From a virus: a stretch of DNA of 64,000 bases. The translations under genes were made by a program, and so were the position numbers. The notes beneath the pieces are model-generated. The model made no database searches, was not told the DNA's origin, and saw only the letters and a list, made by a program, of their open reading frames with translations. Each line of letters starts with the position of its first letter. Within the stretch, counting starts at the first letter, position 1. The stretch spans positions 1-64,000 of the IMG/VR virus record IMGVR_UViG_3300021438_000014. One strand, given 5' to 3'. Shown piece after piece: positions 1 to 64,000 of this stretch.

Positions 1-298
1 TTCCGTATTTAAAGGCGTATTCAATAGCGCATATCCCCATGGAAGTGGCTATTGTTCCAAAAATCCCGATGATTGCTTGCTTAGTGGTGAGGTCTGATTC
101 TTCAGTTAAAAGATCTTTGACCATACTCTTTAAGTCACCATATCGATGTGACCCCTCTGAATTAGCATACCAAGGCAGCCATGGGGTTAATGCAATACTA
201 TTAGTCTTTTCAATGTCATTGACTACTGATTCTATATTTGGAATTGCGTTCTCGAAATATAGGATATTGTTGTAAACCTCTTTATAGGCAATGCCCAC
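1..298 (-). CDS. Partial protein, probable 2OG-Fe(II) oxygenase N-terminus
   Basis: An open frame runs from a GTG at 298 leftward off the window edge, giving the first 99 or so residues. An AGAGG ribosome site lies 7 bases before the GTG, inside the end of the upstream gene, so the start is well supported. The visible part resembles the N-terminal region of the neighbouring oxygenase at 301-1098: a 'YFENAIPNIESVV' stretch corresponds to 'LYENVIEDPRKLI' there, followed by a W-rich segment and a similar G-D-L patch. The catalytic double-stranded beta helix would lie beyond the window, so no HxD motif can be checked. The family call is inference from paralogy and operon position. Confidence 0.6.
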   Translation of the reverse strand, partial: MGIAYKEVYNNILYFENAIPNIESVVNDIEKTNSIALTPWLPWYANSEGSHRYGDLKSMVKDLLTEESDLTTKQAIIGIFGTIATSMGICAIEYAFKYG

Positions 299-300
299 AG

Positions 301-1098
301 TTATGCCTCTGGTGTTAAATACGGGTTTACAATTGGCTCGTACTGGGATCCTGCGTTAAAGAACTTACGAGACTCTTCATCATGTTGATCATAGTCTGGG
401 TGGAATACAAATCCAGGGAACATGTATTTATCTCCAGACTTCATGATGTGAACCTGATGCTTGTAGGGATGCGTAGACGGGAAGATCAATGCTGATCCAG
501 CCTTTGGCTTACGCCAGAAGTCAATTAGACCTGAATCCTTAGCATCCTCGATATCTTCTTCTGGCTTCAGTAGGTCATTCTTTGGGTCGCGGAGATCATA
601 GTCTCGAATGATGAATGAGATTTCCCCACCCTCGTAGTCTTCATTCAGATATAGAACAATAGAGTACTTCAAAGTACGGTCGCCAGCCTGGGCATCAAAG
701 TGGGCCCCCATTGCACAGCCTGGTCGATACTTCATGATTCCTACGAAAGGAGATAGATTTGGCTCATAATCGAACTCTCGGTCTCTAAAGTAAGCTTCCG
801 CTACCTTCTTAACACCTGAGCGAATCTGATCAATAATGTACTGAACATCTGCCTTATATTCCTCTGGAAGTTGGTCAACCAGATCAGGATTAAAATCTTT
901 TTTACCACCAAAAGTGTGACCATCATTGCTATTTGATAGCCACTTACCCCACTTAGGGATGACAGAGTAGACTTCCTCGACCGAATCAAGATCTTCAATC
1001 ATCTTAATGAGTTTACGAGGGTCCTCGATTACGTTCTCGTATAGGAAAACCTCTTCATGAAGTTTCTCAGCTAGGTGCATTTCTTTATTCTCTGACAT
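301..1098 (-). CDS. 2OG-Fe(II) oxygenase, prolyl-hydroxylase-like
   Basis: The C-terminal half carries the double-stranded beta-helix signature of 2-oxoglutarate/Fe(II) dioxygenases: HFD (H133, D135), 'LYLNEDYEGGEISF', an 'LIFPSTHPYKHQV' segment with the distal iron ligand probably H214, and K224 where many relatives have Arg. Lys at the 2OG-binding position is what collagen-type prolyl 4-hydroxylases use. The first 110 residues are a less conserved helical region. Such enzymes hydroxylate Pro, Lys, Asn or other substrates using O2 and 2OG; the substrate here is not shown. It sits second-last in the visible part of a minus-strand run of related genes downstream of the tail-fibre block. Confidence 0.85.
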   Translation of the reverse strand: MSENKEMHLAEKLHEEVFLYENVIEDPRKLIKMIEDLDSVEEVYSVIPKWGKWLSNSNDGHTFGGKKDFNPDLVDQLPEEYKADVQYIIDQIRSGVKKVAEAYFRDREFDYEPNLSPFVGIMKYRPGCAMGAHFDAQAGDRTLKYSIVLYLNEDYEGGEISFIIRDYDLRDPKNDLLKPEEDIEDAKDSGLIDFWRKPKAGSALIFPSTHPYKHQVHIMKSGDKYMFPGFVFHPDYDQHDEESRKFFNAGSQYEPIVNPYLTPEA

Positions 1099-1131
1099 GT
1101 ATATAATCCTATCTTAAGTATCTATTTGTAA

Positions 1132-1725
1132 TTAAAAGTCCCAAAAGGCCATAATGGTGTATCTAAATCCTGAGGTTACTTCCTTCACCCCGTGAATATT
1201 TTCAAAACCACCGGGAAAAACTAGTAAGTCATTCTTTTCCGGTTTTATCTCTAGGCCATGATCTGGGAAGTAGATCTCCCCGCCTGAGTAGTCAGAATTA
1301 GCATATAGTATAGATACATATTTCAACTTACTAAACTCAGATACATTGCCCTTGTAGTCTGAATTATCTGAGTGTGGGTCAGCTTGTCCACCTTTTGACC
1401 ACCGCTGGGCTTGTACATAGGTATCTAGTACAGGGTGTTCAAAGATACTTTCTACAGTTGATTTAAACTTTTTACTTAGGTTTAAAAAGTAATCCTTTGA
1501 AAGACCTCTAGACTCGAGGTTACTTTCCATATCTACTAAAGAGATTCCATAGGACTTATTGAATGATGTCTCGCTCCAAGGAAGTTCATCATTTTTTAAA
1601 ATATCCATAAGGATATCCAGCTCTTTTTCATCCAGGAAATCAGATATTCTAACTAGTCGATTAGTTTTAATACCCAACTTACTATCTAAAATAGGCTCAT
1701 CTTTGTAGTAAGTTATAGTATTCAT
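1132..1725 (-). CDS. 2OG-Fe(II) oxygenase
   Basis: A 197-residue P4Hc-type dioxygenase. Iron ligands are H118 and D120 (DPHSD) and H178 (NIHGV); R188 in 'SGFRY' is the expected 2OG-binding Arg. The 'SDYSGGEIYFP' strand pair is the family hallmark. The start overlaps the stop of the upstream gene by four bases (ATGA), indicating coupled translation with the oxygenase at 1722-2417. Substrate unknown; protein side chains of co-expressed tail proteins are an attractive but unproven target. Confidence 0.85.
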   Translation of the reverse strand: MNTITYYKDEPILDSKLGIKTNRLVRISDFLDEKELDILMDILKNDELPWSETSFNKSYGISLVDMESNLESRGLSKDYFLNLSKKFKSTVESIFEHPVLDTYVQAQRWSKGGQADPHSDNSDYKGNVSEFSKLKYVSILYANSDYSGGEIYFPDHGLEIKPEKNDLLVFPGGFENIHGVKEVTSGFRYTIMAFWDF

Positions 1726-2417
1726 TGAGGTTGACGTTCACCTGTGTGCTTGGCGATAGTCCAGAAAAATGGGCAAGTGTAGCGAATGCCTGATTCGATC
1801 TTCGTTACTCCATGGATGTAGTTCATATCACCAGGGAAGAAGTATGCAGCTCCACGCTTAGGCTTGAACTGAATTCCTTGGAGTGGGAAATACAACTCCC
1901 CACCCTCGTAGTCATCATTGATATAAAAGAGTCCAGCAATATCGTAGTAAGGGAAATCATTAGGGATACCGCGGTTAGGCTCTTCATGCAGTTCTTTGTC
2001 TGCATGGGGCATCTGCAACTGACCTGGAAGCCAGCGCACCATAGCCGGGCTAGTGGGGATTGCGTCAACCTGAAGGTACTTATCTACCTCAACCTTTAGG
2101 CGAGCTACCATTCCTTCAATAATCTTAGGAATCTCTTCACTAGTTTTACGGATCGTATCGTATGTGGCTACTCGATCCTTCCAGTACTCTGAGTCATAGA
2201 TTACGGTACCATCGTCATTGTAGTGAGTTTCAGTCACGTCCCAATATTCGTTATTACGAATGAAGGTATCTAAAGTAGTAATCTCTTCTTCAGTCATAAA
2301 GTTTTCTAGAGTAACAATGTTGTCAGGGGAGTTACCAAAGAATCCTGAAGGAGTTATAGAGACTCGGTCATTCATCGCGTGTTGGTTATTGGAGTTTTCG
2401 AACTCGTTATTCTGCAT
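1722..2417 (-). CDS. 2OG-Fe(II) oxygenase
   Basis: A 231-residue dioxygenase with iron ligands H138 and D140 (PHAD), H202 (YIHGV) and 2OG-binding R212 (SGIRY); the 'NDDYEGGELYFP' motif is complete. The region between HxD and the glycine-rich strand is extended by about 15 residues, consistent with a substrate-lid loop. It lies 13 bases downstream of the DUF6065-like gene at 2431 and overlaps the following oxygenase gene, so it belongs to the same transcription unit. Confidence 0.87.
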   Translation of the reverse strand: MQNNEFENSNNQHAMNDRVSITPSGFFGNSPDNIVTLENFMTEEEITTLDTFIRNNEYWDVTETHYNDDGTVIYDSEYWKDRVATYDTIRKTSEEIPKIIEGMVARLKVEVDKYLQVDAIPTSPAMVRWLPGQLQMPHADKELHEEPNRGIPNDFPYYDIAGLFYINDDYEGGELYFPLQGIQFKPKRGAAYFFPGDMNYIHGVTKIESGIRYTCPFFWTIAKHTGERQPQ

Positions 2418-2430
2418 AGTTATATCCTAG

Positions 2431-3162
2431 TTATCCGTAAATTCTTCTAGTCCAGACGGAGTTCTTGTATACTCCACCATCTCGTACTCGATACTTGGTT
2501 GAGTTATCATGGTTACTCTTAACCATAGTCTTGTAGTCAGGAACCGAGATCTCTGACTCCCAGTCCTCACGCTTGAAAGGGATGAGCTGAGCATAAGGAG
2601 TTCCAGCTGGTAGAATTCCAGTCCAACCTTCCTTAATAAAGAAAGGCATGGTTCCTGGTAAATTCACCTTATCATTGTCAATCACGCCATTAGTTGTCTG
2701 GAATGGTAGATCATACCGATTCAGTGGGTGAGTGTACAGAACGCTGTACCCCTCCGGAACTGATACGGCCCAGTCAGCCCACCAAGCAAAGTGCTTCTCG
2801 TGATAACCCATGGGGTGGACAAACTGAGGTAGTGGGTCTCGGGGGCCGCAGAAATCTTGGTTCTGAGGGTCTAATACTTTTACTGCAATTTGATTATTTG
2901 AATCTAGATAGAACTCTAGGTCACATGGTGTTTTATAGACATATCCAGTCATCATTACATCCATGATTGCTGGGCACGCCTTCCATGTAGGGATCTTCCC
3001 TTGCTGTGGGTGCTCCCATGGCTCGTTAGTCATTGGATTGATGGCAAACCGATCTGCTTTACGATACCAGTCTGGAATGTTTTTAGATGTGGGTTCAGGT
3101 GTTGACTTACTGTCTTTTTTAAGCCACGGGCGGTTAGCAATAAATTTAATCTTGTTGCTCAA
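2431..3162 (-). CDS. Conserved phage protein, paralogue of the DUF6065-like neighbour
   Basis: Function unknown. This 243-residue protein has an N-terminal 'IPDWYRKADRF' patch and many Trp/Pro residues, and its C-terminal half contains 'GILPAGTPYAQLIPF' followed by an acidic 'EISV' strand. The same arrangement ('FIPAGTPVAAVLPI ... LEIS') occurs in the protein encoded just upstream at 3146-3880, so the two are probably divergent duplicates with a beta-barrel fold. The genes overlap by 17 bases. Placement inside an oxygenase/glycosyltransferase operon suggests a role linked to the same modification; this is inference. Confidence 0.6.
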   Translation of the reverse strand: MSNKIKFIANRPWLKKDSKSTPEPTSKNIPDWYRKADRFAINPMTNEPWEHPQQGKIPTWKACPAIMDVMMTGYVYKTPCDLEFYLDSNNQIAVKVLDPQNQDFCGPRDPLPQFVHPMGYHEKHFAWWADWAVSVPEGYSVLYTHPLNRYDLPFQTTNGVIDNDKVNLPGTMPFFIKEGWTGILPAGTPYAQLIPFKREDWESEISVPDYKTMVKSNHDNSTKYRVRDGGVYKNSVWTRRIYG

Positions 3163-3880
3163 TCGTGGCTCCTGTCACTGGGCATGTAATGGTCTTCAAT
3201 TTAATCGATTTAGTTTCGTGTTTTCCGACGACTTCACCCTTGTAGTTCAAAGCATCTCGATACATTTTTGACCAGTCCCCGACACCATTTTTGATTTCTG
3301 CAGCATCTCCGTACTTGGTTACTTCTTCCCAGTACGCACGGTCAAGGAATTTATCTGAAATCTCTAGTTGATAGTCGCCCTCTAAGGCTCCTAAAGAGAT
3401 AGGGAGAACTGCAGCAACTGGAGTTCCAGCCGGGATGAATACTTCAATGTTTGGTTCCGTTAGACGCCAACCCAGAGGTAGTTCTGGCATATAGAATGAA
3501 GTACTAATCAGGGTTGTATAGCATTGAGCACCACGAATGAACTGATTTGGAACAGGCATCGATAGAAGGGTAGTGTTCTGATCAGTTTTAAACACTAAAC
3601 CTGATCTGAAGCTAATAGTCGCATTTCCGCGGCCAGTGTATACATACTCTTCCCCCTCGAGGACTTTGATGTGGGTGTCAGTAGTATCGGTAATTCCATC
3701 CCAGATGAAGCGAATATCCTTAGGGAACGATATTCCCCAGCCTAGTTTATTAGTCAGACTTACAGGGAAGCACATATATGCGTGCTTATCTGCAGTCTCG
3801 TCCATCCAGTCTCGTCTAGCGGTTAATGGTTCAATGTTTGCTACATTGTTTCCAGCCTTGGTTACAGTAATAGTCTTCAC
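3146..3880 (-). CDS. DUF6065-like protein
   Basis: A 244-residue protein starting at GTG 3880, whose G overlaps the TAG stop of the upstream oxygenase (TAGTG). The 'ARRDWMDETADKHAY' segment followed by 'CFPVSLTNKLGWGI' matches my recollection of the DUF6065 family (W-M-D-x-T then a hydrophobic N-x-x-GW stretch); that match was not tested by search. No enzymatic motif is evident. The C-terminus has a short Cys pair region (CPVTGATIE). It shares the PAGTP-type strand with its downstream neighbour, so both may use one fold. Confidence 0.6.
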   Translation of the reverse strand: MKTITVTKAGNNVANIEPLTARRDWMDETADKHAYMCFPVSLTNKLGWGISFPKDIRFIWDGITDTTDTHIKVLEGEEYVYTGRGNATISFRSGLVFKTDQNTTLLSMPVPNQFIRGAQCYTTLISTSFYMPELPLGWRLTEPNIEVFIPAGTPVAAVLPISLGALEGDYQLEISDKFLDRAYWEEVTKYGDAAEIKNGVGDWSKMYRDALNYKGEVVGKHETKSIKLKTITCPVTGATIEQQD

Positions 3881-4638
3881 TAGTTACCAGTCTCCTCGTA
3901 GAACTTAGGGTTGTGGAACTTCTCTGAGAAGTCAAGCATGGTAACCATCGAATATTTGACACCAGAGATTACTGGCATTGCACGATGCGGGTACATGAAG
4001 TTTGAAGGGAAGATATAAGTCTCTCCAGCCTTTGGTTTAATGGTTGCACCCTGTAGACGGAAGAACAATTCTCCACCTTCATAGTCATCATTAGGAAAGC
4101 TAACTAGAGATACTACGCAGTTGTATGAGTAGCCGTGGTCGTGGTGCTCCTGGAAGTGCTGACCTTCTCCATAACGAACGTAGTTAGTTGCTTCCCAGTA
4201 TCGAAGCTCTCCTACGTTGTATCGGCGGGTATAGTCCTTAACAGCTTGGAGTTGGCGATAGTTGACATCATCTGCCAACTCTTGTAGTGCTAGTCCAGCT
4301 TCTGACTTATCGTTGATAATGTCTGACTTTTTGTATTTAAAATCTACGCAATCACGGTATTCTGGCATTCGCATGGCATAGCCAACCATAGCCTCGGCGT
4401 ATGAGTAGTTATTGCTTGGATCAGCTAGCACTGTTTCCAGTCGCTCGATGATATTCATATCCTTTGGTAGGACATCTCGATATACCCAAATTCCTGACCC
4501 AGGGGCAACCTCTTCGCAGGATGTCCAGGTTTTCTCTTCGATGTTATACCAAGCTTTTAGACGTTCTTCTACTGTCTTCTGCTCTTGCTTACCTAGCTCT
4601 TCTATTTTCGCTGAGGTACTTACTATCTCTGGTTGCAT
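3880..4638 (-). CDS. 2OG-Fe(II) oxygenase, Lys-type 2OG site
   Basis: A 252-residue dioxygenase. The metal site is HHDHG (H165, D167) with distal H218 (YPHRA); the 2OG-binding residue is K228 (SGVKY), the Lys variant seen in collagen-type prolyl hydroxylases. 'NDDYEGGELFF' is intact. The first 140 residues form a charged helical extension. TAATG and TAGTG one-base overlaps join it to both neighbours, so translation is coupled through the operon. Confidence 0.86.
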   Translation of the reverse strand: MQPEIVSTSAKIEELGKQEQKTVEERLKAWYNIEEKTWTSCEEVAPGSGIWVYRDVLPKDMNIIERLETVLADPSNNYSYAEAMVGYAMRMPEYRDCVDFKYKKSDIINDKSEAGLALQELADDVNYRQLQAVKDYTRRYNVGELRYWEATNYVRYGEGQHFQEHHDHGYSYNCVVSLVSFPNDDYEGGELFFRLQGATIKPKAGETYIFPSNFMYPHRAMPVISGVKYSMVTMLDFSEKFHNPKFYEETGN

Positions 4639-5372
4639 TAGTATTTCAACTCATATTCCGTAATTACATGTGGTACTCGACGATTAACATTATCACGATC
4701 ATTGTAGTCGCTCATGATGACTATAGCGTACTTGGTTCCGTCGATCATATCTTCAGAGGCATGCTCATAGATAAAGATAGACGGGAATACTACAATATCT
4801 CCTGCTTTAGGCTTAATCTTCAAGCCATCCATTCGAGGGAAATAAATCTCTCCGCCTTCATAGTCATCATTCAAATAGATAACGATAGATACAGTACTGA
4901 CATAGGTTGGACCATGGTCAGCGTGAATCTTAAAGTGGGTACCCTTACCGGGATACTTTACAAAATTAAATGCCTCGAATGACTGCATCCCTACACCCCA
5001 GTAGCGCCCGTAGTCTGATACGCAGCTATACATGCTCTGAAAAATTTCTTCATGCATATCCAGAAGCTCGGCATTCTGAGGAGTTCTAGGCCCTAAATCC
5101 TTCGAGCCAAACTTAAAGTCTAGGGCATTTCTAGCTGAAACATCCGCCTCAGCTGAGTTGGTAACCATGGCACCCTGCCATTTGTAGGGTCCTGACCCAT
5201 CTAGCTTATTTTCGAGGGTTTGAATAAACTTTGCGCATTGCTCTGGTGTATAGGCGCCTCTATAGATATTTATACCTAGAGCTGGATTTAGTACGGTAAC
5301 GTTACCATACTGTCGATCTGGCATTCTATTAGATGAGGTCTCTGATCTATCTTTAGTGAACCAATCATTCAT
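4638..5372 (-). CDS. 2OG-Fe(II) oxygenase, Lys-type 2OG site
   Basis: A 244-residue dioxygenase with H150 and D152 (HADHG), distal H204 (YEHAS) and K214 (DGTKY) as 2OG-binding Lys. 'NDDYEGGEIYFP' is complete. It is the closest-looking relative of the enzyme at 3880-4638 (same HxDHG and GxKY forms), pointing to duplication. It is immediately downstream of the glycosyltransferase gene, which supports a hydroxylation-then-glycosylation order; that functional link is inference. Confidence 0.86.
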   Translation of the reverse strand: MNDWFTKDRSETSSNRMPDRQYGNVTVLNPALGINIYRGAYTPEQCAKFIQTLENKLDGSGPYKWQGAMVTNSAEADVSARNALDFKFGSKDLGPRTPQNAELLDMHEEIFQSMYSCVSDYGRYWGVGMQSFEAFNFVKYPGKGTHFKIHADHGPTYVSTVSIVIYLNDDYEGGEIYFPRMDGLKIKPKAGDIVVFPSIFIYEHASEDMIDGTKYAIVIMSDYNDRDNVNRRVPHVITEYELKY

Positions 5373-5388
5373 AGATCCAGTCTATACC

Positions 5389-6387
5389 TTATTCTAAAAT
5401 AATTGGCTCTAAAAGTCTAAAATCTTCTGCGTGTCTAGGTATACCTAAGTTGTTATAGTTTGGATTATATTCGCAAATTCTATGATCCATCCCTGACATT
5501 TTGCAATACTCTTCTACGGACTCTTTAGGGATGTCTCCATATATGCCTGTAAGTCTCCCTGATAGTAATAGATTTAGTTTCAACATTGAATCATCTGATT
5601 GTTTCCAGAAAGCATCTTTATTCATATCTGACCACGGGCGGTGGGTAGTCATTCTAGAGTGGATCTCGTCTGGGTACTCTTTGTATGTATTGTGGTAATA
5701 AAGGATTCTTGGTGTTGAATAGAAACGCCACCCGCGGCACCATGCTTGGATGGTTACATAAATCTCTTCACCGTGATAACACATATCCGGGTCTAGCGGG
5801 ACTTCATCTACAAACTCTTTAGGTGCAAATACCCAGCTGAGCTGTAGGTAGTAGTCTTCATGAACCGAACTATCCTCCGGAACTAGCTGAGTTCCCGGGA
5901 AACTATGGCCTGGAATATATCCTTCAGTTATGAATGGTCTATAGCTATTTTTTACTCGTCCTGCTCTAGAAGTATAGCTAATGCTCCAGTCTGAATTCAT
6001 CTCGTACTCTGGCCCAGAGACCGTGAGTAGCGCTTTAGGATTTATTTCTTTTGCTTTTTCGTATTCCTCTAGAACTATAGTGTCCCAGCCTTCGGCAAAT
6101 AAGTTGTGCCCGCAGGTATAGAGAATATAGTCATATTCTTCAGATACTTCTGTTGTCTTATCCCTAGACCAAAGTACCCCTCTATATTTTGAGAGATCGT
6201 ATTTTCTATAGACTAGCTGACCCTCAGGGATGAAACTTAGGTCTGCATGAAGCTCTGGCTTACTTTGCTCCGATACAATCGAGAATATTAGATTCCCTGG
6301 CTTAGCTGCCTTCTCATAGCAATCTCTAACTGACTCAGCTAGTTGACGCTCGCGATAGGCGATCATTGAGACAAGTATTTTTGTCAT
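5389..6387 (-). CDS. Glycosyltransferase resembling the hydroxyproline GlcNAc-transferase family (PF11397-like)
   Basis: A 332-residue cytoplasmic glycosyltransferase of GT-A type. The N-terminus 'ILVSMIAYRERQLAES' followed by 'CYEKAAKPGNLIFSIV' matches the start of the GlcNAc family whose founder glycosylates hydroxyproline on Skp1. Further family landmarks are 'YRGVLWSRD' (68-76), 'GHNLFAEGWD' (93-102), 'VPLDPDMCYHGEE' (196-208) and a late 'YYHN'. The usual DxH sugar-nucleotide/metal site appears as C92-G93-H94, so the first acidic residue is replaced by Cys. Its start overlaps the end of the upstream gene (ATGA). The donor sugar cannot be read from sequence. Confidence 0.75.
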   Translation of the reverse strand: MTKILVSMIAYRERQLAESVRDCYEKAAKPGNLIFSIVSEQSKPELHADLSFIPEGQLVYRKYDLSKYRGVLWSRDKTTEVSEEYDYILYTCGHNLFAEGWDTIVLEEYEKAKEINPKALLTVSGPEYEMNSDWSISYTSRAGRVKNSYRPFITEGYIPGHSFPGTQLVPEDSSVHEDYYLQLSWVFAPKEFVDEVPLDPDMCYHGEEIYVTIQAWCRGWRFYSTPRILYYHNTYKEYPDEIHSRMTTHRPWSDMNKDAFWKQSDDSMLKLNLLLSGRLTGIYGDIPKESVEEYCKMSGMDHRICEYNPNYNNLGIPRHAEDFRLLEPIILE

Positions 6388-7178
6388 AGAGGTATATATC
6401 CTTCAACATTCTTAATAAAGTCTATACCTACAACAGTGCATTGCTGACATCCAGGACATTCCTTATTACCTTCCGGTAAGTCGTTAAAGTATGGCCCATG
6501 CCCGGAATGCTCGTAATATCTTATGTCACCATCGAGCTTATACTTCTTCATAGCCTCTGCGTACTGGATATTTCCTTCTTCGGAGTAGCAATCAATGTCA
6601 TAAATCCAGTGGTCTTTAGTTGCATAATTAGCAAAAAGAACTGTTACGTAAGCTTCTTCATCGTCTACTGGATATCTAGGCCGAGTATGTACCTGCTGTT
6701 GGCCCATAAAAAAGATTCCGCTATTATTTTGCTCCTCGAAACGCTCACCATCAATTGAGAGCCCCCAGCTCGGAACTCGATGTGATTCCACGCAAATATC
6801 CGCTGTGTATTGAGTAGCTGGTTGATCCATGTGCTCCCAGATGTATGGGGTTATTCCCTTATATTGCTGGTATCTGGCTACCCAAACTATTTTTAGTCTA
6901 AGTTCTGGTAATCCCCATTGTTCTTTTCCTAGATTCTCTAGGTACTCCCAGACCTCTGGTGGAAAGTCTACCTCTGTATGCCATCTACCGAGGATGTTGT
7001 GATACGGAGTTGCATTAGGTTTATTTTCTGAACCTGGTCCCCAGTTTGCTTGTTCATCAATAGTTGTTTTTACCTTATTCAAAATATCTTTAGTAAATAC
7101 ATTTTCTAGATAAAAAGCTGGCTTGCCTTCTGGAAGCTTCCATTTAATGTTTGGACTAGTATCAGCGTGTATAGGCAC
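6384..7178 (-). CDS. Divergent 2OG-Fe(II) oxygenase-like protein with C-terminal Cys cluster
   Basis: A 264-residue protein starting at GTG 7178 behind an AGGAGAG ribosome site. A probable dioxygenase core is visible: HMD (H116, D118), 'WGLSIDGERF', then 'QQVHTRPRY' giving distal H164 and R166/R168. This form resembles the proteins at 25810 and 26673 rather than its operon neighbours. The C-terminus has C241, C244 and C247 (CPGCQQC), likely a metal site, unique among the window's oxygenases. It is the first gene after the terminator behind the tail-protein gene, so it opens the modification operon. Confidence 0.65.
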   Translation of the reverse strand: MPIHADTSPNIKWKLPEGKPAFYLENVFTKDILNKVKTTIDEQANWGPGSENKPNATPYHNILGRWHTEVDFPPEVWEYLENLGKEQWGLPELRLKIVWVARYQQYKGITPYIWEHMDQPATQYTADICVESHRVPSWGLSIDGERFEEQNNSGIFFMGQQQVHTRPRYPVDDEEAYVTVLFANYATKDHWIYDIDCYSEEGNIQYAEAMKKYKLDGDIRYYEHSGHGPYFNDLPEGNKECPGCQQCTVVGIDFIKNVEGYIPL

Positions 7179-7196
7179 AATCTCTCCTGGGAATGC

Positions 7197-7227
7197 TAAA
7201 AGAGGAGCAGATTTCTCTGCCCCTCTT
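7197..7227 (-). terminator. Rho-independent terminator after the FN3/Phe-Pro tail gene
   Basis: On the minus strand an 11-bp stem (AAGAGGGGCAG pairing with CTGCTCCTCTT, one G-U) is followed by TTTT. It separates the tail-fibre genes from the oxygenase operon, though read-through is possible because only about 20 bases separate it from the next GTG. Confidence 0.8.
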
Positions 7228-7244
7228 CTAGGTTATATCTTTTT

Positions 7245-8210
7245 TTATTCTTCGTCTTCTTCGACTTCAGATTCCTCTTCCATCATACTCGGATCAATAG
7301 AGAAGATTCCAAAGCGTGGTGGGAATGAAGGTGGGAAGAACGGTGGGAAGAACGGTGGGAAGAACGGTGGGAAGAACGGTGGGAAGAATGGGAAGTAAGG
7401 GAAGAACGGTGGGAAGAACGGTGGGAAGAATGGGAAGTAAGGAGGGAAGAACGGTGGGAAGAACGGTGGGAAGAACGGTGGGAAGAATGGGAAGTAAGGA
7501 GGGAAGAACGGTGGGAAGAACGGTGGGAAGAACGGTGGTGTAGTAGAGATAGTATTAGTGGTTACAGTAGCCGAGTTACCATTTGCGTTAGTGGCATAGA
7601 GGCTAAAGTACTCATTTGTTCCACCTGGAACGGGGGTATCGTAGTATACAGCGCTAGTAGGAGTGCCGCTATTGGCTAGGGACCCTACTCCGATGACGAT
7701 AGGAGTATTTGGGGCTAGCGATGGAACCAGCGTAGTTTGAGTAATAGCTGAACCACCAGTTGCTCCTACAGTCCAAGCAATTCGGTCAGAGTCAGCACTT
7801 GGCGAGCTTAGGGCTGGCGACTGAGGAGCTTGAGGAACAGTAGTAACTGCAACTGAAGATGATGTTACTGCATTAGAATTTCCAGCAGCATTCTTTGCAA
7901 CTACAGAGAATGTATATGAAACTCCAGAAGCAAGACCTTCAAACACAAACGGTGCACCACCAGTAGGTAGTGTAGTTGTATTCTTAGTTACAGTTGCTGG
8001 GGTTGAAGTGATGTCATAGCTTGTTGCTGCTGGAGATAGTGCTGGAAGGGTCCATACTAGGTTTACAGCACCACCCTGACCATTAGTTCCGGTAGCTACA
8101 GCAAGGTATGGTCGGTTAGTTCCAACGTTAGTTGCAGTTGTGATTGTTACATCATTAGGCTGTAGGAAGTCATTCTGTGACTGTGAGTGTCTACCAGCTC
8201 TTTTTGCCAT
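7245..8210 (-). CDS. Tail-associated protein with two FN3-like domains and a Phe-Pro repeat
   Basis: A 321-residue virion-type protein. Residues about 36-125 and 126-222 look like two fibronectin type III domains (W-T-x-P, Y-x-F/Y-S-V strands, 'N-x-x-G-x-S' loops). Residues 225-299 are a low-complexity run of PPFF units with occasional PYFPF, followed by an acidic tail (308-321). The start follows a TTAAGAA-rich site near the fibre gene upstream. FN3 domains on phage tails usually contact the host surface. The Phe-Pro run is very unusual and offers about 35 prolines to a prolyl hydroxylase; the next genes encode such enzymes. Virion location is inferred from position. Confidence 0.75.
   Translation of the reverse strand: MAKRAGRHSQSQNDFLQPNDVTITTATNVGTNRPYLAVATGTNGQGGAVNLVWTLPALSPAATSYDITSTPATVTKNTTTLPTGGAPFVFEGLASGVSYTFSVVAKNAAGNSNAVTSSSVAVTTVPQAPQSPALSSPSADSDRIAWTVGATGGSAITQTTLVPSLAPNTPIVIGVGSLANSGTPTSAVYYDTPVPGGTNEYFSLYATNANGNSATVTTNTISTTPPFFPPFFPPFFPPYFPFFPPFFPPFFPPFFPPYFPFFPPFFPPFFPYFPFFPPFFPPFFPPFFPPFFPPSFPPRFGIFSIDPSMMEEESEVEEDEE
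7318..7535 (-). repeat. Tandem 12-base coding repeat
   Basis: On the plus strand the unit GGGAAGAACGGT recurs many times, interrupted by GGGAAGAATGGGAAGTAA variants at three roughly regular places (near 7381, 7425 and 7486). It encodes the PPFF/PYFPF run on the minus strand. The near-identical units suggest recent expansion or homogenisation by slippage. Confidence 0.95.
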
Positions 8211-8227
8211 TTCTTAATTCTCTCCTA

Positions 8228-11200
8228 TTAAGCTGACAGGTCTCCGTAGACCAACCAGGTGTTTGCTGCACGCTTTAGTAGTGTAGCAGATGACCACTGA
8301 GTGCGAAGCTTCAGACCTGGAGTAGCATTTACGGTAACTCCACCGGCACCAGCAATTGTTACCTGACCTGTTGAAGTCTGAATAATATCAATTGTAGTGC
8401 CTACTGGGAAGTTCAATGTTGAGTCCAGAGGAATAGTTAGAGTAGTGGCTGATGTATTAGCAACTTCAATGATTGTGTCACGCTCAGTTAGTGCGCTTAG
8501 GGTGTATGAAGCGCTCTTACCCGAGATAGTAGTAATTGAAGGAACGCCAGCAACAGTTTGAACTGACCCATCTGAGAATGTAACTCCACCGGAAGCGAGG
8601 CTGATTGTCTTGTTGGTGAGGGTCTGAGTTCCAGTTAGGGTTGCAACCACTGCAGTATCAATACCGATAGTCACAGCGCTTGAACCGTTGTATGAAGTTC
8701 CGGTTAGGCCGCTGTTGATGGTAAGAGTGTTTAGGTTACTTCCTAGGGTGATACCTGAGATGGTTGATGCTGCAAGCTTAGAAACTGCGATAGCAGCTGA
8801 GTCTGAAATATCGCCATTAACAATGGTCCCGTCCAGGATCATTGCTGAAGTAACAGTTCCAGTTGGGAGGGTTACAGTTCCTGTAAAGGTTGGACTGGCC
8901 GTTGGAGCCTTTGAATCAATCTGAGTCTGGACTGCCGAGGTTACGCCATCAAGATATTGGAGCTCGGTGTTTGAGACATTTCCAATAGTTGCAGATGTTG
9001 CCTGCAGAGCACCAATCTTTAGAGTGTCATAGGTAACTCCAGTGAAGTCGACTACGCTATCTGTTGGTTCGGTTGCTCCAGATACTAGCTTCCATACTCC
9101 ATCGGAGGCATCGCGGACAAGACCAGTGTGTGGGTGGTTAGAGCTGTTGGTTCCACCATTACCGTAGGCACCATAAATACCTATATCTAAAATATCAGCT
9201 GAATACTGCGAGTCAGCTAGGTAGATAAGTGAGTCAGCTACTGCAAGGTTAGTACTATTTACAATAGTTTGGGTTCCGGTGACCGTTAGGTTAGCAGTAG
9301 TTAGGTCAGTTGCATTAACTGTAGGGGCAACAAGAGTTCCAGTGAAGGTTGGGCTAGCTAGGTTAGCCTTAAGATCCAAAGCAGTCTGAGTTGCAGTAGA
9401 TACTGGCTTATTGGCATCCGATGTATTATCTACGTTAGCAAGACCAACCATTGACTTGGTAATTCCGGAAACGGTACCGGTAAAGGTTGGGTTTGAAGTA
9501 GGTGCCTTAGAATCCAACTGAGTTTGGATTGAAGATGTTACTCCATCTACATATCCGATCTCGGCGGCAGATACTGTACCGATAGATGTAGTTGCAGGAA
9601 GAACTACAGTTCCAGTAAGTGTTGCGTTGGCAAGTGGTGCCTTTAGGTCAAGTGCAGCCTGCTGAGCAGTTGATACAGGCTTGCCAGCATCCGAAGTGTT
9701 ATCTACGTTGCCGAGTCCTACCATAGCCTTAGTTACACCGGAAACGGTTCCTGTGAAGGTTGGTGACTCGATCGGTGCGTAAGTTGCTGCAATAGAGGCT
9801 GTGCTTAGCTTTGAATCAAGCTGAGCTTGAATGCTTGAAGTAACACCATCTACATAGCCTAGCTCGGTTGCAGATACGTTTCCGATAGAGGTTGCTGCTG
9901 GTAGAACTACAGTACCGGTAAAGGTTGGGTTTGAAGTAGGTGCCTTCAAATCTAGGGCAGATTGGGTTGCTGTAGAGATTGACTTATTAGCATCTGAGGT
10001 GTTGTCAACATTAGATAAACCAACCATTGCTTTGGTAATACCGGAGGTTGTTCCGGTAAATGTGGCATTGGCAGTCGGGGCCTTGCTATCAAGCTGAGCC
10101 TGAATACCTGAGGTAACACCATCTACGTAACTAATCTCTGACGCTGACACATTGCCAATTGAGGTAGTGGCAGGGAGAACGACAGTTCCAGTTAGAGTCG
10201 GGGAGTTAATGTCTGCCTTGAGAGCTATCGAGTTGTTGATAGTGGTTTGGTCGGCAGTTGTTAGAAGGAGTGCAGTATTAGCAATACCATGTACGTTGGT
10301 AGTCGTAGTGTTGTGGGTGTCGATGTCTGACTTAGTTGCAAGTGCTGCAGTATTTGCGATACCGTGCACGTTTGTGGTGTCTAGGTTGTGGGTATCGATG
10401 TCTGAGAGCATCGCTAGATCGGCAGTATTAGCGATACCATGTACATTTGTAGTATCGCTTGTGTGTGCATAAAGAGTTGATGAAACAACTAGGTCGGCAA
10501 CATTAGCAATACCATGGACCTCGGTGGTTTGGGCCATGTGATATGCCATCATATTGTTGGCATAGTTCTCTAGCTGAGCTGTTAGATCGGTAATCTCTGT
10601 AGAGGTTGTTCCAGCATATGGAAGAGCAGTCCAGTGGGAGGTACCATTACCGATCTTGAACTTACCGGTATTTGACTCTAGAACGAAGCTGCTTGCCTCA
10701 GGTACTGCATTAGCAGAAGTCAGGTTGGCGGCAGTGTCTACAACAAGAGTTGCCTTAGTTGCAATGTTATTAGCAACAGTAGTGGAGAAGTTAGGGTCAT
10801 CTCCAAGAGCTGCGGCCAGTTCATTTAAGGTATTTAGTAGGTTTGGTGATGAATCTACTAGCGCAGAGATGGCTGAGTCAGCGTAAGCCTTTGCTGCTGA
10901 TTCAGCAGTATCTGCCTTGGTCTGAGCGCCAGTCTTAGTTTCGAGGGCAGCAGTGTTTGCAATACCGTGAATATTAAGAATTGAAGAGTTGTGGGCATAT
11001 AGCTCTGAATCTGTATATGACTCTGCAGTGGAAACTCCAACATCTACCCTATTCTGAGCACCAGTCTTAGTCTCTAGTTCGTTTGTATCAGCGATGCCGT
11101 GAACGTTAGTGTGTGAGCTGCTGTGTGCTGAGACTGTATTTGCAAGGTCAGCAATTAATGCATCAACCTGACTAGGTAGATCGGTTGCATATCCGAGATC

Positions 11201-11338
11201 AGCCCAAGCGAGGCCGGCTCGACCAATTTTAAACTTGCCAGAGTCTGACTCAAAGCCGACTTCACCATCAGAAAGGGTAGGGTTAGTTGAGGTCCAGTTA
11301 GCGGCAGTACCGCGTCTAAGCTGAATCTTAATTGCCAT
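8228..11338 (-). CDS. Large tail-fibre protein with repeated shaft modules
   Basis: A 1,036-residue fibre. The N-terminus 'IQLRRGTAANWTSTNP' with 'GEVGFESDSGKFKIG' is the module seen at the start of many phage tail fibres and appendages. The middle has two repeat families: 'T-x-NVHGIANTAAL' units (about residues 75-375) and 'FTGTVVLP-x-x-TSIGNVSA' plus 'YVDGVTSSIQAQLDSKAP' units (about 380-830). The last 200 residues are beta-rich with a 'TIDIIQTSTGQVTI' strand common in fibre tips. It overlaps the upstream fibre gene by one base (TAATG). Host receptor binding is the likely role. Confidence 0.85.
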   Translation of the reverse strand: MAIKIQLRRGTAANWTSTNPTLSDGEVGFESDSGKFKIGRAGLAWADLGYATDLPSQVDALIADLANTVSAHSSSHTNVHGIADTNELETKTGAQNRVDVGVSTAESYTDSELYAHNSSILNIHGIANTAALETKTGAQTKADTAESAAKAYADSAISALVDSSPNLLNTLNELAAALGDDPNFSTTVANNIATKATLVVDTAANLTSANAVPEASSFVLESNTGKFKIGNGTSHWTALPYAGTTSTEITDLTAQLENYANNMMAYHMAQTTEVHGIANVADLVVSSTLYAHTSDTTNVHGIANTADLAMLSDIDTHNLDTTNVHGIANTAALATKSDIDTHNTTTTNVHGIANTALLLTTADQTTINNSIALKADINSPTLTGTVVLPATTSIGNVSASEISYVDGVTSGIQAQLDSKAPTANATFTGTTSGITKAMVGLSNVDNTSDANKSISTATQSALDLKAPTSNPTFTGTVVLPAATSIGNVSATELGYVDGVTSSIQAQLDSKLSTASIAATYAPIESPTFTGTVSGVTKAMVGLGNVDNTSDAGKPVSTAQQAALDLKAPLANATLTGTVVLPATTSIGTVSAAEIGYVDGVTSSIQTQLDSKAPTSNPTFTGTVSGITKSMVGLANVDNTSDANKPVSTATQTALDLKANLASPTFTGTLVAPTVNATDLTTANLTVTGTQTIVNSTNLAVADSLIYLADSQYSADILDIGIYGAYGNGGTNSSNHPHTGLVRDASDGVWKLVSGATEPTDSVVDFTGVTYDTLKIGALQATSATIGNVSNTELQYLDGVTSAVQTQIDSKAPTASPTFTGTVTLPTGTVTSAMILDGTIVNGDISDSAAIAVSKLAASTISGITLGSNLNTLTINSGLTGTSYNGSSAVTIGIDTAVVATLTGTQTLTNKTISLASGGVTFSDGSVQTVAGVPSITTISGKSASYTLSALTERDTIIEVANTSATTLTIPLDSTLNFPVGTTIDIIQTSTGQVTIAGAGGVTVNATPGLKLRTQWSSATLLKRAANTWLVYGDLSA

Positions 11339-11736
11339 TAGAAGCTACTTTCGTTTCCACCATCATAGGTAAAGTTGTAGGTAGTAGTGGTAGAGGTTCC
11401 ACCATCAATTGTACCAGTTACTGAAGACACGTTGTATAGTCCAGCATCTGCAGAAATAAGCCCGAAATCGGACAGTAGGCTGATCAAACTAATATTTACC
11501 CAGGAGGTAGTGGTTTGGTCGTAGAGAAGGACATCTCCGCCTGCAGGTGAGGGTGCCTGAACATCTGTAAGGGTTGACATTGCTGCAGATGGCCCGCTAG
11601 AAGCAGACCAGGAACTGCCATCAAAGGTATATACCTTTTTGTCTGTAGTTAGAAAAAAGAGGTCGCCAGTTAAACCTGCCGCAGGTAGAACTGGCCCATG
11701 TGGCAGGTTTACTGGCGTTAAAAACTTTCTTGACAA
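11338..11736 (-). CDS. Small tail-fibre-associated protein
   Basis: A 132-residue protein with the same N-terminus pattern as the fibre at 11764 ('MSRKFLTPVNL' against '[11 protein letters not shown]'), followed by a 'GDLFFLTTDKKVYTFDGSSW' segment typical of fibre N-terminal modules and a Thr/Gly-rich C-terminus. It is probably a truncated fibre paralogue or an adaptor between fibre parts; role inferred from similarity and location between two fibre genes. Confidence 0.7.
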   Translation of the reverse strand: MSRKFLTPVNLPHGPVLPAAGLTGDLFFLTTDKKVYTFDGSSWSASSGPSAAMSTLTDVQAPSPAGGDVLLYDQTTTSWVNISLISLLSDFGLISADAGLYNVSSVTGTIDGGTSTTTTYNFTYDGGNESSF

Positions 11737-11763
11737 AGTTTTTCCTCTTTATTTAAAGGCTTA

Positions 11764-13134
11764 TTAGCCGATTACTACAACTTGATATGCACCAGCTGCA
11801 ACAGTAGCTGCTGAAACCCATGAAAGAGTTGCAACAGTAGTGCTGGTACGAACTACATCTACTTCAACCTGATCATATGATACGGCATCAAATACCTGAA
11901 CTAGTACGTTGCGGGTACCTAGTCCGTGAGTCACGGTCCATGAAACAACATTACTAGACGGCACTAGTTCCGCATTTGCTTCGGTGTGCTTAGTAGTAGG
12001 AGCAGCAGCCGAGATAGCTCCAGATACAGTATTATCTACATACTGCTTGGTTGCAGCCATTAAGTTAGATGTCGGATCGCTTGCAAGAGTTAGGTCACCA
12101 GTCATGGTGTCGCCATTCTTAGCAACCTTATTAGCAATAGCATTGGTAACAGAGGTTGCGAAGCTTGGGTCATCAGCAATTGCTGCTGCAAGTTCATTGA
12201 GAGTGTTAAGAAGATCCGGAGCACCAGCGACTAATCCTGCTACTGCAGAGTCAATGCGATCCTTAACAGTATTTCCAGTTGAGCCATTAACAGTTGCATC
12301 ACCAATAAGACCGCCTACATAACCGTGAGAAGCGATCTCATTGCCTGCCGACGCGGCTGTAATATAGGCAGTACCATCAGCATTAAGAACGATATTTCCA
12401 GTAGTGGAAACAATGTCTACGGTTCCGGGAGTAGTTATGTCTACTGCATAACCTGAATGTACGGTTAGTTTTCCAGAACTATTATCAACGCTAACAAAGT
12501 TATTAGCCCCGCCTGCTCCACCAGCTGATTGGAAGTAGGTATCCCCGGTGAAGGTCTTATTAGAAAGATTCTGAATATCAGAAGTTCCAACAACATCACC
12601 AGTTACTCCGTGAACTCCAGAGGAAGATCCAGTGTGGGTATCTAGGTGTCCTTGTACGGTGCTTGCAGAACCTGCAGCATCGTAGTTTACAGCTAGACCA
12701 TCAGCGTAGTTCTGAGCTGCAGTTTGGGCAGCTGATGCTGCTCCAGCTACGTCATAGTTGACAGCAAGACCATTGGCATATGATTTAGCAGCTGCTTCAG
12801 CAGAAGCCGCTGAGCCCACTGCATCGTAGTTACCTGCGAGTGAATCTGCATATCCTTCAGCTGCAGTCTGAGCCGCTGCTGCAGCACCCTTAGCATCATA
12901 GGTGTTTGCTAGATCAAGAGCTGTGATTGCTGCATTGATAGCATCTGAAACGCTTCCACCCTGAGCAAGGGTTAGCCAAGAGGTGCCATTGAAGTAGCGA
13001 AGAGTGTTGTCACCAGTGTTGTAATAGATTTGACCAGCTACAGGTGACTGAGGAGCAATAGCCAGGTTTTGGATTCTGGCATTCAGCAGCTCATTCTTAT
13101 TAAGATTGAGCCCCGTTAGGAATTGACGTGACAT
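11764..13134 (-). CDS. Tail-fibre protein with Ala-rich shaft repeats
   Basis: A 456-residue fibre protein. Residues 33-57 hold the '[20 protein letters not shown]' type module. Residues about 75-165 are four repeats of 'A[18 protein letters not shown]', then a '[22 protein letters not shown]' connector found in many fibres. The C-terminus (about 380-456) is beta-rich and ends in hydrophobic strands. It is a virion attachment protein by family resemblance; the host receptor cannot be read. Confidence 0.83.
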
Positions 13135-13143
13135 TATGTTTCC

Positions 13144-13461
13144 TTATGAGAGATGAGCTTTTCCAGAAATTGCCTCTGAAAAAGATATGGTTAGTTGAGT
13201 TTCATTGATATGTGTCACTGTTCCTTCTATCTGCGATTCCCCACTGTCAAAGACAGTCACATTTGGAAAGAAGTTTAAATTGTGCAGTACAGTCCAGATT
13301 GTTGCCGGAGTGCTTTGTAGATGCCTATAAGAAACTAGGGGTACAATTTCACTGGCAGCAATACCGTTAGTTCCAGCTGGACCTTGGGGTCCGGGGGCGG
13401 AGACTATGATTTGGCGAACATATTTACCGGATGCGACACTACTCGCTACATCTCCAGCCAT
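13144..13461 (-). CDS. Small virion protein with a short collagen-like patch
   Basis: A 105-residue protein with an 'APGPQGPAGTNG' patch near residue 27, i.e. three Gly-Pro-X type triplets, followed by a beta-rich domain ('TVLHNLNFFPNVTVFDSG') of a kind common in phage fibre and baseplate proteins. The TAATGG junction couples it to the gene upstream. The Gly-Pro triplets are candidate sites for prolyl hydroxylation. Confidence 0.7.
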   Translation of the reverse strand: MAGDVASSVASGKYVRQIIVSAPGPQGPAGTNGIAASEIVPLVSYRHLQSTPATIWTVLHNLNFFPNVTVFDSGESQIEGTVTHINETQLTISFSEAISGKAHLS

Positions 13462-13823
13462 TATCTGGTCACCTCTGCTCTAACTACAAAATTTCCCTGA
13501 ATCAGTTTGTATACATAAAGCTCGGAGTTTGGGGCAACTAGCTCTAGATCGTAAACGTACTTATCTTCAGGTATGGTTGCCATATCTTCATCAGAAACAT
13601 AAAGTTCAATGTTTCCATTTGAAGCTCCTAAACTGATCCCACCATTTTCAGTTGTTAGGTCAAGGATTATTACATCGCTATCGCTTGTTTTTCTCACCTG
13701 CATGCGGGCTGTGTATCCTCTAAGTAGGATAGGCTTTTTTGCAGGGTCTCTCCATAGGATAGTGCGTGAAAAAGTAGAGCCTTGGTCAGCAACCATATTG
13801 TATAGTCCAGCTGGTGTGCTCAT
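13461..13823 (-). CDS. Small virion structural protein
   Basis: A 120-residue beta-rich protein ('FSRTILWRDPAKKPILLRGYTARMQV', split here for length) resembling small phage proteins that sit at the base of the fibre operon; 'W-x-D-x-x-x-x-P-I-L-L-R-G-Y-T-A-R-M-Q' is the recurrent core. It is the first gene of the minus-strand fibre block. An AGGAG-like site precedes ATG 13823. Confidence 0.65.
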   Translation of the reverse strand: MSTPAGLYNMVADQGSTFSRTILWRDPAKKPILLRGYTARMQVRKTSDSDVIILDLTTENGGISLGASNGNIELYVSDEDMATIPEDKYVYDLELVAPNSELYVYKLIQGNFVVRAEVTR

Positions 13824-13895
13824 ATATTTCTTCCGCAGGAGAGTAGGATTTGGCTATTCTTATTTTACATCATGGATAAAACTTTAATTTTGAGG

Positions 13896-13907
13896 TAAAA
13901 TACGTGT
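13896..13907 (+). promoter_or_regulatory. -10 box and spacer for a leaderless start
   Basis: TAAAAT at 13896-13901 is followed by six bases and then ATG at 13908. With transcription starting about seven bases after a -10 box, the mRNA would begin at or next to the ATG. Confidence 0.5.
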
Positions 13908-13946
13908 ATGGCTTTTAAAAACCCCCTAGAGGTCCCTAATGACTAG
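13908..13946 (+). CDS. Possible 12-residue leader peptide ORF
   Basis: ATG at 13908 opens MAFKNPLEVPND and stops at TAG 13944-13946, overlapping the ATG of the DUF3039 gene at 13939. The GAGG ribosome site of that gene lies inside this mini-ORF. The same layout recurs at 47268-47306. It may serve translational coupling; it could also be chance. Confidence 0.35.
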   Translation: MAFKNPLEVPND

Positions 13947-14190
13947 CGTATCTACCTTAGAAATTGTAGAGACTGAAAATCAGATTCAGCTTGATGATGA
14001 AGGCAACGAAGTCTTTGCTCACTATGCTGAGAAAGTCTCGACCACTGCTGGATATGTCTTAGGTACCCCTGTTCAAGCCATCTGTGGCAAGGTTTTTGTG
14101 CCATTCCGCAATCCGGATAAGCTCCGAATTTGTTCAGCTTGCAAAGAGATTATGGATGCACTATTCTTGAATAATGACGAAAATCAGTAG
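13939..14190 (+). CDS. DUF3039 family protein
   Basis: An 83-residue protein with the actinobacterial DUF3039 pattern: 'GTPVQAICGKVFVPFRNP' followed by 'CSACKEIMD'. Cys residues at the 'ICGK' and 'CSAC' positions look like a small zinc site. Function is unknown; the family is widespread in Actinobacteria, which supports the host assignment. It is the first gene of the rightward block that leads into the ribonucleotide reductase operon. Confidence 0.75.
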   Translation: MTSVSTLEIVETENQIQLDDEGNEVFAHYAEKVSTTAGYVLGTPVQAICGKVFVPFRNPDKLRICSACKEIMDALFLNNDENQ

Positions 14191-14220
14191 TTGATTTTTG
14201 TCCTATACTGGATTAACTAA

Positions 14221-14253
14221 TGGTCCTGGCGTCCTCAAAAAACGTCAGGATTT
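14221..14253 (+). promoter_or_regulatory. Hairpin in the nrdH leader
   Basis: TCCTGGCGT and ACGTCAGGA pair over 9 bp with one G-U and enclose a loop of about nine bases. It sits 30-60 bases before nrdH without a T-run, so it is more likely a leader structure than a terminator. A TATACT -10-like box lies at 14203-14208. Confidence 0.45.
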
Positions 14254-14281
14254 CTCATCTCCTATTGAAAGAAAATCAAAA

Positions 14282-14503
14282 ATGGCCGTAACCGTTTATA
14301 CTCTCCCCTCTTGCGTACAGTGCGACACAACAAAGAGATATTTAACAAATAACGGCATTGATTTCACTACTATTGACCTTAGCGTTGACTCTGATGCCGC
14401 TGATTATGTGAAGGGTCTTGGCTATCAAGCTGCTCCTGTTGTAGTTGCCGGAGATGCGCATTGGAGTGGTTTCCTCCCTGACCGACTAAACTCCCTGAAG
14501 TAG
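14282..14503 (+). CDS. nrdH: NrdH-redoxin / glutaredoxin-like electron donor
   Basis: A 73-residue thioredoxin-fold protein with redox motif C11-V-Q-C14, 'TVYTLPSC' strand, and the 'AAPVVVAGDAHWSGFLPDRL' end typical of NrdH. It would reduce the class Ib ribonucleotide reductase. I chose ATG 14282, preceded by a GAAAG site, because the family starts here; longer in-frame starts lack homology. It begins the nrdH-nrdI-nrdE-nrdF order. Confidence 0.9.
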   Translation: MAVTVYTLPSCVQCDTTKRYLTNNGIDFTTIDLSVDSDAADYVKGLGYQAAPVVVAGDAHWSGFLPDRLNSLK

Positions 14504-14897
14504 CTCGTATGTACGACATCGTTTATTTCTCAAACGTGTCGGGGAATACTAAAAGATTTGTAAATAAATTAGGTTTTAACCTAATTCAGATACCCCTGCG
14601 CTGGGATGAAAAATCCCCCTTGACTGTAGAACGTGAATACGTTATAGTAAGTCCTACGTACGGTGGTGGAGCAGACAATAGAACTGTTCCTAAATCGGTG
14701 ATTAATTTCTTGAATATAGAAAGTAATCGTGCTTTACTTAGAGGTGTTATAGGTACTGGAGATTTCAACTTCGGTACTCACTTCTGTAAGGCTGCGGAGA
14801 TTATTTCAGCAAAAACCGGAGTGCCTTTGCTGTATAAAGTTGAAATAACTGGCACACCAGACGATGTAGAACAAGTAAAAGAGAGGCTAGAGCTGCT

Positions 14898-17983
<3,086 letters not shown>

Positions 17984-18001
17984 TCTTTAGAAAAAAAAGA
18001 G

Positions 18002-18030
18002 AACCCCTCCCGAAGGAGGGGTTTTCTTTT
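18002..18030. terminator. Bidirectional terminator between nrdF and phoH
   Basis: AACCCCTCC and GGAGGGGTT form a 9-bp stem with a CGAA loop, followed by TTCTTTT on the plus strand and TCTCTTTTTTT on the minus strand. It lies between converging genes and can stop both. Confidence 0.9.
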
Positions 18031-18038
18031 GCTTGGTT

Positions 18039-19337
18039 TTATTCGTCAAGGAGTCGAGTAACCATCTCGGCAACCTGGCTTCGCTCTGAACGAGTTAGCT
18101 TGATGTGGGCAAATAGTTCTTCGCCCTTAAGCTTCTCAACAACAGAGGCGATTCCATCGTGACGACCAACACGCAGGTTGTCACGCTGGGCAACATCGCT
18201 ACTGATGAATACTCGAGTATTCTCTCCAGTACGGCTCAGAGCGGTGAGGAGTACGTTACGCTCCAGGTTTTGAGCCTCGTCAATAATTATGATGGTATCG
18301 GTGAAGGTACGACCACGAATATGGGTTAGAGGTAGCACCTCGATGATTCCACGATCAATTACATCCTCGATGACGTTCTTAGATGCAAATGCACTTAAGG
18401 CATCGAATACTGCTGCTGCCCATGGGTTCATCTTCTCCGCTTCAGAGCCCGGAAGGAATCCTAGTTCCTGACCACCAACAGCAAAGAGTGGGCGGAAGAC
18501 AACTATCTTCTTATGAGTACGTTGCTCGATTACTGCTTCTAGTCCGGCAGCTAAGGCAAGCATGCTCTTACCGGTTCCACCGCTACCGCTCATCGAGACA
18601 ATACCAATAGAGTTATCAAGTAGCTGTGATAAGGCAATACGCTGCTGAGCTGATCTGCCGCGGACACCAAATGCTTCTAGGTCTTGGGGGACTAGCTCTA
18701 CTCCACCTGAGGCAGTGATTCGTGCAATAGCAGATGATCTACCTGCCTTTAGAATCACTCCAGTGTGGACGGGGGTGTCTTTTAGTTCATCACTAACTCT
18801 AGAGGTTGGTAAAACTTTATTTTCGTATAGTGAATCAAGTATTTCTTTTTCAACATTTACTTGTACAACTCCGGTATAGCCAGAGTCTGGAAGAATATCT
18901 GCACGGTAATCTTCAGCAGTAATGTCTACAGCTGTAGATGCTAGTAGTCGCATTGGTAGATCTTTGCTTACTAGCACTACATCTTGACCTCTTTCACGTA
19001 GAGAGGCAGCTACTGTAATAATTGCAGTATCGTGGGAGCGATCATCTTTAATAGTTTCTGGAAGAAGTGATCTATCACCTGGATATACCTCAACTCGAAG
19101 GGTGCCTCCATCAGCATTAACTACAACACCATGCTTGAGATCACCTTTAGAGCCTCTTAGCTCTTCTAAAGACCTAAGGGCTTGACGAGCCGGATATCCG
19201 AGTTCGGGGTCATTTCTTTTATTTTCCAACTCTTTTAGGACGATTAGTGGTAAAACTACCTCGTGCTTTTCGAATGAAAAAATTGATTTTGGGTTTGCTA
19301 GCAGAACGCTAGTGTCGAGGACGTAGGTAGTAACCAC
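18039..19337 (-). CDS. PhoH-like ATPase with N-terminal PIN domain (PhoH2 type)
   Basis: A 432-residue protein. Residues 1-140 form a PIN RNase domain (D8, E36, D103, D126 acidic set); residues 230-432 a PhoH ATPase with Walker A GSGGTGKS (251-258) and Walker B 'TIIIIDEAQN' (348-357). PhoH2 proteins act as RNA helicase/ribonucleases. Start GTG 19337 is favoured by an AGGAAGAG site. PhoH genes are common in large phages, with unclear benefit. Confidence 0.93.
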   Translation of the reverse strand: MVTTYVLDTSVLLANPKSIFSFEKHEVVLPLIVLKELENKRNDPELGYPARQALRSLEELRGSKGDLKHGVVVNADGGTLRVEVYPGDRSLLPETIKDDRSHDTAIITVAASLRERGQDVVLVSKDLPMRLLASTAVDITAEDYRADILPDSGYTGVVQVNVEKEILDSLYENKVLPTSRVSDELKDTPVHTGVILKAGRSSAIARITASGGVELVPQDLEAFGVRGRSAQQRIALSQLLDNSIGIVSMSGSGGTGKSMLALAAGLEAVIEQRTHKKIVVFRPLFAVGGQELGFLPGSEAEKMNPWAAAVFDALSAFASKNVIEDVIDRGIIEVLPLTHIRGRTFTDTIIIIDEAQNLERNVLLTALSRTGENTRVFISSDVAQRDNLRVGRHDGIASVVEKLKGEELFAHIKLTRSERSQVAEMVTRLLDE

Positions 19338-19396
19338 CGATGCTCTTCCTATTGGTAGAATTTACATGACAATACTAACAGCTTTATGGAGACACC

Positions 19397-19582
19397 TTGC
19401 CGACCTACGAATATAAGTGCAGCATAGACCCGGATCATAAATTCTCTGAGATTCGTGGAATTAATAGTGAACCTACAAGAGAGACTTGCGCTACTGAAGG
19501 GTGTGAAGGTAGACTAATTAGAGTATTTAGCGCACCTCCAATCACCTTTAAGGGTAGTGGATTTCATGCTAAAAAAGGATAA
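19397..19582 (+). CDS. FmdB-type zinc-ribbon protein
   Basis: A 61-residue protein beginning 'MPTYEYKC', with C8, C31 and C36 and the 'SAPPITFKGSGF' tail of the FmdB regulator family. The second Cys of the first CxxC is missing (DPDH instead), so metal binding is uncertain. It starts at TTG 19397 behind ATGGAG; the homology begins exactly there. Confidence 0.85.
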   Translation: MPTYEYKCSIDPDHKFSEIRGINSEPTRETCATEGCEGRLIRVFSAPPITFKGSGFHAKKG

Positions 19583-19604
19583 CTAGAACTAGAAAAGAGC
19601 TCCG

Positions 19605-19934
19605 ATGCTAGATGACATTTATACAGATATGCCAGATTTTTCGGAGCTTGGGGTGCCTATGTGCGCTCAGACTGATCCTGAAATTTTTTTCCCGCGTGAG
19701 AATTATGACCAAAATGGGAAGTTTATATCTGCCGTATATGCCAATGTAACTGGGGCTAAAGAGCTATGCTCTAAGTGCCCTTATAAGATGGCTTGCTATG
19801 CCTATGCTATGAAGCAGCCATATATTGACGGTATCTGGGGTGGTACTACCGAAGCTGACCGTTCTAATACCCGTCGTCGCTTACGTCGTCGCGACAATAT
19901 TCGTACTAAGCTAGCACAATTTGATGTAAAATAA
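19605..19934 (+). CDS. WhiB-like Fe-S transcription regulator
   Basis: A 109-residue protein with the four WhiB cysteines C20, C55, C58 and C64, the 'GIWGGTTEADR' turn (76-86), and a basic C-terminal tail rich in Arg (RRRLRRRD). WhiB proteins carry a 4Fe-4S cluster and bind the sigma factor of actinobacteria; phage copies can shut or redirect host transcription. It is separated from FmdB by 22 bases. Confidence 0.93.
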   Translation: MLDDIYTDMPDFSELGVPMCAQTDPEIFFPRENYDQNGKFISAVYANVTGAKELCSKCPYKMACYAYAMKQPYIDGIWGGTTEADRSNTRRRLRRRDNIRTKLAQFDVK

Positions 19935-19990
19935 TAGTGTCCCTTGGGAGAGAGGACTTCCTTAATTACCTCTACTCCCGGGAGAACACT

Positions 19991-20308
19991 ATGAAGATGT
20001 TTTTGGACATCGTATACCGCATTATCGCGGTTTTCGTTGCTACAGCGTTAGCAACAATTGGTACTGGATCGCTTGTCGGTGTAAGCATTGCACAATCTGC
20101 CCTTATGGCTGGTGCTGGTGCTGTAGCTGCTGTTATCGAGCGTCTTGCACGTGCATTTATGGATGACGGTAAGTTGACCATGGAAGAAGTGAATGCAGCA
20201 TTTAATGTCAAGGATCCAAAGAAGACTGCTGATGGACTTGGTGAACCTGAAGTTGCAGAAGTTAAGATCGATGGTCTTGATGATGCAGATCACGAGCCAT
20301 ACCAGTAA
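19991..20308 (+). CDS. Holin-like small membrane protein (r1t-type resemblance)
   Basis: A 105-residue protein starting at ATG 19991 behind GGGAGA. Two hydrophobic segments (about residues 7-30 and 33-52) are followed by a charged 'DDGKLTMEEVNAAF' motif, a C-terminal pattern seen in small actinophage membrane proteins of r1t-holin type. The pore function is inference; the M23 endolysin is 22 kb away, with another small membrane gene beside it. A longer in-frame GTG start at 19937 is less likely. Confidence 0.55.
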   Translation: MKMFLDIVYRIIAVFVATALATIGTGSLVGVSIAQSALMAGAGAVAAVIERLARAFMDDGKLTMEEVNAAFNVKDPKKTADGLGEPEVAEVKIDGLDDADHEPYQ

Positions 20309-20319
20309 ATAGATTTGCT

Positions 20320-20361
20320 AAATTAAACCCTCTGCTCTATAGTGAGTGGAGGGTTTAATTT
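20320..20361 (+). terminator. Probable terminator
   Basis: A 13-bp perfect stem (AAATTAAACCCTC / GAGGGTTTAATTT) with a 16-base loop; only a short T-run follows, so strength is uncertain. Confidence 0.65.
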
Positions 20362-20373
20362 TTAGGAGAGATT

Positions 20374-20607
20374 ATGGATTTTGAAGAATGGCTTCGAACG
20401 GGAATTGAAAATGGGTGGTGTGGTCCAGCGGTTTGCCACACACATGACGGGCTTCCAACTACAGTTGCAGAAGATGAAGAGTTTGAAGAATCTGATCCAT
20501 GCATCCATATCGTTAGACTTTATGAAGATGAAGCTACTAAGATTGGTGTAGAAACAAACCACGGACCCAGTGTGTGGCGAGCAACTAATCGCGGCATTGA
20601 GCTCTAA
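20374..20607 (+). CDS. Small protein of a duplicated FEEWLR/THDG family
   Basis: A 77-residue acidic protein of unknown function. The pattern F-E-E-W-L-R-x-G ... W ... C-x-T-H-D-G-x-P ... H-I-V-x-x-Y ... P-x-x-W-R-x-x-x-R-G is shared with the minus-strand gene at 26349-26657, so the window holds two paralogues. Similar small proteins occur in actinophages to my knowledge. ATG 20374 follows AGGAGAG. Confidence 0.7.
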   Translation: MDFEEWLRTGIENGWCGPAVCHTHDGLPTTVAEDEEFEESDPCIHIVRLYEDEATKIGVETNHGPSVWRATNRGIEL

Positions 20608-20627
20608 AAAAGAAAGAAGGAAAGACA

Positions 20628-20762
20628 ATGGCAAAGGGTAAAGGTGGCGCAAAGCCAGCAGCACCAACTAAGGGAAGCACTGATCGTCCAAATCAGAAGG
20701 CATTCAAGAAGCACCCGAAGAAGTTTGATCCAATCAAGCGTCGTCTTGTAGCAGATAACTAA
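20628..20762 (+). CDS. Small lysine-rich basic protein
   Basis: A 44-residue protein, 13 Lys plus 3 Arg, ATG 20628 behind AAGGAAAG. It has Pro/Ala/Gly near the N-terminus and 'KKHPKKFDPIKRR' near the end, with no hydrophobic core. Charge suggests nucleic-acid binding; nothing more can be said. The stop lies 33 bases before the tmRNA. Confidence 0.6.
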   Translation: MAKGKGGAKPAAPTKGSTDRPNQKAFKKHPKKFDPIKRRLVADN

Positions 20763-20781
20763 TTAGTCGCTATAATTAACT

Positions 20782-20787
20782 TATAAT
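20782..20787 (+). promoter_or_regulatory. -10 box of the tmRNA promoter
   Basis: TATAAT ends seven bases before the predicted 5' G of the tmRNA at 20795. A second TATAAT lies at 20771. No clear -35 is seen. Confidence 0.6.
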
Positions 20788-20794
20788 TGAATAC

Positions 20795-21131
20795 GGGGAT
20801 GATCGGATTCGACGGTCATTCGAAAAACTAGTGAAGCAAGCAGAGAAGCCTGTACCTCTTGAATCGGGCAACCAAATAAATGCAAACTCACGTTCAGCAT
20901 TCGCACTAGCTGCTTAGTAATAGGTAACTAGTACCCCTGACAAAGCACCAGTTCTAGGTGGGCAGTCAGGTTTTAAATAAGTAGAACAAACCCGCACCAC
21001 GTCCATGCTGGAGACGTAAAACTGAAGCACCACAGGATGTGGCAGTTCGGTCCTGGAAATATAAACTGCCTAAGCTTGTAGAAGAATAGTTTGTCTTTGA
21101 TCGGACGGGGGTTCAATTCCCCCCATCTCCA
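20795..21131 (+). ncRNA. ssrA: tmRNA (trans-translation RNA), tag ANSRSAFALAA
   Basis: The 5' end GGGGATGATCGGATTCGACG and the 3' end with T-arm GGTTCAATTCC and CATCTCC form the tRNA-Ala-like domain; the acceptor has the G3-U70 pair that alanyl-tRNA synthetase requires. The tag frame at 20882-20917 reads ANSRSAFALAA and stops at TAG; the LAA end is the proteolysis signal. The 3' CCA is not encoded (CTA follows). Phage tmRNAs are known in some actinophages. The tag is shorter than those I recall from actinobacterial hosts. SmpB is not seen in the window and would come from the host. Confidence 0.95.
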
Positions 21132-21249
21132 CTATTCCGTACTCTGAAACACGACATATGGGCGTGGTAGGTAAATGGTCCAAGGTACGGTAGGACAAGT
21201 GCTAGAGGGAGCCTTCCGGACGGTGGGCGGACCTCTAGGGCTAAATAAT
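21132..21249 (+). other. Unassigned structured stretch between tmRNA and tRNA-Asn
   Basis: No coding frame. Paired segments are visible: CCGTAC (21137) with GTACGG (near 21185), CACG with CGTG, and GCTAGAGG (21199) with CCTCTAG (near 21232). It does not fold as a tRNA. It may be a spacer RNA or a small ncRNA. Confidence 0.4.
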
Positions 21250-21321
21250 GCCCCTTAGCTCAATTGGCAGAGCAGCGAGCCGTTAACTCGAAGGTTTGTT
21301 GGTTCGACTCCAACAGGGGCA
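21250..21321 (+). tRNA. tRNA-Asn (GTT)
   Basis: GCCCCTT pairs with CAGGGGC; anticodon loop CCGTTAA gives GTT; T-arm GTTGG-TTCGACT-CCAAC. Discriminator A; CCA is not encoded. Confidence 0.92.
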
Positions 21322-21505
21322 GCGCAAGATAGAAATCTGAATAATTTCTATGACTGCTATCTGTATGCGAAACCGACCCTGGTGGAGCCATAGATGCAAA
21401 CTGGTGAGGACATTCAGGTCCGGAGCCTGCAGCGACCATCTAGCATATAGAGCTCTTGGCGACAGCTTCCAGCATGCAAAAAACTGGTGAGCACGAAGAG
21501 CGAAT
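21322..21505 (+). other. Structured spacer with a repeated motif
   Basis: Contains an 8-bp perfect hairpin (ATAGAAAT / ATTTCTAT), a GGAC-ATTCA-GTCC hairpin, and two copies of a TGCAAA-ACTGGTGAG-like motif (near 21393 and 21477). No tRNA or convincing ORF is found. Confidence 0.35.
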
Positions 21506-21591
21506 GGAAGATTGCCGGAGCGGCCGAACGGAACAGTCTTGAAAACTGTCGTGGTTAATAGCCACCGTGGGTTCAAATCCCACATCTTCCT
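21506..21591 (+). tRNA. tRNA-Ser (TGA)
   Basis: GGAAGAT/ATCTTCC acceptor, anticodon stem ACAGT/ACTGT with loop CTTGAAA (TGA), and a long variable arm (GTGGTTAATAGCCAC) as expected for Ser. CCA is encoded at 21592-21594. The discriminator appears to be T, unusual for Ser. Confidence 0.92.
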
Positions 21592-21596
21592 CCACT

Positions 21597-21668
21597 TGTC
21601 CCATGGTGTAATCGGCAACACTACGGTTTTTGGTACCGTCATTCTAGGTTCGAGTCCTGGTGGGACAG
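21597..21668 (+). tRNA. tRNA-Gln (TTG)
   Basis: TGTCCCA/TGGGACA acceptor, anticodon stem ACGGT/ACCGT with loop TTTTGGT (TTG), T-arm GGTTCGAGTCC. Only two bases after the CCA of tRNA-Ser. Confidence 0.92.
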
Positions 21669-21699
21669 CAGTTAAAAATAAAAATAAGAATTTCTAACA

Positions 21700-21916
21700 T
21701 TTCTAATAAAAGTGTGTTAGAGTATAGACAACAAGATTTCGACGGAAATCTTGGAGTATGGCTGAATAACCTGCAAAGCTATATGGGGCAGGTAAGGCAG
21801 TGGCGGATCTTAGCGGATCGTCTTAGCGGACAAACGTCATGTGGGCTCAAAAGCGGATCTACTGGACCGTAATAGCTAGGCCCTGGTGGTAAAAAGCATT
21901 CCACCTATTCACACTA
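21700..21916 (+). ncRNA. Candidate non-coding RNA upstream of a strong terminator
   Basis: No supported ORF. Contains GATTTC-GACG-GAAATC hairpin (21737), three AGCGGATC/AGCGGACA repeats (21802-21858) and ends in a strong terminator. It resembles a transcribed structured RNA; boundaries are guesses and no known family is recognised. Confidence 0.4.
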
Positions 21917-21962
21917 AACACCCTGGAACAAGCTCGAAAGAGTGCCAGGGTGTTTTATTTTT
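21917..21962 (+). terminator. Rho-independent terminator
   Basis: AACACCCTGG pairs with CCAGGGTGTT, with an inner AGCTC-GAAA-GAGT extension, followed by TTATTTTT. Confidence 0.9.
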
Positions 21963-21977
21963 AACTGTATTTTTAGT

Positions 21978-22006
21978 TTGACTTCATGAATAAGTTATGT
22001 TAATCT
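21978..22006 (+). promoter_or_regulatory. Sigma-70-type promoter
   Basis: TTGACT, a 17-base spacer and TAATCT, just downstream of a terminator and upstream of tRNA-Gly. A further TATAAA-type box is at about 22120. Confidence 0.6.
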
Positions 22007-22149
22007 AATCTACTAACCGTGATGATGTATTGCAGTCAGCATATCCCACGTCCCCTAAAAAGGAAATAACGTCGGAGGACCATTTTCGCGAATTGGTGTA
22101 GCGGTGACTATGAGAATGATATAAAATAAAAGTAGCTGGACGCAGCTAC

Positions 22150-22220
22150 GCGGATATTGCATAATGGTAGTGCCTCATCCTTCCAAGTTGAAGGTGCGAG
22201 TTCGATTCTCGCTATCCGCT
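22150..22220 (+). tRNA. tRNA-Gly (TCC)
   Basis: GCGGATA/TATCCGC acceptor, anticodon loop CTTCCAA (TCC), T-arm GCGAG-TTCGATT-CTCGC. CCA is not encoded. Confidence 0.9.
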
Positions 22221-22403
22221 CGGTGCTTTGCACTTGGTTAAAATGCTACATGTACAGGTTTCGCAAGGAGCCACATCGCCATCTTCGCGGGATGGGTTAG
22301 GGGTGTGTAGGGATCGTGACCCTAGAAACTACGGAGTAATCGAGAAGGTTGTGCCAACAACTGAGGGGCTGGTTTCCGGTCTAGGTTATTTCATTGGCGA
22401 TTA
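22221..22403 (+). ncRNA. Candidate structured RNA between tRNA-Gly and its terminator
   Basis: No ORF is supported. Hairpins are visible: CCATC-TTCGCG-GGATGG, AGGG-ATCGTGA-CCCT and GTTGT-GCCA-ACAAC. It could be a co-transcribed trailer or an independent ncRNA; no family recognised. Confidence 0.4.
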
Positions 22404-22436
22404 AACTCCATGCCCGGGAAGGCGTGGAGTTTTTTC
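22404..22436 (+). terminator. Rho-independent terminator
   Basis: AACTCCATGCC / GGCGTGGAGTT 11-bp stem followed by TTTTTCTTT. Confidence 0.92.
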
Positions 22437-22459
22437 TTTATCTGTAGTAATGTAGTCGC

Positions 22460-22888
22460 ATGACAAAAATTCAAATTACTGCAACTAGTCCTGACTTTAT
22501 GCCATCCTACGCAAAGCACGGTGATGCCGGTGCTGACCTTAAGTCAGCTATCGACTACGTACTTCTTCCTGGAGAGCGCTTCCTAATCCCTACTGGAGTC
22601 TCGATTGCACTTCCAGATAACTATGTAGGTCTAGTGCACCCTCGCAGTGGTTTAGCTGTTCGTAATGGCGTTACTGTTCTTAATACCCCTGGAACCGTGG
22701 ACTCCGGTTATCGTGGTGAAATTAAGGTTATTCTTTATAATGCTGGCGATGCTGATTTTGTTATCCGTCGTGGAGATCGTATTGCTCAGCTAGTTATTCA
22801 AGAATTTGTATCTGCTGACTTTGAGTTGGTAGAGGTTCTCCCATCGTCAGATCGTGGCGAAGGTGGATTTGGTTCTACAGGAGTTTAG
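22460..22888 (+). CDS. dut: Trimeric dUTPase
   Basis: A 142-residue dUTP pyrophosphatase with all five motifs: I GDAGADL (21-27), II PRSGL (61-65), [17 protein letters not shown] (75-88), [11 protein letters not shown] (104-112), [11 protein letters not shown] (132-141). It keeps uracil out of phage DNA and makes dUMP for ThyX. TAATGT lies six bases before the ATG and no clear ribosome site is present, so it is probably leaderless. Confidence 0.96.
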
Positions 22889-22905
22889 CTGTAGACTGAT
22901 GGACA

Positions 22906-22979
22906 CGAGGTTTAGCTCAGCTGGTTAGAGCCCCGAACTCATAATTCGGTCGTCGTGGGTTCAAGTCCCACAACCTCGA
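22906..22979 (+). tRNA. tRNA with CAT anticodon (Met, or Ile if lysidine-modified)
   Basis: CGAGGTT/AACCTCG acceptor, CCGAA/TTCGG anticodon stem with loop CTCATAA. The paired C1-G72 argues against an initiator. Confidence 0.9.
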
Positions 22980-22984
22980 CTCAC

Positions 22985-23066
22985 CCCTGCATGGTGGAAT
23001 TGGTATACGCAGCTGACTTAAAATCAGCCGCCTTCGGGATTGCGAGTTCAAGTCTCGCTGCAGGGA
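22985..23066 (+). tRNA. tRNA-Leu (TAA)
   Basis: CCCTGCA/TGCAGGG acceptor, anticodon stem GCTGA/TCAGC with loop CTTAAAA (TAA), long variable arm. CCA encoded at 23067-23069. Confidence 0.92.
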
Positions 23067-23088
23067 CCATAATAGTAGTGGAGGAATA

Positions 23089-23700
23089 ATGCGACTAACC
23101 CCTACAACAATAGATGGCCTGATTCTCGAGGAGCTAGAAGACGGTATCTATCTAATTAGAAACTTTATTATTGATGAAGAGCATAACTATCTTTTAAATG
23201 TTTGCAAGTCTGCTCCTGAATCTGAGTGGGCTGATTCGTATATGGAAACTCTACGAGGAGAAGTGGAGTATCGCCACGGTAAAGAAGAATTGGCTAATAT
23301 TCAAAACCATGTAAATGAGTTTTGGTTGGACAAATGTATCTCGGTCCCTGATCTAGACCTAAGCTTCAAACTTGCTGACAGATTGTATAAATTTTTAAGC
23401 AGTGCTGGTACGCTGCTAGTTAAACCTTTTATCAATGTACAACGCCAATATACAGGTGTTTCTTTAGCCGAGCACCACGATCAGGCTTACGACGAGAAGA
23501 TAGCTTTTGCTAGTGTTTTATATCTCAATGAAGACTTTGTAGACGGAGAACTATACTTTCCTAACAAGGGTTTGAGCTATAGGTTTCCTGAGAAAAGCCT
23601 GGTTATTTTTGCTGCTGGCCCTGACTTTGTGCATGGAGTTAAGTCTGTCGGTGACGGTCCAACTAGATATGTCATTACCTCTTTCGTGTGGAGTTCATAG
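23089..23700 (+). CDS. 2OG-Fe(II) oxygenase
   Basis: A 203-residue dioxygenase: HHD (H129, D131), 'YLNEDFVDGELYFP', distal H182 (FVHGV) and R193 (PTRYV). The end 'GPTRYVITSFVW' closely matches the enzyme at 52747 ('GPTRYVIPTFV'), so these two form a subgroup. Preceded by GTGGAGGA. It lies between tRNA genes and directly abuts the dehydrogenase-like gene. Confidence 0.87.
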   Translation: MRLTPTTIDGLILEELEDGIYLIRNFIIDEEHNYLLNVCKSAPESEWADSYMETLRGEVEYRHGKEELANIQNHVNEFWLDKCISVPDLDLSFKLADRLYKFLSSAGTLLVKPFINVQRQYTGVSLAEHHDQAYDEKIAFASVLYLNEDFVDGELYFPNKGLSYRFPEKSLVIFAAGPDFVHGVKSVGDGPTRYVITSFVWSS

Positions 23701-24222
23701 TTGAGCAGTATCCGCGTAGGTATAGTTGGCTGTGGTCAAGTAGGTGAAGAATTGCTGTCTCTTCTGGATGGAGATAGTCAGATATCTGTAGCATCAATAC
23801 TGGTTAAAGACACTACTAAGGCTAGAAAATACAATAAATATCTCTATACCAATTCCGTATCTGAGTTCTTTGACTCTGGGTTTGATGTATTTATCGATGT
23901 TAGTAGTGATCACATATCTAGTTTTTATTTACTGGAGATCTCTTTAGCTGCTGGCTGCGATGCTATTTTGTGTAATAAAGAACTGCTCTGGACTAGCTCG
24001 GAAAAAATTCTAGAACTGTCTAATGCGTATGGGTCTGAGATCCTACTTAGCTCAATAGTCTCGTGTTCAGCTGACTATAGTAGACCGGTTGATACTTTAT
24101 CTATAGATAATATTGGCGACTACTCTCCTGAAGAATTATACATATATAGAGGTGGAGGTCCTAAGGAAACTGCACTTGACATCTATACTGATATCACTAA
24201 ACTAATAGAAATGCCTCATTAG
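23701..24222 (+). CDS. Shortened homoserine-dehydrogenase-like NAD-binding protein
   Basis: A 173-residue protein starting at TTG 23701, immediately after the previous stop. It has a Rossmann start 'VGIVGCGQVGEELL' (6-19), 'AGCDAILCNKELLW' matching the 'VxTANK' step of homoserine dehydrogenase, and near the end 'YIYRGGGPKETALDIYTDI', which matches the G-x-G-A-G-x-x-P-T-A-x-x-V-x-x-D segment that follows the catalytic domain in full enzymes. The catalytic/dimer domain between them is missing. Its stop lies inside tRNA-Arg. Activity is doubtful; NAD(P) binding is plausible. Confidence 0.7.
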   Translation: MSSIRVGIVGCGQVGEELLSLLDGDSQISVASILVKDTTKARKYNKYLYTNSVSEFFDSGFDVFIDVSSDHISSFYLLEISLAAGCDAILCNKELLWTSSEKILELSNAYGSEILLSSIVSCSADYSRPVDTLSIDNIGDYSPEELYIYRGGGPKETALDIYTDITKLIEMPH

Positions 24223-24285
24223 CTCAGCGGATAGAGCGTCCGGTTTCTACCCGGTAGGCCGTGGGTTCAAATCCTACATGAGGCG
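24213..24285 (+). tRNA. tRNA-Arg (TCT)
   Basis: GCCTCAT/ATGAGGC acceptor; anticodon loop TTTCTAC gives TCT; T-arm GTGGG-TTCAAAT-CCTAC. Its first ten bases overlap the end of the upstream gene. Confidence 0.9.
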
Positions 24286-24301
24286 CTATACTTAAATACA
24301 T

Positions 24302-24375
24302 GGTCCTGTAGCTCAGTTGGTTAGAGCGCCGCCCTGTCACGGCGGAGGTCGACGGTTCAAGCCCGTTCAGGATCG
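24302..24375 (+). tRNA. tRNA-Asp (GTC)
   Basis: GGTCCTG/CAGGATC acceptor, CCGCC-CTGTCAC-GGCGG anticodon arm, T-arm GACGG-TTCAAGC-CCGTT. CCA encoded at 24376-24378. Confidence 0.92.
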
Positions 24376-24432
24376 CCACTTTTTGCCAAAATATAGATAT
24401 TCTGCTTATTGAAAATATGTTATTATCTATAT

Positions 24433-25035
24433 ATGATAGAAATATGCTCCTTTAATAAGTGTGTAAATAAGAAATACGCTCGTGACGTATGTTCTGGCCA
24501 CTATAGCCAATTAAAACGAAATCAACCCCTGAGACCACTAACCATTAAAGGTAATTCTGTAACTTCAATCCCTTGCTCTTTTCCTTCGTGTGTCAATAAT
24601 CAGATATCTAAAGGGCTGTGTGGTGCCCATTGGCGTCAGCAAAGACTGGGAAAAGAACTTACAACCCTCTCAAATCAAGTCTCTATTCTAGATAGAATTA
24701 ATAAAAATATAGAAAAAACTGAATATTGCTGGTCTTGGAATGGTAGGGTCTCTGGAAAAAAGGGCTATCCGCAGATATCTTTGTCTGGGAAACAAGTTAT
24801 GGTTCATAGAATTATTTTTGAAGAACTGGTAAGGGTGCTGGAGCCTGGAGAAACTATAGACCATTTATGTAGAAATAGACTATGTGTTAATCCGGAGCAT
24901 TTAGAGGCTATACCTTTAAGAGATAATGTTAAGCGGATGCACGCCTATAGATCATTATTATCTGAAAATAAACGGTTGGTTGACTTTATAGAGTCTTTAG
25001 GGTATGATAAAAATACTCTAAAGAAACGAGAATAA
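24433..25035 (+). CDS. HNH endonuclease with N-terminal zinc knuckles
   Basis: A 200-residue protein. Two similar Cys/His units ('CSFNKCVNKKYARDVCSGHY' and 'CSFPSCVNNQISKGLCGAHW') precede an HNH_3 domain: 'VHRIIFEE', 'IDHLCRNRLCVNPEHLEAI' with D-H, C-x4-C and N-P-x-H-L. Such genes are free-standing homing endonucleases in phages. TATTAT stands six bases before ATG 24433, so the start is probably leaderless. AT-richer than neighbours, consistent with independent movement; no intron is seen. Confidence 0.85.
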   Translation: MIEICSFNKCVNKKYARDVCSGHYSQLKRNQPLRPLTIKGNSVTSIPCSFPSCVNNQISKGLCGAHWRQQRLGKELTTLSNQVSILDRINKNIEKTEYCWSWNGRVSGKKGYPQISLSGKQVMVHRIIFEELVRVLEPGETIDHLCRNRLCVNPEHLEAIPLRDNVKRMHAYRSLLSENKRLVDFIESLGYDKNTLKKRE

Positions 25036-25038
25036 AAA

Positions 25039-25530
25039 ATGCAGTCATTTGTCCCCTCAACTGAATCTTTTGAATCTTGCGCACGTCTTCTAGACAACCG
25101 TCGCCTTAATAAAAATGCCCTTGAGGGTTGGCAGATTCTTATGACTCTACTCGAACTAGACCCGCAGGGAAATCACCGTGCCCCTAAAGGCTGGGTAAAC
25201 CATCCAGCTGTAAAAATGTGGCGTGGTCATGAGATATCACTCTACCTATATATCCAGGCAATGGTGGATGAGTGGATTCGTCGTGGCTATAAGTCAACTA
25301 TTGGTGATAAAGCAAAGTCAACTATTAAGACTGCTATCTCGCTAGGCTTGCTTGAAAATACTCAAGCAGTTGCTCCGAGTTGGGTTACTGATGCTAAAGT
25401 ATTTAAGGAAGTTGCTGCATCTCATCGAATGGCTCTTCTTAATAAAGATTATGAATGGTATTCGCAATGGGGTTGGCCTGAAGACTCTGGAGTGAAGCCG
25501 GAAAGCTATGACTATGTTTGGCCAATTTAA
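25039..25530 (+). CDS. MSMEG_6728-type protein, pyrimidine-dimer glycosylase-like
   Basis: A 163-residue protein with 'SFESCARLLDNRRLNKNALEGWQI', shown in two parts as 'FESCARLLDNRRL' and 'NALEGWQIL', and 'WVNHPAVKMWRGHE', the conserved core of the actinobacterial MSMEG_6728 family, which resembles T4 endonuclease V-like pyrimidine dimer glycosylases. Enzyme activity in this family is not something I can confirm. It starts three bases after the HNH gene. Confidence 0.7.
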   Translation: MQSFVPSTESFESCARLLDNRRLNKNALEGWQILMTLLELDPQGNHRAPKGWVNHPAVKMWRGHEISLYLYIQAMVDEWIRRGYKSTIGDKAKSTIKTAISLGLLENTQAVAPSWVTDAKVFKEVAASHRMALLNKDYEWYSQWGWPEDSGVKPESYDYVWPI

Positions 25531-25633
25531 ATCTTTGAAGGGCTATCCTTGTCGAAAGCATCGTATAAGATTTAAAGGTAGCTACTGCCCTAAATGTTAT
25601 TTAGAGCGTAGAGATAAAGAACGATCCTTTTAA
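25514..25633 (+). CDS. Small CxxC/His zinc-binding-type protein
   Basis: A 39-residue ORF overlapping the end of the previous gene in another frame. 'YPCRKHRIRFKGSYCPKCYLERR' split: C13, H16, C25, C28 suggest one zinc site. A GGAAAG site stands eight bases before ATG 25514. Unknown function. Confidence 0.6.
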   Translation: MFGQFKSLKGYPCRKHRIRFKGSYCPKCYLERRDKERSF

Positions 25634-25641
25634 TTGAATAT

Positions 25642-25713
25642 GGTCCCATAGTTTATCGGTTAGAACGCCGCCCTTTCACGGCGGTAGGGCGAGTTCGATT
25701 CTCGCTGGGACTG
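25642..25713 (+). tRNA. tRNA-Glu (TTC)
   Basis: GGTCCCA/TGGGACT acceptor (first pair G-U), anticodon arm CCGCC-CTTTCAC-GGCGG, T-arm GCGAG-TTCGATT-CTCGC. CCA encoded. Confidence 0.9.
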
Positions 25714-25717
25714 CCAC

Positions 25718-25791
25718 GCCGCCTTAGCTCCAATTGGCAGAGCGCCGCCTTTGTAACGCGGATGTTATCGGTTCGAGTCCGATAGGCGGCT
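25718..25791 (+). tRNA. tRNA-Thr (TGT)
   Basis: GCCGCCT/AGGCGGC acceptor, anticodon loop TTTGTAA (TGT), T-arm ATCGG-TTCGAGT-CCGAT. CCA encoded. Confidence 0.9.
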
Positions 25792-25809
25792 CCATTGTAG
25801 GATTAATGT

Positions 25810-26352
25810 ATGCACTTTAATCCAGTAATTATTTCAGATGTCTTTTCTGAAGAAGATAAGTTGGCTCTACGTGAACTTCTTGATTCGAAGTCATATCTTA
25901 AGTCATGGGCAGATAAAGCCCATGATCGACGCATCCGTAAGTTTGCTGAACTAGAAGAATACTTTAGTAAGAAACTAGAACCACTTGCTCGTCAGATCTT
26001 TGGTGATGAAACCTTAAAGACAACTTATTCAGCATATGTTGACTACAACCAACCAACATCTAGACTTCCAATGCACCATGACCAGAATGCGTGTGTATAT
26101 ACCCTTGACTACTGCGTCTCTCAGGTTACGCCCTGGGGTGTGGTTATTGAGGATGAAGAGTTCTTTATAGCGCCGGGCCAGGCTTTAGCTTTTATGGGTG
26201 GGCATGATGCTCATGGTAGATACGATATGCCAGATCCAGAGAATAATCGAGTGGAAATGATCATGTTCCACTTCTGCCCCGAGGACCATTGGTATTTTAC
26301 TGAGGGTCCTGATTATGTATATAAGCTATTCAAGGAATCTAAAGAAGACTAA
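25810..26352 (+). CDS. Divergent 2OG-Fe(II) oxygenase-like protein
   Basis: A 180-residue protein with HHD (H89, D91), 'YTLDYCVSQVTPWGVVIEDEEF', split here as 'YTLDYCVSQ' and 'PWGVVIEDEEF', and a distal 'DAHGRYDMPDPENN' (H135, R137). It is clearly related to the gene at 26673 ('PDPENN' end shared) and more distantly to 6384. The first strand lacks the GGE hallmark of the P4H-like group, so substrate is likely different. TAGGAT is six bases before the ATG: leaderless. Confidence 0.75.
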   Translation: MHFNPVIISDVFSEEDKLALRELLDSKSYLKSWADKAHDRRIRKFAELEEYFSKKLEPLARQIFGDETLKTTYSAYVDYNQPTSRLPMHHDQNACVYTLDYCVSQVTPWGVVIEDEEFFIAPGQALAFMGGHDAHGRYDMPDPENNRVEMIMFHFCPEDHWYFTEGPDYVYKLFKESKED

Positions 26353-26657
26353 ACTTCCTTATTCCACCACTTGAATCCACGGGAGTGGTGCCTCCAAGTT
26401 GCTGGTGCAAACTCTTGTGTTGATTCCATTGCTTGGTTAAAATTCTTGTATACCAAGATGTAATGGTGGCAGTCCTCCTTCTCTGGAGGTATTCCGTCAT
26501 GAGTAAAACAGATTGGCGCTGAGGTCCAGTATCGGGATGACCCGTAGCGTAGCCACTCCTCGAAAGTCATCTCTTCTTTACCGGGGGTGGGGTCTGGAAA
26601 CCCTTGTTTAGCGTATTCGCTGATATCTAGGTTGTCCTCGTACTCGTTTTCTAACAT
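26349..26657 (-). CDS. Small protein, FEEWLR/THDG family
   Basis: A 102-residue paralogue of the 20374 gene: 'FEEWLRYG', 'CFTHDGIPP', 'ATWRHHSRG' are shared. An extra N-terminal acidic stretch of about 28 residues is present. It is divergent from 26673 and its end overlaps the 3' end of the upstream oxygenase gene by four bases. Function unknown. Confidence 0.65.
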   Translation of the reverse strand: MLENEYEDNLDISEYAKQGFPDPTPGKEEMTFEEWLRYGSSRYWTSAPICFTHDGIPPEKEDCHHYILVYKNFNQAMESTQEFAPATWRHHSRGFKWWNKEV

Positions 26658-26672
26658 GCTAAAATTATATCC

Positions 26673-27233
26673 ATGCTAGAGCCAGTCATAATTGATAACG
26701 TCTTTACAGACGAACAGATTGCTCGCATCCATGAGCTTAAGCATGAGCCTGGTCGAAATCGTGAATATGATCCATATTGTAGGCGATTTTTGGTATACAA
26801 CAATGAGCTTGAAAGAGATTACAGCTCTCAGCTGGAACCTGTTGCTCGTGAAGTCTTTGGCGATCCAACTATTAAAACTAGCTATTCTTCCTATGCTAGG
26901 TATGCTTGGGAAGGGTCTAGGCTTCCACATCATCTAGATATGGATGCTGGTGAGTATACGATTGACTATTGTCTAACTCAGAAAACGGAGCCATGGCCTA
27001 TCTATATAGATGAGAAGCCATACTATTTAGAACCTAATCAAGCTTTGTGCTTTGTTGGAAGTAAGCTCGAGCACTACCGTAAACCTCTTCCAGATCCAGA
27101 GAATAACGAATATGAAATTCTCCTATTCCACTTTGAACCTGGGAATAGTTGGTTCTTTGATAGATGTAAAGACTTCCAATTAGATTCTGATACAGATATT
27201 TTGAAGAGAATGGTCATCTTTGGAGATGAGTGA
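26673..27233 (+). CDS. Divergent 2OG-Fe(II) oxygenase-like protein
   Basis: A 186-residue protein with HLD (H87, D89), 'YTIDYCLTQKTEPWPIYIDE', and distal H134 with R136 (EHYRKPLPDPENN). Paralogue of the 25810 protein with the same order of motifs. TAAAAT lies seven bases before ATG, with no ribosome site, so it is probably leaderless. Substrate unknown. Confidence 0.75.
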   Translation: MLEPVIIDNVFTDEQIARIHELKHEPGRNREYDPYCRRFLVYNNELERDYSSQLEPVAREVFGDPTIKTSYSSYARYAWEGSRLPHHLDMDAGEYTIDYCLTQKTEPWPIYIDEKPYYLEPNQALCFVGSKLEHYRKPLPDPENNEYEILLFHFEPGNSWFFDRCKDFQLDSDTDILKRMVIFGDE

Positions 27234-27861
27234 TTTCCCTGTAGAGCTGGAGAAGTTTCTTACTGACTCCGAATGTCAGGAAATAATAGCCCTTCTATCT
27301 CCTAGGTGTATATCTGGAGATGAGCGTCCTACACATCGGGTAGCACTTGGATTCCCTAACTCGGAGATTGCCTCGGAGGTAGCAATTGACAATCCAGCTC
27401 TTGCTTACTCGGGTGATCCACTTACTGACTCTCGAATACGGCTACTTACTTCAGCCTTAGTTAGTTCTAGAAAAGCTATCGAAATTGGATTTAATCTTGA
27501 TATGTCACTAGTTAATGCTAGCTATACGGAGTTCTACGAGGGCCCTGGAATCCCTATGCATTCTGATAGTACGAAGCTGGATGGCTCTACCTACCGTGAT
27601 GACGGTATTCCGGAAGAGCTAGAGTACTCAGCTGTTCTCTACCTTAACTCTGGCGGTGGGGTGGATTTCTCTGGTGGAGAGATAGAATTTCCTAAGCAAG
27701 AACTTAAATACACCCCCTCGGCTGGATCTCTATTCTTCTTTAAAGGAGATGTTGAACACATCCATGAGGTTCATCCAATAACTTCTGGTGTTCGTATTGC
27801 ATTAATTATGTTCTTTTCACGGTACGGTAATGTGTCATCAATGGGATTTTTTGAAGGATAG
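27220..27861 (+). CDS. 2OG-Fe(II) oxygenase
   Basis: A 213-residue dioxygenase: HSD (H114, D116), 'LYLNSGGGVDFSGGEIEFP', distal H182 (HIHEV) and R192 (SGVRI). An inserted Gly-Gly-Gly loop separates the two halves of the family hallmark. The start may be TTG 27220 or ATG 27226, both overlapping the end of the upstream gene. Confidence 0.84.
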   Translation: MEMSDFPVELEKFLTDSECQEIIALLSPRCISGDERPTHRVALGFPNSEIASEVAIDNPALAYSGDPLTDSRIRLLTSALVSSRKAIEIGFNLDMSLVNASYTEFYEGPGIPMHSDSTKLDGSTYRDDGIPEELEYSAVLYLNSGGGVDFSGGEIEFPKQELKYTPSAGSLFFFKGDVEHIHEVHPITSGVRIALIMFFSRYGNVSSMGFFEG

Positions 27862-27863
27862 CC

Positions 27864-28544
27864 ATGGATAAATATAATGAGCTGATGTCTCTGGCTCCTT
27901 CAGGATTTAGTACTACGGATAGAGAGCATAGATTTTTTGAAAGATATCTAGACTCTGATCTATTAGAACTTGCAGCTAATCTTGAAGATAGATATAAAAA
28001 GATCGAGGAAGCTAAGCTACTTGGGGTTACTCCAGTACTAGCTGAAGGTGAAGTCTTTTTAGAAGCCGGAAGTGTTTCTACTGCAAAGTGGCGTCAATAT
28101 AATGTTTTTCAGTTTCATATCCCTGCTATTCATTCATTGTTTGTTGCAGTCTCTGAAATGGTTCATGAAGCCTGTGACTACTATGGCATTGATTTTGATA
28201 AGCAGCAGTATATGGTCCAAGGTTGGTTCAATATTAATCACCGAGGTGAAGGTCTTTTAGGCTGGCACGAGCATGGATTAGAGGGTGCCCCTAACTTTCA
28301 CGGCTACTACTGTGTAAATGCAGAGCCATCTGAGACTCTATACTCGGTGTTTGGTAAAACTAAGGTAAATGTGAATAAGAATAATAGAGCTATTCTCTCT
28401 GAGATGGGTCACCCGCATACCCAGATGGAGTGGGAGTGGCTTGGTAAAAGAATCACTATTGCTTATGATGTTGTTCCGCTAAAAGATATTATCTCTAATA
28501 AGCATAAAGAAGAGTTCGAGCAGCACTGGATACCGCTGATTTAG
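27864..28544 (+). CDS. Dioxygenase-like protein with HxH in place of HxD
   Basis: A 226-residue protein whose second half follows the 2OG-oxygenase fold: 'NINHRGEGLLGWHEHG' with H135-E-H137, 'FHGYYCVNA', 'GHPHTQMEW' (H183/H185) and R196 (GKRITIAYDV). The carboxylate iron ligand is replaced by His, as in a phage family annotated 2OG-FeII_Oxy_5 as I recall. Activity therefore needs testing. Starts two bases after the preceding gene. Confidence 0.65.
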   Translation: MDKYNELMSLAPSGFSTTDREHRFFERYLDSDLLELAANLEDRYKKIEEAKLLGVTPVLAEGEVFLEAGSVSTAKWRQYNVFQFHIPAIHSLFVAVSEMVHEACDYYGIDFDKQQYMVQGWFNINHRGEGLLGWHEHGLEGAPNFHGYYCVNAEPSETLYSVFGKTKVNVNKNNRAILSEMGHPHTQMEWEWLGKRITIAYDVVPLKDIISNKHKEEFEQHWIPLI

Positions 28545-28570
28545 AAGGTTTAATGTGTTAGCATGGTCTC

Positions 28571-29266
28571 ATGCTTAATATTGAATTTAGATCTGATGTA
28601 ACTGTAGAGTTGATCAACTCTATGGCATCTGACGATGCTGTCGTCATGGCTGCCCGTGTATCCACTGGAGCCGAGGCCAATGAGAACCGAGATAAGGGCC
28701 TCATCAACTACCTAATGCGTGACCGTCACGGGTCGCCATTTGAGCACAATGCTTTTACCTTCTATATTGAAGCTCCAATCTTCGTCTTCCGTGAGTTCAT
28801 GCGTCACCGCATTGCCTCTTACAATGAAGAGAGCGGTCGTTATAAGGAGTTGGCTCCTATTTTTTATACCCCTAATGAAGAGCGTAAGCTTGTTCAGCAG
28901 GGTAAGCCTGGAGCCTACATATTTGTAGATGGATCTAAGGAGCAGTTCTCTACTACTCGTCAAGAGATTTACATGGCTAGCAAGAGTGCATACGAGCACT
29001 ATCAAGAGATGCTTAAGGCCGGAGTTGCTCGTGAAGTAGCTCGTGCAGTTCTTCCTGTAAATACTTATTCTTCAATGTACGTAACCATGAATGCTCGTAG
29101 CTTGATGAACTTCCTGAGCCTGCGTACTACTCGTGAAGGAACCCACTTCCCTTCATTCCCTCAGCGGGAGATTGAGATGGTTGCTGAGAAGATGGAATGC
29201 TTCTTTGCTGAGAAGATGCCAGTAACTTATGAAACTTTTAACAAGAATGGACGCGTTGCTCCGTAA
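28571..29266 (+). CDS. thyX: Flavin-dependent thymidylate synthase
   Basis: A 231-residue ThyX with the signature RHRxxSxNExSxRY at 78-91 complete. It makes dTMP from dUMP using FAD, NADPH and methylene-folate, following dUTPase and the ribonucleotide reductase in the same pathway. TAGCAT six bases before ATG suggests a leaderless mRNA. Confidence 0.96.
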   Translation: MLNIEFRSDVTVELINSMASDDAVVMAARVSTGAEANENRDKGLINYLMRDRHGSPFEHNAFTFYIEAPIFVFREFMRHRIASYNEESGRYKELAPIFYTPNEERKLVQQGKPGAYIFVDGSKEQFSTTRQEIYMASKSAYEHYQEMLKAGVAREVARAVLPVNTYSSMYVTMNARSLMNFLSLRTTREGTHFPSFPQREIEMVAEKMECFFAEKMPVTYETFNKNGRVAP

Positions 29267-29529
29267 TGTCTATAACTGATTTTGAATTCTCCGCTGACCC
29301 AGATGATGTTATCATCTCTAAGATAGGGTCTGCAGTTCAAGCTGCAATGGCTGCAAAAGAAGTATTAAATGATGCTATTGCAGAGGCTATTGATTCCTCG
29401 TCTACCTTTGGCTATGAGCTGGGCGCAGAAGACATGAAGCTAAAGATTATTGAGGCGTTTGAGGCAGAAAGCACTGAATGTGTCGGCTGGGCTCTTGGGG
29501 TTATAAATGCAGCCTTATCACATAATTAA
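29266..29529 (+). CDS. Hypothetical helical protein
   Basis: An 87-residue Ala/Glu-rich, mostly helical protein, ATG overlapping the thyX stop (TAATG). Its end overlaps the next gene by 23 bases. No domain recognised. Confidence 0.65.
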   Translation: MSITDFEFSADPDDVIISKIGSAVQAAMAAKEVLNDAIAEAIDSSSTFGYELGAEDMKLKIIEAFEAESTECVGWALGVINAALSHN

Positions 29530-30106
29530 GGGATACCTAACTCCGGAGCAGTGCGCTCCGCTGATTGAGCATTTCATAGAGAATGAAGACTATGACCCTA
29601 GAGAATTCTATGGGAACATTGGTCTTGGTGGTCCAGTGGAGTTCTTTGGAAATCCTCCTAAGAAGTTTGATTATGATCCAGATGACCGACTGGTTAATAT
29701 GGTTCAATTTGCCTATAAGTTCTTCTTAGATAACTATAAGATGAAGGGTACCTTTGGTCTTAATAGATCTCATGCTAACTTCATGCACGAGGGTGCCCTA
29801 CTCCACTCACATCATGATGATAGAGACTACCGTAAAGAGGATATAGATTCATTAAATAGCATGACCTATGTATGTGGTCTATTTCTATCTGATGACTATG
29901 GGGGTGGAGAATTAGTTTTTGAAGAGCAAGCTACAAGCCTTAAGCCGGAAGTTGGTGACCTAGTGTTCTTTCCTGGGTTCTATACCCGTCATGGGGTTAA
30001 TTTGGTTACTTCCGGAACTAGATTAAATGTTCTCACGCATTTCTTCGATGTGATTGATACTTCTATTGAGTACAATCCAAACTATGCAATAGATCCTAGA
30101 AAATAA
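29507..30106 (+). CDS. 2OG-Fe(II) oxygenase
   Basis: A 199-residue dioxygenase: 'LLHSHHDDRDY' with H102 and D104, 'LSDDYGGGELVF', distal H162 (TRHGV), R172 (SGTRL). It belongs to the P4H-like group. The start overlaps the preceding gene in another frame; the N-terminus 'HIIKGYLTPEQC' matches the typical 'ENFLTPEEC' start of this family, which fixes the reading frame. Confidence 0.85.
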   Translation: MQPYHIIKGYLTPEQCAPLIEHFIENEDYDPREFYGNIGLGGPVEFFGNPPKKFDYDPDDRLVNMVQFAYKFFLDNYKMKGTFGLNRSHANFMHEGALLHSHHDDRDYRKEDIDSLNSMTYVCGLFLSDDYGGGELVFEEQATSLKPEVGDLVFFPGFYTRHGVNLVTSGTRLNVLTHFFDVIDTSIEYNPNYAIDPRK

Positions 30107-30112
30107 AAATAT

Positions 30113-30146
30113 ACCCCGTGTGATTAGCACGGGGTTTATTTTTTTA
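30113..30146 (+). terminator. Rho-independent terminator
   Basis: ACCCCGTG-TGATTAG-CACGGGGT stem followed by TTATTTTTTT, at the meeting point of converging genes; the T-run overlaps the stop of the minus-strand gene. Confidence 0.92.
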
Positions 30147-30437
30147 GGCTGATACTGATATAGCTGCTACAATCTGCTGATACTCTGGATTCTCCTCTAG
30201 AGCCGCGATTGCTGCCTCATACTGCTTAGTTGCAATATCAGATAGATCACTTGCAGAACCCGTATGGATTGGGTGCCAGTTCTCGCCATCATATACTGCT
30301 GGCTCACCTTCAGATGGGATAATTAGATAACCGTACTGAACCCCATCAAAATGGGTGAATACGCTAAGTAGAATCCCCTTAGGGTCTGGTAGAACTCGAA
30401 CACCTCGTAGCTGACCTGCTCCTGCTTTAATTTCCAT
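30144..30437 (-). CDS. Hypothetical protein
   Basis: A 97-residue protein with a beta-rich first half ('GYLIIPSEGEPAVYDGENW') and a helical end. No family recognised. Its promoter is TTGACT-17-TATAGT, with AAGGAGATGTT before the ATG. Confidence 0.65.
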   Translation of the reverse strand: MEIKAGAGQLRGVRVLPDPKGILLSVFTHFDGVQYGYLIIPSEGEPAVYDGENWHPIHTGSASDLSDIATKQYEAAIAALEENPEYQQIVAAISVSA

Positions 30438-30457
30438 AACATCTCCTTATTAGTTAC

Positions 30458-30486
30458 TTGATTATTACTATATACCGTTGTAATCT
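30458..30486 (+). promoter_or_regulatory. Promoter for 30513 gene
   Basis: TTGATT, 17 bases, TAATCT on the plus strand. It overlaps the minus-strand promoter at 30467-30495. Confidence 0.55.
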
Positions 30487-30495
30487 ACTAGTCAA
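30467..30495 (-). promoter_or_regulatory. Promoter for 30144 gene
   Basis: On the minus strand TTGACT (30495-30490), 17 bases, TATAGT (30472-30467). The -10 box sits in the spacer of the plus promoter, so only one polymerase can bind at a time. Confidence 0.65.
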
Positions 30496-30512
30496 ACAGA
30501 AAGAAATAGGCT

Positions 30513-31007
30513 ATGGAATTTATTAAACCAGAAATTACTTTGGAACCTTTCGAGGTTCACATGGCAGCAAGTACTGCCGTACAGAGGTGTGTATCATCTA
30601 TTAAAGATCAGAGAGCTAATGCTCATGGGTATAGCCAAGGTTCTGGGTGGACCGACAATATTGAAGGTGCTTGTGCTGAGCTTGCAGTCGCAAAATATTA
30701 TGACATCTATTGGAATGGTAGCGTAGATACTTTTAAGTCTGCCGATCTGGGATCGAAGATTCAGGTTCGCTGGACGTGGAGCCACAACTATAGCCTCATA
30801 GTTCGCCCTGCTGACTCTGAAAAAGATGTATATATCTTAGTTAGTGGTTATGCCCCTAATCTTAAGATTCAAGGATATACCTATGGTGATAGTGCTAAGG
30901 ATCCTAAATACCTAAGAAATGATGGATCTGGTAGACCAGATGGTTACTTTGTACCTAATGAAGATTTGATACCAATTGGTCAACTAAACCTCGAGTTGTA
31001 CACCTAA
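30513..31007 (+). CDS. Hypothetical protein, possible PD-(D/E)xK-like nuclease
   Basis: A 164-residue protein. 'GACAELAVAKYYDIYW' followed by 'SADLGSKIQVRWT' gives an E...D...QxR arrangement that recalls PD-(D/E)xK nucleases with a variant last residue pair, and 'RPDGYFVPNEDL' near the end. Similar proteins exist in actinophages to my recollection. The nuclease idea is tentative because the ExK Lys is Arg. Confidence 0.55.
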   Translation: MEFIKPEITLEPFEVHMAASTAVQRCVSSIKDQRANAHGYSQGSGWTDNIEGACAELAVAKYYDIYWNGSVDTFKSADLGSKIQVRWTWSHNYSLIVRPADSEKDVYILVSGYAPNLKIQGYTYGDSAKDPKYLRNDGSGRPDGYFVPNEDLIPIGQLNLELYT

Positions 31008-31037
31008 TTTGCTTTTTTTGCATGATAGTGTTATTGC

Positions 31038-31256
31038 ATGTCTAAATTAGTTGGTGGGTGGTATGTACGCCCTGAAGATGAACTGCAAGATTTTGCAAAA
31101 GAAGTAGCACATATCGTTAAGCAAAAGCTTAATGGAACTTACACAAATATTGAACCGGAGGTTGTTGGCGGATGGAGTATCTCCCCTCAGCAGCAGATGA
31201 CGATGAAGGCAGAAGCTATCGCAGAAGCCGTAGTCGCAGAAATAAAGGAGGCGTAA
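31038..31256 (+). CDS. Hypothetical protein with a repeated GGW motif
   Basis: A 72-residue protein with two similar halves, 'VGGWYVRPEDELQDFAKEVA' and 'VGGWSISPQQQMTMKAEAIA', so it is an internal duplication. TAGTGT six bases before ATG suggests a leaderless start. Function unknown. Confidence 0.65.
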   Translation: MSKLVGGWYVRPEDELQDFAKEVAHIVKQKLNGTYTNIEPEVVGGWSISPQQQMTMKAEAIAEAVVAEIKEA

Positions 31257-31804
31257 TGCTAACTGTTGGAGACACAATCTATGATTTCAAGGTAGTTGGA
31301 GTTTCTCCTACTCTTCTTGATGATGGAACTTATTTTCAAGAGCTCACGGAAAAGAGCTTTGAGGGTAAGTGGAAGGTTATTGTCTTTTATCCTAAGGACT
31401 TTACCTTTGTATGTCCTACCGAGATTATTGAGTATGACAAGCTTAATGCTGAGTTTGAAGCTCGTGGTGCAGTTCTTATGTCTGGATCTACTGACAATGA
31501 GTTTTGCAAGCTTGCTTGGAAAGAAGCGCACCCAGATCTTGCAAAGCTAACTAGCTGGATGTTTGCTGATACTCGCCACAATGCGTGGGATGGATCTCTA
31601 GTTGATGGTATGGGTGTCCGTCACGAAAGTGGTGTTGCACTCCGTGCTACCTTCCTAGTTGATCCTAATAATGTGATTCAGCATGTTACTGTTAATGGTC
31701 TTGATACTGGACGTAATGCACAGGAGACTCTTCGTATTCTTGATGCCCTACAGACTGGTGAGCTAACTGCTTGCAGTCGACCAGTTGGTGGAGCTACACT
31801 GTAA
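31256..31804 (+). CDS. Peroxiredoxin, AhpC-like
   Basis: A 182-residue peroxiredoxin with P46-x3-T50-x2-C53 (PKDFTFVCPTE), R130, and C84 and C173 as candidate resolving Cys. It detoxifies peroxides, possibly useful with many Fe(II) enzymes. Start ATG 31256 follows AAAGGAGG and overlaps the previous stop (TAATG); an in-frame upstream extension is not supported by homology. Confidence 0.93.
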   Translation: MLTVGDTIYDFKVVGVSPTLLDDGTYFQELTEKSFEGKWKVIVFYPKDFTFVCPTEIIEYDKLNAEFEARGAVLMSGSTDNEFCKLAWKEAHPDLAKLTSWMFADTRHNAWDGSLVDGMGVRHESGVALRATFLVDPNNVIQHVTVNGLDTGRNAQETLRILDALQTGELTACSRPVGGATL

Positions 31805-31807
31805 TTT

Positions 31808-32701
31808 ATGACTAAGGTTTACATCGCTGGCCCAATGACGGGTCTCCCTAAATGGAATTTCCCTGCATTTTTCGAAGCTGAAGCTCAGTTAGAAAAGCTT
31901 GGCTATGAAGTAATTAATCCTGCGCATAATGATGGTGCAACGGTTCAAGAAGCTTTAGAGTCAGCTGGGCCAGTCGATCACCCTAATCATCTTTGGTCTG
32001 ACTATATGCGCCGTGATTTACCGCATGTGATGAATGTAGATATGGTTTGCTTACTTCCTGGTTGGCAAAAATCTAAGGGTGCTTCTTTAGAAGTTACTGT
32101 AGCCAAAGCTCTAGGTCTTCCATTGATGGTTCTTAATAAAGATGGTCAACTTATCCCTCGTGTTACCGTGCTTGGGCTGAGTGGCTATGCTCGTTCTGGG
32201 AAAGATACAGTTGCTGACTATTTAGTTGAGAACTATGGCTATACAAAAATGTCTTTTGCAGATCCTATGAAGCAGGCCCTACTAACTTTAGATCCAAATA
32301 TTGATTTTGGTGAAGGACGTGCTTACTTGTCACAGGCAGTTCGGGTTGGCTGGGATGAGTTAAAGAGTAACAGCACTGAGATTCGACCCCTGCTTCAACG
32401 CCTCGGTACCGAGATTGGTCGCAATATGTGGGGTGAAGATTTTTGGGTAAACGCAGCTATTAACAGCATTCCTGATGGAAGTAAGATTGTGTTTGCTGAT
32501 GTTCGTTTTCCTAATGAAGCTAAAGCTATTCGTGATCTAGGTGGTCGAGTCTGGCGTATTGAGCGTAATGGTGTTGGTCCAGCTAATAGCCATATATCGG
32601 AAACTGCTCTTGATGGTTATAGTTTCAATAAGGTTTTATCTAATAATTCTGATTTAGAAGCACTTGCTTCTTTAGTTGAAGAAACTATTCATTTAATCTA
32701 A
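31808..32701 (+). CDS. DUF4406 domain fused to deoxynucleoside monophosphate kinase
   Basis: A 297-residue two-domain protein. Residues 1-110 match DUF4406: 'IAGPMTGLPKWNFPAFF' and 'ADIVCLL'-like 'VDMVCLLPGWQKSKGA', related to nucleoside 2-deoxyribosyltransferases. Residues 118-297 form a P-loop kinase, GLSGYARSGKDT (123-134), with 'SFADPMKQAL' and 'VFADVRFPNEAKAI', resembling T4-type dNMP kinase. The fusion suggests linked handling of modified or scavenged nucleotides. Confidence 0.88.
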   Translation: MTKVYIAGPMTGLPKWNFPAFFEAEAQLEKLGYEVINPAHNDGATVQEALESAGPVDHPNHLWSDYMRRDLPHVMNVDMVCLLPGWQKSKGASLEVTVAKALGLPLMVLNKDGQLIPRVTVLGLSGYARSGKDTVADYLVENYGYTKMSFADPMKQALLTLDPNIDFGEGRAYLSQAVRVGWDELKSNSTEIRPLLQRLGTEIGRNMWGEDFWVNAAINSIPDGSKIVFADVRFPNEAKAIRDLGGRVWRIERNGVGPANSHISETALDGYSFNKVLSNNSDLEALASLVEETIHLI

Positions 32702-33366
32702 ATCTCTGAAGTATTTACAAAATGTGGGTCAGTTCTTGCATCTTCTCTAGCTGGGCTCTGCCAGTTATAAATTTTATTCTGAGCTAAACGGTCTACCTTC
32801 TTAATCCACATTTGGCGTCCTTCAAATACTTTTTCAAACTCGAACCAGTGAATTTGAAGGAATGCATCAATTGCATCCTTCGGGGCAAAGCGTGATGGGA
32901 TTGCGTGATAGCCAAACTCGTAGTCATCAAATATAAGAAGCCCGCCGTCACGTAGGCAGTCAAACGCATGTATTGCATCTCTCAGTACTGCACTAGCCAC
33001 GTGATCACCATCGACATAGATAATGTCATAGGTCTTAGTATTTTGTTTGAAGAACTCATCGCTCATCATTTGAAGTGGAGTTACTTTTCCAAAGTAGTCA
33101 GACATTTTTTCTTTATAGGCAATATAGGCCGTCTCCCAGTCAAAACCTATTAACCCCGGGTCACCCATCCAAGGGTCTACATCAGTTAAGGTGGATTCAG
33201 GGTGGGTAAGAATATTCTCGATTAGCCAGAGGGAGGCGTCTCCCGTGAAGACTCCGATCTGAAGAAAGTCTAGCTTCTTGCCTGTATATTCAGATAGGTT
33301 CTTTTCAAAGATAGAAATTACATCTGTCTCTACAAACCAGTTTGGATGTTCTACACTATTTTCCAT
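32698..33366 (-). CDS. SAM-dependent methyltransferase, Methyltransf_24-like
   Basis: A 222-residue class I methyltransferase: 'LQIGVFTGDASLWL' (35-48), 'LTDVDPWMG' and 'YDIIYVDGDH' (113-122), then 'LRDGGLLIFDDYEF'. This family often acts on sugars or small molecules in phage and capsule clusters. It converges on the kinase gene with a four-base overlap. Substrate unknown. Confidence 0.82.
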   Translation of the reverse strand: MENSVEHPNWFVETDVISIFEKNLSEYTGKKLDFLQIGVFTGDASLWLIENILTHPESTLTDVDPWMGDPGLIGFDWETAYIAYKEKMSDYFGKVTPLQMMSDEFFKQNTKTYDIIYVDGDHVASAVLRDAIHAFDCLRDGGLLIFDDYEFGYHAIPSRFAPKDAIDAFLQIHWFEFEKVFEGRQMWIKKVDRLAQNKIYNWQSPAREDARTDPHFVNTSEI

Positions 33367-33390
33367 ATAAAAACTATATCACTTAAATAG

Positions 33391-33417
33391 TTGACAAATA
33401 GCTAATAGTGCTATAGT
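33391..33417 (+). promoter_or_regulatory. Promoter of the subtilase gene
   Basis: TTGACA and TATAGT with 15 bases between. The -10 box ends eight bases before ATG 33426, so the mRNA leader is almost absent. Confidence 0.55.
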
Positions 33418-33425
33418 TTTGCACT

Positions 33426-34451
33426 ATGAAAAAGTCATTGATTGCCCTGACTGCCCTGGGGCTCATGTTTGGGGCAACTCCTGCTAATGCTGTCTCTGCT
33501 TCGTGGGGGTTGGATGCTGTCCAAGTACCTGCTGGTGCAAGCGGTACTGGTGTTCGTGTTTATGTTCTAGATACTGGTGTTGCTAATGACCCTGGATTTA
33601 GTGGACGCCTAAGCGGAGATATGTCTGACTGCAATGGTCATGGTACTCACGTTGCTGGAATCATTGGCAGTAGTCAGTTTGGTGTAGCACGTAGTGCCCA
33701 GATTGTTTCTCTAAAGGTTGCAGACTGTAGCGGTGGAGTCAATCCTGCAACGGTTATATCTGCAATCAACTGGGTAATTAAGAGTCACCCTAAGGGTACT
33801 CCAGGTGTGGTCAATATGAGCCTTGCTCTAAATAAAACCCCTGCTCTAGATGCTGCAGTAGTTAGTTTGTATTCTGCTGGGTTAGTTCCAGTAGTTGCTG
33901 CAGGAAACTTGAGTAGTGATGCTTGTAACTACAGTCCTGCTGGAGTTAGTCAGGCTATTACGGTTGGCGGTCTAAATCTAAATGGTATGAAGACTATTGA
34001 CTCGGACTTTGGAAGTTGCGTTGATGTTTGGGCTCCTGGTGGGCTTATTACTTCTGAAGATGCTTTTAATCCTGCTGGTAGTGTAGTAAAGACTGGTACT
34101 TCTATGGCTGCTGGATTTGTCAGTGGTATAGCTGCTTTGTATTTAGAACGTAACCCTAAAGCAACTCCTGCTCAGGTTAGTGGTGCCTTGGTTGGTGGAG
34201 TAGTGAATGGGATGGTTAATGCTGGATTTGTTAGCAAGCCTACAGAGGTAAAGCCAACTGGACTATCCGTAATTAATGGAGTACTTAGTTGGTCCGGTAA
34301 CTCTTCTAGCTATACCGTTCAGAAGAGTAAGGATGGAGTTACTTGGACTGTATTGGCAGTAACTCCAAATAAATTTGCAAATATTACTGGAGTAGGGTAT
34401 TATCGAGTTGTAGTTGGAGCTGGCTCTAGTTTAGTTCTGAAGATTGGATAG
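33426..34451 (+). CDS. Secreted subtilisin-like serine protease
   Basis: A 341-residue S8 protease. A signal peptide (KK, hydrophobic core, cleavage near ANA-VSA at 22/23) is followed by the triad D49 (VLDTG), H72 (GHGTH) and S226 (GTSMAAG) and oxyanion N161 (AAGN). The catalytic part starts almost at the mature N-terminus, so there is no I9 propeptide. Residues about 270-341 look like a small beta-sandwich (FN3-like). Four Cys may form disulphides. It would act outside the cell, unusual for a phage gene. Confidence 0.93.
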   Translation: MKKSLIALTALGLMFGATPANAVSASWGLDAVQVPAGASGTGVRVYVLDTGVANDPGFSGRLSGDMSDCNGHGTHVAGIIGSSQFGVARSAQIVSLKVADCSGGVNPATVISAINWVIKSHPKGTPGVVNMSLALNKTPALDAAVVSLYSAGLVPVVAAGNLSSDACNYSPAGVSQAITVGGLNLNGMKTIDSDFGSCVDVWAPGGLITSEDAFNPAGSVVKTGTSMAAGFVSGIAALYLERNPKATPAQVSGALVGGVVNGMVNAGFVSKPTEVKPTGLSVINGVLSWSGNSSSYTVQKSKDGVTWTVLAVTPNKFANITGVGYYRVVVGAGSSLVLKIG

Positions 34452-34458
34452 ATAGATT

Positions 34459-34806
34459 ATGGCTACTGTATTGGAACAACTTATAGAGATGATGCCTGTT
34501 GTTGGTCAGGTTGGTTCCATTGTTAGAACTCCTGACGGGTTTCAGGTAAATATTGTTCAGGACAATGGAAGTGGGCATCGAGGTGTTGATATTCGTAATA
34601 TCAGCATTTCTAGTGAGTATCCCGAAAATATTAGTGCTGGAACTTTTTTAGGTGATATACCTGAGTTTTCTATTGGCTGGTATCAGGATGCTAGAGCAGA
34701 TCTGTTCTATTATGAAGGTAAGGGTTATTGGAAGAATGCTGGTCGAGTAGTTAGTGAAGATCTTACTAATAAGTTTTATTCAGGGAAGTTGGAGTTCATA
34801 GGATGA
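34459..34806 (+). CDS. Hypothetical protein with GWYQD domain
   Basis: A 115-residue protein. Its last 45 residues, 'IGWYQDARADLFYYEGKGYW' to 'SGKLEFIG', share a motif with the end of the next gene product ('GWYQDDKANLYYYSGTGIW ... GELEYLG'). Start ATG is seven bases after the subtilase stop. Function unknown. Confidence 0.65.
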   Translation: MATVLEQLIEMMPVVGQVGSIVRTPDGFQVNIVQDNGSGHRGVDIRNISISSEYPENISAGTFLGDIPEFSIGWYQDARADLFYYEGKGYWKNAGRVVSEDLTNKFYSGKLEFIG

Positions 34807-35273
34807 ATGAAGAAACCGCAGACGAGATTGAAAGAATCTTTGCAGGACTGACAAACCCGTATGAAGATATGGAAATTATTGATACCGAAATTAAAACTGT
34901 AGATGCCTGGGCAAATAGTATTGCTGTAAATGATAATGATATGCTCTATCTACGTAAGAAGAATGGCATTATGTATGTTATGAAGACTGAGCCGCATGTG
35001 TCTGGAGAGTGGAAGCAGCTGGATCCTACGGCTATTCCTAGATACGTTGATCCTCATGGGTTAAAGCTTGCTCCGGAGTTGGCACCTGAAGGTGTAGAGG
35101 TTCCGGCAGAGAAGGAAATGAAGCCAATTCCTAATATCCCTTTGGGTTGGTATCAAGACGATAAGGCTAATCTCTACTACTACTCTGGAACCGGTATCTG
35201 GGATACAGATATGAAGGAGTGGGGTAAGTTGTTAAATAAAGCAGAGGCTGGAGAGTTGGAATACCTTGGTTAA
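34803..35273 (+). CDS. Hypothetical protein with GWYQD domain
   Basis: A 156-residue protein with an acidic, unrelated N-terminus and the same C-terminal GWYQD domain as its upstream neighbour. It overlaps that gene by four bases (ATGA). Two different N-terminal parts on a common domain suggest shared binding partner. Confidence 0.65.
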   Translation: MNEETADEIERIFAGLTNPYEDMEIIDTEIKTVDAWANSIAVNDNDMLYLRKKNGIMYVMKTEPHVSGEWKQLDPTAIPRYVDPHGLKLAPELAPEGVEVPAEKEMKPIPNIPLGWYQDDKANLYYYSGTGIWDTDMKEWGKLLNKAEAGELEYLG

Positions 35274-35274
35274 T

Positions 35275-35508
35275 ATGTCAGATAAAACAGAGAAGATTGA
35301 GCTAGATGGTTTAACTGAGGCTCAGGAGTTGGCTATTACTGTAGTGATGGAAGAGGGTGCCCTTCGTAATCAGGAGTCTAGTATAAAGTTTCTTCAGAAA
35401 GAACTAGACGCTGTTATTGATCTACGTTCTGATGAACCTGGATATGTTGATGGTTTTGAACATGCTGTTTTATTTTTGAAAGATCTCTGGGGAATGAGTA
35501 TCGAATGA
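35275..35508 (+). CDS. Hypothetical small protein
   Basis: A 77-residue acidic, helical protein beginning MSDKTEK at 35275, one base after the previous stop; a TTG start at 35266 is also in frame. No domain recognised. Confidence 0.65.
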   Translation: MSDKTEKIELDGLTEAQELAITVVMEEGALRNQESSIKFLQKELDAVIDLRSDEPGYVDGFEHAVLFLKDLWGMSIE

Positions 35509-35819
35509 GTTTTGCACGATTTAGTAGTTCTGATATCTATATGTTCGAGCACACTGGCGGGTTTATTCAGTGTTGTGGGTGTTGGCTAACTCCTCCAGAA
35601 GAGGATGAATATGTTGGGTTTGCTGAGTTTAAAACTCCTCGTGAGGCTCTAGCTCATTTGGATTTACATGAAGCTGCTGGTTACGATATTGGTGGCGCTC
35701 GCGGTAGAATTGAAAAGGAGTACGAGGATCTCGATGAAGAGATCCAACCATATGTAACTCCACCTGAAGTCAGAGAGCGCCAACGTAAGCTCTTCGAGGA
35801 GATATATAAACGTGATTAG
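35505..35819 (+). CDS. Conserved actinophage protein with CCGC motif
   Basis: A 104-residue protein. 'SSDIYMFEHTGGFIQCCGCWL' (split: 'DIYMFEHTGGFI' then 'CCGC') plus 'AHLDLHEAAGYDI' recurs in many actinophages as a protein of unknown function; the Cys-Cys-Gly-Cys and two His may bind zinc. ATGA overlap with the previous gene. Confidence 0.75.
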   Translation: MSFARFSSSDIYMFEHTGGFIQCCGCWLTPPEEDEYVGFAEFKTPREALAHLDLHEAAGYDIGGARGRIEKEYEDLDEEIQPYVTPPEVRERQRKLFEEIYKRD

Positions 35820-35982
35820 ATTTCGATGGCTTGACCTCAAGAAGACTGACCACCTATCTAAATACTGGGGATGGCAGCTTTGGGGTTACAAGGGTAATGG
35901 TATTAGAGGTCCACGTACTTATACCTTAGATATTTTTCTTGGTTCTAGAATTTTAGTAGTTAAGTTTGGAAAGAGATACTAA
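35812..35982 (+). CDS. Hypothetical small basic protein
   Basis: A 56-residue protein starting at GTG 35812 inside the end of the previous gene, rich in Trp, Lys and Arg ('KYWGWQLWGYKGNG'). Not homologous to anything I recognise; packing and intact frame support it. Confidence 0.55.
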   Translation: MIRFRWLDLKKTDHLSKYWGWQLWGYKGNGIRGPRTYTLDIFLGSRILVVKFGKRY

Positions 35983-36204
35983 ATGAGTGAAGAATTTAAA
36001 ATGATTGAATTTCGATTCAAACGTGATTGGCAGACCCGTTATGCTGGCTGGGTTCAGGGTAAGTCTGAAGTTAGCAATGGGTGGGTTCCATTAAAATACT
36101 GCCGTAGCGTTAAGGCTGCTAACCGCTATGTAATTAAAGTTCTTAAGCAGCGTAAAGAACCAGTTCAATATATTAGCCTACCTTTTACGGATTACGATAC
36201 CTGA
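35983..36204 (+). CDS. Hypothetical protein
   Basis: A 73-residue basic protein following directly after the previous stop. 'GWVPLKYCRSVKAANRYVIK' is its most conserved-looking part. No function assigned. Confidence 0.6.
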   Translation: MSEEFKMIEFRFKRDWQTRYAGWVQGKSEVSNGWVPLKYCRSVKAANRYVIKVLKQRKEPVQYISLPFTDYDT

Positions 36205-36458
36205 TGAAGATTAAAACTATTAGCGGTTCACTATATGATATTGATAATGTAAGTGGAGTCTGCCATAAATATGATGCTTCTGGAGAATGCATTGATGCCT
36301 TCAAGGCATTCTATATGAAGGCTATACCAACTACAGTTAAGACTTTAGGTGAGATATGGGATTACCCATTTAGTAAGCCAGAAGTTGGAAAGCTACTCTA
36401 CATAAGTGGAAGAGAATCTTGGTGGCTAAGTACCGAGGTAGTTTATATTGAAGAATAG
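36204..36458 (+). CDS. Hypothetical protein
   Basis: An 84-residue protein beginning at the A of the previous TGA stop region (TGATGA). Beta-rich, with 'ISGRESWWLSTEVVYI' at the end. Unknown function. Confidence 0.6.
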   Translation: MKIKTISGSLYDIDNVSGVCHKYDASGECIDAFKAFYMKAIPTTVKTLGEIWDYPFSKPEVGKLLYISGRESWWLSTEVVYIEE

Positions 36459-36642
36459 ATTTATTAAACTTGACAAGTCATGGGTTGGTAGTGTACGTTT
36501 AACTGTAGGCGGAAGAGTTAGTCTCTACGCTGGTCAAACTGATCACTGGGGTTTGGGATTTGATTTCAATTTTTGGGATAGATCTTTTACTCTAGAGATT
36601 ATTCACTGGTACTTAGGTGTGGAAGTTTGGCATAAAGAGTAA
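36448..36642 (+). CDS. Hypothetical protein
   Basis: A 64-residue protein from TTG 36448 overlapping the previous gene by 11 bases. Aromatic-rich ('GLGFDFNFWDRSF'). Start codon is the least certain part. Confidence 0.5.
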   Translation: MKNRFIKLDKSWVGSVRLTVGGRVSLYAGQTDHWGLGFDFNFWDRSFTLEIIHWYLGVEVWHKE

Positions 36643-36662
36643 TCACCTAACTAGGAGAAGAA

Positions 36663-37007
36663 ATGCCTTGCATGTATGATGATGGACCAACCGTAGTCTA
36701 TCGCGATGATTCTGAGGTTAATCTAAAGCTTGCTAAGTATAAGGAAGATCTTGATAAGCTAACTCACGAAAATGATGTGCTCCGTGAGGCAATCCTTGAG
36801 GTTGAAGCTAAGACTCCAGGCCTATTTAAGGGCGCACTTATCAAGAAGATTGGCGTAAGCCAGATCAAGCACCGCAAGGAAGATCTTGCACGACTAGAAA
36901 AAGTTTTTCGTAAGTCAAAAGATGCAGAGAAGTTAGGCTTAGTTATTTTAGCAGATCCTGCTAAGCCGCTGGAACCTCAGCTTGGTTTTGATCCGGACTG
37001 GTATTAG
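36663..37007 (+). CDS. Hypothetical protein with coiled-coil
   Basis: A 114-residue charged protein behind CTAGGAGAAGAA. Residues 20-50 look like a coiled coil and the region up to 95 is helical and Lys-rich. The N-terminal 'MYDDGPTVVYRDD' pattern occurs in phage proteins of unknown function, as far as I recall. Confidence 0.65.
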   Translation: MPCMYDDGPTVVYRDDSEVNLKLAKYKEDLDKLTHENDVLREAILEVEAKTPGLFKGALIKKIGVSQIKHRKEDLARLEKVFRKSKDAEKLGLVILADPAKPLEPQLGFDPDWY

Positions 37008-37015
37008 AGGTAACT

Positions 37016-37348
37016 ATGAGCAAGAATCTAGGAAATATCCCTAAGCAATCTGCTATGGATGAAGCTGTAGAGCAAGCCTTTACTAATGGGATCAATAAGG
37101 GACGTAAGCTCCAGTATCAGGAAAGTATTGAACTTCTAGAGGGTGGACTTGATGAAGCTTGCGAGCATCTCCACAATGCGTACGAGGAAGCTGCAAAAAT
37201 TACTGGGTGGTCTACCCAGGAGAGTACTCGTGTGGAGTGGAATGACCTTCCGCAAGCAAATAAAATGACAATGTTGTTGGCGGTTATGAGTCTACGTAAT
37301 CACTATATAAATCGTATTATTGATGCTCATTTGGGGATTAAGGAATAG
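37016..37348 (+). CDS. Hypothetical helical protein
   Basis: A 110-residue mainly helical protein behind AGAGGTAACT. No motif recognised; belongs to a run of closely spaced small genes. Confidence 0.62.
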   Translation: MSKNLGNIPKQSAMDEAVEQAFTNGINKGRKLQYQESIELLEGGLDEACEHLHNAYEEAAKITGWSTQESTRVEWNDLPQANKMTMLLAVMSLRNHYINRIIDAHLGIKE

Positions 37349-37350
37349 AA

Positions 37351-37815
37351 GTGTCTAAATATTGTGATGTATCTTGTGAGCACAACCCTTGCACAAACTT
37401 TATGCCAACAACCGAGAATGTTCGTGAGCGTTATAGTGATTGGTATGATGGTCCTATAGAGGTGTCAATAGATATTGCTGATGCTGAGTTTGATCGTTGG
37501 CTGAAGCAAGTGAAGGCTAAAGCTTGGGCAGAAGGTTTTGATGCTGGAGAAAGAGATGTCTGGGAACATCAGCATGGAGAGGCAGGGGAAGACTGGGATA
37601 AAGACTGTATCCCTAATCCTTACATAGAAGAAGAGAAGTCTGTAGATGATGCAGTAGAGAAAGGTTACCGCCTACTAGCGGAGGACCCGGAGATGTCTTT
37701 GCGTCGTCAGAGTCATCACTGTGGCTTTGATTTTCTCGAAAATCAAGCAACTGCTAAATGTGAATGTGGAGTAGTTTCAACGAATCCTTTCTGGACTTTC
37801 AAAGGAGAGAAGTAA
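37351..37815 (+). CDS. Hypothetical protein with Cys/His sites
   Basis: A 154-residue acidic protein from GTG 37351, two bases after the previous stop. N-terminal C5-x3-C9-x3-C13 and C-terminal 'HHCGFDF ... CECG' suggest zinc binding. The middle 'KAKAWAEGFDAGERDVWEH' occurs in many actinophage small proteins. Confidence 0.65.
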   Translation: MSKYCDVSCEHNPCTNFMPTTENVRERYSDWYDGPIEVSIDIADAEFDRWLKQVKAKAWAEGFDAGERDVWEHQHGEAGEDWDKDCIPNPYIEEEKSVDDAVEKGYRLLAEDPEMSLRRQSHHCGFDFLENQATAKCECGVVSTNPFWTFKGEK

Positions 37816-38043
37816 ATGAACGAAATCGCAACAACCGAAAGGATAAGGGAACTTTTTACTGATGGAGGTTTCTGGAATAGTGATGTTTTTGATGAATGGC
37901 TTGAACAGCACGATGCAGAGGTTGCTAAGGCAACTGAGGAACGCATTATCAAGTTGCTGAGAACTACTGAAACCGAAAACCCAAATGACTCACGCATAAT
38001 TGCTCATCTTATGTTTCTTATCACGGGAGAAGTAAATGAGTAA
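37816..38043 (+). CDS. Hypothetical acidic helical protein
   Basis: A 75-residue protein starting right after the previous stop, behind GGAGAGAAG. 'DGGFWNSDVFDEWLEQHD' region is conserved-looking, but not recognised. Confidence 0.62.
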   Translation: MNEIATTERIRELFTDGGFWNSDVFDEWLEQHDAEVAKATEERIIKLLRTTETENPNDSRIIAHLMFLITGEVNE

Positions 38044-38197
38044 GAAAAGTCGTTGCCCTCATTCTAATCTTCGTGGAATCTATGGTGACGAGGTTATCTT
38101 TGCTACTCCAAATTGGAATCGGCTTCAATGCCTAGACTGCGGGCAATTCCTAGATGGGCCTGTGAAACTTGCAGAGTTGAGAAAAGGAGAGAAGTAG
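38036..38197 (+). CDS. Small zinc-ribbon-type protein
   Basis: A 53-residue protein with C7-P-H9 and C32-x2-C35, likely one zinc site. It overlaps the preceding gene by eight bases; GGGAGAAG precedes the ATG, and the next gene starts at the base after its stop. Confidence 0.65.
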   Translation: MSKKSRCPHSNLRGIYGDEVIFATPNWNRLQCLDCGQFLDGPVKLAELRKGEK

Positions 38198-38680
38198 ATG
38201 AGTAATATTTTTCTAATAAGCGATACTCACTTTGGCCATGCCAACATTATTAAATATGCTAACCGCCCGTTTGACTCTGTGGAAGAAATGAATGAGGCGT
38301 TAGTCGAGAATTGGAATTCTGTAGTTAAGCAGGGGGATAAGGTGTACCACCTTGGTGATGTAACTATGAACTCTAAAAGTTTAGACATTATGTCTCAACT
38401 GAATGGTCGCAAGGTACTTATAAAAGGTAACCATGATATCCAGAAACTTAAGTTCTATACCCCTCATTTCTATGATATTCGTGGGTCCCATGGGTTGGGT
38501 AACTTTATTCTTACTCATATTCCTGTGGCTATTGAGCAGAAGTTGCGTTATCCGGGTGGGAATATCCATGGGCATCTGCATGAGCAGAATATGGCCGATC
38601 CTTGGTATATTAATGTTAGTGTTGAGCAGATTGACTATACGCCCGTGGCATTTGATGTAGTCACAAAGGGGAGAAGTTAA
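38198..38680 (+). CDS. Calcineurin-like metallophosphoesterase
   Basis: A 160-residue phosphoesterase with D9-x-H11 (SDTHFGH), GD (HLGDV), GNHD (KGNHD), and GHLH motifs, the complete two-metal site of the YfcE-like group. Phage homologues are small and may hydrolyse nucleic acid or nucleotide phosphodiesters; substrate unknown. Confidence 0.9.
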   Translation: MSNIFLISDTHFGHANIIKYANRPFDSVEEMNEALVENWNSVVKQGDKVYHLGDVTMNSKSLDIMSQLNGRKVLIKGNHDIQKLKFYTPHFYDIRGSHGLGNFILTHIPVAIEQKLRYPGGNIHGHLHEQNMADPWYINVSVEQIDYTPVAFDVVTKGRS

Positions 38681-38922
38681 TGAGTGCATCGCTAGATGGA
38701 ATAAAGTATTGGACAGGGAAGCTTCTAGAAGCAGTTGACAGAAATCAATACAACTGCTATTGTGAAGATGCTGGTCCTGATGCTATGTATATAGATACGG
38801 ACTGGCTTCGGGCTGTTGCATTACAGATCGAGTATCTAGCTAAATACCCTGAACTTGTTGAATATGAAGCAAATTTAAATAGATATGCTGAAGTAGAGGA
38901 TGGTACTTTTAATGATAGATAA
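38680..38922 (+). CDS. Hypothetical protein
   Basis: An 80-residue protein joined to the phosphoesterase gene by TAATG. Acidic, with Cys pair 'CYCED'. Unknown function. Confidence 0.6.
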   Translation: MSASLDGIKYWTGKLLEAVDRNQYNCYCEDAGPDAMYIDTDWLRAVALQIEYLAKYPELVEYEANLNRYAEVEDGTFNDR

Positions 38923-39076
38923 TACTCCAATGCTTACTTTCTTGGAGGAGAGCAAGAATCTCATTGCAATGTTTGCTGGTGTTAAGAAGCAAGCAATGGA
39001 TGAGGGTTTTAGTGAAGAAACTGCTGAGCGTATCGTAGTTGAGATGCTGCGTATGCAGAATTCGGTAGGTGGATAA
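38912..39076 (+). CDS. Hypothetical small helical protein
   Basis: A 54-residue helical protein whose start overlaps the previous gene by 11 bases and whose TAA overlaps the next ATG (TAATG). Pattern 'FAGVKKQAMDEGFSEETAER' occurs in actinophage small proteins of unknown role. Confidence 0.6.
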   Translation: MIDNTPMLTFLEESKNLIAMFAGVKKQAMDEGFSEETAERIVVEMLRMQNSVGG

Positions 39077-39366
39077 TGCTAGATATAAAAAACCTAAATG
39101 GTATTAAGTCTGGAATGTATAAGGTAGATACTGCTGCTAATAGTGTCTACCTGCTAGATTTTGATGACCTTAAGGGTATGAGAGTTAATAACTCCGGAGA
39201 TACTCTTCGCCGAGATGGTGAATGGTTTAAGTTCATAACAGTGTCTTGCGAAGTCGGTAAAGAGATGAGAATTTGGACTAATGATATTGCCGATGACGAT
39301 GATGTCTTTACATACCGATACTCTACCCCTGTATTAAAGATAGAGAAGGTGGATCGCTATGAGTGA
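39076..39366 (+). CDS. Hypothetical protein
   Basis: A 96-residue beta-rich protein, coupled by TAATG to the gene before and overlapping the next by eight bases. No family recognised. Confidence 0.6.
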   Translation: MLDIKNLNGIKSGMYKVDTAANSVYLLDFDDLKGMRVNNSGDTLRRDGEWFKFITVSCEVGKEMRIWTNDIADDDDVFTYRYSTPVLKIEKVDRYE

Positions 39367-39646
39367 TGCCCTGCAGTCGACTCGGATGCTGTTGGAGAAT
39401 ACACATTTATATATTTGGTGCCATGACGAACTAAGCTGCCGTGGAGAGTATTGCACTCTACATAACCGCAGTGATCACCATATGCGTGGTATGAAGCAGA
39501 ACTGGCGTGGCGATTTAGGGTATATCGAGCGTATCTGTACGCATGGTATTGGACATCCTGACCCTGATGAAATCTTTCCTGATGCTGTTCATGGCTGTGA
39601 TGGCTGTTGTATGCCATCTGGGTGGGAAAGTAAGCTAGAAAAATAA
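39359..39646 (+). CDS. Conserved actinophage protein with HGIGHPDPD and CDGCC motifs
   Basis: A 95-residue Cys/His-rich protein: 'CHDELSCRGEYCTLH', 'ERICTHGIGHPDPDE' and 'HGCDGCC'. I recall the same order of motifs in many actinophages with no assigned function; two zinc sites are likely. Confidence 0.72.
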   Translation: MSDALQSTRMLLENTHLYIWCHDELSCRGEYCTLHNRSDHHMRGMKQNWRGDLGYIERICTHGIGHPDPDEIFPDAVHGCDGCCMPSGWESKLEK

Positions 39647-39700
39647 CTTATTTGCTTTTTATCTAAAACTATAGTAATCTCTTTTTGAAGGAGAATTATT

Positions 39701-40654
39701 ATGTGTATGGTTGCTGGTTGTGATTGTGAATTAGTTAAAAGCTATGACCAACTGACTCGTGGTGGTAGAACAACTGTTTTATATGTAGACAGTCTTGACT
39801 CTATTTGTACTCAGACGAGTGGGCCATATGCTAGAAATTGTGTAGAACGTGAGGAAACTAGCCCTAATGGTGGGACAGTAGTTTATCGTTGCGTATTCTG
39901 CCATCGTTCTGATTTTGATTATTACTGCAAGGGGATTACATCTACTGGTAAGGGATGTAAAAATGCTGGTAACTATAACGGCTACTGCTCTAAACATTCT
40001 GATCAAAATCATGGTAGTCGTCGTTTATTTAGTATTGATCAGTTAGAGGATTGGCTCTCTGCATATGAACGACGTACGGTTGCAGAGTGGAAGATTCGAC
40101 TACATAAAAAGCTAGAAGAAATTGAACGTTTAGCTGATATGCCGTTGAAGGCACTCTTATCTCAGACTCCACCCACCTATGTCTACTTCATCGAGTGTGA
40201 TGGGTATGTAAAGATCGGTAGATCCAAACGCCCTGATTCTAGATTTAAGTCACTAATTAATAAAAGTGACCCTACTCTAAAGCCAGCAAGTATCGATATG
40301 GCAAATGCTAAATTGCTTGGATATATACCTGGATCTGAGGATATGGAAAGTGTCTATCACTGGCTACTTAGAGCTCATAGAGCTGAGGGTGAGTGGTTTA
40401 AGTTTAATAGCCATGTAGCTAAGATTATTGACTATTCCCTCAATCCCGAGGGTGAGTTTACTATCGCTGGTGTATATGCTTTAGTGGGTGAGGAAAGTGC
40501 TTCTATTTTGGAAGATAGCAAAGCTATTCTTGATAAGCCCCTACTTGCAGACTTAAAGGAACCTAATCTAGAGGAGGAGCTCGAGTCTGTAATACCTTTT
40601 GAAGAGCGATGGGAACGAGACGAGCGTAGACGTGCTCGCCGTCATTGGCGTTAA
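39701..40654 (+). CDS. Zinc-binding protein with MUG113/T5orf172-type GIY-YIG-like domain
   Basis: A 317-residue protein. The N-terminal 100 residues have many Cys/His ('CVFCHRSD', 'CKGITSTGKGCKN', 'YCSKH'). Residues about 155-240 contain 'TYVYFIECDGYVKIGRS' and 'AHRAEGEWFKF', the ends of the T5orf172/MUG113 domain related to GIY-YIG nucleases. The C-terminus is acidic and then Arg-rich. Preceded by GAAGGAGAA. Confidence 0.75.
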   Translation: MCMVAGCDCELVKSYDQLTRGGRTTVLYVDSLDSICTQTSGPYARNCVEREETSPNGGTVVYRCVFCHRSDFDYYCKGITSTGKGCKNAGNYNGYCSKHSDQNHGSRRLFSIDQLEDWLSAYERRTVAEWKIRLHKKLEEIERLADMPLKALLSQTPPTYVYFIECDGYVKIGRSKRPDSRFKSLINKSDPTLKPASIDMANAKLLGYIPGSEDMESVYHWLLRAHRAEGEWFKFNSHVAKIIDYSLNPEGEFTIAGVYALVGEESASILEDSKAILDKPLLADLKEPNLEEELESVIPFEERWERDERRRARRHWR

Positions 40655-40688
40655 AGTCAGTGGGTGTTATCCCCTTTACACTTGAATT

Positions 40689-40913
40689 ATGGGAGATCCT
40701 ATTGATTCAAGCTATATTAATGATGACCTGATTGGTCGTCGTATTTCAATGTACTCTCCTTATTTCCCTTCTGATAAGTGCTATCGCTGCGGAATTGTTA
40801 GGTATGTAGAGGCTTCTTCTGATGCAACAAAGGTAGTATTGGAGGAAGAAGATTCTGGTCTGCTTGAGCTGCTAGACTTTAACTCATATAGAAATGTAGA
40901 GATCGAGGACTAA
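40689..40913 (+). CDS. Hypothetical protein
   Basis: A 74-residue acidic protein. TACACT six bases before ATG and no ribosome site point to a leaderless start. 'DKCYRCGIVRYV' and a beta-rich end; no function assigned. Confidence 0.62.
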   Translation: MGDPIDSSYINDDLIGRRISMYSPYFPSDKCYRCGIVRYVEASSDATKVVLEEEDSGLLELLDFNSYRNVEIED

Positions 40914-40915
40914 GT

Positions 40916-41230
40916 ATGGCTTTGACTGAATTAGTAGCTGAAGACTTTGATTCGGCTATTGCTGAAGGTGCTTCAGTTATTTATATTTGGGCACCTTGGT
41001 GTGGCCCTTGTAAGATGATGAGTCCCGTGATGGGACTTGTTGCAAATGATTTTGCAGATAAGGCAAACTTTTTTAAGTTGAATGCAGATGAAGCTACTGC
41101 TATACTTGAGAAGTTTGATATAAGAAGTACCCCTACTACGCTTGTATTTAAAGATGGTGCTGTGGTACATTCTGTAATTGGTGCAAAACCAAAAGCATTA
41201 TTGGTAGAAATCTTAAACAATCTACTATAG
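40916..41230 (+). CDS. Thioredoxin
   Basis: A 104-residue thioredoxin with W28-C29-G30-P31-C32 and cis-Pro P73 (RSTPT). It can reduce peroxiredoxin and other phage enzymes. It begins two bases after the previous stop. Confidence 0.95.
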   Translation: MALTELVAEDFDSAIAEGASVIYIWAPWCGPCKMMSPVMGLVANDFADKANFFKLNADEATAILEKFDIRSTPTTLVFKDGAVVHSVIGAKPKALLVEILNNLL

Positions 41231-41263
41231 AATCTATTTGAGATAACCCTCTGGAGCGGATGC

Positions 41264-41551
41264 ATGAAAGAAAAACAGTTAATTAAACTACAAAAGCAGC
41301 GACACATGTCGAACATTTTTATTATGCTTTTGAACAACCCGCTCTTTAAGAATTTGTCCGAGCGTGATCAGCGTAAGATGTCTAAGCTGATTTATAAGGC
41401 TGAGATGATCGAGATGAACGTGCGTAATAAGCAAATCATTCGAGTCAATCAGTCATTCCAGGATATTGTTGATGCACTAAATCAGGCAATGGATTTCGAT
41501 CTAGATGATGATTTAGATGAAGATGATGATGATTTTGGTCCAACACGTTAG
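41264..41551 (+). CDS. Hypothetical protein with acidic tail
   Basis: A 95-residue protein with a basic helical first half and an Asp-rich end. Preceded by CTGGAGCGG. Unknown function. Confidence 0.62.
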   Translation: MKEKQLIKLQKQRHMSNIFIMLLNNPLFKNLSERDQRKMSKLIYKAEMIEMNVRNKQIIRVNQSFQDIVDALNQAMDFDLDDDLDEDDDDFGPTR

Positions 41552-41632
41552 TGAGCTGTGTTAGAATAATCCCGTAGCTATTTTTCTGTTTTGTAGCTAT
41601 TGTGTATCATTTCAACTCCTTTCGCAAAGGAA

Positions 41633-41664
41633 AACCCCCGGTAGTTGTGTGCCGGGGGTTTTTC
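41633..41664. terminator. Bidirectional terminator
   Basis: AACCCCCGG / CCGGGGGTT with T-runs on both sides, between converging blocks. Confidence 0.92.
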
Positions 41665-41681
41665 GTTTGACATGGAAGGGT

Positions 41682-42494
41682 TTATAGTTCGATGATCTTT
41701 CCCCAGGTGAGCTTGCCGATAACTCCATCAGCAACAAAGCCGTTCTTCTTTTGAAGAGCAACTACTACCTTCTTAGTGCGATCATCGTAGACGCCGTTAA
41801 TAACCTTAAACTTAAACTTAGTCTGGATATAAGCAACGTAACGGTTCTTAGATCCTGGAACTAGCTTTGGATATTTACGGATATCAAGATTCATTTGACG
41901 AGCTACTTCATCTACGAAATCAATGTCTGCTGCTGGCGTTGCGACTGGAGCATCTGGTGCTACTGCTGCAGCAAGAGTCTCTGCTGAAGTTACAGCTGGA
42001 GCTGCTGGAGCTGCAGGTGCTGTAGGAGTAGCAACTGGAGCTGAGTTAGCAACAATCCACTTAGTTGGGTCCATGAGCTTATCGTAAGCTGCAAGGTGGC
42101 CATTCTTAACACGAGAAGCACCCAGGTGAAGGTGAGCTCCAGTTGAGGCAGAACCTGATGGAGTCTTCTTACCGCCACCAACCTTACCAATGATCTGACC
42201 AAGCTTTACATGCTCCCCTGGGTCTACACATACAGTCTTTGGTGCGATATGGCAGTATTGGAAGTAAACGCCATCTGCGTGAAGGATTTCTACAACCCAG
42301 CCAAGAACGTTAGACCAGAATACCTGAGTGACCTTACCATCAGCTGCAGATGGGATTGGGCTAAGTTCCTTTGGAGACCAGTCGGTTCCACGGTGGGGGT
42401 GTGAGCGATAAGGTGCCATGTTGCCGAACTGGTCGTTACGTAGCTTCTTATCAAATGGTTCTTTATATTGAACCTTAACTTTCGGTGCTGCCAT
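41682..42494 (-). CDS. Endolysin: M23 peptidase with C-terminal peptidoglycan-binding domain
   Basis: A 270-residue lysin. M23 (LytM-like) zinc residues H34-x3-D38 and H121-x-H123 (AHLHLG), with H82, are all present. An Ala/Pro linker (about 150-190) leads to a PG_binding_1-type domain (205-270, 'YIQTKFKFKVINGVYDD'). It cuts peptide cross-links of peptidoglycan. No signal peptide, so release needs a holin; the small membrane gene at 42919 is a candidate. Confidence 0.9.
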   Translation of the reverse strand: MAAPKVKVQYKEPFDKKLRNDQFGNMAPYRSHPHRGTDWSPKELSPIPSAADGKVTQVFWSNVLGWVVEILHADGVYFQYCHIAPKTVCVDPGEHVKLGQIIGKVGGGKKTPSGSASTGAHLHLGASRVKNGHLAAYDKLMDPTKWIVANSAPVATPTAPAAPAAPAVTSAETLAAAVAPDAPVATPAADIDFVDEVARQMNLDIRKYPKLVPGSKNRYVAYIQTKFKFKVINGVYDDRTKKVVVALQKKNGFVADGVIGKLTWGKIIEL

Positions 42495-42502
42495 TTTCTC
42501 TC

Positions 42503-42721
42503 CTAGTTAGAAGTTAACTTATTAAGTTGAGTCTTGGCATAGTTCTCCCGATATGCCCGGACGTAGTTTTGTTGGTACGTCTGGAACTCGATGGTTCTCA
42601 GATAGTAGTTATTGAAAGGCCTATCCATGTAATAGAACTTGGCAGAGAGGAATGCCTCTCGGCGTAGGTCTTTACCATTGGGTTCTAGATAGAACTTGAT
42701 GTAATTGAATAAGCGTTTCAC
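42503..42721 (-). CDS. Hypothetical small protein
   Basis: A 72-residue protein rich in Tyr, Arg and Lys between lysis genes. No hydrophobic segment. Overlaps the next upstream gene by one base. Confidence 0.55.
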   Translation of the reverse strand: MKRLFNYIKFYLEPNGKDLRREAFLSAKFYYMDRPFNNYYLRTIEFQTYQQNYVRAYRENYAKTQLNKLTSN

Positions 42722-42912
42722 TAGCTAATTTTACCAGGGTGTTCAGAATCGTATTCGTGCATAGCTTCCCACATAATGGTTGACTCTTCTCTCCATGTTA
42801 GAAGTCCTGGTTTTGCTGCTTCCTGTGCACGCCAGAGAGCTGCATATGCGTGGTATCTAGATTCTAAGGAGTGGGTGTGTTGACGGTTGCACTTTAGTTC
42901 TTCACCACACAT
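42721..42912 (-). CDS. Hypothetical small protein
   Basis: A 63-residue protein with 'CNRQHTH' and Trp-rich helices. Unknown. Confidence 0.52.
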   Translation of the reverse strand: MCGEELKCNRQHTHSLESRYHAYAALWRAQEAAKPGLLTWREESTIMWEAMHEYDSEHPGKIS

Positions 42913-42918
42913 TTGGTA

Positions 42919-43119
42919 TTACTCCTCTAGTTCTGAGTCTTCTTTTTCATAACGCATTGGGTAGAAGGTGAGAACCCAGATACCGAGCGTTACTAGAATC
43001 ATGTTCCCTACTAAATCACGGGCAGAACCCTCTAGTAAAACCCACGCAGTTGCCAAACCTAATAAGGTATATGCCTGATCTACAAGGTCCTTCATTAATG
43101 CTTTTATAAAGTGCTTCAA
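42919..43119 (-). CDS. Small membrane protein, holin candidate
   Basis: A 66-residue protein with two hydrophobic segments ('AYTLLGLATAWVLL' and 'MILVTLGIWVLTF') and a charged C-terminus, next to the endolysin. Start TTG 43119 follows the stop of the large secreted protein; ATG 43095 (58 residues) is the alternative. Holin function rests on size, topology and position only. Confidence 0.55.
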   Translation of the reverse strand: MKHFIKALMKDLVDQAYTLLGLATAWVLLEGSARDLVGNMILVTLGIWVLTFYPMRYEKEDSELEE

Positions 43120-43120
43120 T

Positions 43121-46100
43121 TTATTTTCCGTTCTTTCTAGTTGTCTTATTTGTTTCTTGTTTTCTGGATGAACCGGATGAGCCTGAACCTGAGGAAGCTG
43201 CAGCAACGGCTGCTCCTGCTACCTGACCGACTATTACCGCGGCTACCGTAGCACGCTGGGCTTCCTTGCGAACTGTAGGGCTGATATCGGCTCCTACGTT
43301 TGAAAGTAGATTTATTGCATCTACAAGGGCTGCTGCTCCGGGGATTGCTGCAAGGTTCTCTGGAAGTACGATGTCATCAGCCTGTGCTGCAACTAGGAGA
43401 GCATCAAGTGCTTGTTGGTACTCTGGTGAACCTTGGGTTGCAGTCTCGAAGGTTTGAAGGGCAGCTTCCTTAATTGCTTCTGCTTGCTTAGGGGTTAGGT
43501 CCGTTGCAATGATTTCCTTCAGGTCTACCTTCATTAGTTGTTCTGTGGAGAGAACTTCCGGAATATCTTCTGCCTTCTTAGGAGCTTCGTTGGCTTTTGC
43601 TTCTGCTTTAGCCTCTGCTTCCGCCTTAGCCTTAGCGTCAGCTGCTTGCTGTGCTACTAATTCGTCAGCTGCCTTCTGCGCTTCTTGTGCTGCTAGAGCA
43701 TCGGCTTCTGCCTTTGCCTTGGCTGCATCAGCTGCCTGTTGAACTGCTAAAGCATCTGCAGCATCCTGAGCTTGTAGAGCTTGTTGGGTAGATGATATCT
43801 GAGCTGAGATTGAATCAACGGATGCTTGTGCAGAAGATACTGCTGACTGGGCTGCTTCTATTTGTGAAGTGGCTGCTGCGTCTGCAGACTGTGCAGAAGA
43901 TAGATCAGAAGTTGCAGCGGCCATAGCTTGTTCTGCTGCTTGGACTTGGGACTGTGCTGCACCTTGTATAGCTGAGGCAGCATCGAGATCTTCCTGAGCA
44001 TTCATTAGAAGTTGTCCGGAAATAATCAGAAGGTTGGCTGCTACTTGCTGTGCTGCAGTTGATTCTTGAAGGGAAGCACTGGCAGCTGCTAAAGCTAGCT
44101 CAAGGGAGTGCAGGATATTTAGTTCGTTGTTATAGTCCTGCTGTGCAATTTGTTCTTGTAGGTCGGTAGCTACGTGGTTGGAAAGGTTTTGGTCTCGGTA
44201 GGACTGCGCTGCAGCAAGAAGATTAGTTTGTTCCTCGTAATAAGTTTGTGCTGCCTGGAGTTCTTGGTCTGCCTGGATGAGGTTGCTGTATGAAGTGGAA
44301 AGTGCGGAGGTTGCTTCATCGAAGTTGAGTTGTGCAGCTGCTAGGTTTTCGTTAGCTTGGTTTAGGGTTATGGTTGCTTGGTTGAGAGCCTGTAGAGCGT
44401 CTGCTTCTGAAGCCTGTGCTTGTTGTAAGTTTCCTAGGGCCGTGGCTTCATCTTGAATTGCTTGGTTGTTTGCTGCGTCGGCTGCATTGTAATTATTAAG
44501 AGCTTCGTTGAAAGATGATTGTTTAGCTTGGTAGTTAGCTAAGGCAGACTGCTTATTTGCCTGTGCGATGTTATTAGTCTGTGTTGCTTGGCTTAGCTGG
44601 GACTGCGCTTGCGTGAACTGTGCCTGTGCTGCTGTGAGAGCGTCAATAACAGACTGTGGGATTGGTGTGGCAGCTGGTGGAGTTTGGGTAGAGAAGTAGA
44701 AGGAAGATGGGATTGGCTGCCAGTAGGCTGCATTTACAGGTTGGTAGTAATAAAGGGTAGAGCAAGCGCCTCCACCCCACTCATAGAACCAAACATCGAT
44801 TGGGTAGAACTGTCCTGCATTAAGGGTGTATAGAGAAGAGGTACGTCCTGAGCAACCCTGAAGGTTCCAGTTTGAAATTGTGGTTTGTCCGTTGAGTGAC
44901 ATATAGAAACCATCATCAGATTGGTTCATGAAATACATGCTGGTGGTTTGTGGGAACATCAGGTAGCCGGTGTAGTGAATCATTACCTGATCTGCGCCAC
45001 ACCCGAGGATGTCTCCGCCACCCCAGTTAGCTTGAATATTTGGAAGCGTAACGGTCTTGCAGTAGTGATACGCAGTATCGCTCATCTGGGGGTTGCTGGA
45101 AGTCAGCTGGTTATAAACTCTGGCAGTAACTCCAGTACCTTGCGGGATGGATGCAGCATAGGCAGTGTTGTAGTCGGACTGTGCTTGTTGGAGGTTGGTA
45201 TAAGCAATGTTGTATTGGATTTGTGCTGCTGCAAGGTTTGAATAAGTAGAGTCTGCGTCGGCTGCTGCTTGGAGATAATTGATTTGTGCTTGCTGTTCTT
45301 CTTGCTGTGCTTGTTGCAGGGCGGAAAGTTTTTGCTGCAAGGTTGCTTGCGTAGATTGGTGGGTTTGCTGTGCTTGGCTGTAGTCGTTGAAAGCTTGCTG
45401 GGTTAGAGCCTGTGCTTGGTGGTAGAGGTTAAGAAGGGTGTCGTAATCCTGCTGCGCCTGCTGTTGGTTGTAAGTTGCGTTGGTGAGCTCTAGCTGTGAG
45501 TTAGCGTAATTATCTTGTGCTTGGGTGTAGGAAGATGCTGCTGCGCTGTCTTGCATTTGCTTCGTTAGAAGATTGACGTGTGAATTAGAGGTGGTTATAG
45601 TTTGACCGGTCAATGCTGCATCAGCAGAGTTAAGAAGGTCTAAGGTTCGTTGGTTCTCTTGGATAGCTTGGTTAAGTGTGGAGAGTGCGTTTTGGGTACG
45701 CTGTTGTTGAAGCTCTAGGGCAGAGATAGCGTAGGAGTTATTCTGTGCTTTGGTTTGCTGGGTAGAGTTCGCTTGGGTTAATTGTTGGAGGGCTACTTGG
45801 TAGTTTTGATTAGCAGTTTCTAGAGCTGCTTTGGCTACGTTGGCGGCGGATGTGGCTGCCTGTAGTTGTGCCTTGGTGGACTCTAGGGCTGCCTGTGCGG
45901 AAGAAACCTTAGACTGGACAGCTACTAGTTGTTGGGAAGTTGTGGCCTTAGAGGATTGGGCTGCTGTAAGGGTGGATTGGGCTTCTTGTAATTGTGCCTG
46001 TTGTTGGTTGAGTTGTTGTTGTAATTGTGCTAGAGTAGCCTGTAAGTCGTTGAGTGCACTGGAGGTGTGAAATGGTAGTTTCTGTAGTAGGTCTTGATTG

Positions 46101-46351
46101 GGGTTCCCTGTGGTTAGGGGTAGGCCTAACTGTTGTTGTAGAGCTTGTGGCGCTAGTAGTAGCTGCAGCTGTTGCTGGGGGTAGAGCTCGTCGTAGTTCT
46201 TCTCAAGGTAAGCGAAAGTTCTAGCCTGATTAGCAAGTGCGACCTGAGCCGTAGTTATAGGAAGGGTCGCTAAGAGAGCCGTTACTGTTATCAGTAGCGG
46301 CTTTTTTATGTTTTGTAGTGCTCTTTTAAAAGACTTTGAATATGAAGACAA
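43121..46351 (-). CDS. Giant secreted coiled-coil protein with a PA14 domain
   Basis: A 1,076-residue protein from TTG 46351. Residues 1-40 are a signal peptide (basic, hydrophobic core, cleavage near ALA-NQ). Residues about 97-400 and 560-905 are Ala/Gln-rich coiled coil of leucine-poor heptads. Between them a PA14 domain (405-555) has 'HYTGYLMFP', 'SDDGFYMSL', 'AGQFYPIDVWFYE', and C431, C451, C500 and C530. The C-terminus has a hydrophobic patch (AAVIVGQVAGAAVAAA) and a basic tail. PA14 binds carbohydrate in many adhesins. It could act at the cell surface; it is not a known virion or lysis type. Confidence 0.78.
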   Translation of the reverse strand: MSSYSKSFKRALQNIKKPLLITVTALLATLPITTAQVALANQARTFAYLEKNYDELYPQQQLQLLLAPQALQQQLGLPLTTGNPNQDLLQKLPFHTSSALNDLQATLAQLQQQLNQQQAQLQEAQSTLTAAQSSKATTSQQLVAVQSKVSSAQAALESTKAQLQAATSAANVAKAALETANQNYQVALQQLTQANSTQQTKAQNNSYAISALELQQQRTQNALSTLNQAIQENQRTLDLLNSADAALTGQTITTSNSHVNLLTKQMQDSAAASSYTQAQDNYANSQLELTNATYNQQQAQQDYDTLLNLYHQAQALTQQAFNDYSQAQQTHQSTQATLQQKLSALQQAQQEEQQAQINYLQAAADADSTYSNLAAAQIQYNIAYTNLQQAQSDYNTAYAASIPQGTGVTARVYNQLTSSNPQMSDTAYHYCKTVTLPNIQANWGGGDILGCGADQVMIHYTGYLMFPQTTSMYFMNQSDDGFYMSLNGQTTISNWNLQGCSGRTSSLYTLNAGQFYPIDVWFYEWGGGACSTLYYYQPVNAAYWQPIPSSFYFSTQTPPAATPIPQSVIDALTAAQAQFTQAQSQLSQATQTNNIAQANKQSALANYQAKQSSFNEALNNYNAADAANNQAIQDEATALGNLQQAQASEADALQALNQATITLNQANENLAAAQLNFDEATSALSTSYSNLIQADQELQAAQTYYEEQTNLLAAAQSYRDQNLSNHVATDLQEQIAQQDYNNELNILHSLELALAAASASLQESTAAQQVAANLLIISGQLLMNAQEDLDAASAIQGAAQSQVQAAEQAMAAATSDLSSAQSADAAATSQIEAAQSAVSSAQASVDSISAQISSTQQALQAQDAADALAVQQAADAAKAKAEADALAAQEAQKAADELVAQQAADAKAKAEAEAKAEAKANEAPKKAEDIPEVLSTEQLMKVDLKEIIATDLTPKQAEAIKEAALQTFETATQGSPEYQQALDALLVAAQADDIVLPENLAAIPGAAALVDAINLLSNVGADISPTVRKEAQRATVAAVIVGQVAGAAVAAASSGSGSSGSSRKQETNKTTRKNGK

Positions 46352-46446
46352 TCTGAGACCCCGGCGGTAGTCGGTTGGATGGTCTCTCCCTATATATAAG
46401 AATAGCGGATTTTAGGTAAAATGACTTGCCCTGCTAGGTAGACTGT

Positions 46447-46695
46447 CTAGTCTTCGTCTTCTTCTTCCGGCCCCCACGCATACAATTTTGCGGTGTGGAG
46501 AAGGTCGATTGCTTCGAATGTGAGGGCTTCTACTGCTAATAGTAGGTCTGCCTTGTGCTCTGGGTTAGAGGGGTTCTCGATCTCGTAGTGAGCTTCTTGG
46601 ATGGCAAAGCGGCAGAGCTCTAGCCTATTGAGGGCTTTCTTGAGTGCATCCCTACTGTCTGGGCTGGGGATGCTGTATGGCTCTGGCTGCATCAT
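46447..46695 (-). CDS. Hypothetical small helical protein
   Basis: An 82-residue helical protein with acidic end ('EEEDED'). Position upstream of the secreted giant. No family recognised. Confidence 0.58.
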   Translation of the reverse strand: MMQPEPYSIPSPDSRDALKKALNRLELCRFAIQEAHYEIENPSNPEHKADLLLAVEALTFEAIDLLHTAKLYAWGPEEEDED

Positions 46696-46777
46696 AAGAA
46701 TAGTTTAAGGGTTAGCTGAGGGTGGGTGTTTTCTTCTCTTTTTGGAGGTGGGGACGGGAGTTCGTGCGGGGTTGTTG

Positions 46778-46832
46778 GCTTATTAGCAAAAAATAATGGA
46801 CGCCCTTATTAAATATTGGCTAATAAGTAGAG
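46778..46832 (+). repeat. Hairpin repeat A
   Basis: CTTATTAGC / GGCTAATAAG outer stem, inner AATAA / TTATT stem with ACGCC in the loop, followed by TAG. Resembles repeat B with compensating base changes. Confidence 0.6.
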
Positions 46833-46913
46833 AAAAAGGAGGTGGGAAATGCTTGTAAAAGGTAGATAAAATGGGGTAAGGTAGGGTGGGAGTATGGTAT
46901 AGTTCGAGTTGGG

Positions 46914-46970
46914 GTTATTATCAGAAAATGATAAACGCCGTTATGAAAATCTTGATAATAAGTAGAGGTG
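46914..46970 (+). repeat. Hairpin repeat B
   Basis: GGTTATTATCA / TGATAATAAG outer stem, inner ATAA / TTAT stem with ACGCC in the loop. Both stems differ from repeat A but keep pairing. Confidence 0.6.
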
Positions 46971-47267
46971 GTTATTATCAAGAAAAAAGTCTTTTGAGAG
47001 GGAAAAAACTGATAATATCGACTATATTTATATCTAATATATTTATATTCTGGATTATAGTTTAGGAAGACCGGGGATTCAAACTCTATACGCGTGACGT
47101 ATAGATAGTCCTGAATATAAAAATAGGGGGTTTGATATCGAATTGATATGGATTTTATATGATACTATAAAAAGGAGATATGATTTTGTGGAAATGCAAA
47201 TGTCAAGTGTCAAATGGGGGTTAGGCGGGTGGCGTTTGCGGTTTTCGTTGTAGTTATACTCGTGGAT

Positions 47268-47306
47268 ATGGAAATAGAAATGGATAGGAAGAAAAAGAAT
47301 GGTTGA
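47268..47306 (+). CDS. Possible 12-residue leader peptide ORF
   Basis: TATACT lies seven bases before ATG 47268, giving MEIEMDRKKKNG and a stop that overlaps the next gene's ATG at 47299. The AGGAAG ribosome site lies inside it. Same layout as 13908-13946. Confidence 0.35.
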   Translation: MEIEMDRKKKNG

Positions 47307-47775
47307 CGGAATTAACGGTTTTGCTTTTGACTTGGATGATGCAGCTGCAGAGCTGGAAGAGTTGAAGCAGAGAGACAAGAAGGTTTTGGATAATCGAGTA
47401 TGTGCATGTGGACATCCGGTTGGTAGACACCGTCCTTTGCCTTTTGGTCCAGGTATGCGTGGAGAGACTCATGCTTGTAAGCCAAATGCTAGTTTCTGTA
47501 AGTGCGCAGGGCCAAGACCAATTTTGAAGGCGGAGGACCTTCGATACTTCTTGCGAAGTACCAAAGGTGTTGGTCATCTTCATGCTTTGGGTCAGGGAGT
47601 TGTTGCTTCCTTGAAGGCTGACATGAAGGTTGAATGGTTGGAAGATCCAAAGTGTGATCGCTGTGACGAGGTTGGAAATATTATTCCGGTGTCAATTTCG
47701 TATGACGGTGTTCGACTTGAAGAGAGTGGACCTGCTACGCTATTGCTTTGCATGAAGTGTAGTGCTGAGATTTAA
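47299..47775 (+). CDS. Zinc-binding-type protein
   Basis: A 158-residue protein with an acidic coiled N-terminus and Cys/His sites: C35-x-C37-x2-H39 ('CACGHPVGRH'), 'FCKCAG', 'CDRCDEV' and 'CMKC'. Possibly two zinc fingers. Similar proteins occur in actinophages; role unknown. Confidence 0.65.
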   Translation: MVDGINGFAFDLDDAAAELEELKQRDKKVLDNRVCACGHPVGRHRPLPFGPGMRGETHACKPNASFCKCAGPRPILKAEDLRYFLRSTKGVGHLHALGQGVVASLKADMKVEWLEDPKCDRCDEVGNIIPVSISYDGVRLEESGPATLLLCMKCSAEI

Positions 47776-47972
47776 TGGCTAGAGGAAGTTCTGGCTCCGG
47801 GCTTCTACTTTGTGGATGGTGTTCTACAGGATTTCACAAGGACTGCAAACCTGTTATTGAGTATTTCGGGAAAAAGTGGTATTGTCATTGTGAGAAGGAA
47901 GGATGTGGAAGTGACGAAGGAAGAAGCAGCTCGGAAGATCGAGGAGCATCTGATGATTCTGGCGGACTATGA
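47775..47972 (+). CDS. Small zinc-finger-type protein, tail possibly read from overlap
   Basis: A 65-residue ORF joined by TAATG. 'CGWCSTGFHKDCKPVI ... WYCHC' gives a PHD/RING-like Cys/His set (C13, C16, H21, C24, C36, C38). The last 20 residues are Ser/Gly/Asp-rich and overlap the next frame, so the natural end may be different. Confidence 0.55.
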   Translation: MARGSSGSGLLLCGWCSTGFHKDCKPVIEYFGKKWYCHCEKEGCGSDEGRSSSEDRGASDDSGGL

Positions 47973-48120
47973 TGTTATAGACGTTGGAGTTGTTGAAACA
48001 CTGACTGAATACGTCTGGAAGATTTTGACTGAGGAAGAGAATCCTGATGTTGGGATTCACAATGTCTCGGAGTTGAAAGCGTACTGGGAGAAGTTGGGTG
48101 GCGAAGATGAAATCAATTAG
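47911..48120 (+). CDS. Hypothetical helical protein
   Basis: A 69-residue protein from GTG 47911 (GTG 47905 also possible), AAGGAAGG eight bases before. 'EEAARKIEEHLMILADYDVIDVG' is amphipathic, split for length. It overlaps the zinc-finger gene in another frame. Confidence 0.5.
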   Translation: MTKEEAARKIEEHLMILADYDVIDVGVVETLTEYVWKILTEEENPDVGIHNVSELKAYWEKLGGEDEIN

Positions 48121-48265
48121 ACTTTTGGTAAAGAATGTAGTACACTTTGTTTTGCGTGTGCCGATACGAACTCCCTCTGCTGACGCAGAGGAAGCTCGTT
48201 GCCCTGTAAACGGAATGACGATGTCGGAATATCGTGGCGGAAGTCGCCCCGCAAGTTACAAGTAG
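48107..48265 (+). CDS. Hypothetical small protein
   Basis: A 52-residue ORF overlapping the previous gene. N-terminus hydrophobic/basic ('IRLLVKNVVHFVLRV'), C-terminus 'SEYRGGSRPASYK'. Weak evidence beyond spacing and frame. Confidence 0.45.
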   Translation: MKSIRLLVKNVVHFVLRVPIRTPSADAEEARCPVNGMTMSEYRGGSRPASYK

Positions 48266-48317
48266 CATAAGTAGCAATAGCTAGCTAGCTAGAAAAAAGA
48301 TAAGGAAGAGAAAAGAT

Positions 48318-48827
48318 ATGGGAAAGCTTGCTGACCTGTTTTATAAGTTGACTCGTGGAGAGTCGAAGCCGAAGCCGTGGGAGCATGGTCCGAAGGCATT
48401 GGCCGACAAGTGTGGTTGTGGCAAAGAGTGTGGTTGTGATTCGGTTGAATCACTAGAGCGTTCAGCCGGAATTACTAAGAAGGTTTCGGTGCAGATTGTA
48501 AAGGCAACTGTAGATGGAACTCCAGTGTCTATTCCACGTGAGGTTGTAGATCACATGGTTGATGAAGGAACTTTGACACCTGCCAAGCCAGCACGTAAGC
48601 CTCGCACTCCAAAGTTGGAGCAGGTTAAGGCAGATGCAGAAGCAATGCAGGCTAAGGGAATCGTTCAAGATGGGCATCAGGTAAAGCCTGTTAAGAAGAA
48701 GCCTGTTGCAAAGACAACTGCCAAGAAGGAAGCGATTGCAAAGGATGTTGCTGATGAACCAGTAAAGCCTGTTGCTAAGAAGACTCCTGCTAAGAAGACA
48801 ACTCCAAAGAAGGCAGAGGGTAAGTAA
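48318..48827 (+). CDS. Protein with Cys-rich patch and histone-H1-like tail
   Basis: A 169-residue protein. Residues 32-40 hold 'CGCGKECGC', a metal-binding patch; residues 120-169 have repeated 'KPVAKK', 'PAKK' motifs like histone H1/HU-tail DNA-binding regions. Between them is a moderately conserved domain. Likely binds DNA or a nucleoprotein complex. Confidence 0.65.
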   Translation: MGKLADLFYKLTRGESKPKPWEHGPKALADKCGCGKECGCDSVESLERSAGITKKVSVQIVKATVDGTPVSIPREVVDHMVDEGTLTPAKPARKPRTPKLEQVKADAEAMQAKGIVQDGHQVKPVKKKPVAKTTAKKEAIAKDVADEPVKPVAKKTPAKKTTPKKAEGK

Positions 48828-49072
48828 TGAGCTCGTTTATTCACCCCGACAAGATTGTTAATTACGACATCGTTACTGCTTTCACGCCACAAGAACTAGT
48901 GAAGCAGGTCATGGAGCGAGTTGGTGATGAAGTCGATTGGACTGTACTTGGTCCACACAATGTTGTCGTAACAGATGACGGTTACCAGCTTTGGTCTCAG
49001 ACCCTACTGAAGACTTGGTCTGATAGCAAGGATATCGATTGGGCTGAACTTAAACCTAACGGTAGCCTATAA
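48827..49072 (+). CDS. Hypothetical protein
   Basis: An 81-residue protein coupled by TAATG. 'ELVKQVMERVGDEVDWTVLG' is amphipathic. No function recognised. Confidence 0.6.
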   Translation: MSSFIHPDKIVNYDIVTAFTPQELVKQVMERVGDEVDWTVLGPHNVVVTDDGYQLWSQTLLKTWSDSKDIDWAELKPNGSL

Positions 49073-49085
49073 AACTTAAAGACTA

Positions 49086-49120
49086 CAGACTCGAACTTGC
49101 GTTCGGGTCTGTTTTCTTTT
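49086..49120 (+). terminator. Rho-independent terminator
   Basis: CAGACTCGAAC / GTTCGGGTCTG 11-bp stem with TTGC loop, then TTTTCTTTT. The next -10 box (TATGCT at 49120) starts in its T-run. Confidence 0.92.
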
Positions 49121-49131
49121 ATGCTGGAGAT

Positions 49132-49407
49132 ATGAAGAGCGGAAGATTGGTTAGCACGAAGGTAGCGGGATACTATCTTGGTGTCACGGATAGATGCATC
49201 CGCCGATACGCATGTGACGGATTGATTCAAAAATACTACACCGAGGGAAGCAAACGAAGTTATTTGGTTTCACTTGATGAACTTGATGGCATCGAGGAAA
49301 TCATTAACCAACGCATCGCTACCCAGCACGAATGGGCAAAAGAATATGGCAAGCGTAGATTCGCTGAGCATGGTATGGCTATCTTTGAAAAGCAGATTGT
49401 AGCATAG
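49132..49407 (+). CDS. Helix-turn-helix DNA-binding protein, excisionase/MerR-like
   Basis: A 91-residue protein whose first 55 residues ('VSTKVAGYYLGVTDRCIRRYACDGLIQ') match the HTH_17/excisionase form, shown partly. TATGCT lies six bases before ATG. Likely a regulator. Confidence 0.75.
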   Translation: MKSGRLVSTKVAGYYLGVTDRCIRRYACDGLIQKYYTEGSKRSYLVSLDELDGIEEIINQRIATQHEWAKEYGKRRFAEHGMAIFEKQIVA

Positions 49408-49545
49408 CGGCCTGGATTGTACAAGTAGGATTGCTTGTTTATAAATCGGTAAAAAGCCTTACCTCACCCTATCCACGCTCAAAAAAACTTTTCAATTCCC
49501 TTTGAATCAAAAATCAGACGATTTGACTTATCGTAAAATTAATAG

Positions 49546-49594
49546 GACGGTGGATCATTTACAAGTCCTCTCCCCGGTTAAGTGATCCACCGTC
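49546..49594 (+). promoter_or_regulatory. Long hairpin GACGGTGGATCA/TGATCCACCGTC
   Basis: A 12-bp perfect stem with a 25-base loop and no T-run, so not an obvious terminator. May be a cos/pac-like, operator or RNA structure. Confidence 0.5.
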
Positions 49595-49601
49595 GCTTAA
49601 G

Positions 49602-49620
49602 TTAGGTAAGCCTAACTAGT
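49602..49620 (+). promoter_or_regulatory. DtxR/IdeR-like iron box
   Basis: TTAGGTAAGCCTAAC matches the first 15 positions of the IdeR/DtxR consensus TWAGGTWAGSCTWACCTWA; the last four do not. Symmetrical AGTTAGG-TAAG-CCTAACT. Confidence 0.5.
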
Positions 49621-49669
49621 TAGTTATATTAACTTCCAACGAACTTCATACGAACTAAGGACTTATACG

Positions 49670-50590
49670 GTGACAATGTTTGACCAGTCGGCAGAGGAAG
49701 AGCAAGCCGAGTACCGGATTGATGAACCCCTCGACCTCCGCCCCGACCTAGCGTCCCTCGGAATTGACGAAGTCGACCGCGGTATTTGTGAGGACACGTT
49801 TGTTAACCGCGGCATCCTTCGTAAGGCTCATCTGAACTGGGACACGGTTTATTCGGATAACGGCGTGCCTACTGGATTGATTCGTGCGAAGTCGAAGGAG
49901 TCTCTTAAAGAAAGAAGAATTCTTTCTTTAGCAGAGAAGCGCCCGATTCTTGTTGAACCGGATCGAAACAACTCAGACTACCTAACCGGCTTGGATCTAC
50001 TAGCTGAAGAGAAGAGCGACTTCCTTGTTCCGCCATGGGTTATACACAGTACCCGCCTCTATCTCAAGGAACAAGCAGAAGGTTACACAAACACTAAGCG
50101 CCAACCTCTTTGCCAACCCCACCGCTGCCGCCAGATCAAGGATGACGGAATCCGCTGCCTACTCTGGTCTAGCGGCCGACCTAAGGACGACGGCCTGTGC
50201 CGGATACATCTACGGTCCATCAAGAAACACACATCCGATGACATCGAACGGGCCCGCAACAAGTTGATGCAAGCTGCGCCTTACGCGGTAGATAAGCTTG
50301 AAGAGTTGATGGAGTACGCTGAGTCCGAACCAGTTCAACTTAAAGCGGCTACTGAAATCCTTGACCGTGCTGGTGTTCGAGGCGGCGTGGAGATCGATAC
50401 GAACATTACGATTGATGCACGGCCTGCTGCTTCCATCATTGCTGAGCGCCTTGAACGGTTATCTGCAGGAGCACTCGCAAATGCTGCACGGTTAGCCGAA
50501 GCGGCCGGTATGACTTCGAACGAAGATGTCATTGATGCTGAAGAGGTAACGGAAGAACCTACACCGGTACCAACAACTAACGAGGAATAA
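49670..50590 (+). CDS. Terminase small subunit-like protein with zinc site
   Basis: A 306-residue protein. The segment 'CQPHRCRQI ... CLLWSSGRPKDDGLCRIHL' is a Cys/His zinc unit (about 145-180). Residues 205-270, 'APYAVDKLEELMEYAESEP' and 'AATEILDRAGVRGGVEI', match a C-terminal pattern that in many actinophages is called small terminase or HTH protein. DNA binding is likely; the packaging role is inference. Start GTG 49670 has AAGGA; ATG 49676 is the alternative. Confidence 0.6.
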   Translation: MTMFDQSAEEEQAEYRIDEPLDLRPDLASLGIDEVDRGICEDTFVNRGILRKAHLNWDTVYSDNGVPTGLIRAKSKESLKERRILSLAEKRPILVEPDRNNSDYLTGLDLLAEEKSDFLVPPWVIHSTRLYLKEQAEGYTNTKRQPLCQPHRCRQIKDDGIRCLLWSSGRPKDDGLCRIHLRSIKKHTSDDIERARNKLMQAAPYAVDKLEELMEYAESEPVQLKAATEILDRAGVRGGVEIDTNITIDARPAASIIAERLERLSAGALANAARLAEAAGMTSNEDVIDAEEVTEEPTPVPTTNEE

Positions 50591-51510
50591 TGAACCGTGC
50601 TATAGTTACATCTTTCGACGGGAACTACTTTCAGTACTCGATGGTTCTTGCTAGATCTTTAGCGGATAACTATAACGGCGGCGAGCGCCTTGAGTTAATC
50701 TGTCTAGTCCCCCTTGACTTAGCGGCCCGCGAAGAAGAGTACGTATCGAAGGTTGACCGTCGTGAGAAGTTACGGATCCAGTTCCGGAGCTCAACTTCTT
50801 ACGAACAGTTAGTAGCTAGCGGCCGGTATAACTTCGACAAGATTCCACATATCACAAGTAATGCAATGCAGCGGATCTTCATGGCCGCAACTTTGCACGA
50901 ATATGATGACGTCTTGTATATTGATCCGGACTGCATGATCACCAGGGACATCCGGCCTGCACTCGAGTATCCACTTGTGAATAAGTTTCTGGCCACCGTT
51001 GAAAGTGACGGCTCGTCGTTAACAGTGTTTGATGATCCTGACCGAGCCTACTTTGGAAACGGTGTGTTCATCACATCACTTGAATACTGGAGAGCGGCCC
51101 GGATAGAAGAGAAGATGCTGAGCTACTTAACGGATCCTTCTTACGAAGAGACGGCCTGCATCGAACAAGATCTGATGAACCGTTTCTTATTTGATGTTTG
51201 GTCCCCGCTGCCAGTATCTTTCAATTACCGGTGGGAGTTTGTTGAACTTGGCGGCCCGTTTAGAGGATCATTCCCGTTGATCTTTCACTTCATCGGAAGC
51301 TACAAACCGTGGATCCAATACGGAAACACAACTTCATTCGAAGCGGCCTGGAGAAAGATCTACCTGGACATGTTCCCGGATGCAACTTTCAACGGACCTA
51401 CTCCAGGATCAAATGATCTATCAGCATTCGAGGAATCCTGGCGTAAGAAGACTCAACAGCTTTTTCCTGAGCTAGGATTAATTCTCAAGGAGCACAATCT
51501 TCATGACTAA
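50590..51510 (+). CDS. GT8-like glycosyltransferase
   Basis: A 306-residue GT-A enzyme: DxD metal site D112-P-D114 (YIDPDC), 'YFGNGVFITS' (154-163), 'EQDLMN' and 'HFIGSYKPW' (233-241), all in GT8 order. It transfers a sugar from UDP-sugar to an unknown acceptor. It follows the previous stop with TAATG. A second glycosyltransferase in the window. Confidence 0.85.
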   Translation: MNRAIVTSFDGNYFQYSMVLARSLADNYNGGERLELICLVPLDLAAREEEYVSKVDRREKLRIQFRSSTSYEQLVASGRYNFDKIPHITSNAMQRIFMAATLHEYDDVLYIDPDCMITRDIRPALEYPLVNKFLATVESDGSSLTVFDDPDRAYFGNGVFITSLEYWRAARIEEKMLSYLTDPSYEETACIEQDLMNRFLFDVWSPLPVSFNYRWEFVELGGPFRGSFPLIFHFIGSYKPWIQYGNTTSFEAAWRKIYLDMFPDATFNGPTPGSNDLSAFEESWRKKTQQLFPELGLILKEHNLHD

Positions 51511-51688
51511 TGAAATCAACCAAGCGGCCCGGTCTCTCTACGAGAACCTCAAAGCGGATATCAACAATGCATCAACCAGACTCGAGCACGTAAGGTTGAC
51601 AGCTCTTGCGCAAGAAGCAGAGAACCTGGTAGCATTACTCGATGAGATCGAAACGGATCTCCAGGAAGGAACCACATCACATGAGTGA
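51503..51688 (+). CDS. Hypothetical small helical protein
   Basis: A 61-residue amphipathic helical protein overlapping GT8 by eight bases and the next gene by eight. No family recognised. Confidence 0.6.
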   Translation: MTNEINQAARSLYENLKADINNASTRLEHVRLTALAQEAENLVALLDEIETDLQEGTTSHE

Positions 51689-51896
51689 TTCAATTAAGCT
51701 CAGCCTGGTAAAGACCATCTCTTGGCACGTCCTTCATTTCTTGATGGCCGGCCTGATTGCTTTGGTTATTACCCATCGGTTTGACTTTGCAGCAATGATT
51801 GCATCAGCCGAGCTCATCTGGGAGTCGATCACATTCTTTGCTCACGAGAGAGTCTGGGCCCGCATTCGTTCAAAGCGTGCGGCCCGCCGCAGCTAA
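51681..51896 (+). CDS. DUF2061 membrane protein
   Basis: A 71-residue protein with 'KTISWHVLHFLMAGLIALVI', 'AELIWESITFFAHERVWARI' pattern of DUF2061, two membrane helices and a basic C-terminus. Start ATG 51681 fits the family; longer frame not supported. Confidence 0.75.
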   Translation: MSDSIKLSLVKTISWHVLHFLMAGLIALVITHRFDFAAMIASAELIWESITFFAHERVWARIRSKRAARRS

Positions 51897-51932
51897 CAAC
51901 ATCTGATGAGCACTATGTGCTAAGATCGGATC

Positions 51933-52754
51933 ATGACCAAGAAGACGAAGGACCTTACTGCAGCCGTTCTGTTAACGGCCCGCAAGTACTTAGGCTATAC
52001 GTCCGAAATCTTAGGTAAAACAAGTTTCGGTGAGCGCACCGGATATACAACAGCCCCATGGGCTGGAGCATTCATCGACGTAGTCCTCAGGGAGAGCGGT
52101 CTACGTACGGTACCTAGCTTTATGTATACACCGGCGGCGCTCGCCGAATTCCTACGTAACGGCCAGGTCTCTAAGAAACCACGGCCAGGGGATATCGCGA
52201 TATTCAACTTCGCATCAACCACGGCGAGCGCCTTCTCTCAACCGCACGCTGGCATTGTTACCGACGTCCGTCATCTTAAGAACACCGGCATGTTTACTAC
52301 CATCGAAGGAAATACGACGGGCCAGTCTTCTTACCAGGACAAAGACGGCGTGCATCAGAAAGTTAGACATCTAACGGATGTTGTTGTGTTCTGTCGGATC
52401 GAGTCCCGCGGCTCACTTCTAACGAAGCTTTATTTGAAGCTCAGCCGCAGCGGCCCGGATAAGCTAGAACTCCAGGACCTGGAAGAAGCGGCCCGGATAC
52501 AAGAAACGGTTAGTGCGAAGTTAGTGCGGCCAGGTACCAAGAACAAATCCATCAAGCTTGTGCAGCTAGCACTAAGCACAGTGACGGATATCAACGGATG
52601 CGAACCAGGGAAGTGGGACGCAGCTACACAGAATGCATTCGCACGGTACCAACGAAACATCGGAAGAGTTGGATCTGATGCAAGCGGCCTGCCCGAGGTA
52701 AACACACTGAAGCGCTTAGCTGCAGAATCTGGTATATTTAAGATTGATGAATAA
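51933..52754 (+). CDS. CHAP-like protein lacking the catalytic Cys, with PG-binding domain
   Basis: A 273-residue protein. Residues 12-150 follow the CHAP order: 'APWAGAFIDVVLRESGL' where the usual Cys is A44, 'RPGDIAIF' , 'PHAGIVTDV' (H105) and 'IEGNT' (E125, N127). Residues 205-265 form a PG_binding-like domain ('AATQNAFARYQRNIGRVG'). The Ala replaces the nucleophile, so hydrolysis is unlikely; cell-wall binding is possible. TAAGAT is six bases before ATG. Confidence 0.75.
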   Translation: MTKKTKDLTAAVLLTARKYLGYTSEILGKTSFGERTGYTTAPWAGAFIDVVLRESGLRTVPSFMYTPAALAEFLRNGQVSKKPRPGDIAIFNFASTTASAFSQPHAGIVTDVRHLKNTGMFTTIEGNTTGQSSYQDKDGVHQKVRHLTDVVVFCRIESRGSLLTKLYLKLSRSGPDKLELQDLEEAARIQETVSAKLVRPGTKNKSIKLVQLALSTVTDINGCEPGKWDAATQNAFARYQRNIGRVGSDASGLPEVNTLKRLAAESGIFKIDE

Positions 52755-53445
52755 GCAACTTGAACTAGCAGACATTGCCGTACACGGGTATGACGTCGAA
52801 GAGATCTACCCCAGGATCTTCCGGATCCACAACTTCACACGAACCGGCGAGCTCGAAGAGATTCTCCAGAAGCTGTCAACTTTTGATGAAGCGGCGTGGT
52901 CTTACATGTACCTGGAGCAGATGCGTAAGAATGCTTATGCAAAGTTTGGCCGCGATGATATCGAAGCTTTGATTGAAGAGGGCCTGCTCGAGGTAACTAG
53001 TTCCTGGGCGGATAAGAATGCCACCCTTCACAACTTCCAATTAACCGATGAGATTCACCGGCGTGCATCTGAGATCTTCTCCGCGGTAGGGGGCCTGGAA
53101 GTAACAAGCTTCACGACGGTCCAAAGAATGTACGAAGGCGTGGAACTAAAGTCTCACTGGGACCAGTACTCAGATAAGCTCGTCGAATATGCAGCGGTTC
53201 TTTATTTGAATGACGACTACATGGCCGGCGAGCTCTTCTTTCCTAACTTCGAATTAACCATCAAACCTGCTGCAGGAGACCTGGTCATCTTCCCAGGAAC
53301 AAGAGAATTTGAACACGGCGTGCATGCAGTAGCTGCGGGACCTACCCGTTACGTAATACCAACGTTTGTCAAAGCTGTACACCCAGATGGAACCATGGCC
53401 GGTTGGGGAGACTTTGGTGAGAAGACGGATCTCAGCAGCTACTAA
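52747..53445 (+). CDS. 2OG-Fe(II) oxygenase
   Basis: A 232-residue dioxygenase: HWD (H137, D139), 'NDDYMAGELFFP', distal H190 (FEHGV), R201 (GPTRYV). Same subgroup as 23089. It overlaps the previous gene (ATGAATAA); a TATATT box lies eight bases before the ATG. It sits far from the other clusters, beside a GT8 enzyme. Confidence 0.86.
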   Translation: MNKQLELADIAVHGYDVEEIYPRIFRIHNFTRTGELEEILQKLSTFDEAAWSYMYLEQMRKNAYAKFGRDDIEALIEEGLLEVTSSWADKNATLHNFQLTDEIHRRASEIFSAVGGLEVTSFTTVQRMYEGVELKSHWDQYSDKLVEYAAVLYLNDDYMAGELFFPNFELTIKPAAGDLVIFPGTREFEHGVHAVAAGPTRYVIPTFVKAVHPDGTMAGWGDFGEKTDLSSY

Positions 53446-53480
53446 CTTCTGACGAATCCAGGACATGCTAGAATTAACGG

Positions 53481-53711
53481 ATGCAGATCTATACCTTCGA
53501 ACTAACGCACCCGTCGAATGCGACGCGGCCTGCCATTGCTACGTTTGCTGCACCTTCGAAGGAAGAAGCTCATCGAGTCATCCAGGAAGAGTTCGGACGA
53601 ATCTTTCATACGAAGTTCGTGCGTGCTGCGGACCTACCGACCGGTTCAAACTTCCGACGAATCATTACGGTTAAAGGCCCTGATGGCCAGGAGTTCGAGA
53701 AAGCTTTCTAA
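53481..53711 (+). CDS. Hypothetical protein
   Basis: A 76-residue protein with a leaderless start (TAGAAT six bases before ATG). Pattern 'AAPSKEEAHRVIQEEFGR' reminds me of phage ferredoxin-like small folds. No function assigned. Confidence 0.6.
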   Translation: MQIYTFELTHPSNATRPAIATFAAPSKEEAHRVIQEEFGRIFHTKFVRAADLPTGSNFRRIITVKGPDGQEFEKAF

Positions 53712-53752
53712 CACGGCTTGCATTTAAGGCGTGCACCTGGTACAGTTAACTC

Positions 53753-54073
53753 ATGACAATTCATGAAGACTGCATCTGCCAAGACGGATGCAAGGACGCT
53801 AGTTGCTACACCGCGTTCAATTGCTGGGACTGCAACATTAATACCATGGACATCAACGAGTACTACATGGTTGACAATGAACTTTGGAAGTCCGCTACCA
53901 TCTACGCTGCAAACGATAACCACTGCGGCACGGATGTGATGCTGTGCATTGGGTGCCTCGAGAATCGTATCGGCGGCGTGCTTACTCCAAATGACTTCCC
54001 CGACTACCCAATCAACCGCGGGTTCTTCCATTACTCGGCCCGCCTCCAGAATCGACTGGGAGCAATCGCATGA
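53753..54073 (+). CDS. Zinc-binding-type conserved actinophage protein
   Basis: A 106-residue Cys-rich protein: 'CWDCNINTMDINEYYMVDNELW' (split) and 'MLCIGCLENRIGGVL' are a conserved phage pattern I recall without function. TACAGT six bases before ATG. Confidence 0.7.
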   Translation: MTIHEDCICQDGCKDASCYTAFNCWDCNINTMDINEYYMVDNELWKSATIYAANDNHCGTDVMLCIGCLENRIGGVLTPNDFPDYPINRGFFHYSARLQNRLGAIA

Positions 54074-54264
54074 CTCAGTATGTTGTAAAGATTGATGAGC
54101 GGGTAACCCATAGCCTGGTCATCGAAGCTGAAACAGCTGGTGAGGCCCTTCAGCTCGGGTACCAACTTTTAACGGACGGCCTGACTCCAGAGATGGAGAA
54201 GGAGTTCGACTACGAACTAGAGGCTGACGGATACACTGGCCAGGATAGTGTTTGGGAGTATTAA
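54070..54264 (+). CDS. Hypothetical protein
   Basis: A 64-residue beta/alpha protein overlapping the previous gene by four bases (ATGA). Unknown. Confidence 0.58.
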   Translation: MTQYVVKIDERVTHSLVIEAETAGEALQLGYQLLTDGLTPEMEKEFDYELEADGYTGQDSVWEY

Positions 54265-54299
54265 ACTCACTATCTAAAAACACGGGTATGCTAACCCGT

Positions 54300-54581
54300 A
54301 TGAGATCAATTGAACTACACGTAATGGAACACGGCTCGGATATGGATAAAGCTGTTACCGCGGGCCTGCTAGAAACTGAAGACCTATATGCTGAGCTAGC
54401 ATGTACGGCGTGCTCTGAGAACGTAGGGGTAGCTGTCTCTGCATACTTTCCGTTTGCGGTAGTTCTTGATCACGAAGATCGATGGCTGATGTGCACGACA
54501 TGCATCGAGGATGTGACGGATCCATCATCTTCCAACGAAGTTCTAAGCTTTGATACCGATGAGGACCTGGAAGAATTCTAG
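54300..54581 (+). CDS. Hypothetical protein with Cys pairs
   Basis: A 93-residue protein from ATG 54300, seven bases after TATGCT. 'CTACSENVGVA' and 'CTTCIEDV' suggest one zinc site. A longer in-frame start has no promoter support. Confidence 0.6.
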   Translation: MRSIELHVMEHGSDMDKAVTAGLLETEDLYAELACTACSENVGVAVSAYFPFAVVLDHEDRWLMCTTCIEDVTDPSSSNEVLSFDTDEDLEEF

Positions 54582-54633
54582 ATACGACACGGCCTGCTTG
54601 ACATTAGCGGACTATCTTGCTATAGTTGCAGGT

Positions 54634-55197
54634 ATGAAGAACTATGAATTTTTCAACTACAAGGTTGATGTCCCAGAGGGACTACTGAAAGCAATCGGCA
54701 AGAACGAGGTCATTGCGGACAACAATGACTACAATAAGACGGCGTGTGTGCTTGAAGTGTTGACCAAGGACGACGGCGAGATTGTAGTGAATGTGGCCAG
54801 TATGCACAACACCCAAACTCTAGCGGTTCGTAAGGTTGACCGTCTTTACAAAGAGTTCAAGAGCAAGTCGCGATATTACGCAGGATTCTCAGGCGTGGAC
54901 TACCTAGCACTACCAGCCACCAAGATTGAGCGTAAGCAGACTTACATTGACACTAACGGTAATATTGGTGACGCCTCTGAACTTACAATGCTGGACACCT
55001 CTGACTGGACAGATATGATGTGGGCAGTTGTTCGTTGGCACGGTAGTAGTCGTCACGAGCGTGTTATGCACCTAATCAACAAAGACCACGAGTTTGTTTT
55101 AGGTAAGCATTTCGACTACACAACTAAGACTTGGGTCGAGTTAGAGAAATGCACGAAGTGTTATCTACCAATCACAGAGTTGAATGTGACCCTGTAG
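54634..55197 (+). CDS. Hypothetical protein
   Basis: A 187-residue protein from ATG 54634, seven bases after TATAGT. 'KCTKCYLPI' near the end is a possible zinc site. No family recognised. Followed by a strong terminator. Confidence 0.62.
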   Translation: MKNYEFFNYKVDVPEGLLKAIGKNEVIADNNDYNKTACVLEVLTKDDGEIVVNVASMHNTQTLAVRKVDRLYKEFKSKSRYYAGFSGVDYLALPATKIERKQTYIDTNGNIGDASELTMLDTSDWTDMMWAVVRWHGSSRHERVMHLINKDHEFVLGKHFDYTTKTWVELEKCTKCYLPITELNVTL

Positions 55198-55203
55198 AGA
55201 GAG

Positions 55204-55229
55204 AGCCAGCAGAAATGCTGGCTTTTTTC
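55204..55229 (+). terminator. Rho-independent terminator
   Basis: AGCCAGCA-GAAA-TGCTGGCT followed by TTTTTCTTT. Confidence 0.95.
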
Positions 55230-55242
55230 TTTGTCCTAAGTT

Positions 55243-55257
55243 GTATTTATTTTTTCT
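55243..55257 (+). repeat. AT element GTATTTATTTTTTCT, copy 1
   Basis: First of six identical 15-mers in the right arm, 17 bases before the next -35 box. Confidence 0.85.
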
Positions 55258-55274
55258 TTGATACCGCGAGCGCC

Positions 55275-55303
55275 TTGCAACTTCTAACGAATTGGTGTAT
55301 AGT
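55275..55303 (+). promoter_or_regulatory. Promoter, class I spacer
   Basis: TTGCAA, 17-base spacer CTTCTAACGAATTGGTG, TATAGT. Confidence 0.75.
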
Positions 55304-55334
55304 GGAGCCAAGAGCAAACACGAAAGGACAGAAA

Positions 55335-55868
55335 ATGCACGTTTGCCAGATTATGCTCATTGAAGCAGATAACGCCGAGGAGGCGTTTGAGCAAGTTGCC
55401 AGCGCACTGGAGGAGAACCCTAGTTGGAGCGACTGGCACAATGCCAACTTCTCGAATGTTGACGCCAAGAACTTCGCAGATCGTTGGACAGGAACTGTGT
55501 TCGGAACCCCAGACAAGAATGGCGTATACAACGCAGATGAGGCTCCGAACTTCCTACGCTACTCGGAAGACCCAGCACTGGCAGAGCGTGCTATTACTTC
55601 CTACCTAGACCAGCGCTTCAATGACATTCGTTCGTATCAGGCAAAAGCTGTTGACCTAGCCTCATACAAGTACGACCCATACAAGTCTGGCTGGGACACG
55701 AACCTGTATTCAACCAAGAAGTTGGCAGAACTTCTAAATGACGACTGGACTTGCGACACTGCTATCTATGACCTCACTACTTGGTCAGCGAACTTGAACT
55801 CATTCATTGAGCGTGTCAAGACCAACCCAGACAAGCAGTGGCTAATCCCTGTGGACTTCCACTTCTAA
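55335..55868 (+). CDS. Hypothetical protein
   Basis: A 177-residue acidic protein starting MHVCQIML at 55335, after AAAGGACAG; a longer in-frame start runs through the terminator and is rejected. It belongs to the right-arm cassette set. No domain recognised. Confidence 0.65.
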   Translation: MHVCQIMLIEADNAEEAFEQVASALEENPSWSDWHNANFSNVDAKNFADRWTGTVFGTPDKNGVYNADEAPNFLRYSEDPALAERAITSYLDQRFNDIRSYQAKAVDLASYKYDPYKSGWDTNLYSTKKLAELLNDDWTCDTAIYDLTTWSANLNSFIERVKTNPDKQWLIPVDFHF

Positions 55869-55912
55869 AAAACCCTGTTATAGTTTCGTTATAAAAAACT
55901 TCATAAATAGAT

Positions 55913-55941
55913 TTGACATTCGTTAGAAGTTAGCGTAATGT
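55913..55941 (+). promoter_or_regulatory. Promoter, class I spacer (reverse form)
   Basis: TTGACA, TTCGTTAGAAGTTAGCG spacer, TAATGT. Confidence 0.8.
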
Positions 55942-55989
55942 TGGAGATGTTGGAAAACCAACAAGGACAAAAGACAAGGACAGAAACAA

Positions 55990-56511
55990 ATGAACCCTGA
56001 AACCCTAAGCAGTTTTGGAACTCTTGACCCAGAGGTTGCTGGCGCAGTAGCGACTGTTGAAGCCTCAAACAACCCACGCCTAATGGGAATGGGTATCTAC
56101 CTAGAACTTCCAAACGAGGCTGGAACTCAAACCACCCAGATTTTGATTACCCCAGAGGGTAAGACTGAAAAGGGTGATGATGTGCCTATGGGCGTTATCT
56201 CTCGCACTGTTGCCACTTGGTCGCCTCGTGCGCAGTGGCGCACCTCATTCATTCGCCCAAACGCCAAGACCCCAGAGGAGGTCGCTCTCACTACTCCCAC
56301 CTCTACTGCCACTGATTTCGCAGAGCAGGTTGAGCGTATCTTGAAGCGTCAGATGATGTATGGTCTGACCAACCTCCGTAACAAGCCAATCGTCTTTGAA
56401 CTTACTGATGTGGACTTCACTGACATTCTTGATTGGAAAGCACCAGCCTCGGCACTACGCCGTATCAACAAGGCTCGTGTCGCCTTGACATTCCCTGAAA
56501 AACTGGTATAG
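55990..56511 (+). CDS. Hypothetical protein
   Basis: A 173-residue protein in the MoxR operon neighbourhood. Mixed alpha/beta, 'TTPTSTATDFAEQVERILKR' helical. Its end contains the -35 to -10 region of the MoxR gene's promoter. Unknown function. Confidence 0.62.
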   Translation: MNPETLSSFGTLDPEVAGAVATVEASNNPRLMGMGIYLELPNEAGTQTTQILITPEGKTEKGDDVPMGVISRTVATWSPRAQWRTSFIRPNAKTPEEVALTTPTSTATDFAEQVERILKRQMMYGLTNLRNKPIVFELTDVDFTDILDWKAPASALRRINKARVALTFPEKLV

Positions 56512-56512
56512 T
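56485..56512 (+). promoter_or_regulatory. Promoter of the MoxR gene
   Basis: TTGACA, 16 bases, TATAGT, overlapping the preceding stop codon. Confidence 0.7.
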
Positions 56513-56543
56513 TAGATTTAGTCAAAAGAAAAGGACAGGAAAA

Positions 56544-57557
56544 ATGACTACTCTCGCAGTTGAAACCCCAGAGGTAAATGCCCTCTACCCAGAACTATCG
56601 TCACTGATTTACAGTATTGCTATTCAGTCGAAAGACCCTAGCGCAGTAATCCCAGCGCTGAAAGACCTACTACCTGAAAGCGCTAAGGCAAACCTCCGTG
56701 CTAAAATGGGAACTGGCGCAACCAAGCCAAAGACTAACAAGGTGGTAAATGTGGAGGCACTAGCAGGTGCTGAAAAGTATGCTCGTCCAAATGGACACGA
56801 CTACTACGCTCGCCCTTGGGGTGAACACACTGACATTGAAGTCTTGCGCAAAGCACGAGGCGCTGGTCAGTATGTAATGCTCTATGGCGCTCCTGGAACT
56901 GGAAAGACCGCCTGTGTAGAGGGTGCGTTCCCAGAGGAACTTTACACCGTCATTGGTTCGGGTGACACTGAACTTGCCGACTTCATTGGTGGCTATGTCC
57001 AAACTCCGTCAGGTGGCTTTGAGTGGATTGACGGCGCTTTGGTCAAGTCTGCCGAGGAGGGCAAAGTCCTCCTGATTGACGAGATTGGTCTGATTGACCC
57101 AAAGATTCTTTCGGCAGTCTATGGTCTTATGGACGGACGCAAGGAAATCACAATCACCCAGAACCCAGAGCGAGGAACTGTCAAGGCTAAGGACGGCTTT
57201 TTCGTGATTGGTGCGACCAACCCAAACGCACCGGGGGTTCGTCTTTCAGAGGCTCTACTTTCTCGCTTCACCATTCAGGTCGAAATGACTACTGACTGGG
57301 GTCTTGCCAAGAAGTTGGGTGTTCCTGTAACAGCAGTGAGCGCAAGCCAGAACCTTGCCAAGAAGCAGATGAATGGTGAAGTTTCGTGGTCGCCTCAAAT
57401 GCGTGAACTCCTAGCGTTCCGTGACTTGAGCAAGGTCTTTGGTTCAAAGTGGGCAGTCCAAAACTTGCTTGCTTCAAGCCCAGAGATTGACCGCCCAATC
57501 GTGGCAGATGTGTTCACTCGTGTCTTTGGTGAGGAAGTCCGCCCAGCCAAGATTTAG
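56544..57557 (+). CDS. MoxR-type AAA+ ATPase
   Basis: A 337-residue AAA+ protein: Walker A GAPGTGKT (115-122), Walker B VLLIDE (175-180), 'GATNPN' sensor and 'LSEALLSRF' with the Arg finger. MoxR proteins load or remodel partners that carry VWA domains; the next gene is such a partner. AAAGGACAG-type ribosome site. Confidence 0.9.
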   Translation: MTTLAVETPEVNALYPELSSLIYSIAIQSKDPSAVIPALKDLLPESAKANLRAKMGTGATKPKTNKVVNVEALAGAEKYARPNGHDYYARPWGEHTDIEVLRKARGAGQYVMLYGAPGTGKTACVEGAFPEELYTVIGSGDTELADFIGGYVQTPSGGFEWIDGALVKSAEEGKVLLIDEIGLIDPKILSAVYGLMDGRKEITITQNPERGTVKAKDGFFVIGATNPNAPGVRLSEALLSRFTIQVEMTTDWGLAKKLGVPVTAVSASQNLAKKQMNGEVSWSPQMRELLAFRDLSKVFGSKWAVQNLLASSPEIDRPIVADVFTRVFGEEVRPAKI

Positions 57558-57583
57558 GTTCACCTGTCCGAACCTAGATAGGT

Positions 57584-57626
57584 GGAGGGCGCAAGAAACT
57601 TTTTTCTAAATGAACTTGCGCTCTCC
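57584..57626 (+). promoter_or_regulatory. Inverted repeat around the next -35 box
   Basis: GGAGGGCGCAAG and CTTGCGCTCTCC pair over 12 bp (one G-U) and include TTGCGC, the -35 of the 57616 promoter. Confidence 0.5.
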
Positions 57627-57644
57627 AACAACCTATGCTATTGT
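57616..57644 (+). promoter_or_regulatory. Promoter of the VWA gene
   Basis: TTGCGC, 17 bases, TATTGT. Confidence 0.65.
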
Positions 57645-57689
57645 TTCTTTAGGACAGAAAAACAACCCCATTGAAAGGACAGAAAAAAA

Positions 57690-59498
57690 ATGGGTCACTA
57701 TTCAAGACTTGCGCAACGCAAGAGCGAAACTCCTAGTGAGTGGCTAAAGACTTGTTCCGAGATTGGACACCTCGTGAACTCGTGGTCTGGTCGAAACGAC
57801 CTTGCTGTATACGCAGGTAAGGACGCAGTAGACGGACAGGCAATCGCCGCTTTTTATGTAAAGACCTCCGAGGTCGAAATCAACTTGGACAAGGCGTTTG
57901 GCTCTGCCACTACTCCTGCTATGGTTGGCGACCTGACCCAGCGTGTCAATCAGTTTGACCACGCAGAGGCGATTGGCGTTATCTACCACGAGGCACTTCA
58001 CGCCAAGTATTCAGAGTGGAATGGTAAGGCGCTAGAGGCTATGAACCCTATGGTTCACCAGACCTTTCAGTTGCTAGACGAAAGTCGCATTGAGCGCAAG
58101 GGCGTAGTTGCTATGCCTAACAATCAGTTGTTCCTACGAGCAAGTGCGATTGGACTTTCGCTAGAGGACTTGACCAGCGAGGCAATCGAAAACCTATCTG
58201 ACATTCGTGCTTGCGCTCGTGTATCGCTACTGGCTCTGGCTCGTGTAGACGCTGGCGTTGTCAAGTTGTCAGATGTGGACGCAACTTACAAGCAGGTTGT
58301 GAGCGTGATTGGTCAAGACCTGTTCAACAAACTACGAGCAATCTGGGTTGAGTTTCAGTCACTCGCAACTAGCGAAGTTGCTCGTGGCGAGGCGCTTGCT
58401 CAAAAGTGGAATGACCTTTTGAAAGAGGCAGACCCAGAGGGTGAGGCTGGCGAAATGGCTATGGCTATGGCTGGCGAGGGTGGCGAGGGCGAGGGCGAGG
58501 GTGGCTCTGGAATGTCAGAGGCTCTGGCAGACTTGCTTGACGCTTTGGCAGAGGACGCAAGCAACACTTCAACCTCTACTGCCTCTGACCTTGCTGACCA
58601 GCAGACAACAGAGGAATGGCAAGAGGCAACCAAGGTTCGCAATAGCGAGGCAAAGCGCCAAAGCGAGAGCAAGAAAACTGCTACCAAGGTTTTCAGCAAC
58701 GCCTCTGGCGCAGGTGAAAGTGGCTCTCGTTCGACCCTAATCAACAAGCGCAACCCTACTGGCTCTGAACGAGCAAGCGCTGTCAAGATTGGTCAGATGT
58801 TGGAAAAGGCAAAGTATCGTGAGCGCTCTGTTCACGAGCGTAAGAGCGTAGAACCAAAGGGTCGCTTGAACACTCGCACTCTCATTCAGAACAAGGCGCT
58901 AGAAGCCAAGGGCGTAGTGACCAAGAACCCAGCGTGGACGCACAAGGTTCGCAAGCACACTGACGACCCTACTCTCCGAATGGGGATTATGGTGGACATC
59001 AGTGGCTCTATGTCTGGCGCTATGGAGGCACTGGCAACTACCGCTTGGGTTATGTCCGAAGCAGGTCGCCGTGTCCAAGCCAAGACCGCTATGGTCTACT
59101 ACGGCTCTGGCGTGTTCCCTACCCTAAAGGTCGGTCAGAAGTTGGAGCAGGTTTCGGTCTGGTCTGCGCCTGACGGCACGGAAAAGTTTGGCGAGGCGTT
59201 TGAAGCAGTGGACGGCACTCTCGGCTTGACTTACGGTGACGGCGTTCGCTTGCTTGTGATTGTGTCGGACGGACATTACACGAGCAACGAAACCGAGCGC
59301 ACGAAAGAGGCGGTTCGCTTGTGTAAAGAAAACGGCGTGGGCATTATCTGGATTACGCCAAAGTCTTGTGGGCGAGGAATGGGAAAGACCTTGCTTGGCG
59401 GATACGGCGTAGTCCTTGACGGCTTGGACGAAAACCAGATTGCCGAGGAGGTCGGGCGTGGTGCGGTTGAAGCACTAGCCAAAGCCTCGGTTGCCTAA
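57690..59498 (+). CDS. VWA-domain protein with HExxH site (DUF2201-like MoxR partner)
   Basis: A 602-residue protein. N-terminal YHEALH (H100, E101, H104) with 'DESRIE' (130-135) resembles the putative metallopeptidase of DUF2201 proteins. Residues 245-280 are Gly/Glu-rich. The C-terminal VWA domain has the MIDAS DxSxS (D436, S438, S440) and D527. With the MoxR gene upstream it forms a chaperone-like or metal-insertion pair. Peptidase activity is inferred from motif only. Confidence 0.85.
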   Translation: MGHYSRLAQRKSETPSEWLKTCSEIGHLVNSWSGRNDLAVYAGKDAVDGQAIAAFYVKTSEVEINLDKAFGSATTPAMVGDLTQRVNQFDHAEAIGVIYHEALHAKYSEWNGKALEAMNPMVHQTFQLLDESRIERKGVVAMPNNQLFLRASAIGLSLEDLTSEAIENLSDIRACARVSLLALARVDAGVVKLSDVDATYKQVVSVIGQDLFNKLRAIWVEFQSLATSEVARGEALAQKWNDLLKEADPEGEAGEMAMAMAGEGGEGEGEGGSGMSEALADLLDALAEDASNTSTSTASDLADQQTTEEWQEATKVRNSEAKRQSESKKTATKVFSNASGAGESGSRSTLINKRNPTGSERASAVKIGQMLEKAKYRERSVHERKSVEPKGRLNTRTLIQNKALEAKGVVTKNPAWTHKVRKHTDDPTLRMGIMVDISGSMSGAMEALATTAWVMSEAGRRVQAKTAMVYYGSGVFPTLKVGQKLEQVSVWSAPDGTEKFGEAFEAVDGTLGLTYGDGVRLLVIVSDGHYTSNETERTKEAVRLCKENGVGIIWITPKSCGRGMGKTLLGGYGVVLDGLDENQIAEEVGRGAVEALAKASVA

Positions 59499-59590
59499 CG
59501 GCTTGCCACGCTAACGGCGTGGTGTTAGAGGTTCGCCAGCGGTTGAGATTGACGGTCTGTCCCCGTCTCTAACTCCCAACGGTGAACAAG

Positions 59591-59628
59591 AAGCCCCCTG
59601 ACAGGTCTGTCCCCCTGTTAGGGGGTTT
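59591..59628 (+). terminator. Terminator-like hairpin
   Basis: CCCCCTGACAG / CTGTTAGGGGG 11-bp stem; only three Ts follow. Confidence 0.7.
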
Positions 59629-59751
59629 CGCTATTCAACGGTTGCCACTGGAGCGCACTTTCTCACGATCCCTAGAACCTATGAACCTCCCCTTTGTTTG
59701 TTGGAAGTTATCCACTAGCTAGTGCCGGGAGGGTATTTTTTGACCACTGCC

Positions 59752-59766
59752 GTATTTATTTTTTCT
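59752..59766 (+). repeat. AT element copy 2
   Basis: GTATTTATTTTTTCT, 29 bases before the -35 box. Confidence 0.85.
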
Positions 59767-59795
59767 CTGGACGACACACTGATTTTCAAATGAAC

Positions 59796-59824
59796 TTGAC
59801 AACTTCCAACGAATAGGGTATGTT
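59796..59824 (+). promoter_or_regulatory. Promoter, class I spacer
   Basis: TTGACA, ACTTCCAACGAATAGGG, TATGTT. Confidence 0.8.
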
Positions 59825-59866
59825 TGAACTAACACCAAGGGACAAAGAAAAGGACTGGTGATTTAG

Positions 59867-60772
59867 ATGCCGAACTGGGTATCAAACTGGGTAGGAGTTT
59901 CAGGAACAGAGGCAGACATCACTGCGTTTGTTGAGAAGGCAAAGAAGCCATACACTTCCAAGCACAAAGGCAAGGGCTACAATGACCCTGTAACTAAGGA
60001 GTGGAAGTATGACGCTGATGTGGAATACGAGCAGGTGAACGAGGACAAGTTGATGTTCTGGAACTTCATTGAGCCAGAGGACAAGGAAGCCTACTTCGCT
60101 GACGCACACGGAAAAAAGCCAGAGGGATACGAGGGCTGGTCTACCGAGGACAAGATGGCACACGACCTGAAGTTTACTGGCAATGGTTGGTATGACTGGA
60201 ATGTTCGTGAGTGGGGAACTAAGTGGGACGCAAGCAGTGTAGATGGTGGCGAGATTATCGCTGATGGCAAGGGCAATGCGTCTACCTCATACTCGTTTGA
60301 AACTGCGTGGTCTATCCCAGAGCCTGTGTTCGTAGCAATGGTCGCCCAACACCCAGAGTTGAGTTTCGACTTTGAGTGTGAGGAGGAGCAGGGCTGGGGT
60401 GCTAAGTTTACTTCGTCTGAGGGCGAGGAGCACACTCTCATTCTCACGGAGGAATGGGACATTCCTGACTGCCACGCTGACTATGTGAACCGTGACCGTG
60501 AGGACAGTTGCGTCTGCTCGTATTCAGATGATGTGGACGACTACTATGACGACTGCCCGAACAAGGTTCGTGAGTTTGCCGTTGTAGTTACTCGCACCTA
60601 TACGGTGACTGCCAAGAGTGCGGAGGAGGCGTGGGGTAAGATTGACACCGAGATTGTAAACGCACCGACCCCGATTGCTGACGGTATCACCCTAGAGGAT
60701 GAGGACACGGCTTTCGTCAAGGACGGCGAAACTGGCGAGCGTCTGTATCCGTTATCCGAGGAACTTGCGTAA
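59867..60772 (+). CDS. YubB/DUF1281-like (api92-type) ferredoxin-fold protein
   Basis: A 301-residue acidic protein. 'MPNWVSNWVGVSG' start, 'YDWNVREWGTKWDA' and 'FETAWSIPEPVF' are the landmarks of the DUF1281/YubB group found on plasmids and phages. Function unknown; expressed from a class I promoter. Confidence 0.8.
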   Translation: MPNWVSNWVGVSGTEADITAFVEKAKKPYTSKHKGKGYNDPVTKEWKYDADVEYEQVNEDKLMFWNFIEPEDKEAYFADAHGKKPEGYEGWSTEDKMAHDLKFTGNGWYDWNVREWGTKWDASSVDGGEIIADGKGNASTSYSFETAWSIPEPVFVAMVAQHPELSFDFECEEEQGWGAKFTSSEGEEHTLILTEEWDIPDCHADYVNRDREDSCVCSYSDDVDDYYDDCPNKVREFAVVVTRTYTVTAKSAEEAWGKIDTEIVNAPTPIADGITLEDEDTAFVKDGETGERLYPLSEELA

Positions 60773-60793
60773 ACGGCTCGCATAGTGTAGAGT
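60765..60793 (+). promoter_or_regulatory. Promoter
   Basis: TTGCGT, 17 bases, TAGAGT; overlaps the end of the previous gene. Confidence 0.65.
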
Positions 60794-60821
60794 AAGAACA
60801 CAAGGACAGATTGGACAAGAA

Positions 60822-61076
60822 ATGACGGACTTCTATTTCGCCGAAGACGGCAACTGGGGTGGAGCAGACGGCTTGGTTGTGGTAGATGCTACAGACCTAG
60901 ACGAGCACTTCATCGACTATGTAGACTCGGTTGGCGAGTATGAGCGAAGTGAATGGGCGGCTTGGTTTGCCAAGAACAACCACCCACAACCAACGGGCGA
61001 GAAGTATGAGTGCCACTACTGCGACAACTACTCGCTAGGAACTCTAGACGAGATTGACGCAGAACTCGCCGATTAG
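60822..61076 (+). CDS. Hypothetical acidic protein
   Basis: An 84-residue protein ending with 'CHYCDNYSLGTLDEIDAEL', a possible zinc pair. Leader AAGGACAG. Unknown. Confidence 0.6.
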   Translation: MTDFYFAEDGNWGGADGLVVVDATDLDEHFIDYVDSVGEYERSEWAAWFAKNNHPQPTGEKYECHYCDNYSLGTLDEIDAELAD

Positions 61077-61081
61077 AAAAC

Positions 61082-61110
61082 TTGACACGGATACAAATCC
61101 CGTGATAGGA
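61082..61110 (+). promoter_or_regulatory. Promoter upstream of a gene-free transcript
   Basis: TTGACA, 17 bases, ATAGGA (imperfect -10). Points to the short ncRNA below. Confidence 0.55.
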
Positions 61111-61114
61111 TTTT

Positions 61115-61173
61115 CTCACAACTGAATAGATTTCTGGTGAAGTCCTTTCCCCCTTGGACTCCCAGATGAAAAG
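61115..61173 (+). ncRNA. Candidate small RNA between promoter and terminator
   Basis: No ORF of useful length lies between the 61082 promoter and the 61174 terminator. A hairpin AGTCC-TTTCCCCCTT-GGACT is visible. Confidence 0.5.
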
Positions 61174-61208
61174 ACACCTAGACCTCCCCCGTCTAGGTGT
61201 TTTTCTTT
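61174..61208 (+). terminator. Rho-independent terminator
   Basis: ACACCTAGAC / GTCTAGGTGT 10-bp stem, then TTTTCTTT. Confidence 0.93.
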
Positions 61209-61224
61209 GCTCGGATTTTTTGGT

Positions 61225-61239
61225 GTATTTATTTTTTCT
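61225..61239 (+). repeat. AT element copy 3
   Basis: GTATTTATTTTTTCT, 27 bases before the -35 box. Confidence 0.85.
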
Positions 61240-61266
61240 TGAAGATAAGACTTTCCACGAATGAAC

Positions 61267-61295
61267 TTGTATTTCGTTGGAAGTTAGCGTAAGAT
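61267..61295 (+). promoter_or_regulatory. Promoter, class I spacer (reverse form)
   Basis: TTGTAT, TTCGTTGGAAGTTAGCG, TAAGAT. Confidence 0.8.
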
Positions 61296-61323
61296 AAAAT
61301 CAACATCAACGAAAGGGACAGAG

Positions 61324-61707
61324 ATGTTTACAAAGCCAGACAACAGTTTGCGCCAAGAGAGTGCGTTCTACCACAGCGACCAAGACCCAATGAGCGTGTG
61401 GGACGGCAACGAGCGTTTTTATGTGGAGCGTGTTGGCGAGATGTTGATTGTCTACACCGACCCAGAGGGCGAGGAACACTACCTACGCACGACAGCAGAC
61501 CTCGAGGAACTTGGTATTGACACCGACGAGAAGTTGGCTGAATACACAGACAAGGGCGAGGAAGTCTTTTGCTGGCGTAACAACTCGTGGTTTGAGATTT
61601 GGGACGACACCAAGCAGGAATACCTTGAAGGCGAGATTTGGCACGAACTTGACGAAGCCGTAGACCGAGCGATACACTTGTATCAGATGTCAGTAGAGGG
61701 AGAATAA
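61324..61707 (+). CDS. Hypothetical acidic protein
   Basis: A 127-residue protein with many Asp/Glu and Trp residues, leader AAAGGGACAG. No family recognised. The next gene starts immediately after its stop. Confidence 0.62.
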   Translation: MFTKPDNSLRQESAFYHSDQDPMSVWDGNERFYVERVGEMLIVYTDPEGEEHYLRTTADLEELGIDTDEKLAEYTDKGEEVFCWRNNSWFEIWDDTKQEYLEGEIWHELDEAVDRAIHLYQMSVEGE

Positions 61708-61989
61708 ATGCTATACCGCCACGCTCTAGGTGAGGTTATGCGTGAAATGCGACACAGCCAGCAAAAGACTCTACGCAAGGTTGCGTCTGACGCTAATGTT
61801 GCTCTCGGATACCTAAGTGAACTTGAACACGGACACAAGGAAGCCTCGTCAGAGATTGTTGTTCAGATTGCTCGTTCGCTGAATGTGCCAACCCACTTGC
61901 TCGTAATCGAAGCAGGATTTCGTATGGCTCAACTCTCTATCCCAGACACAGTTGAGGCTATGTTCGCAGACGACTTGACTTTATCGTAG
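61708..61989 (+). CDS. ClgR-like XRE-family regulator
   Basis: A 93-residue HTH protein. The HTH region, 'TLRKVASDANVALGYLSELEHGHKEASSEIV' (given here in two parts by position 22-52), matches actinobacterial ClgR, in which 'GYLSEVERGQKEASSE' is the hallmark. ClgR activates clp protease genes in hosts. Here it may control phage or host proteolysis. Confidence 0.85.
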   Translation: MLYRHALGEVMREMRHSQQKTLRKVASDANVALGYLSELEHGHKEASSEIVVQIARSLNVPTHLLVIEAGFRMAQLSIPDTVEAMFADDLTLS

Positions 61990-62003
61990 TCATAGGTTAC
62001 AAT
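61975..62003 (+). promoter_or_regulatory. Promoter
   Basis: TTGACT, 17 bases, TACAAT. Confidence 0.7.
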
Positions 62004-62029
62004 AGTCTTATCCATAGAAAGGGACAGAA

Positions 62030-62200
62030 ATGGAACTCAAGACAGAAGCAAAGAAATGCCCGAAGTGTTCAAACTTCATTCCAAGTAACGAACACGCAGG
62101 AGAATACCCAGGAGCGATTTCTCGTCGTGACAGCAAAACAGAGATTTGTTCAGCGTGTGGCGTAGATGAAGCCTTAGAGGATTTCTTCACCAAAAACTAA
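62030..62200 (+). CDS. Small zinc-ribbon protein
   Basis: A 56-residue protein with C10-x2-C13 and C41-x2-C44, separated by 'PGAISRRDSKTEI'; the same layout ('PGALSR') occurs in actinophages. AAAGGGACAG leader. Function unknown. Confidence 0.75.
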   Translation: MELKTEAKKCPKCSNFIPSNEHAGEYPGAISRRDSKTEICSACGVDEALEDFFTKN

Positions 62201-62208
62201 AAGGAGCG

Positions 62209-62249
62209 AAACCCCCTTGCCTTAGGAAAGCAGGGGGGTTTCTTTTTTT
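62209..62249 (+). terminator. Rho-independent terminator
   Basis: AAACCCCCTTGC with GCAGGGGGGTTT, then CTTTTTTT. Confidence 0.92.
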
Positions 62250-62265
62250 GCTCTCTGGCTTTGGC

Positions 62266-62280
62266 GTATTTATTTTTTCT
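62266..62280 (+). repeat. AT element copy 4
   Basis: GTATTTATTTTTTCT, 28 bases before the -35 box. Confidence 0.85.
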
Positions 62281-62308
62281 GCGTGAGGGCGACACGGGGC
62301 TAGTGGAC

Positions 62309-62338
62309 TTGCAAAATGTCAGAGGGTGAGTGTAAAGT
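62309..62338 (+). promoter_or_regulatory. Promoter, class II spacer
   Basis: TTGCAA, AATGTCAGAGGGTGAGTG (18), TAAAGT. Shares its spacer core with 63553. Confidence 0.65.
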
Positions 62339-62366
62339 AAGAGAGTAGTCAAAGAAAGGACACAGA

Positions 62367-62585
62367 ATGACTATCGAAGTTACCAAGGCGATTACCTACA
62401 AGATTGTTATGCCAGATACCGATTACATTGAAATCGAACCAAGTGATTATGACATTTCAGTCTATGAGCGTTCGTCTTTTGACAACAGCATTTTCAACTC
62501 ATACAACATTCGCTACGAGGCACTTGATGAACTTATCGAAGTGCTATCCGCAATCAAGGCAGAGCGTGAGGCGAGTGGGCTATGA
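62367..62585 (+). CDS. Hypothetical protein
   Basis: A 72-residue beta/alpha protein with AAAGGACAC leader, overlapping the next gene by four bases (ATGA). Confidence 0.6.
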   Translation: MTIEVTKAITYKIVMPDTDYIEIEPSDYDISVYERSSFDNSIFNSYNIRYEALDELIEVLSAIKAEREASGL

Positions 62586-62815
62586 GCCGTCTAGCAAGAG
62601 AGTATCCAGACGCAACCAACGAGGAACTGGAGCAGATTGGGTTACGTCAGGTAATCCCAAACTACTTCAAAGATGGAGAGCCACGCTATCGCTACGAATG
62701 TCGTTCGTGCGAAGCAGAGATGTGGTTGAACCAGAAAGACCACGATACACGGGAAATGAACAAGTTGCTAGGTCGTGGATTTACTATCCCGAAGTGTGGA
62801 GCGTGTTGGTCGTGA
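62582..62815 (+). CDS. Zinc-ribbon-type protein
   Basis: A 77-residue protein with 'CRSCEAE' and 'CGACWS' Cys pairs. Coupled to the gene before. Unknown. Confidence 0.62.
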   Translation: MSRLAREYPDATNEELEQIGLRQVIPNYFKDGEPRYRYECRSCEAEMWLNQKDHDTREMNKLLGRGFTIPKCGACWS

Positions 62816-62874
62816 GTTATGAGTGTAAGGTGAGAAACTGCCCTTGCCCCCAAGGACAAGACACCAAGTAAGAC
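62812..62874 (+). CDS. Possible 20-residue Cys-rich peptide
   Basis: GTG at 62812 overlaps the previous TGA and opens a short frame with C5, C10 and C12 ending at TAA just before the terminator. Very short; low confidence. Confidence 0.25.
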
Positions 62875-62876
62875 TT

Positions 62877-62922
62877 CCCCCGAATAATCTGGAACAGAGA
62901 TTCCGATTCGGGGGTTTTTCTT
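62877..62922 (+). terminator. Rho-independent terminator
   Basis: CCCCCGAAT / ATTCGGGGG with an inner ATCT/AGAT pair, then TTTTTCTTT. Confidence 0.92.
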
Positions 62923-62938
62923 TGTCTGGATTTAGGGC

Positions 62939-62953
62939 GTATTTATTTTTTCT
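62939..62953 (+). repeat. AT element copy 5
   Basis: GTATTTATTTTTTCT, 57 bases before the -35 of the next promoter. Confidence 0.85.
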
Positions 62954-63010
62954 CTGGAGATTAGAAAATGCGTATTTGGACTTTGAATGAATGTTTAGGT
63001 TTGTATGAAG

Positions 63011-63039
63011 TTGACTTTATGAATGGCATAGCGTATAGT
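63011..63039 (+). promoter_or_regulatory. Promoter
   Basis: TTGACT, 17 bases, TATAGT. It defines the start of the next gene. Confidence 0.75.
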
Positions 63040-63084
63040 TATTTATGTCAGCGAAGTGAAGTAGTTGACAGAGGGACAGATGAA

Positions 63085-63426
63085 ATGGGAGACCGTAGTT
63101 TGATTGTTGTAAAGGCAAAGGCCTTTCCAACACCGATTACTTTCTATGGACACTGGTCAGGTGAAGACAATGTGACTGCCGTGCGTAATGTTTTGCGTCG
63201 CACTGGTCGCATTGGCGATGTTAGTTACTTGACTGCGCAGATTTTTTATGAGTTTGCGAAACTAGGCAACTACGATGGTGAGTTGTCTTTTGGTATTGAA
63301 ACCTCGGAGTATTCAGCCAGCGAGGATTTGTGGATGGACAATCCAACAATAATCGTGGATGCCGATACAGGCGAATACACCTTAGAGGGCGTAGTTCACA
63401 CAGAGTTTGCTAAGGTAAAAGTTTAG
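63085..63426 (+). CDS. Hypothetical protein
   Basis: A 113-residue protein from ATG 63085, chosen because a complete promoter (63011-63039) and AGGGACAG leader lie directly before it. A longer in-frame start at 62968 would put this promoter inside coding sequence. Unknown function. Confidence 0.62.
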   Translation: MGDRSLIVVKAKAFPTPITFYGHWSGEDNVTAVRNVLRRTGRIGDVSYLTAQIFYEFAKLGNYDGELSFGIETSEYSASEDLWMDNPTIIVDADTGEYTLEGVVHTEFAKVKV

Positions 63427-63507
63427 CAAGTTCACCAAGGATTGTGGGCAGGTTGAGCGTGACTCCCTGCCCATAATACTGAGCACTTGTCCCGCTCAGG
63501 GGAAACA

Positions 63508-63543
63508 CGGCGTAGGTTTGTCACCTACGTCGTTTTTCTTTTG
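63508..63543 (+). terminator. Rho-independent terminator
   Basis: CGGCGTAGGT / ACCTACGTCG stem, then TTTTTCTTTT. The preceding 80 bases hold GGGCAGG/CCTGCCC pairing. Confidence 0.92.
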
Positions 63544-63552
63544 TGCGTGTCT

Positions 63553-63582
63553 TTGTAAAATGTCAGAGGTTGGTGCTAGTAT
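63553..63582 (+). promoter_or_regulatory. Promoter, class II spacer
   Basis: TTGTAA, AATGTCAGAGGTTGGTGC (18), TAGTAT. Confidence 0.65.
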
Positions 63583-63609
63583 CAAGATACCCAGATGAAA
63601 GGACAACAA

Positions 63610-63822
63610 ATGGGAAACAGGAAAGAGTTAGACAAGATTATCAAGGCAGTCGTTTCCTGTGGCTGGACAGTTGATAAGACAAAGAGTTGCCACTACAGGT
63701 TTACTGCCCCGAATGGTGATTTCTTTTTCACCTCAAGCACACCTAGCGATGTGCGTGCGCTACACCGTATTCGTAGCGATATTCGTAAACTAGGATTAGA
63801 CTTGCGAAAAGTAGAAAAGTAA
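63610..63822 (+). CDS. HicA-like small protein
   Basis: A 70-residue protein. 'SCGWTVDKTKSCHYRFTAP' and 'SSTPSDVRALHRIRSDIRK' match the dsRBD-like HicA/YcfA fold (GW ... H-x-R-F ... TPSD-x-R-A). HicA toxins cleave mRNA; no HicB antitoxin is next to it, and the usual catalytic His corresponds to H33. Toxin function is uncertain. AAAGGACAAC leader. Confidence 0.75.
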   Translation: MGNRKELDKIIKAVVSCGWTVDKTKSCHYRFTAPNGDFFFTSSTPSDVRALHRIRSDIRKLGLDLRKVEK

Positions 63823-63836
63823 AAAGCAAAAAGCGA

Positions 63837-63869
63837 AACCCTGAGTTGAGAGAGGCTCGGGGTTTTTCT
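63837..63869 (+). terminator. Rho-independent terminator
   Basis: AACCCTGAG / CTCGGGGTT, then TTTCTTT. Confidence 0.9.
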
Positions 63870-63890
63870 TTGTTCGTTGTTGCCTCGATG

Positions 63891-63905
63891 GTATTTATTT
63901 TTTCT
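63891..63905 (+). repeat. AT element copy 6
   Basis: GTATTTATTTTTTCT, 40 bases before the last -35 box. Confidence 0.85.
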
Positions 63906-63945
63906 TCCAGCTCCGGCCGGCCGCAACTTCGAATGAGCGATAGAG

Positions 63946-63974
63946 TTGCTATTTGTTGGAAGTTAGCGTATAAT
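63946..63974 (+). promoter_or_regulatory. Promoter, class I spacer (reverse form)
   Basis: TTGCTA, TTTGTTGGAAGTTAGCG, TATAAT; the gene it serves lies beyond the window, behind an AAGGACAG leader at the edge. Confidence 0.8.
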
Positions 63975-64000
63975 CGAATTAGTGGATAAGGACAGCCACT

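Follow-up and report, generated by a model that had tools for sequence, protein, structure and literature searches.

The window analyzed here, a 64,000-nucleotide stretch of viral DNA, opens with a run of oxygenase-like genes and a glycosyltransferase gene beside the gene of a probable tail protein with a long Pro-Phe repeat. What do these enzymes modify? A sequence-only reading had proposed that the phage hydroxylates and then glycosylates its own fibers or host proteins. Our analysis suggests that the enzymes most likely serve to hydroxylate the repeat protein; a sugar on hydroxyproline is plausible, but the case for it is weaker.

The repeat protein and its neighbors

The proposed substrate is encoded at 7245-8210 on the minus strand. 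It is a probable tail protein of 321 aa with an Fn3 domain (PF00041, 25.8 bits, cut-off 25), a (PPFF)n run and acidic sequence. The run, described earlier as holding about 35 prolines, was counted and has 36 Pro and 34 Phe codons. Thr and Ser are nearly absent from it, but the Fn3 part of the protein does carry them. A (PPFF)n protein was found at the equivalent position in seven related records (L003-L007, L492 and L494). All 12 PPFF units of the window gene are identical 12-mers and therefore point to a recent DNA expansion, so that the regularity of the run in this gene is no sign of selection on the protein; this was counted against the modification reading. A BLAST search of INPHARED, in which low-complexity sequence is masked, found no match to the PPFF protein.

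Upstream of the repeat gene lies a tail-fiber-like protein with an Mtd_N domain (8228-11338, minus strand; PF18454, 2.5e-15). The nearby protein that had been called collagen-like (13144-13461) did not live up to that name, since it holds a single GPQGPAG and had no match in a Pfam profile search. The window's phage has a longer record, L003, and in its sequence past the contig end lies a genuine collagen-like gene (PF01391, E 9e-42). Collagen-like genes also follow the module in L004, L493, L494 and L495.

Oxygenases of the window

Seven oxygenase-like genes had been noted, all on the minus strand, and six of these were supported as 2OG oxygenases. Four scored above the PF13640 cut-off of 27 bits in the Pfam profile search: 301-1098 (3.8e-10), 1132-1725 (6.5e-10), 3880-4638 (1.1e-12) and 4638-5372 (1.1e-11). 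The gene at 1722-2417, of a type seen in 73 loci, falls slightly below it at 26.4 bits and matches phrog_61 at 1.1e-17. The contig end cuts the gene at 2-298, leaving an N-terminal part that had no 2OG match of its own in the Pfam profile search. It is 100% identical over 99 aa to a complete copy, L003:16090-16740, which matches PF13640 at 1.7e-15. Weak Tet_JBP matches below the cut-off were also seen in the Pfam profile search of the window.

The seventh gene, 6384-7178, encodes an oxygenase-like protein of 264 aa that stands beside the glycosyltransferase in the window lineage. Its HxD and H are invariant among 14 family sequences, but a Pfam search of the protein gave no 2OG match, hhalign gave a probability of 0.1 against the 3880 type, and a PDB sequence search yielded no useful match.

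Three of the genes were said to have the Lys of collagen-type prolyl hydroxylases. A Lys at the 2OG position could indeed be read in the sequences at 301, 3880 and 4638 (the genes at 1132 and 1722 are of the Arg type), but the term "collagen-type" reads too much into one residue. The enzyme at 3880-4638 belongs to the commonest oxygenase subfamily of the module (74 loci). In an alignment of 43 sequences (A3), H165, D167, H218 and K228 are invariant, corresponding to the HxD...H iron triad and the basic 2OG residue. Its predicted model (pLDDT 93) was compared with known structures, as had been proposed, and the best fits were prolyl hydroxylases (3gze, E 1.2e-10 and Z 18.1; 6f0w, Z 18.3). The top match of a PDB profile search with the 3880 type was the B. 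anthracis P4H (1.7e-6). Judged by the model, this enzyme folds like a P4H, and its residues for iron and 2OG are intact. The enzyme at 4638-5372 belongs to a WFTKDRSET subfamily, a member of which is the first oxygenase encoded after PPFF in 33 of the 40 loci of this type. Specificity of this type for GT60 modules was rejected, as only 10 of the 40 had a glycosyltransferase call.

Oxygenase genes beside the Pro-Phe repeat

The link between 2OG oxygenases and the Pro-Phe repeat protein is tight, directional and reciprocal. Loci were chosen from IMG/VR by DNA pattern alone, with at least 120 loci per pattern. Among the matches listed, a 2OG oxygenase lay within 3.5 kb downstream of the PPFF pattern in 58/70 loci and upstream in 0/44, counting from the pattern position with no ORF filter, in loci whose sequence extended 3.5 kb or more on the examined side. 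The downstream values for control repeats, again among the matches listed, were 4/49 for GPT, 2/57 for GPP and 5/63 for PTPT. Collagen-like proteins were therefore rejected as the main oxygenase substrate, and Thr-Pro proteins as the main partner. Individual collagen-like cases do occur, such as L497, where a GPP-rich ORF is followed 43 bases later by a 2OG gene.

The HMM used for these counts was derived from this module, and a whole-record search with PF13640 served as a check independent of it. PF13640 was present in 26 of 31 PPFF records (25 above the cut-off) and in 5 of 33 controls. These sets were picked by hand from 120 PPFF and 360 control loci among the matches listed; many of the picked PPFF records were short or had no local 2OG gene, and the picked controls were long records. 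The remaining five PPFF records had no PF13640 match. A mixed set of nine PPFF-pattern records, eight DUF6065 records and the window's phage was positive in 18/18.

When an in-frame ORF was required, 94 of 120 PPFF, 107 of 120 GPT and 100 of 120 PTPT loci were counted among the matches listed, with 26 PPFF loci having no in-frame ORF left after the filter. No 2OG gene was found within 3 kb in 10 of 59 in-frame PPFF loci among those matches. The length of the repeat, for which 74 of 120 GPP loci were also used, had no effect on oxygenase linkage among the matches listed (p 0.46) and was ruled out as a predictor.

The reverse test started from DUF6065, a protein of the module described below. 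Of 244 loci found, 80 were kept and 48 of these used, in records of at least 13 kb. The exact FFPPFFP pattern was found in 39 of the 48, and in the 23 of these whose positions were checked, it lay 0.8-4.0 kb upstream of DUF6065. Of the other nine records, three end at a contig edge, and six (one of them L491) have a Pro/Phe repeat of variant form upstream of DUF6065. Thus, a Pro/Phe repeat lies upstream of DUF6065 in 29/29 position-checked records.

The dUTPase-fold proteins

Two related proteins lie among the oxygenase genes on the minus strand. The one at 3146-3880 is a DUF6065 protein (PF19541, 3.3e-27) with a predicted dUTPase fold. Its model (pLDDT 86.5) matched a dUTPase with Z 11.9, an rmsd of 4.9 over 126 residues and a Foldseek E of 1.4e-4. 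The conserved catalytic Asp motif of dUTPases was looked for in the sequence alignment (A4), whose invariant or near-invariant columns hold no Asp. A PDB sequence search gave no useful match for DUF6065, and an INPHARED search gave no match. Its paralogue at 2431-3162 (phrog_7084, 2.4e-33) aligned to the DUF6065 family with an hhalign E of 2.6e-7 and keeps an IDND stretch (alignment A8) that we take to resemble dUTPase motif 3. Elsewhere in the window, an ordinary-looking dUTPase could be read from the sequence at 22460-22888.

A GT60-family glycosyltransferase in some modules

The glycosyltransferase at 5389-6387 (minus strand) had been likened to the family that acts on Skp1 hydroxyproline. 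A profile check, which could have pointed to an unrelated family, confirmed membership in PF11397/GT60 (E 8.2e-21; 75.3 bits, cut-off 21). The protein contains DPDMCYHGEE, and HGEE is kept in 8 of 9 members of its subfamily, with HAEE in L494. A PDB sequence search with the protein alone or its profile had no useful match. The DxH motif, whose metal-binding role is known from ppGalNAc transferases, is replaced by CGH in 9/9 aligned members of this subfamily. DxH is present in the 13 other aligned sequences and, by a crude regex tally, in 208 of 245 glycosyltransferase calls. The distal His is kept, as H232 is invariant in 16 sequences.

The window-type enzyme is flanked by the PPFF gene and 2OG oxygenases in 9/9 loci resolved upstream, some of which are near-duplicates. 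GT60 was present in 5 of 94 in-frame PPFF loci among the matches listed and in 7 of 48 DUF6065 records. The replacement of DxH by CGH and the lack of GT60 in most PPFF modules speak against a simple Skp1-like picture. Other viral GT60 groups differ in their surroundings. In group A5, 35 of 80 loci had a Thr/Ser-Pro repeat no more than 5 kb away, a count biased by seeding mainly from PTPT loci, and 1 of 80 had a 2OG gene. Since these enzymes have Thr/Ser-Pro repeats close by but hardly any 2OG genes, GT60 alone does not signify hydroxyproline. In group A6, 58 of 80 loci had neither a PPFF nor a PT repeat within 5 kb, and a 2OG gene stood alongside in 6 of the 9 loci with PPFF and in 11 of the 13 with PT. 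The neighborhood count kept 70 of 79 bacterial loci. A second GT60 of the window's phage lies near a collagen-like gene (L489).

Spread of the cassette

The gene order of the window is repeated in L004-L007, where glycosyltransferase identity is 62-73%, and it is therefore not due to chance. Repeat and oxygenase occur together in phages of five TerL groups that resemble each other marginally or not at all, and the cassettes themselves are related across these carriers. Nor do the PPFF loci count as independent. Single-linkage grouping of 59 of them, among the matches listed, left 51 clusters at a nucleotide identity of 90% (of which 41 mostly had 2OG), 9 at 70% (6 with 2OG) and 5 if any 500-base match counts (2 with 2OG). 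L008 and L009 hold an analogue, in which an ORF rich in Thr-Pro (30% Pro) is accompanied by a 2OG protein and by a GT60 that carries a fused, weakly matching domain of HPAT (hydroxyproline arabinosyltransferase). Among 49 records searched, only L008, L009 and L010 had an HPAT match.

A possible function for the module

We favor the prediction that the module is a protein-modification system for a phage tail protein, with hydroxylation followed by glycosylation in the GT60 subset. Its oxygenases quite probably hydroxylate the repeat protein. The enzymes downstream of (PPFF)n, chiefly of the 3880-4638 and 4638-5372 types, would act on the prolines of the run and possibly on Phe/Tyr as well. The unmodified rod would be extremely hydrophobic, and hydroxylation could make it stiffer and more soluble before virion assembly. 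In the GT60 subset, including the window's phage, a sugar, perhaps GlcNAc by analogy with the family, may be added to the new hydroxyls, because the run offers almost no Ser or Thr. That this glycosyltransferase modifies hydroxyproline is possible but somewhat doubtful. The DUF6065 and phrog_7084 proteins may be accessory, perhaps as chaperones that hold the substrate. What is inferred here comprises all of the chemistry, the residue that would accept the sugar, the place of the repeat protein in the virion and the part given to the accessory proteins.

The glycosylation step is where another explanation competes most closely. The oxygenases could hydroxylate the repeat protein while GT60 directly glycosylates Ser/Thr, mucin-type, in the Fn3 part or in nearby collagen-like GPT/GAT fibers, with no hydroxyproline-sugar step. 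The Fn3 part offers usable Ser/Thr, collagen-like genes follow several modules and one lies beside the second GT60, the A5 enzymes accompany Thr/Ser-Pro repeats almost without 2OG genes, and GT60 includes Thr-acting T. cruzi enzymes, according to the accessible portions of PMC3769586 and PMC8724618. We consider this unlikely, however, given the position of the window-type enzyme between PPFF and oxygenases in all nine resolved loci, the 2OG genes beside A6 enzymes and the seeding bias of the A5 count.

Two further explanations would detach the oxygenases from the tail protein. They could be passengers of a hypervariable tail-fiber region with host proteins or small molecules as targets, their link to PPFF reflecting shared cassette ancestry rather than function. 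The collapse of the PPFF loci into few clusters fits this, as do the nine 2OG copies scattered across the genome of cyanophage S-SZBM1 in the available part of PMC9146016. Yet the cassette is retained in five dissimilar TerL groups, collagen-like and Thr-Pro repeat genes of the same collection do not have the link among the matches listed, and the repeat precedes DUF6065 in every position-checked record, which makes this distinctly improbable. Still less credible is a role in repair or base hypermodification, in which the oxygenases would act on DNA or nucleotides, the dUTPase-fold proteins on the nucleotide pool and the glycosyltransferase on hydroxylated bases. The same part of PMC9146016 proposes a DNA-repair role for phage 2OG oxygenases, and the weak Tet_JBP matches, the fold of DUF6065 and the IDND stretch would agree with it. 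Against this stand the two-way linkage to a repeat protein beside tail genes, the prolyl hydroxylases at the top of the fold matches, the separate dUTPase gene and the fact that characterized GT60 enzymes modify polypeptides, as described in the accessible portions of PMC6939170 and PMC8724618.

If the repeat protein is the substrate, proline hydroxylation, sometimes with hydroxyproline glycosylation, would be a common route to phage tail parts. The linkage gives the puzzling oxygenases of many uncultured aquatic phages a likely substrate, and it points to a specific protein and a PPFF peptide that can be tested in vitro. A more tentative picture, which we doubt more than we credit, is a widespread, horizontally exchanged cassette that builds a Pro-Phe tail rod rich in hydroxyproline and, in some of the phages, glycosylated. 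This would be an extensin counterpart in prokaryotic viruses, with a hydroxylase array, dUTPase-fold accessories and GT60, which in one distant phage is fused to HPAT. Such a rod would provide a common purpose for much of the 2OG-oxygenase expansion in these phages. We found no such tail-protein hydroxylation/glycosylation module in the open-licence PMC literature, and the part of PMC9301287 available to us calls the viral use of prolyl 4-hydroxylase cryptic.

Comparison with known systems

Cyanophage 2OG-Fe(II) oxygenases share the PF13640/phrog_61 family with the window enzymes, but local identity reached at most 41.8% and no record had 80% coverage among the matches listed. The INPHARED set also had no match to DUF6065 or the PPFF protein. 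Chlorovirus PBCV-1, which infects a eukaryotic alga, encodes a viral P4H, vCPH, of the same fold class (5c5t, Z 16.4 to the 3880-4638 model); the phage module differs in its clustered oxygenase arrays. The mucin-type GT60 enzymes of T. cruzi and Dictyostelium, which add alpha-GlcNAc to Thr according to the accessible portions of PMC6939170 and PMC8724618, belong to the family of the window enzyme, and the viral A5 group resembles them in lying near Thr/Ser-Pro repeats. In the window, by contrast, the Pro-Phe run nearly lacks Thr/Ser and oxygenases adjoin the glycosyltransferase.

The Skp1 pathway of Dictyostelium and Toxoplasma (PhyA, then Gnt1 of GT60) shares with the module a prolyl hydroxylase-like enzyme and a GT60-family transferase, and PhyA is needed for Gnt1 activity in the portion of PMC6939170 available. 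Its substrate is one Pro, whereas the proposed phage substrate is a repetitive Pro-Phe tail-type protein. The proposed system is also phage-encoded, has arrays of many oxygenases and carries CGH for DxH. In the hydroxyproline-rich glycoproteins of plants and algae, P4H is followed by HPAT. For the window's phage, a profile search of its longer record (G001) found no HPAT, and the motifs are Ser-Pro/extensin in plants and algae but PPFF in the phage module. The likeness lies in the distant phage L008, with its Thr-Pro protein, 2OG protein and GT60-HPAT fusion, and in the core oxygenase of the module, whose top Foldseek match was an algal P4H with (Ser-Pro)5.

Gene content and order of the module

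The source record of the window in IMG/VR is 66,650 bases long, of which bases 1-64000 were used. On the minus strand, a tail-fibre-like gene with an Mtd_N domain (8228-11338) precedes the PPFF protein (7245-8210), which lies after the tail-fibre-like genes, is 321 aa long, and combines an Fn3 domain with a run containing 36 Pro and 34 Phe. Downstream follow, in order, an oxygenase-like gene (6384-7178), the PF11397 glycosyltransferase (GT; 5389-6387), two Lys-type 2OG oxygenases (4638-5372 and 3880-4638), DUF6065 (3146-3880), the phrog_7084 protein (2431-3162), and additional 2OG oxygenases (1722-2417, 1132-1725, 301-1098, and 2-298, the last truncated at the contig end). In L003, a record of 124,826 bases that covers more of this phage, the module continues into further oxygenases, and two collagen-like genes are also present. 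The run in the window contains 12 PPFF units that are all identical at the DNA level, which shows recent expansion rather than selection. Away from the tail region, 2OG oxygenases at 23089, 27220, 29507, and 52744 matched PF13640 (regions 23089-30106 and 52744-53445), and the first of these regions also holds two 6384-like proteins (25810 and 26673). A tmRNA and ten tRNA genes were found at 20795-25794.

Four related records (L004-L007) share the order of repeat protein, 6384-type gene, GT, two Lys-type 2OG oxygenases, DUF6065, phrog_7084, and Arg-type 2OG oxygenase; L005, L006, and L007 are mutually close, and L007 stops inside the Arg-type gene, the last of the shared order. The same module order was seen in L491-L494. 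A small 6384-like gene is inserted after the GT in L492-L495, and L495 begins at the 6384-type gene. The relative L496 has no GT60 gene and retains the repeat, one 2OG oxygenase, DUF6065, phrog_7084, and more 2OG genes. Therefore, the hydroxylase/DUF6065 part is the core of the module, and the GT and 6384-type gene look like an addition to it.

Linkage of oxygenases to the PPFF repeat

IMG/VR was scanned with the PPFF DNA pattern alone, which gave at least 120 loci, and with three control repeats in the same way. With a 2OG HMM derived from the module itself, 58 of 70 PPFF loci had an oxygenase within 3.5 kb downstream and 0 of 44 had one upstream, among the matches listed. The corresponding counts, also among the matches listed, were 4/49 and 0/68 for GPT, 5/63 and 1/68 for PTPT, and 2/57 and 2/71 for GPP. 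An earlier PPFF count with in-frame ORFs and a 3 kb limit gave 49/59 downstream and 0/35 upstream among the matches listed. Independently of the module-derived HMM, PF13640 matched 26 of 31 whole PPFF records (25 above the cut-off) compared to 5 of 33 control records. When the PPFF loci were clustered by single linkage, loci with an oxygenase were in the majority in 41 of 51 clusters with 90% identity as the limit, in 6 of 9 with 70%, and in 2 of 5 when a match of any identity counted; the controls at the 70% limit gave 4/40 (GPT), 3/35 (PTPT), and 2/33 (GPP). The PPFF loci are thus related, and counting them as independent would overstate the linkage.

Terminase (TerL) proteins from 16 records were compared by blastp. 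The window lineage comprised eight records at 74-90% identity, and among the 16 records the TerL proteins of this lineage, L042, and L038 had no match outside their own group. One weak match (23%) was shared between L061/L080 and L058/L079/L037, and L033 matched the latter group at 19-33%. An oxygenase lay within 3.5 kb of the repeat in five TerL groups (window lineage, L042, L038, L061, and L058/L079); none was found within that distance in L033.

The linkage was also seen in reverse from DUF6065. Of 244 relatives found, 80 were kept, and the count used the 48 with a record length of 13 kb or more. The exact FFPPFFP pattern was present in 39 of the 48, with 8 for the reversed-pattern control. 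For the 23 records with listed positions, it preceded DUF6065 by 0.8-4.0 kb. Five of the nine pattern-less records had a Pro/Phe-repeat ORF (PPYF and PPGFFAPP variants) upstream of the oxygenases and DUF6065, a Pro/Phe repeat was seen in a sixth (L491), and the remaining three start too near DUF6065 to show an upstream repeat.

Several other features of repeat loci were observed. A small Cys-rich protein (L025:4533-4775; DUF6171, 26.2 bits, cut-off 27) recurs 3' of PPFF in 18 loci. Some of the PPFF proteins L083:8063-9304, L110:5879-6847, and L051:1082-1762 have weak, sub-cut-off intein-splicing matches after the run, and that of L051 carries an S74 chaperone domain. A marine Kyanoviridae virus (L497:4461-6699) has a GPP-rich collagen-like ORF with a 2OG gene 43 b downstream.

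Predicted activities of the module enzymes

The 3880-type oxygenase was present in 74 loci, and H165, D167, H218, and K228 were invariant across 43 sequences. Its top PDB profile match was the B. anthracis prolyl 4-hydroxylase (P4H; 1.7e-6). The structures nearest to its model (pLDDT 93) were prolyl hydroxylases, namely algal P4H with (Ser-Pro)5 (E 1.2e-10), PHD2, and chlorovirus vCPH. Structure comparison of the predicted DUF6065 model gave a dUTPase fold, and the phrog_7084 protein is a DUF6065 paralogue.

The putative P4H-like enzymes most likely hydroxylate the Pro-Phe run. Over 97 segments, these runs were about 90% Pro and Phe and about 2% Ser/Thr, with 26 segments containing no Ser/Thr. 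Because of this composition, a GT that acts within these runs would in most cases depend on hydroxyproline or Tyr as its acceptor.

GT60 glycosyltransferases and known systems

Judged from its sequence, the predicted GT of the window clearly belongs to the GT60 family. Its subfamily retains an HGEE-like motif as well as the distal His. At the position of DxH in the 13 other aligned sequences, it has CGH in 9/9 aligned members; a crude regex matched DxH in 208 of 245 GT calls. A second PF11397 gene of this phage (L489:5012-5965, E 9.3e-36) adjoins a small Cys-rich gene and is near a collagen-like gene.

Viral relatives were found in other surroundings. In the A5 group, seeded mostly from PTPT loci, 35 of the 80 loci (L701-L780) had a Thr/Ser-Pro repeat no more than 5 kb away, and 2OG was present in 1 of 80; bacterial A5-like loci gave PT in 10/70 and 2OG in 0/70. 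Within 5 kb in the 80 loci of the A6 group, PPFF was found in 9 (6 with 2OG), PT in 13 (11 with 2OG), and neither in 58 (7 with 2OG). In L008 and L009, the GT60 is fused to a weak hydroxyproline arabinosyltransferase domain (23.6 bits in one search and 25.8 in another, cut-off 23.9) and is accompanied by a 2OG protein and an ORF rich in Thr-Pro (L008:7976-11890). Apart from the GT, no ORF of these two loci matched any window protein. By our reading, this group appears to sit a few genes ahead of a tail-sheath-like gene.

Judged from listings of the open-licence literature, we found no paper on proline hydroxylation and glycosylation of phage proteins, and a published account describes viral use of P4H as cryptic (PMC9301287). 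Gnt1 of Skp1 is a GT60 enzyme that requires prior hydroxylation (PMC6939170), and mucin-type O-glycans are also initiated by GT60 (PMC8724618; PMC3769586). The A5 enzymes near Thr/Ser-Pro repeat proteins could possibly be a mucin-like phage system. Overall, the surroundings of the viral GT60 genes are compatible with a family whose members may act on Thr directly or on hydroxyproline once a hydroxylase has acted, without proving either route.
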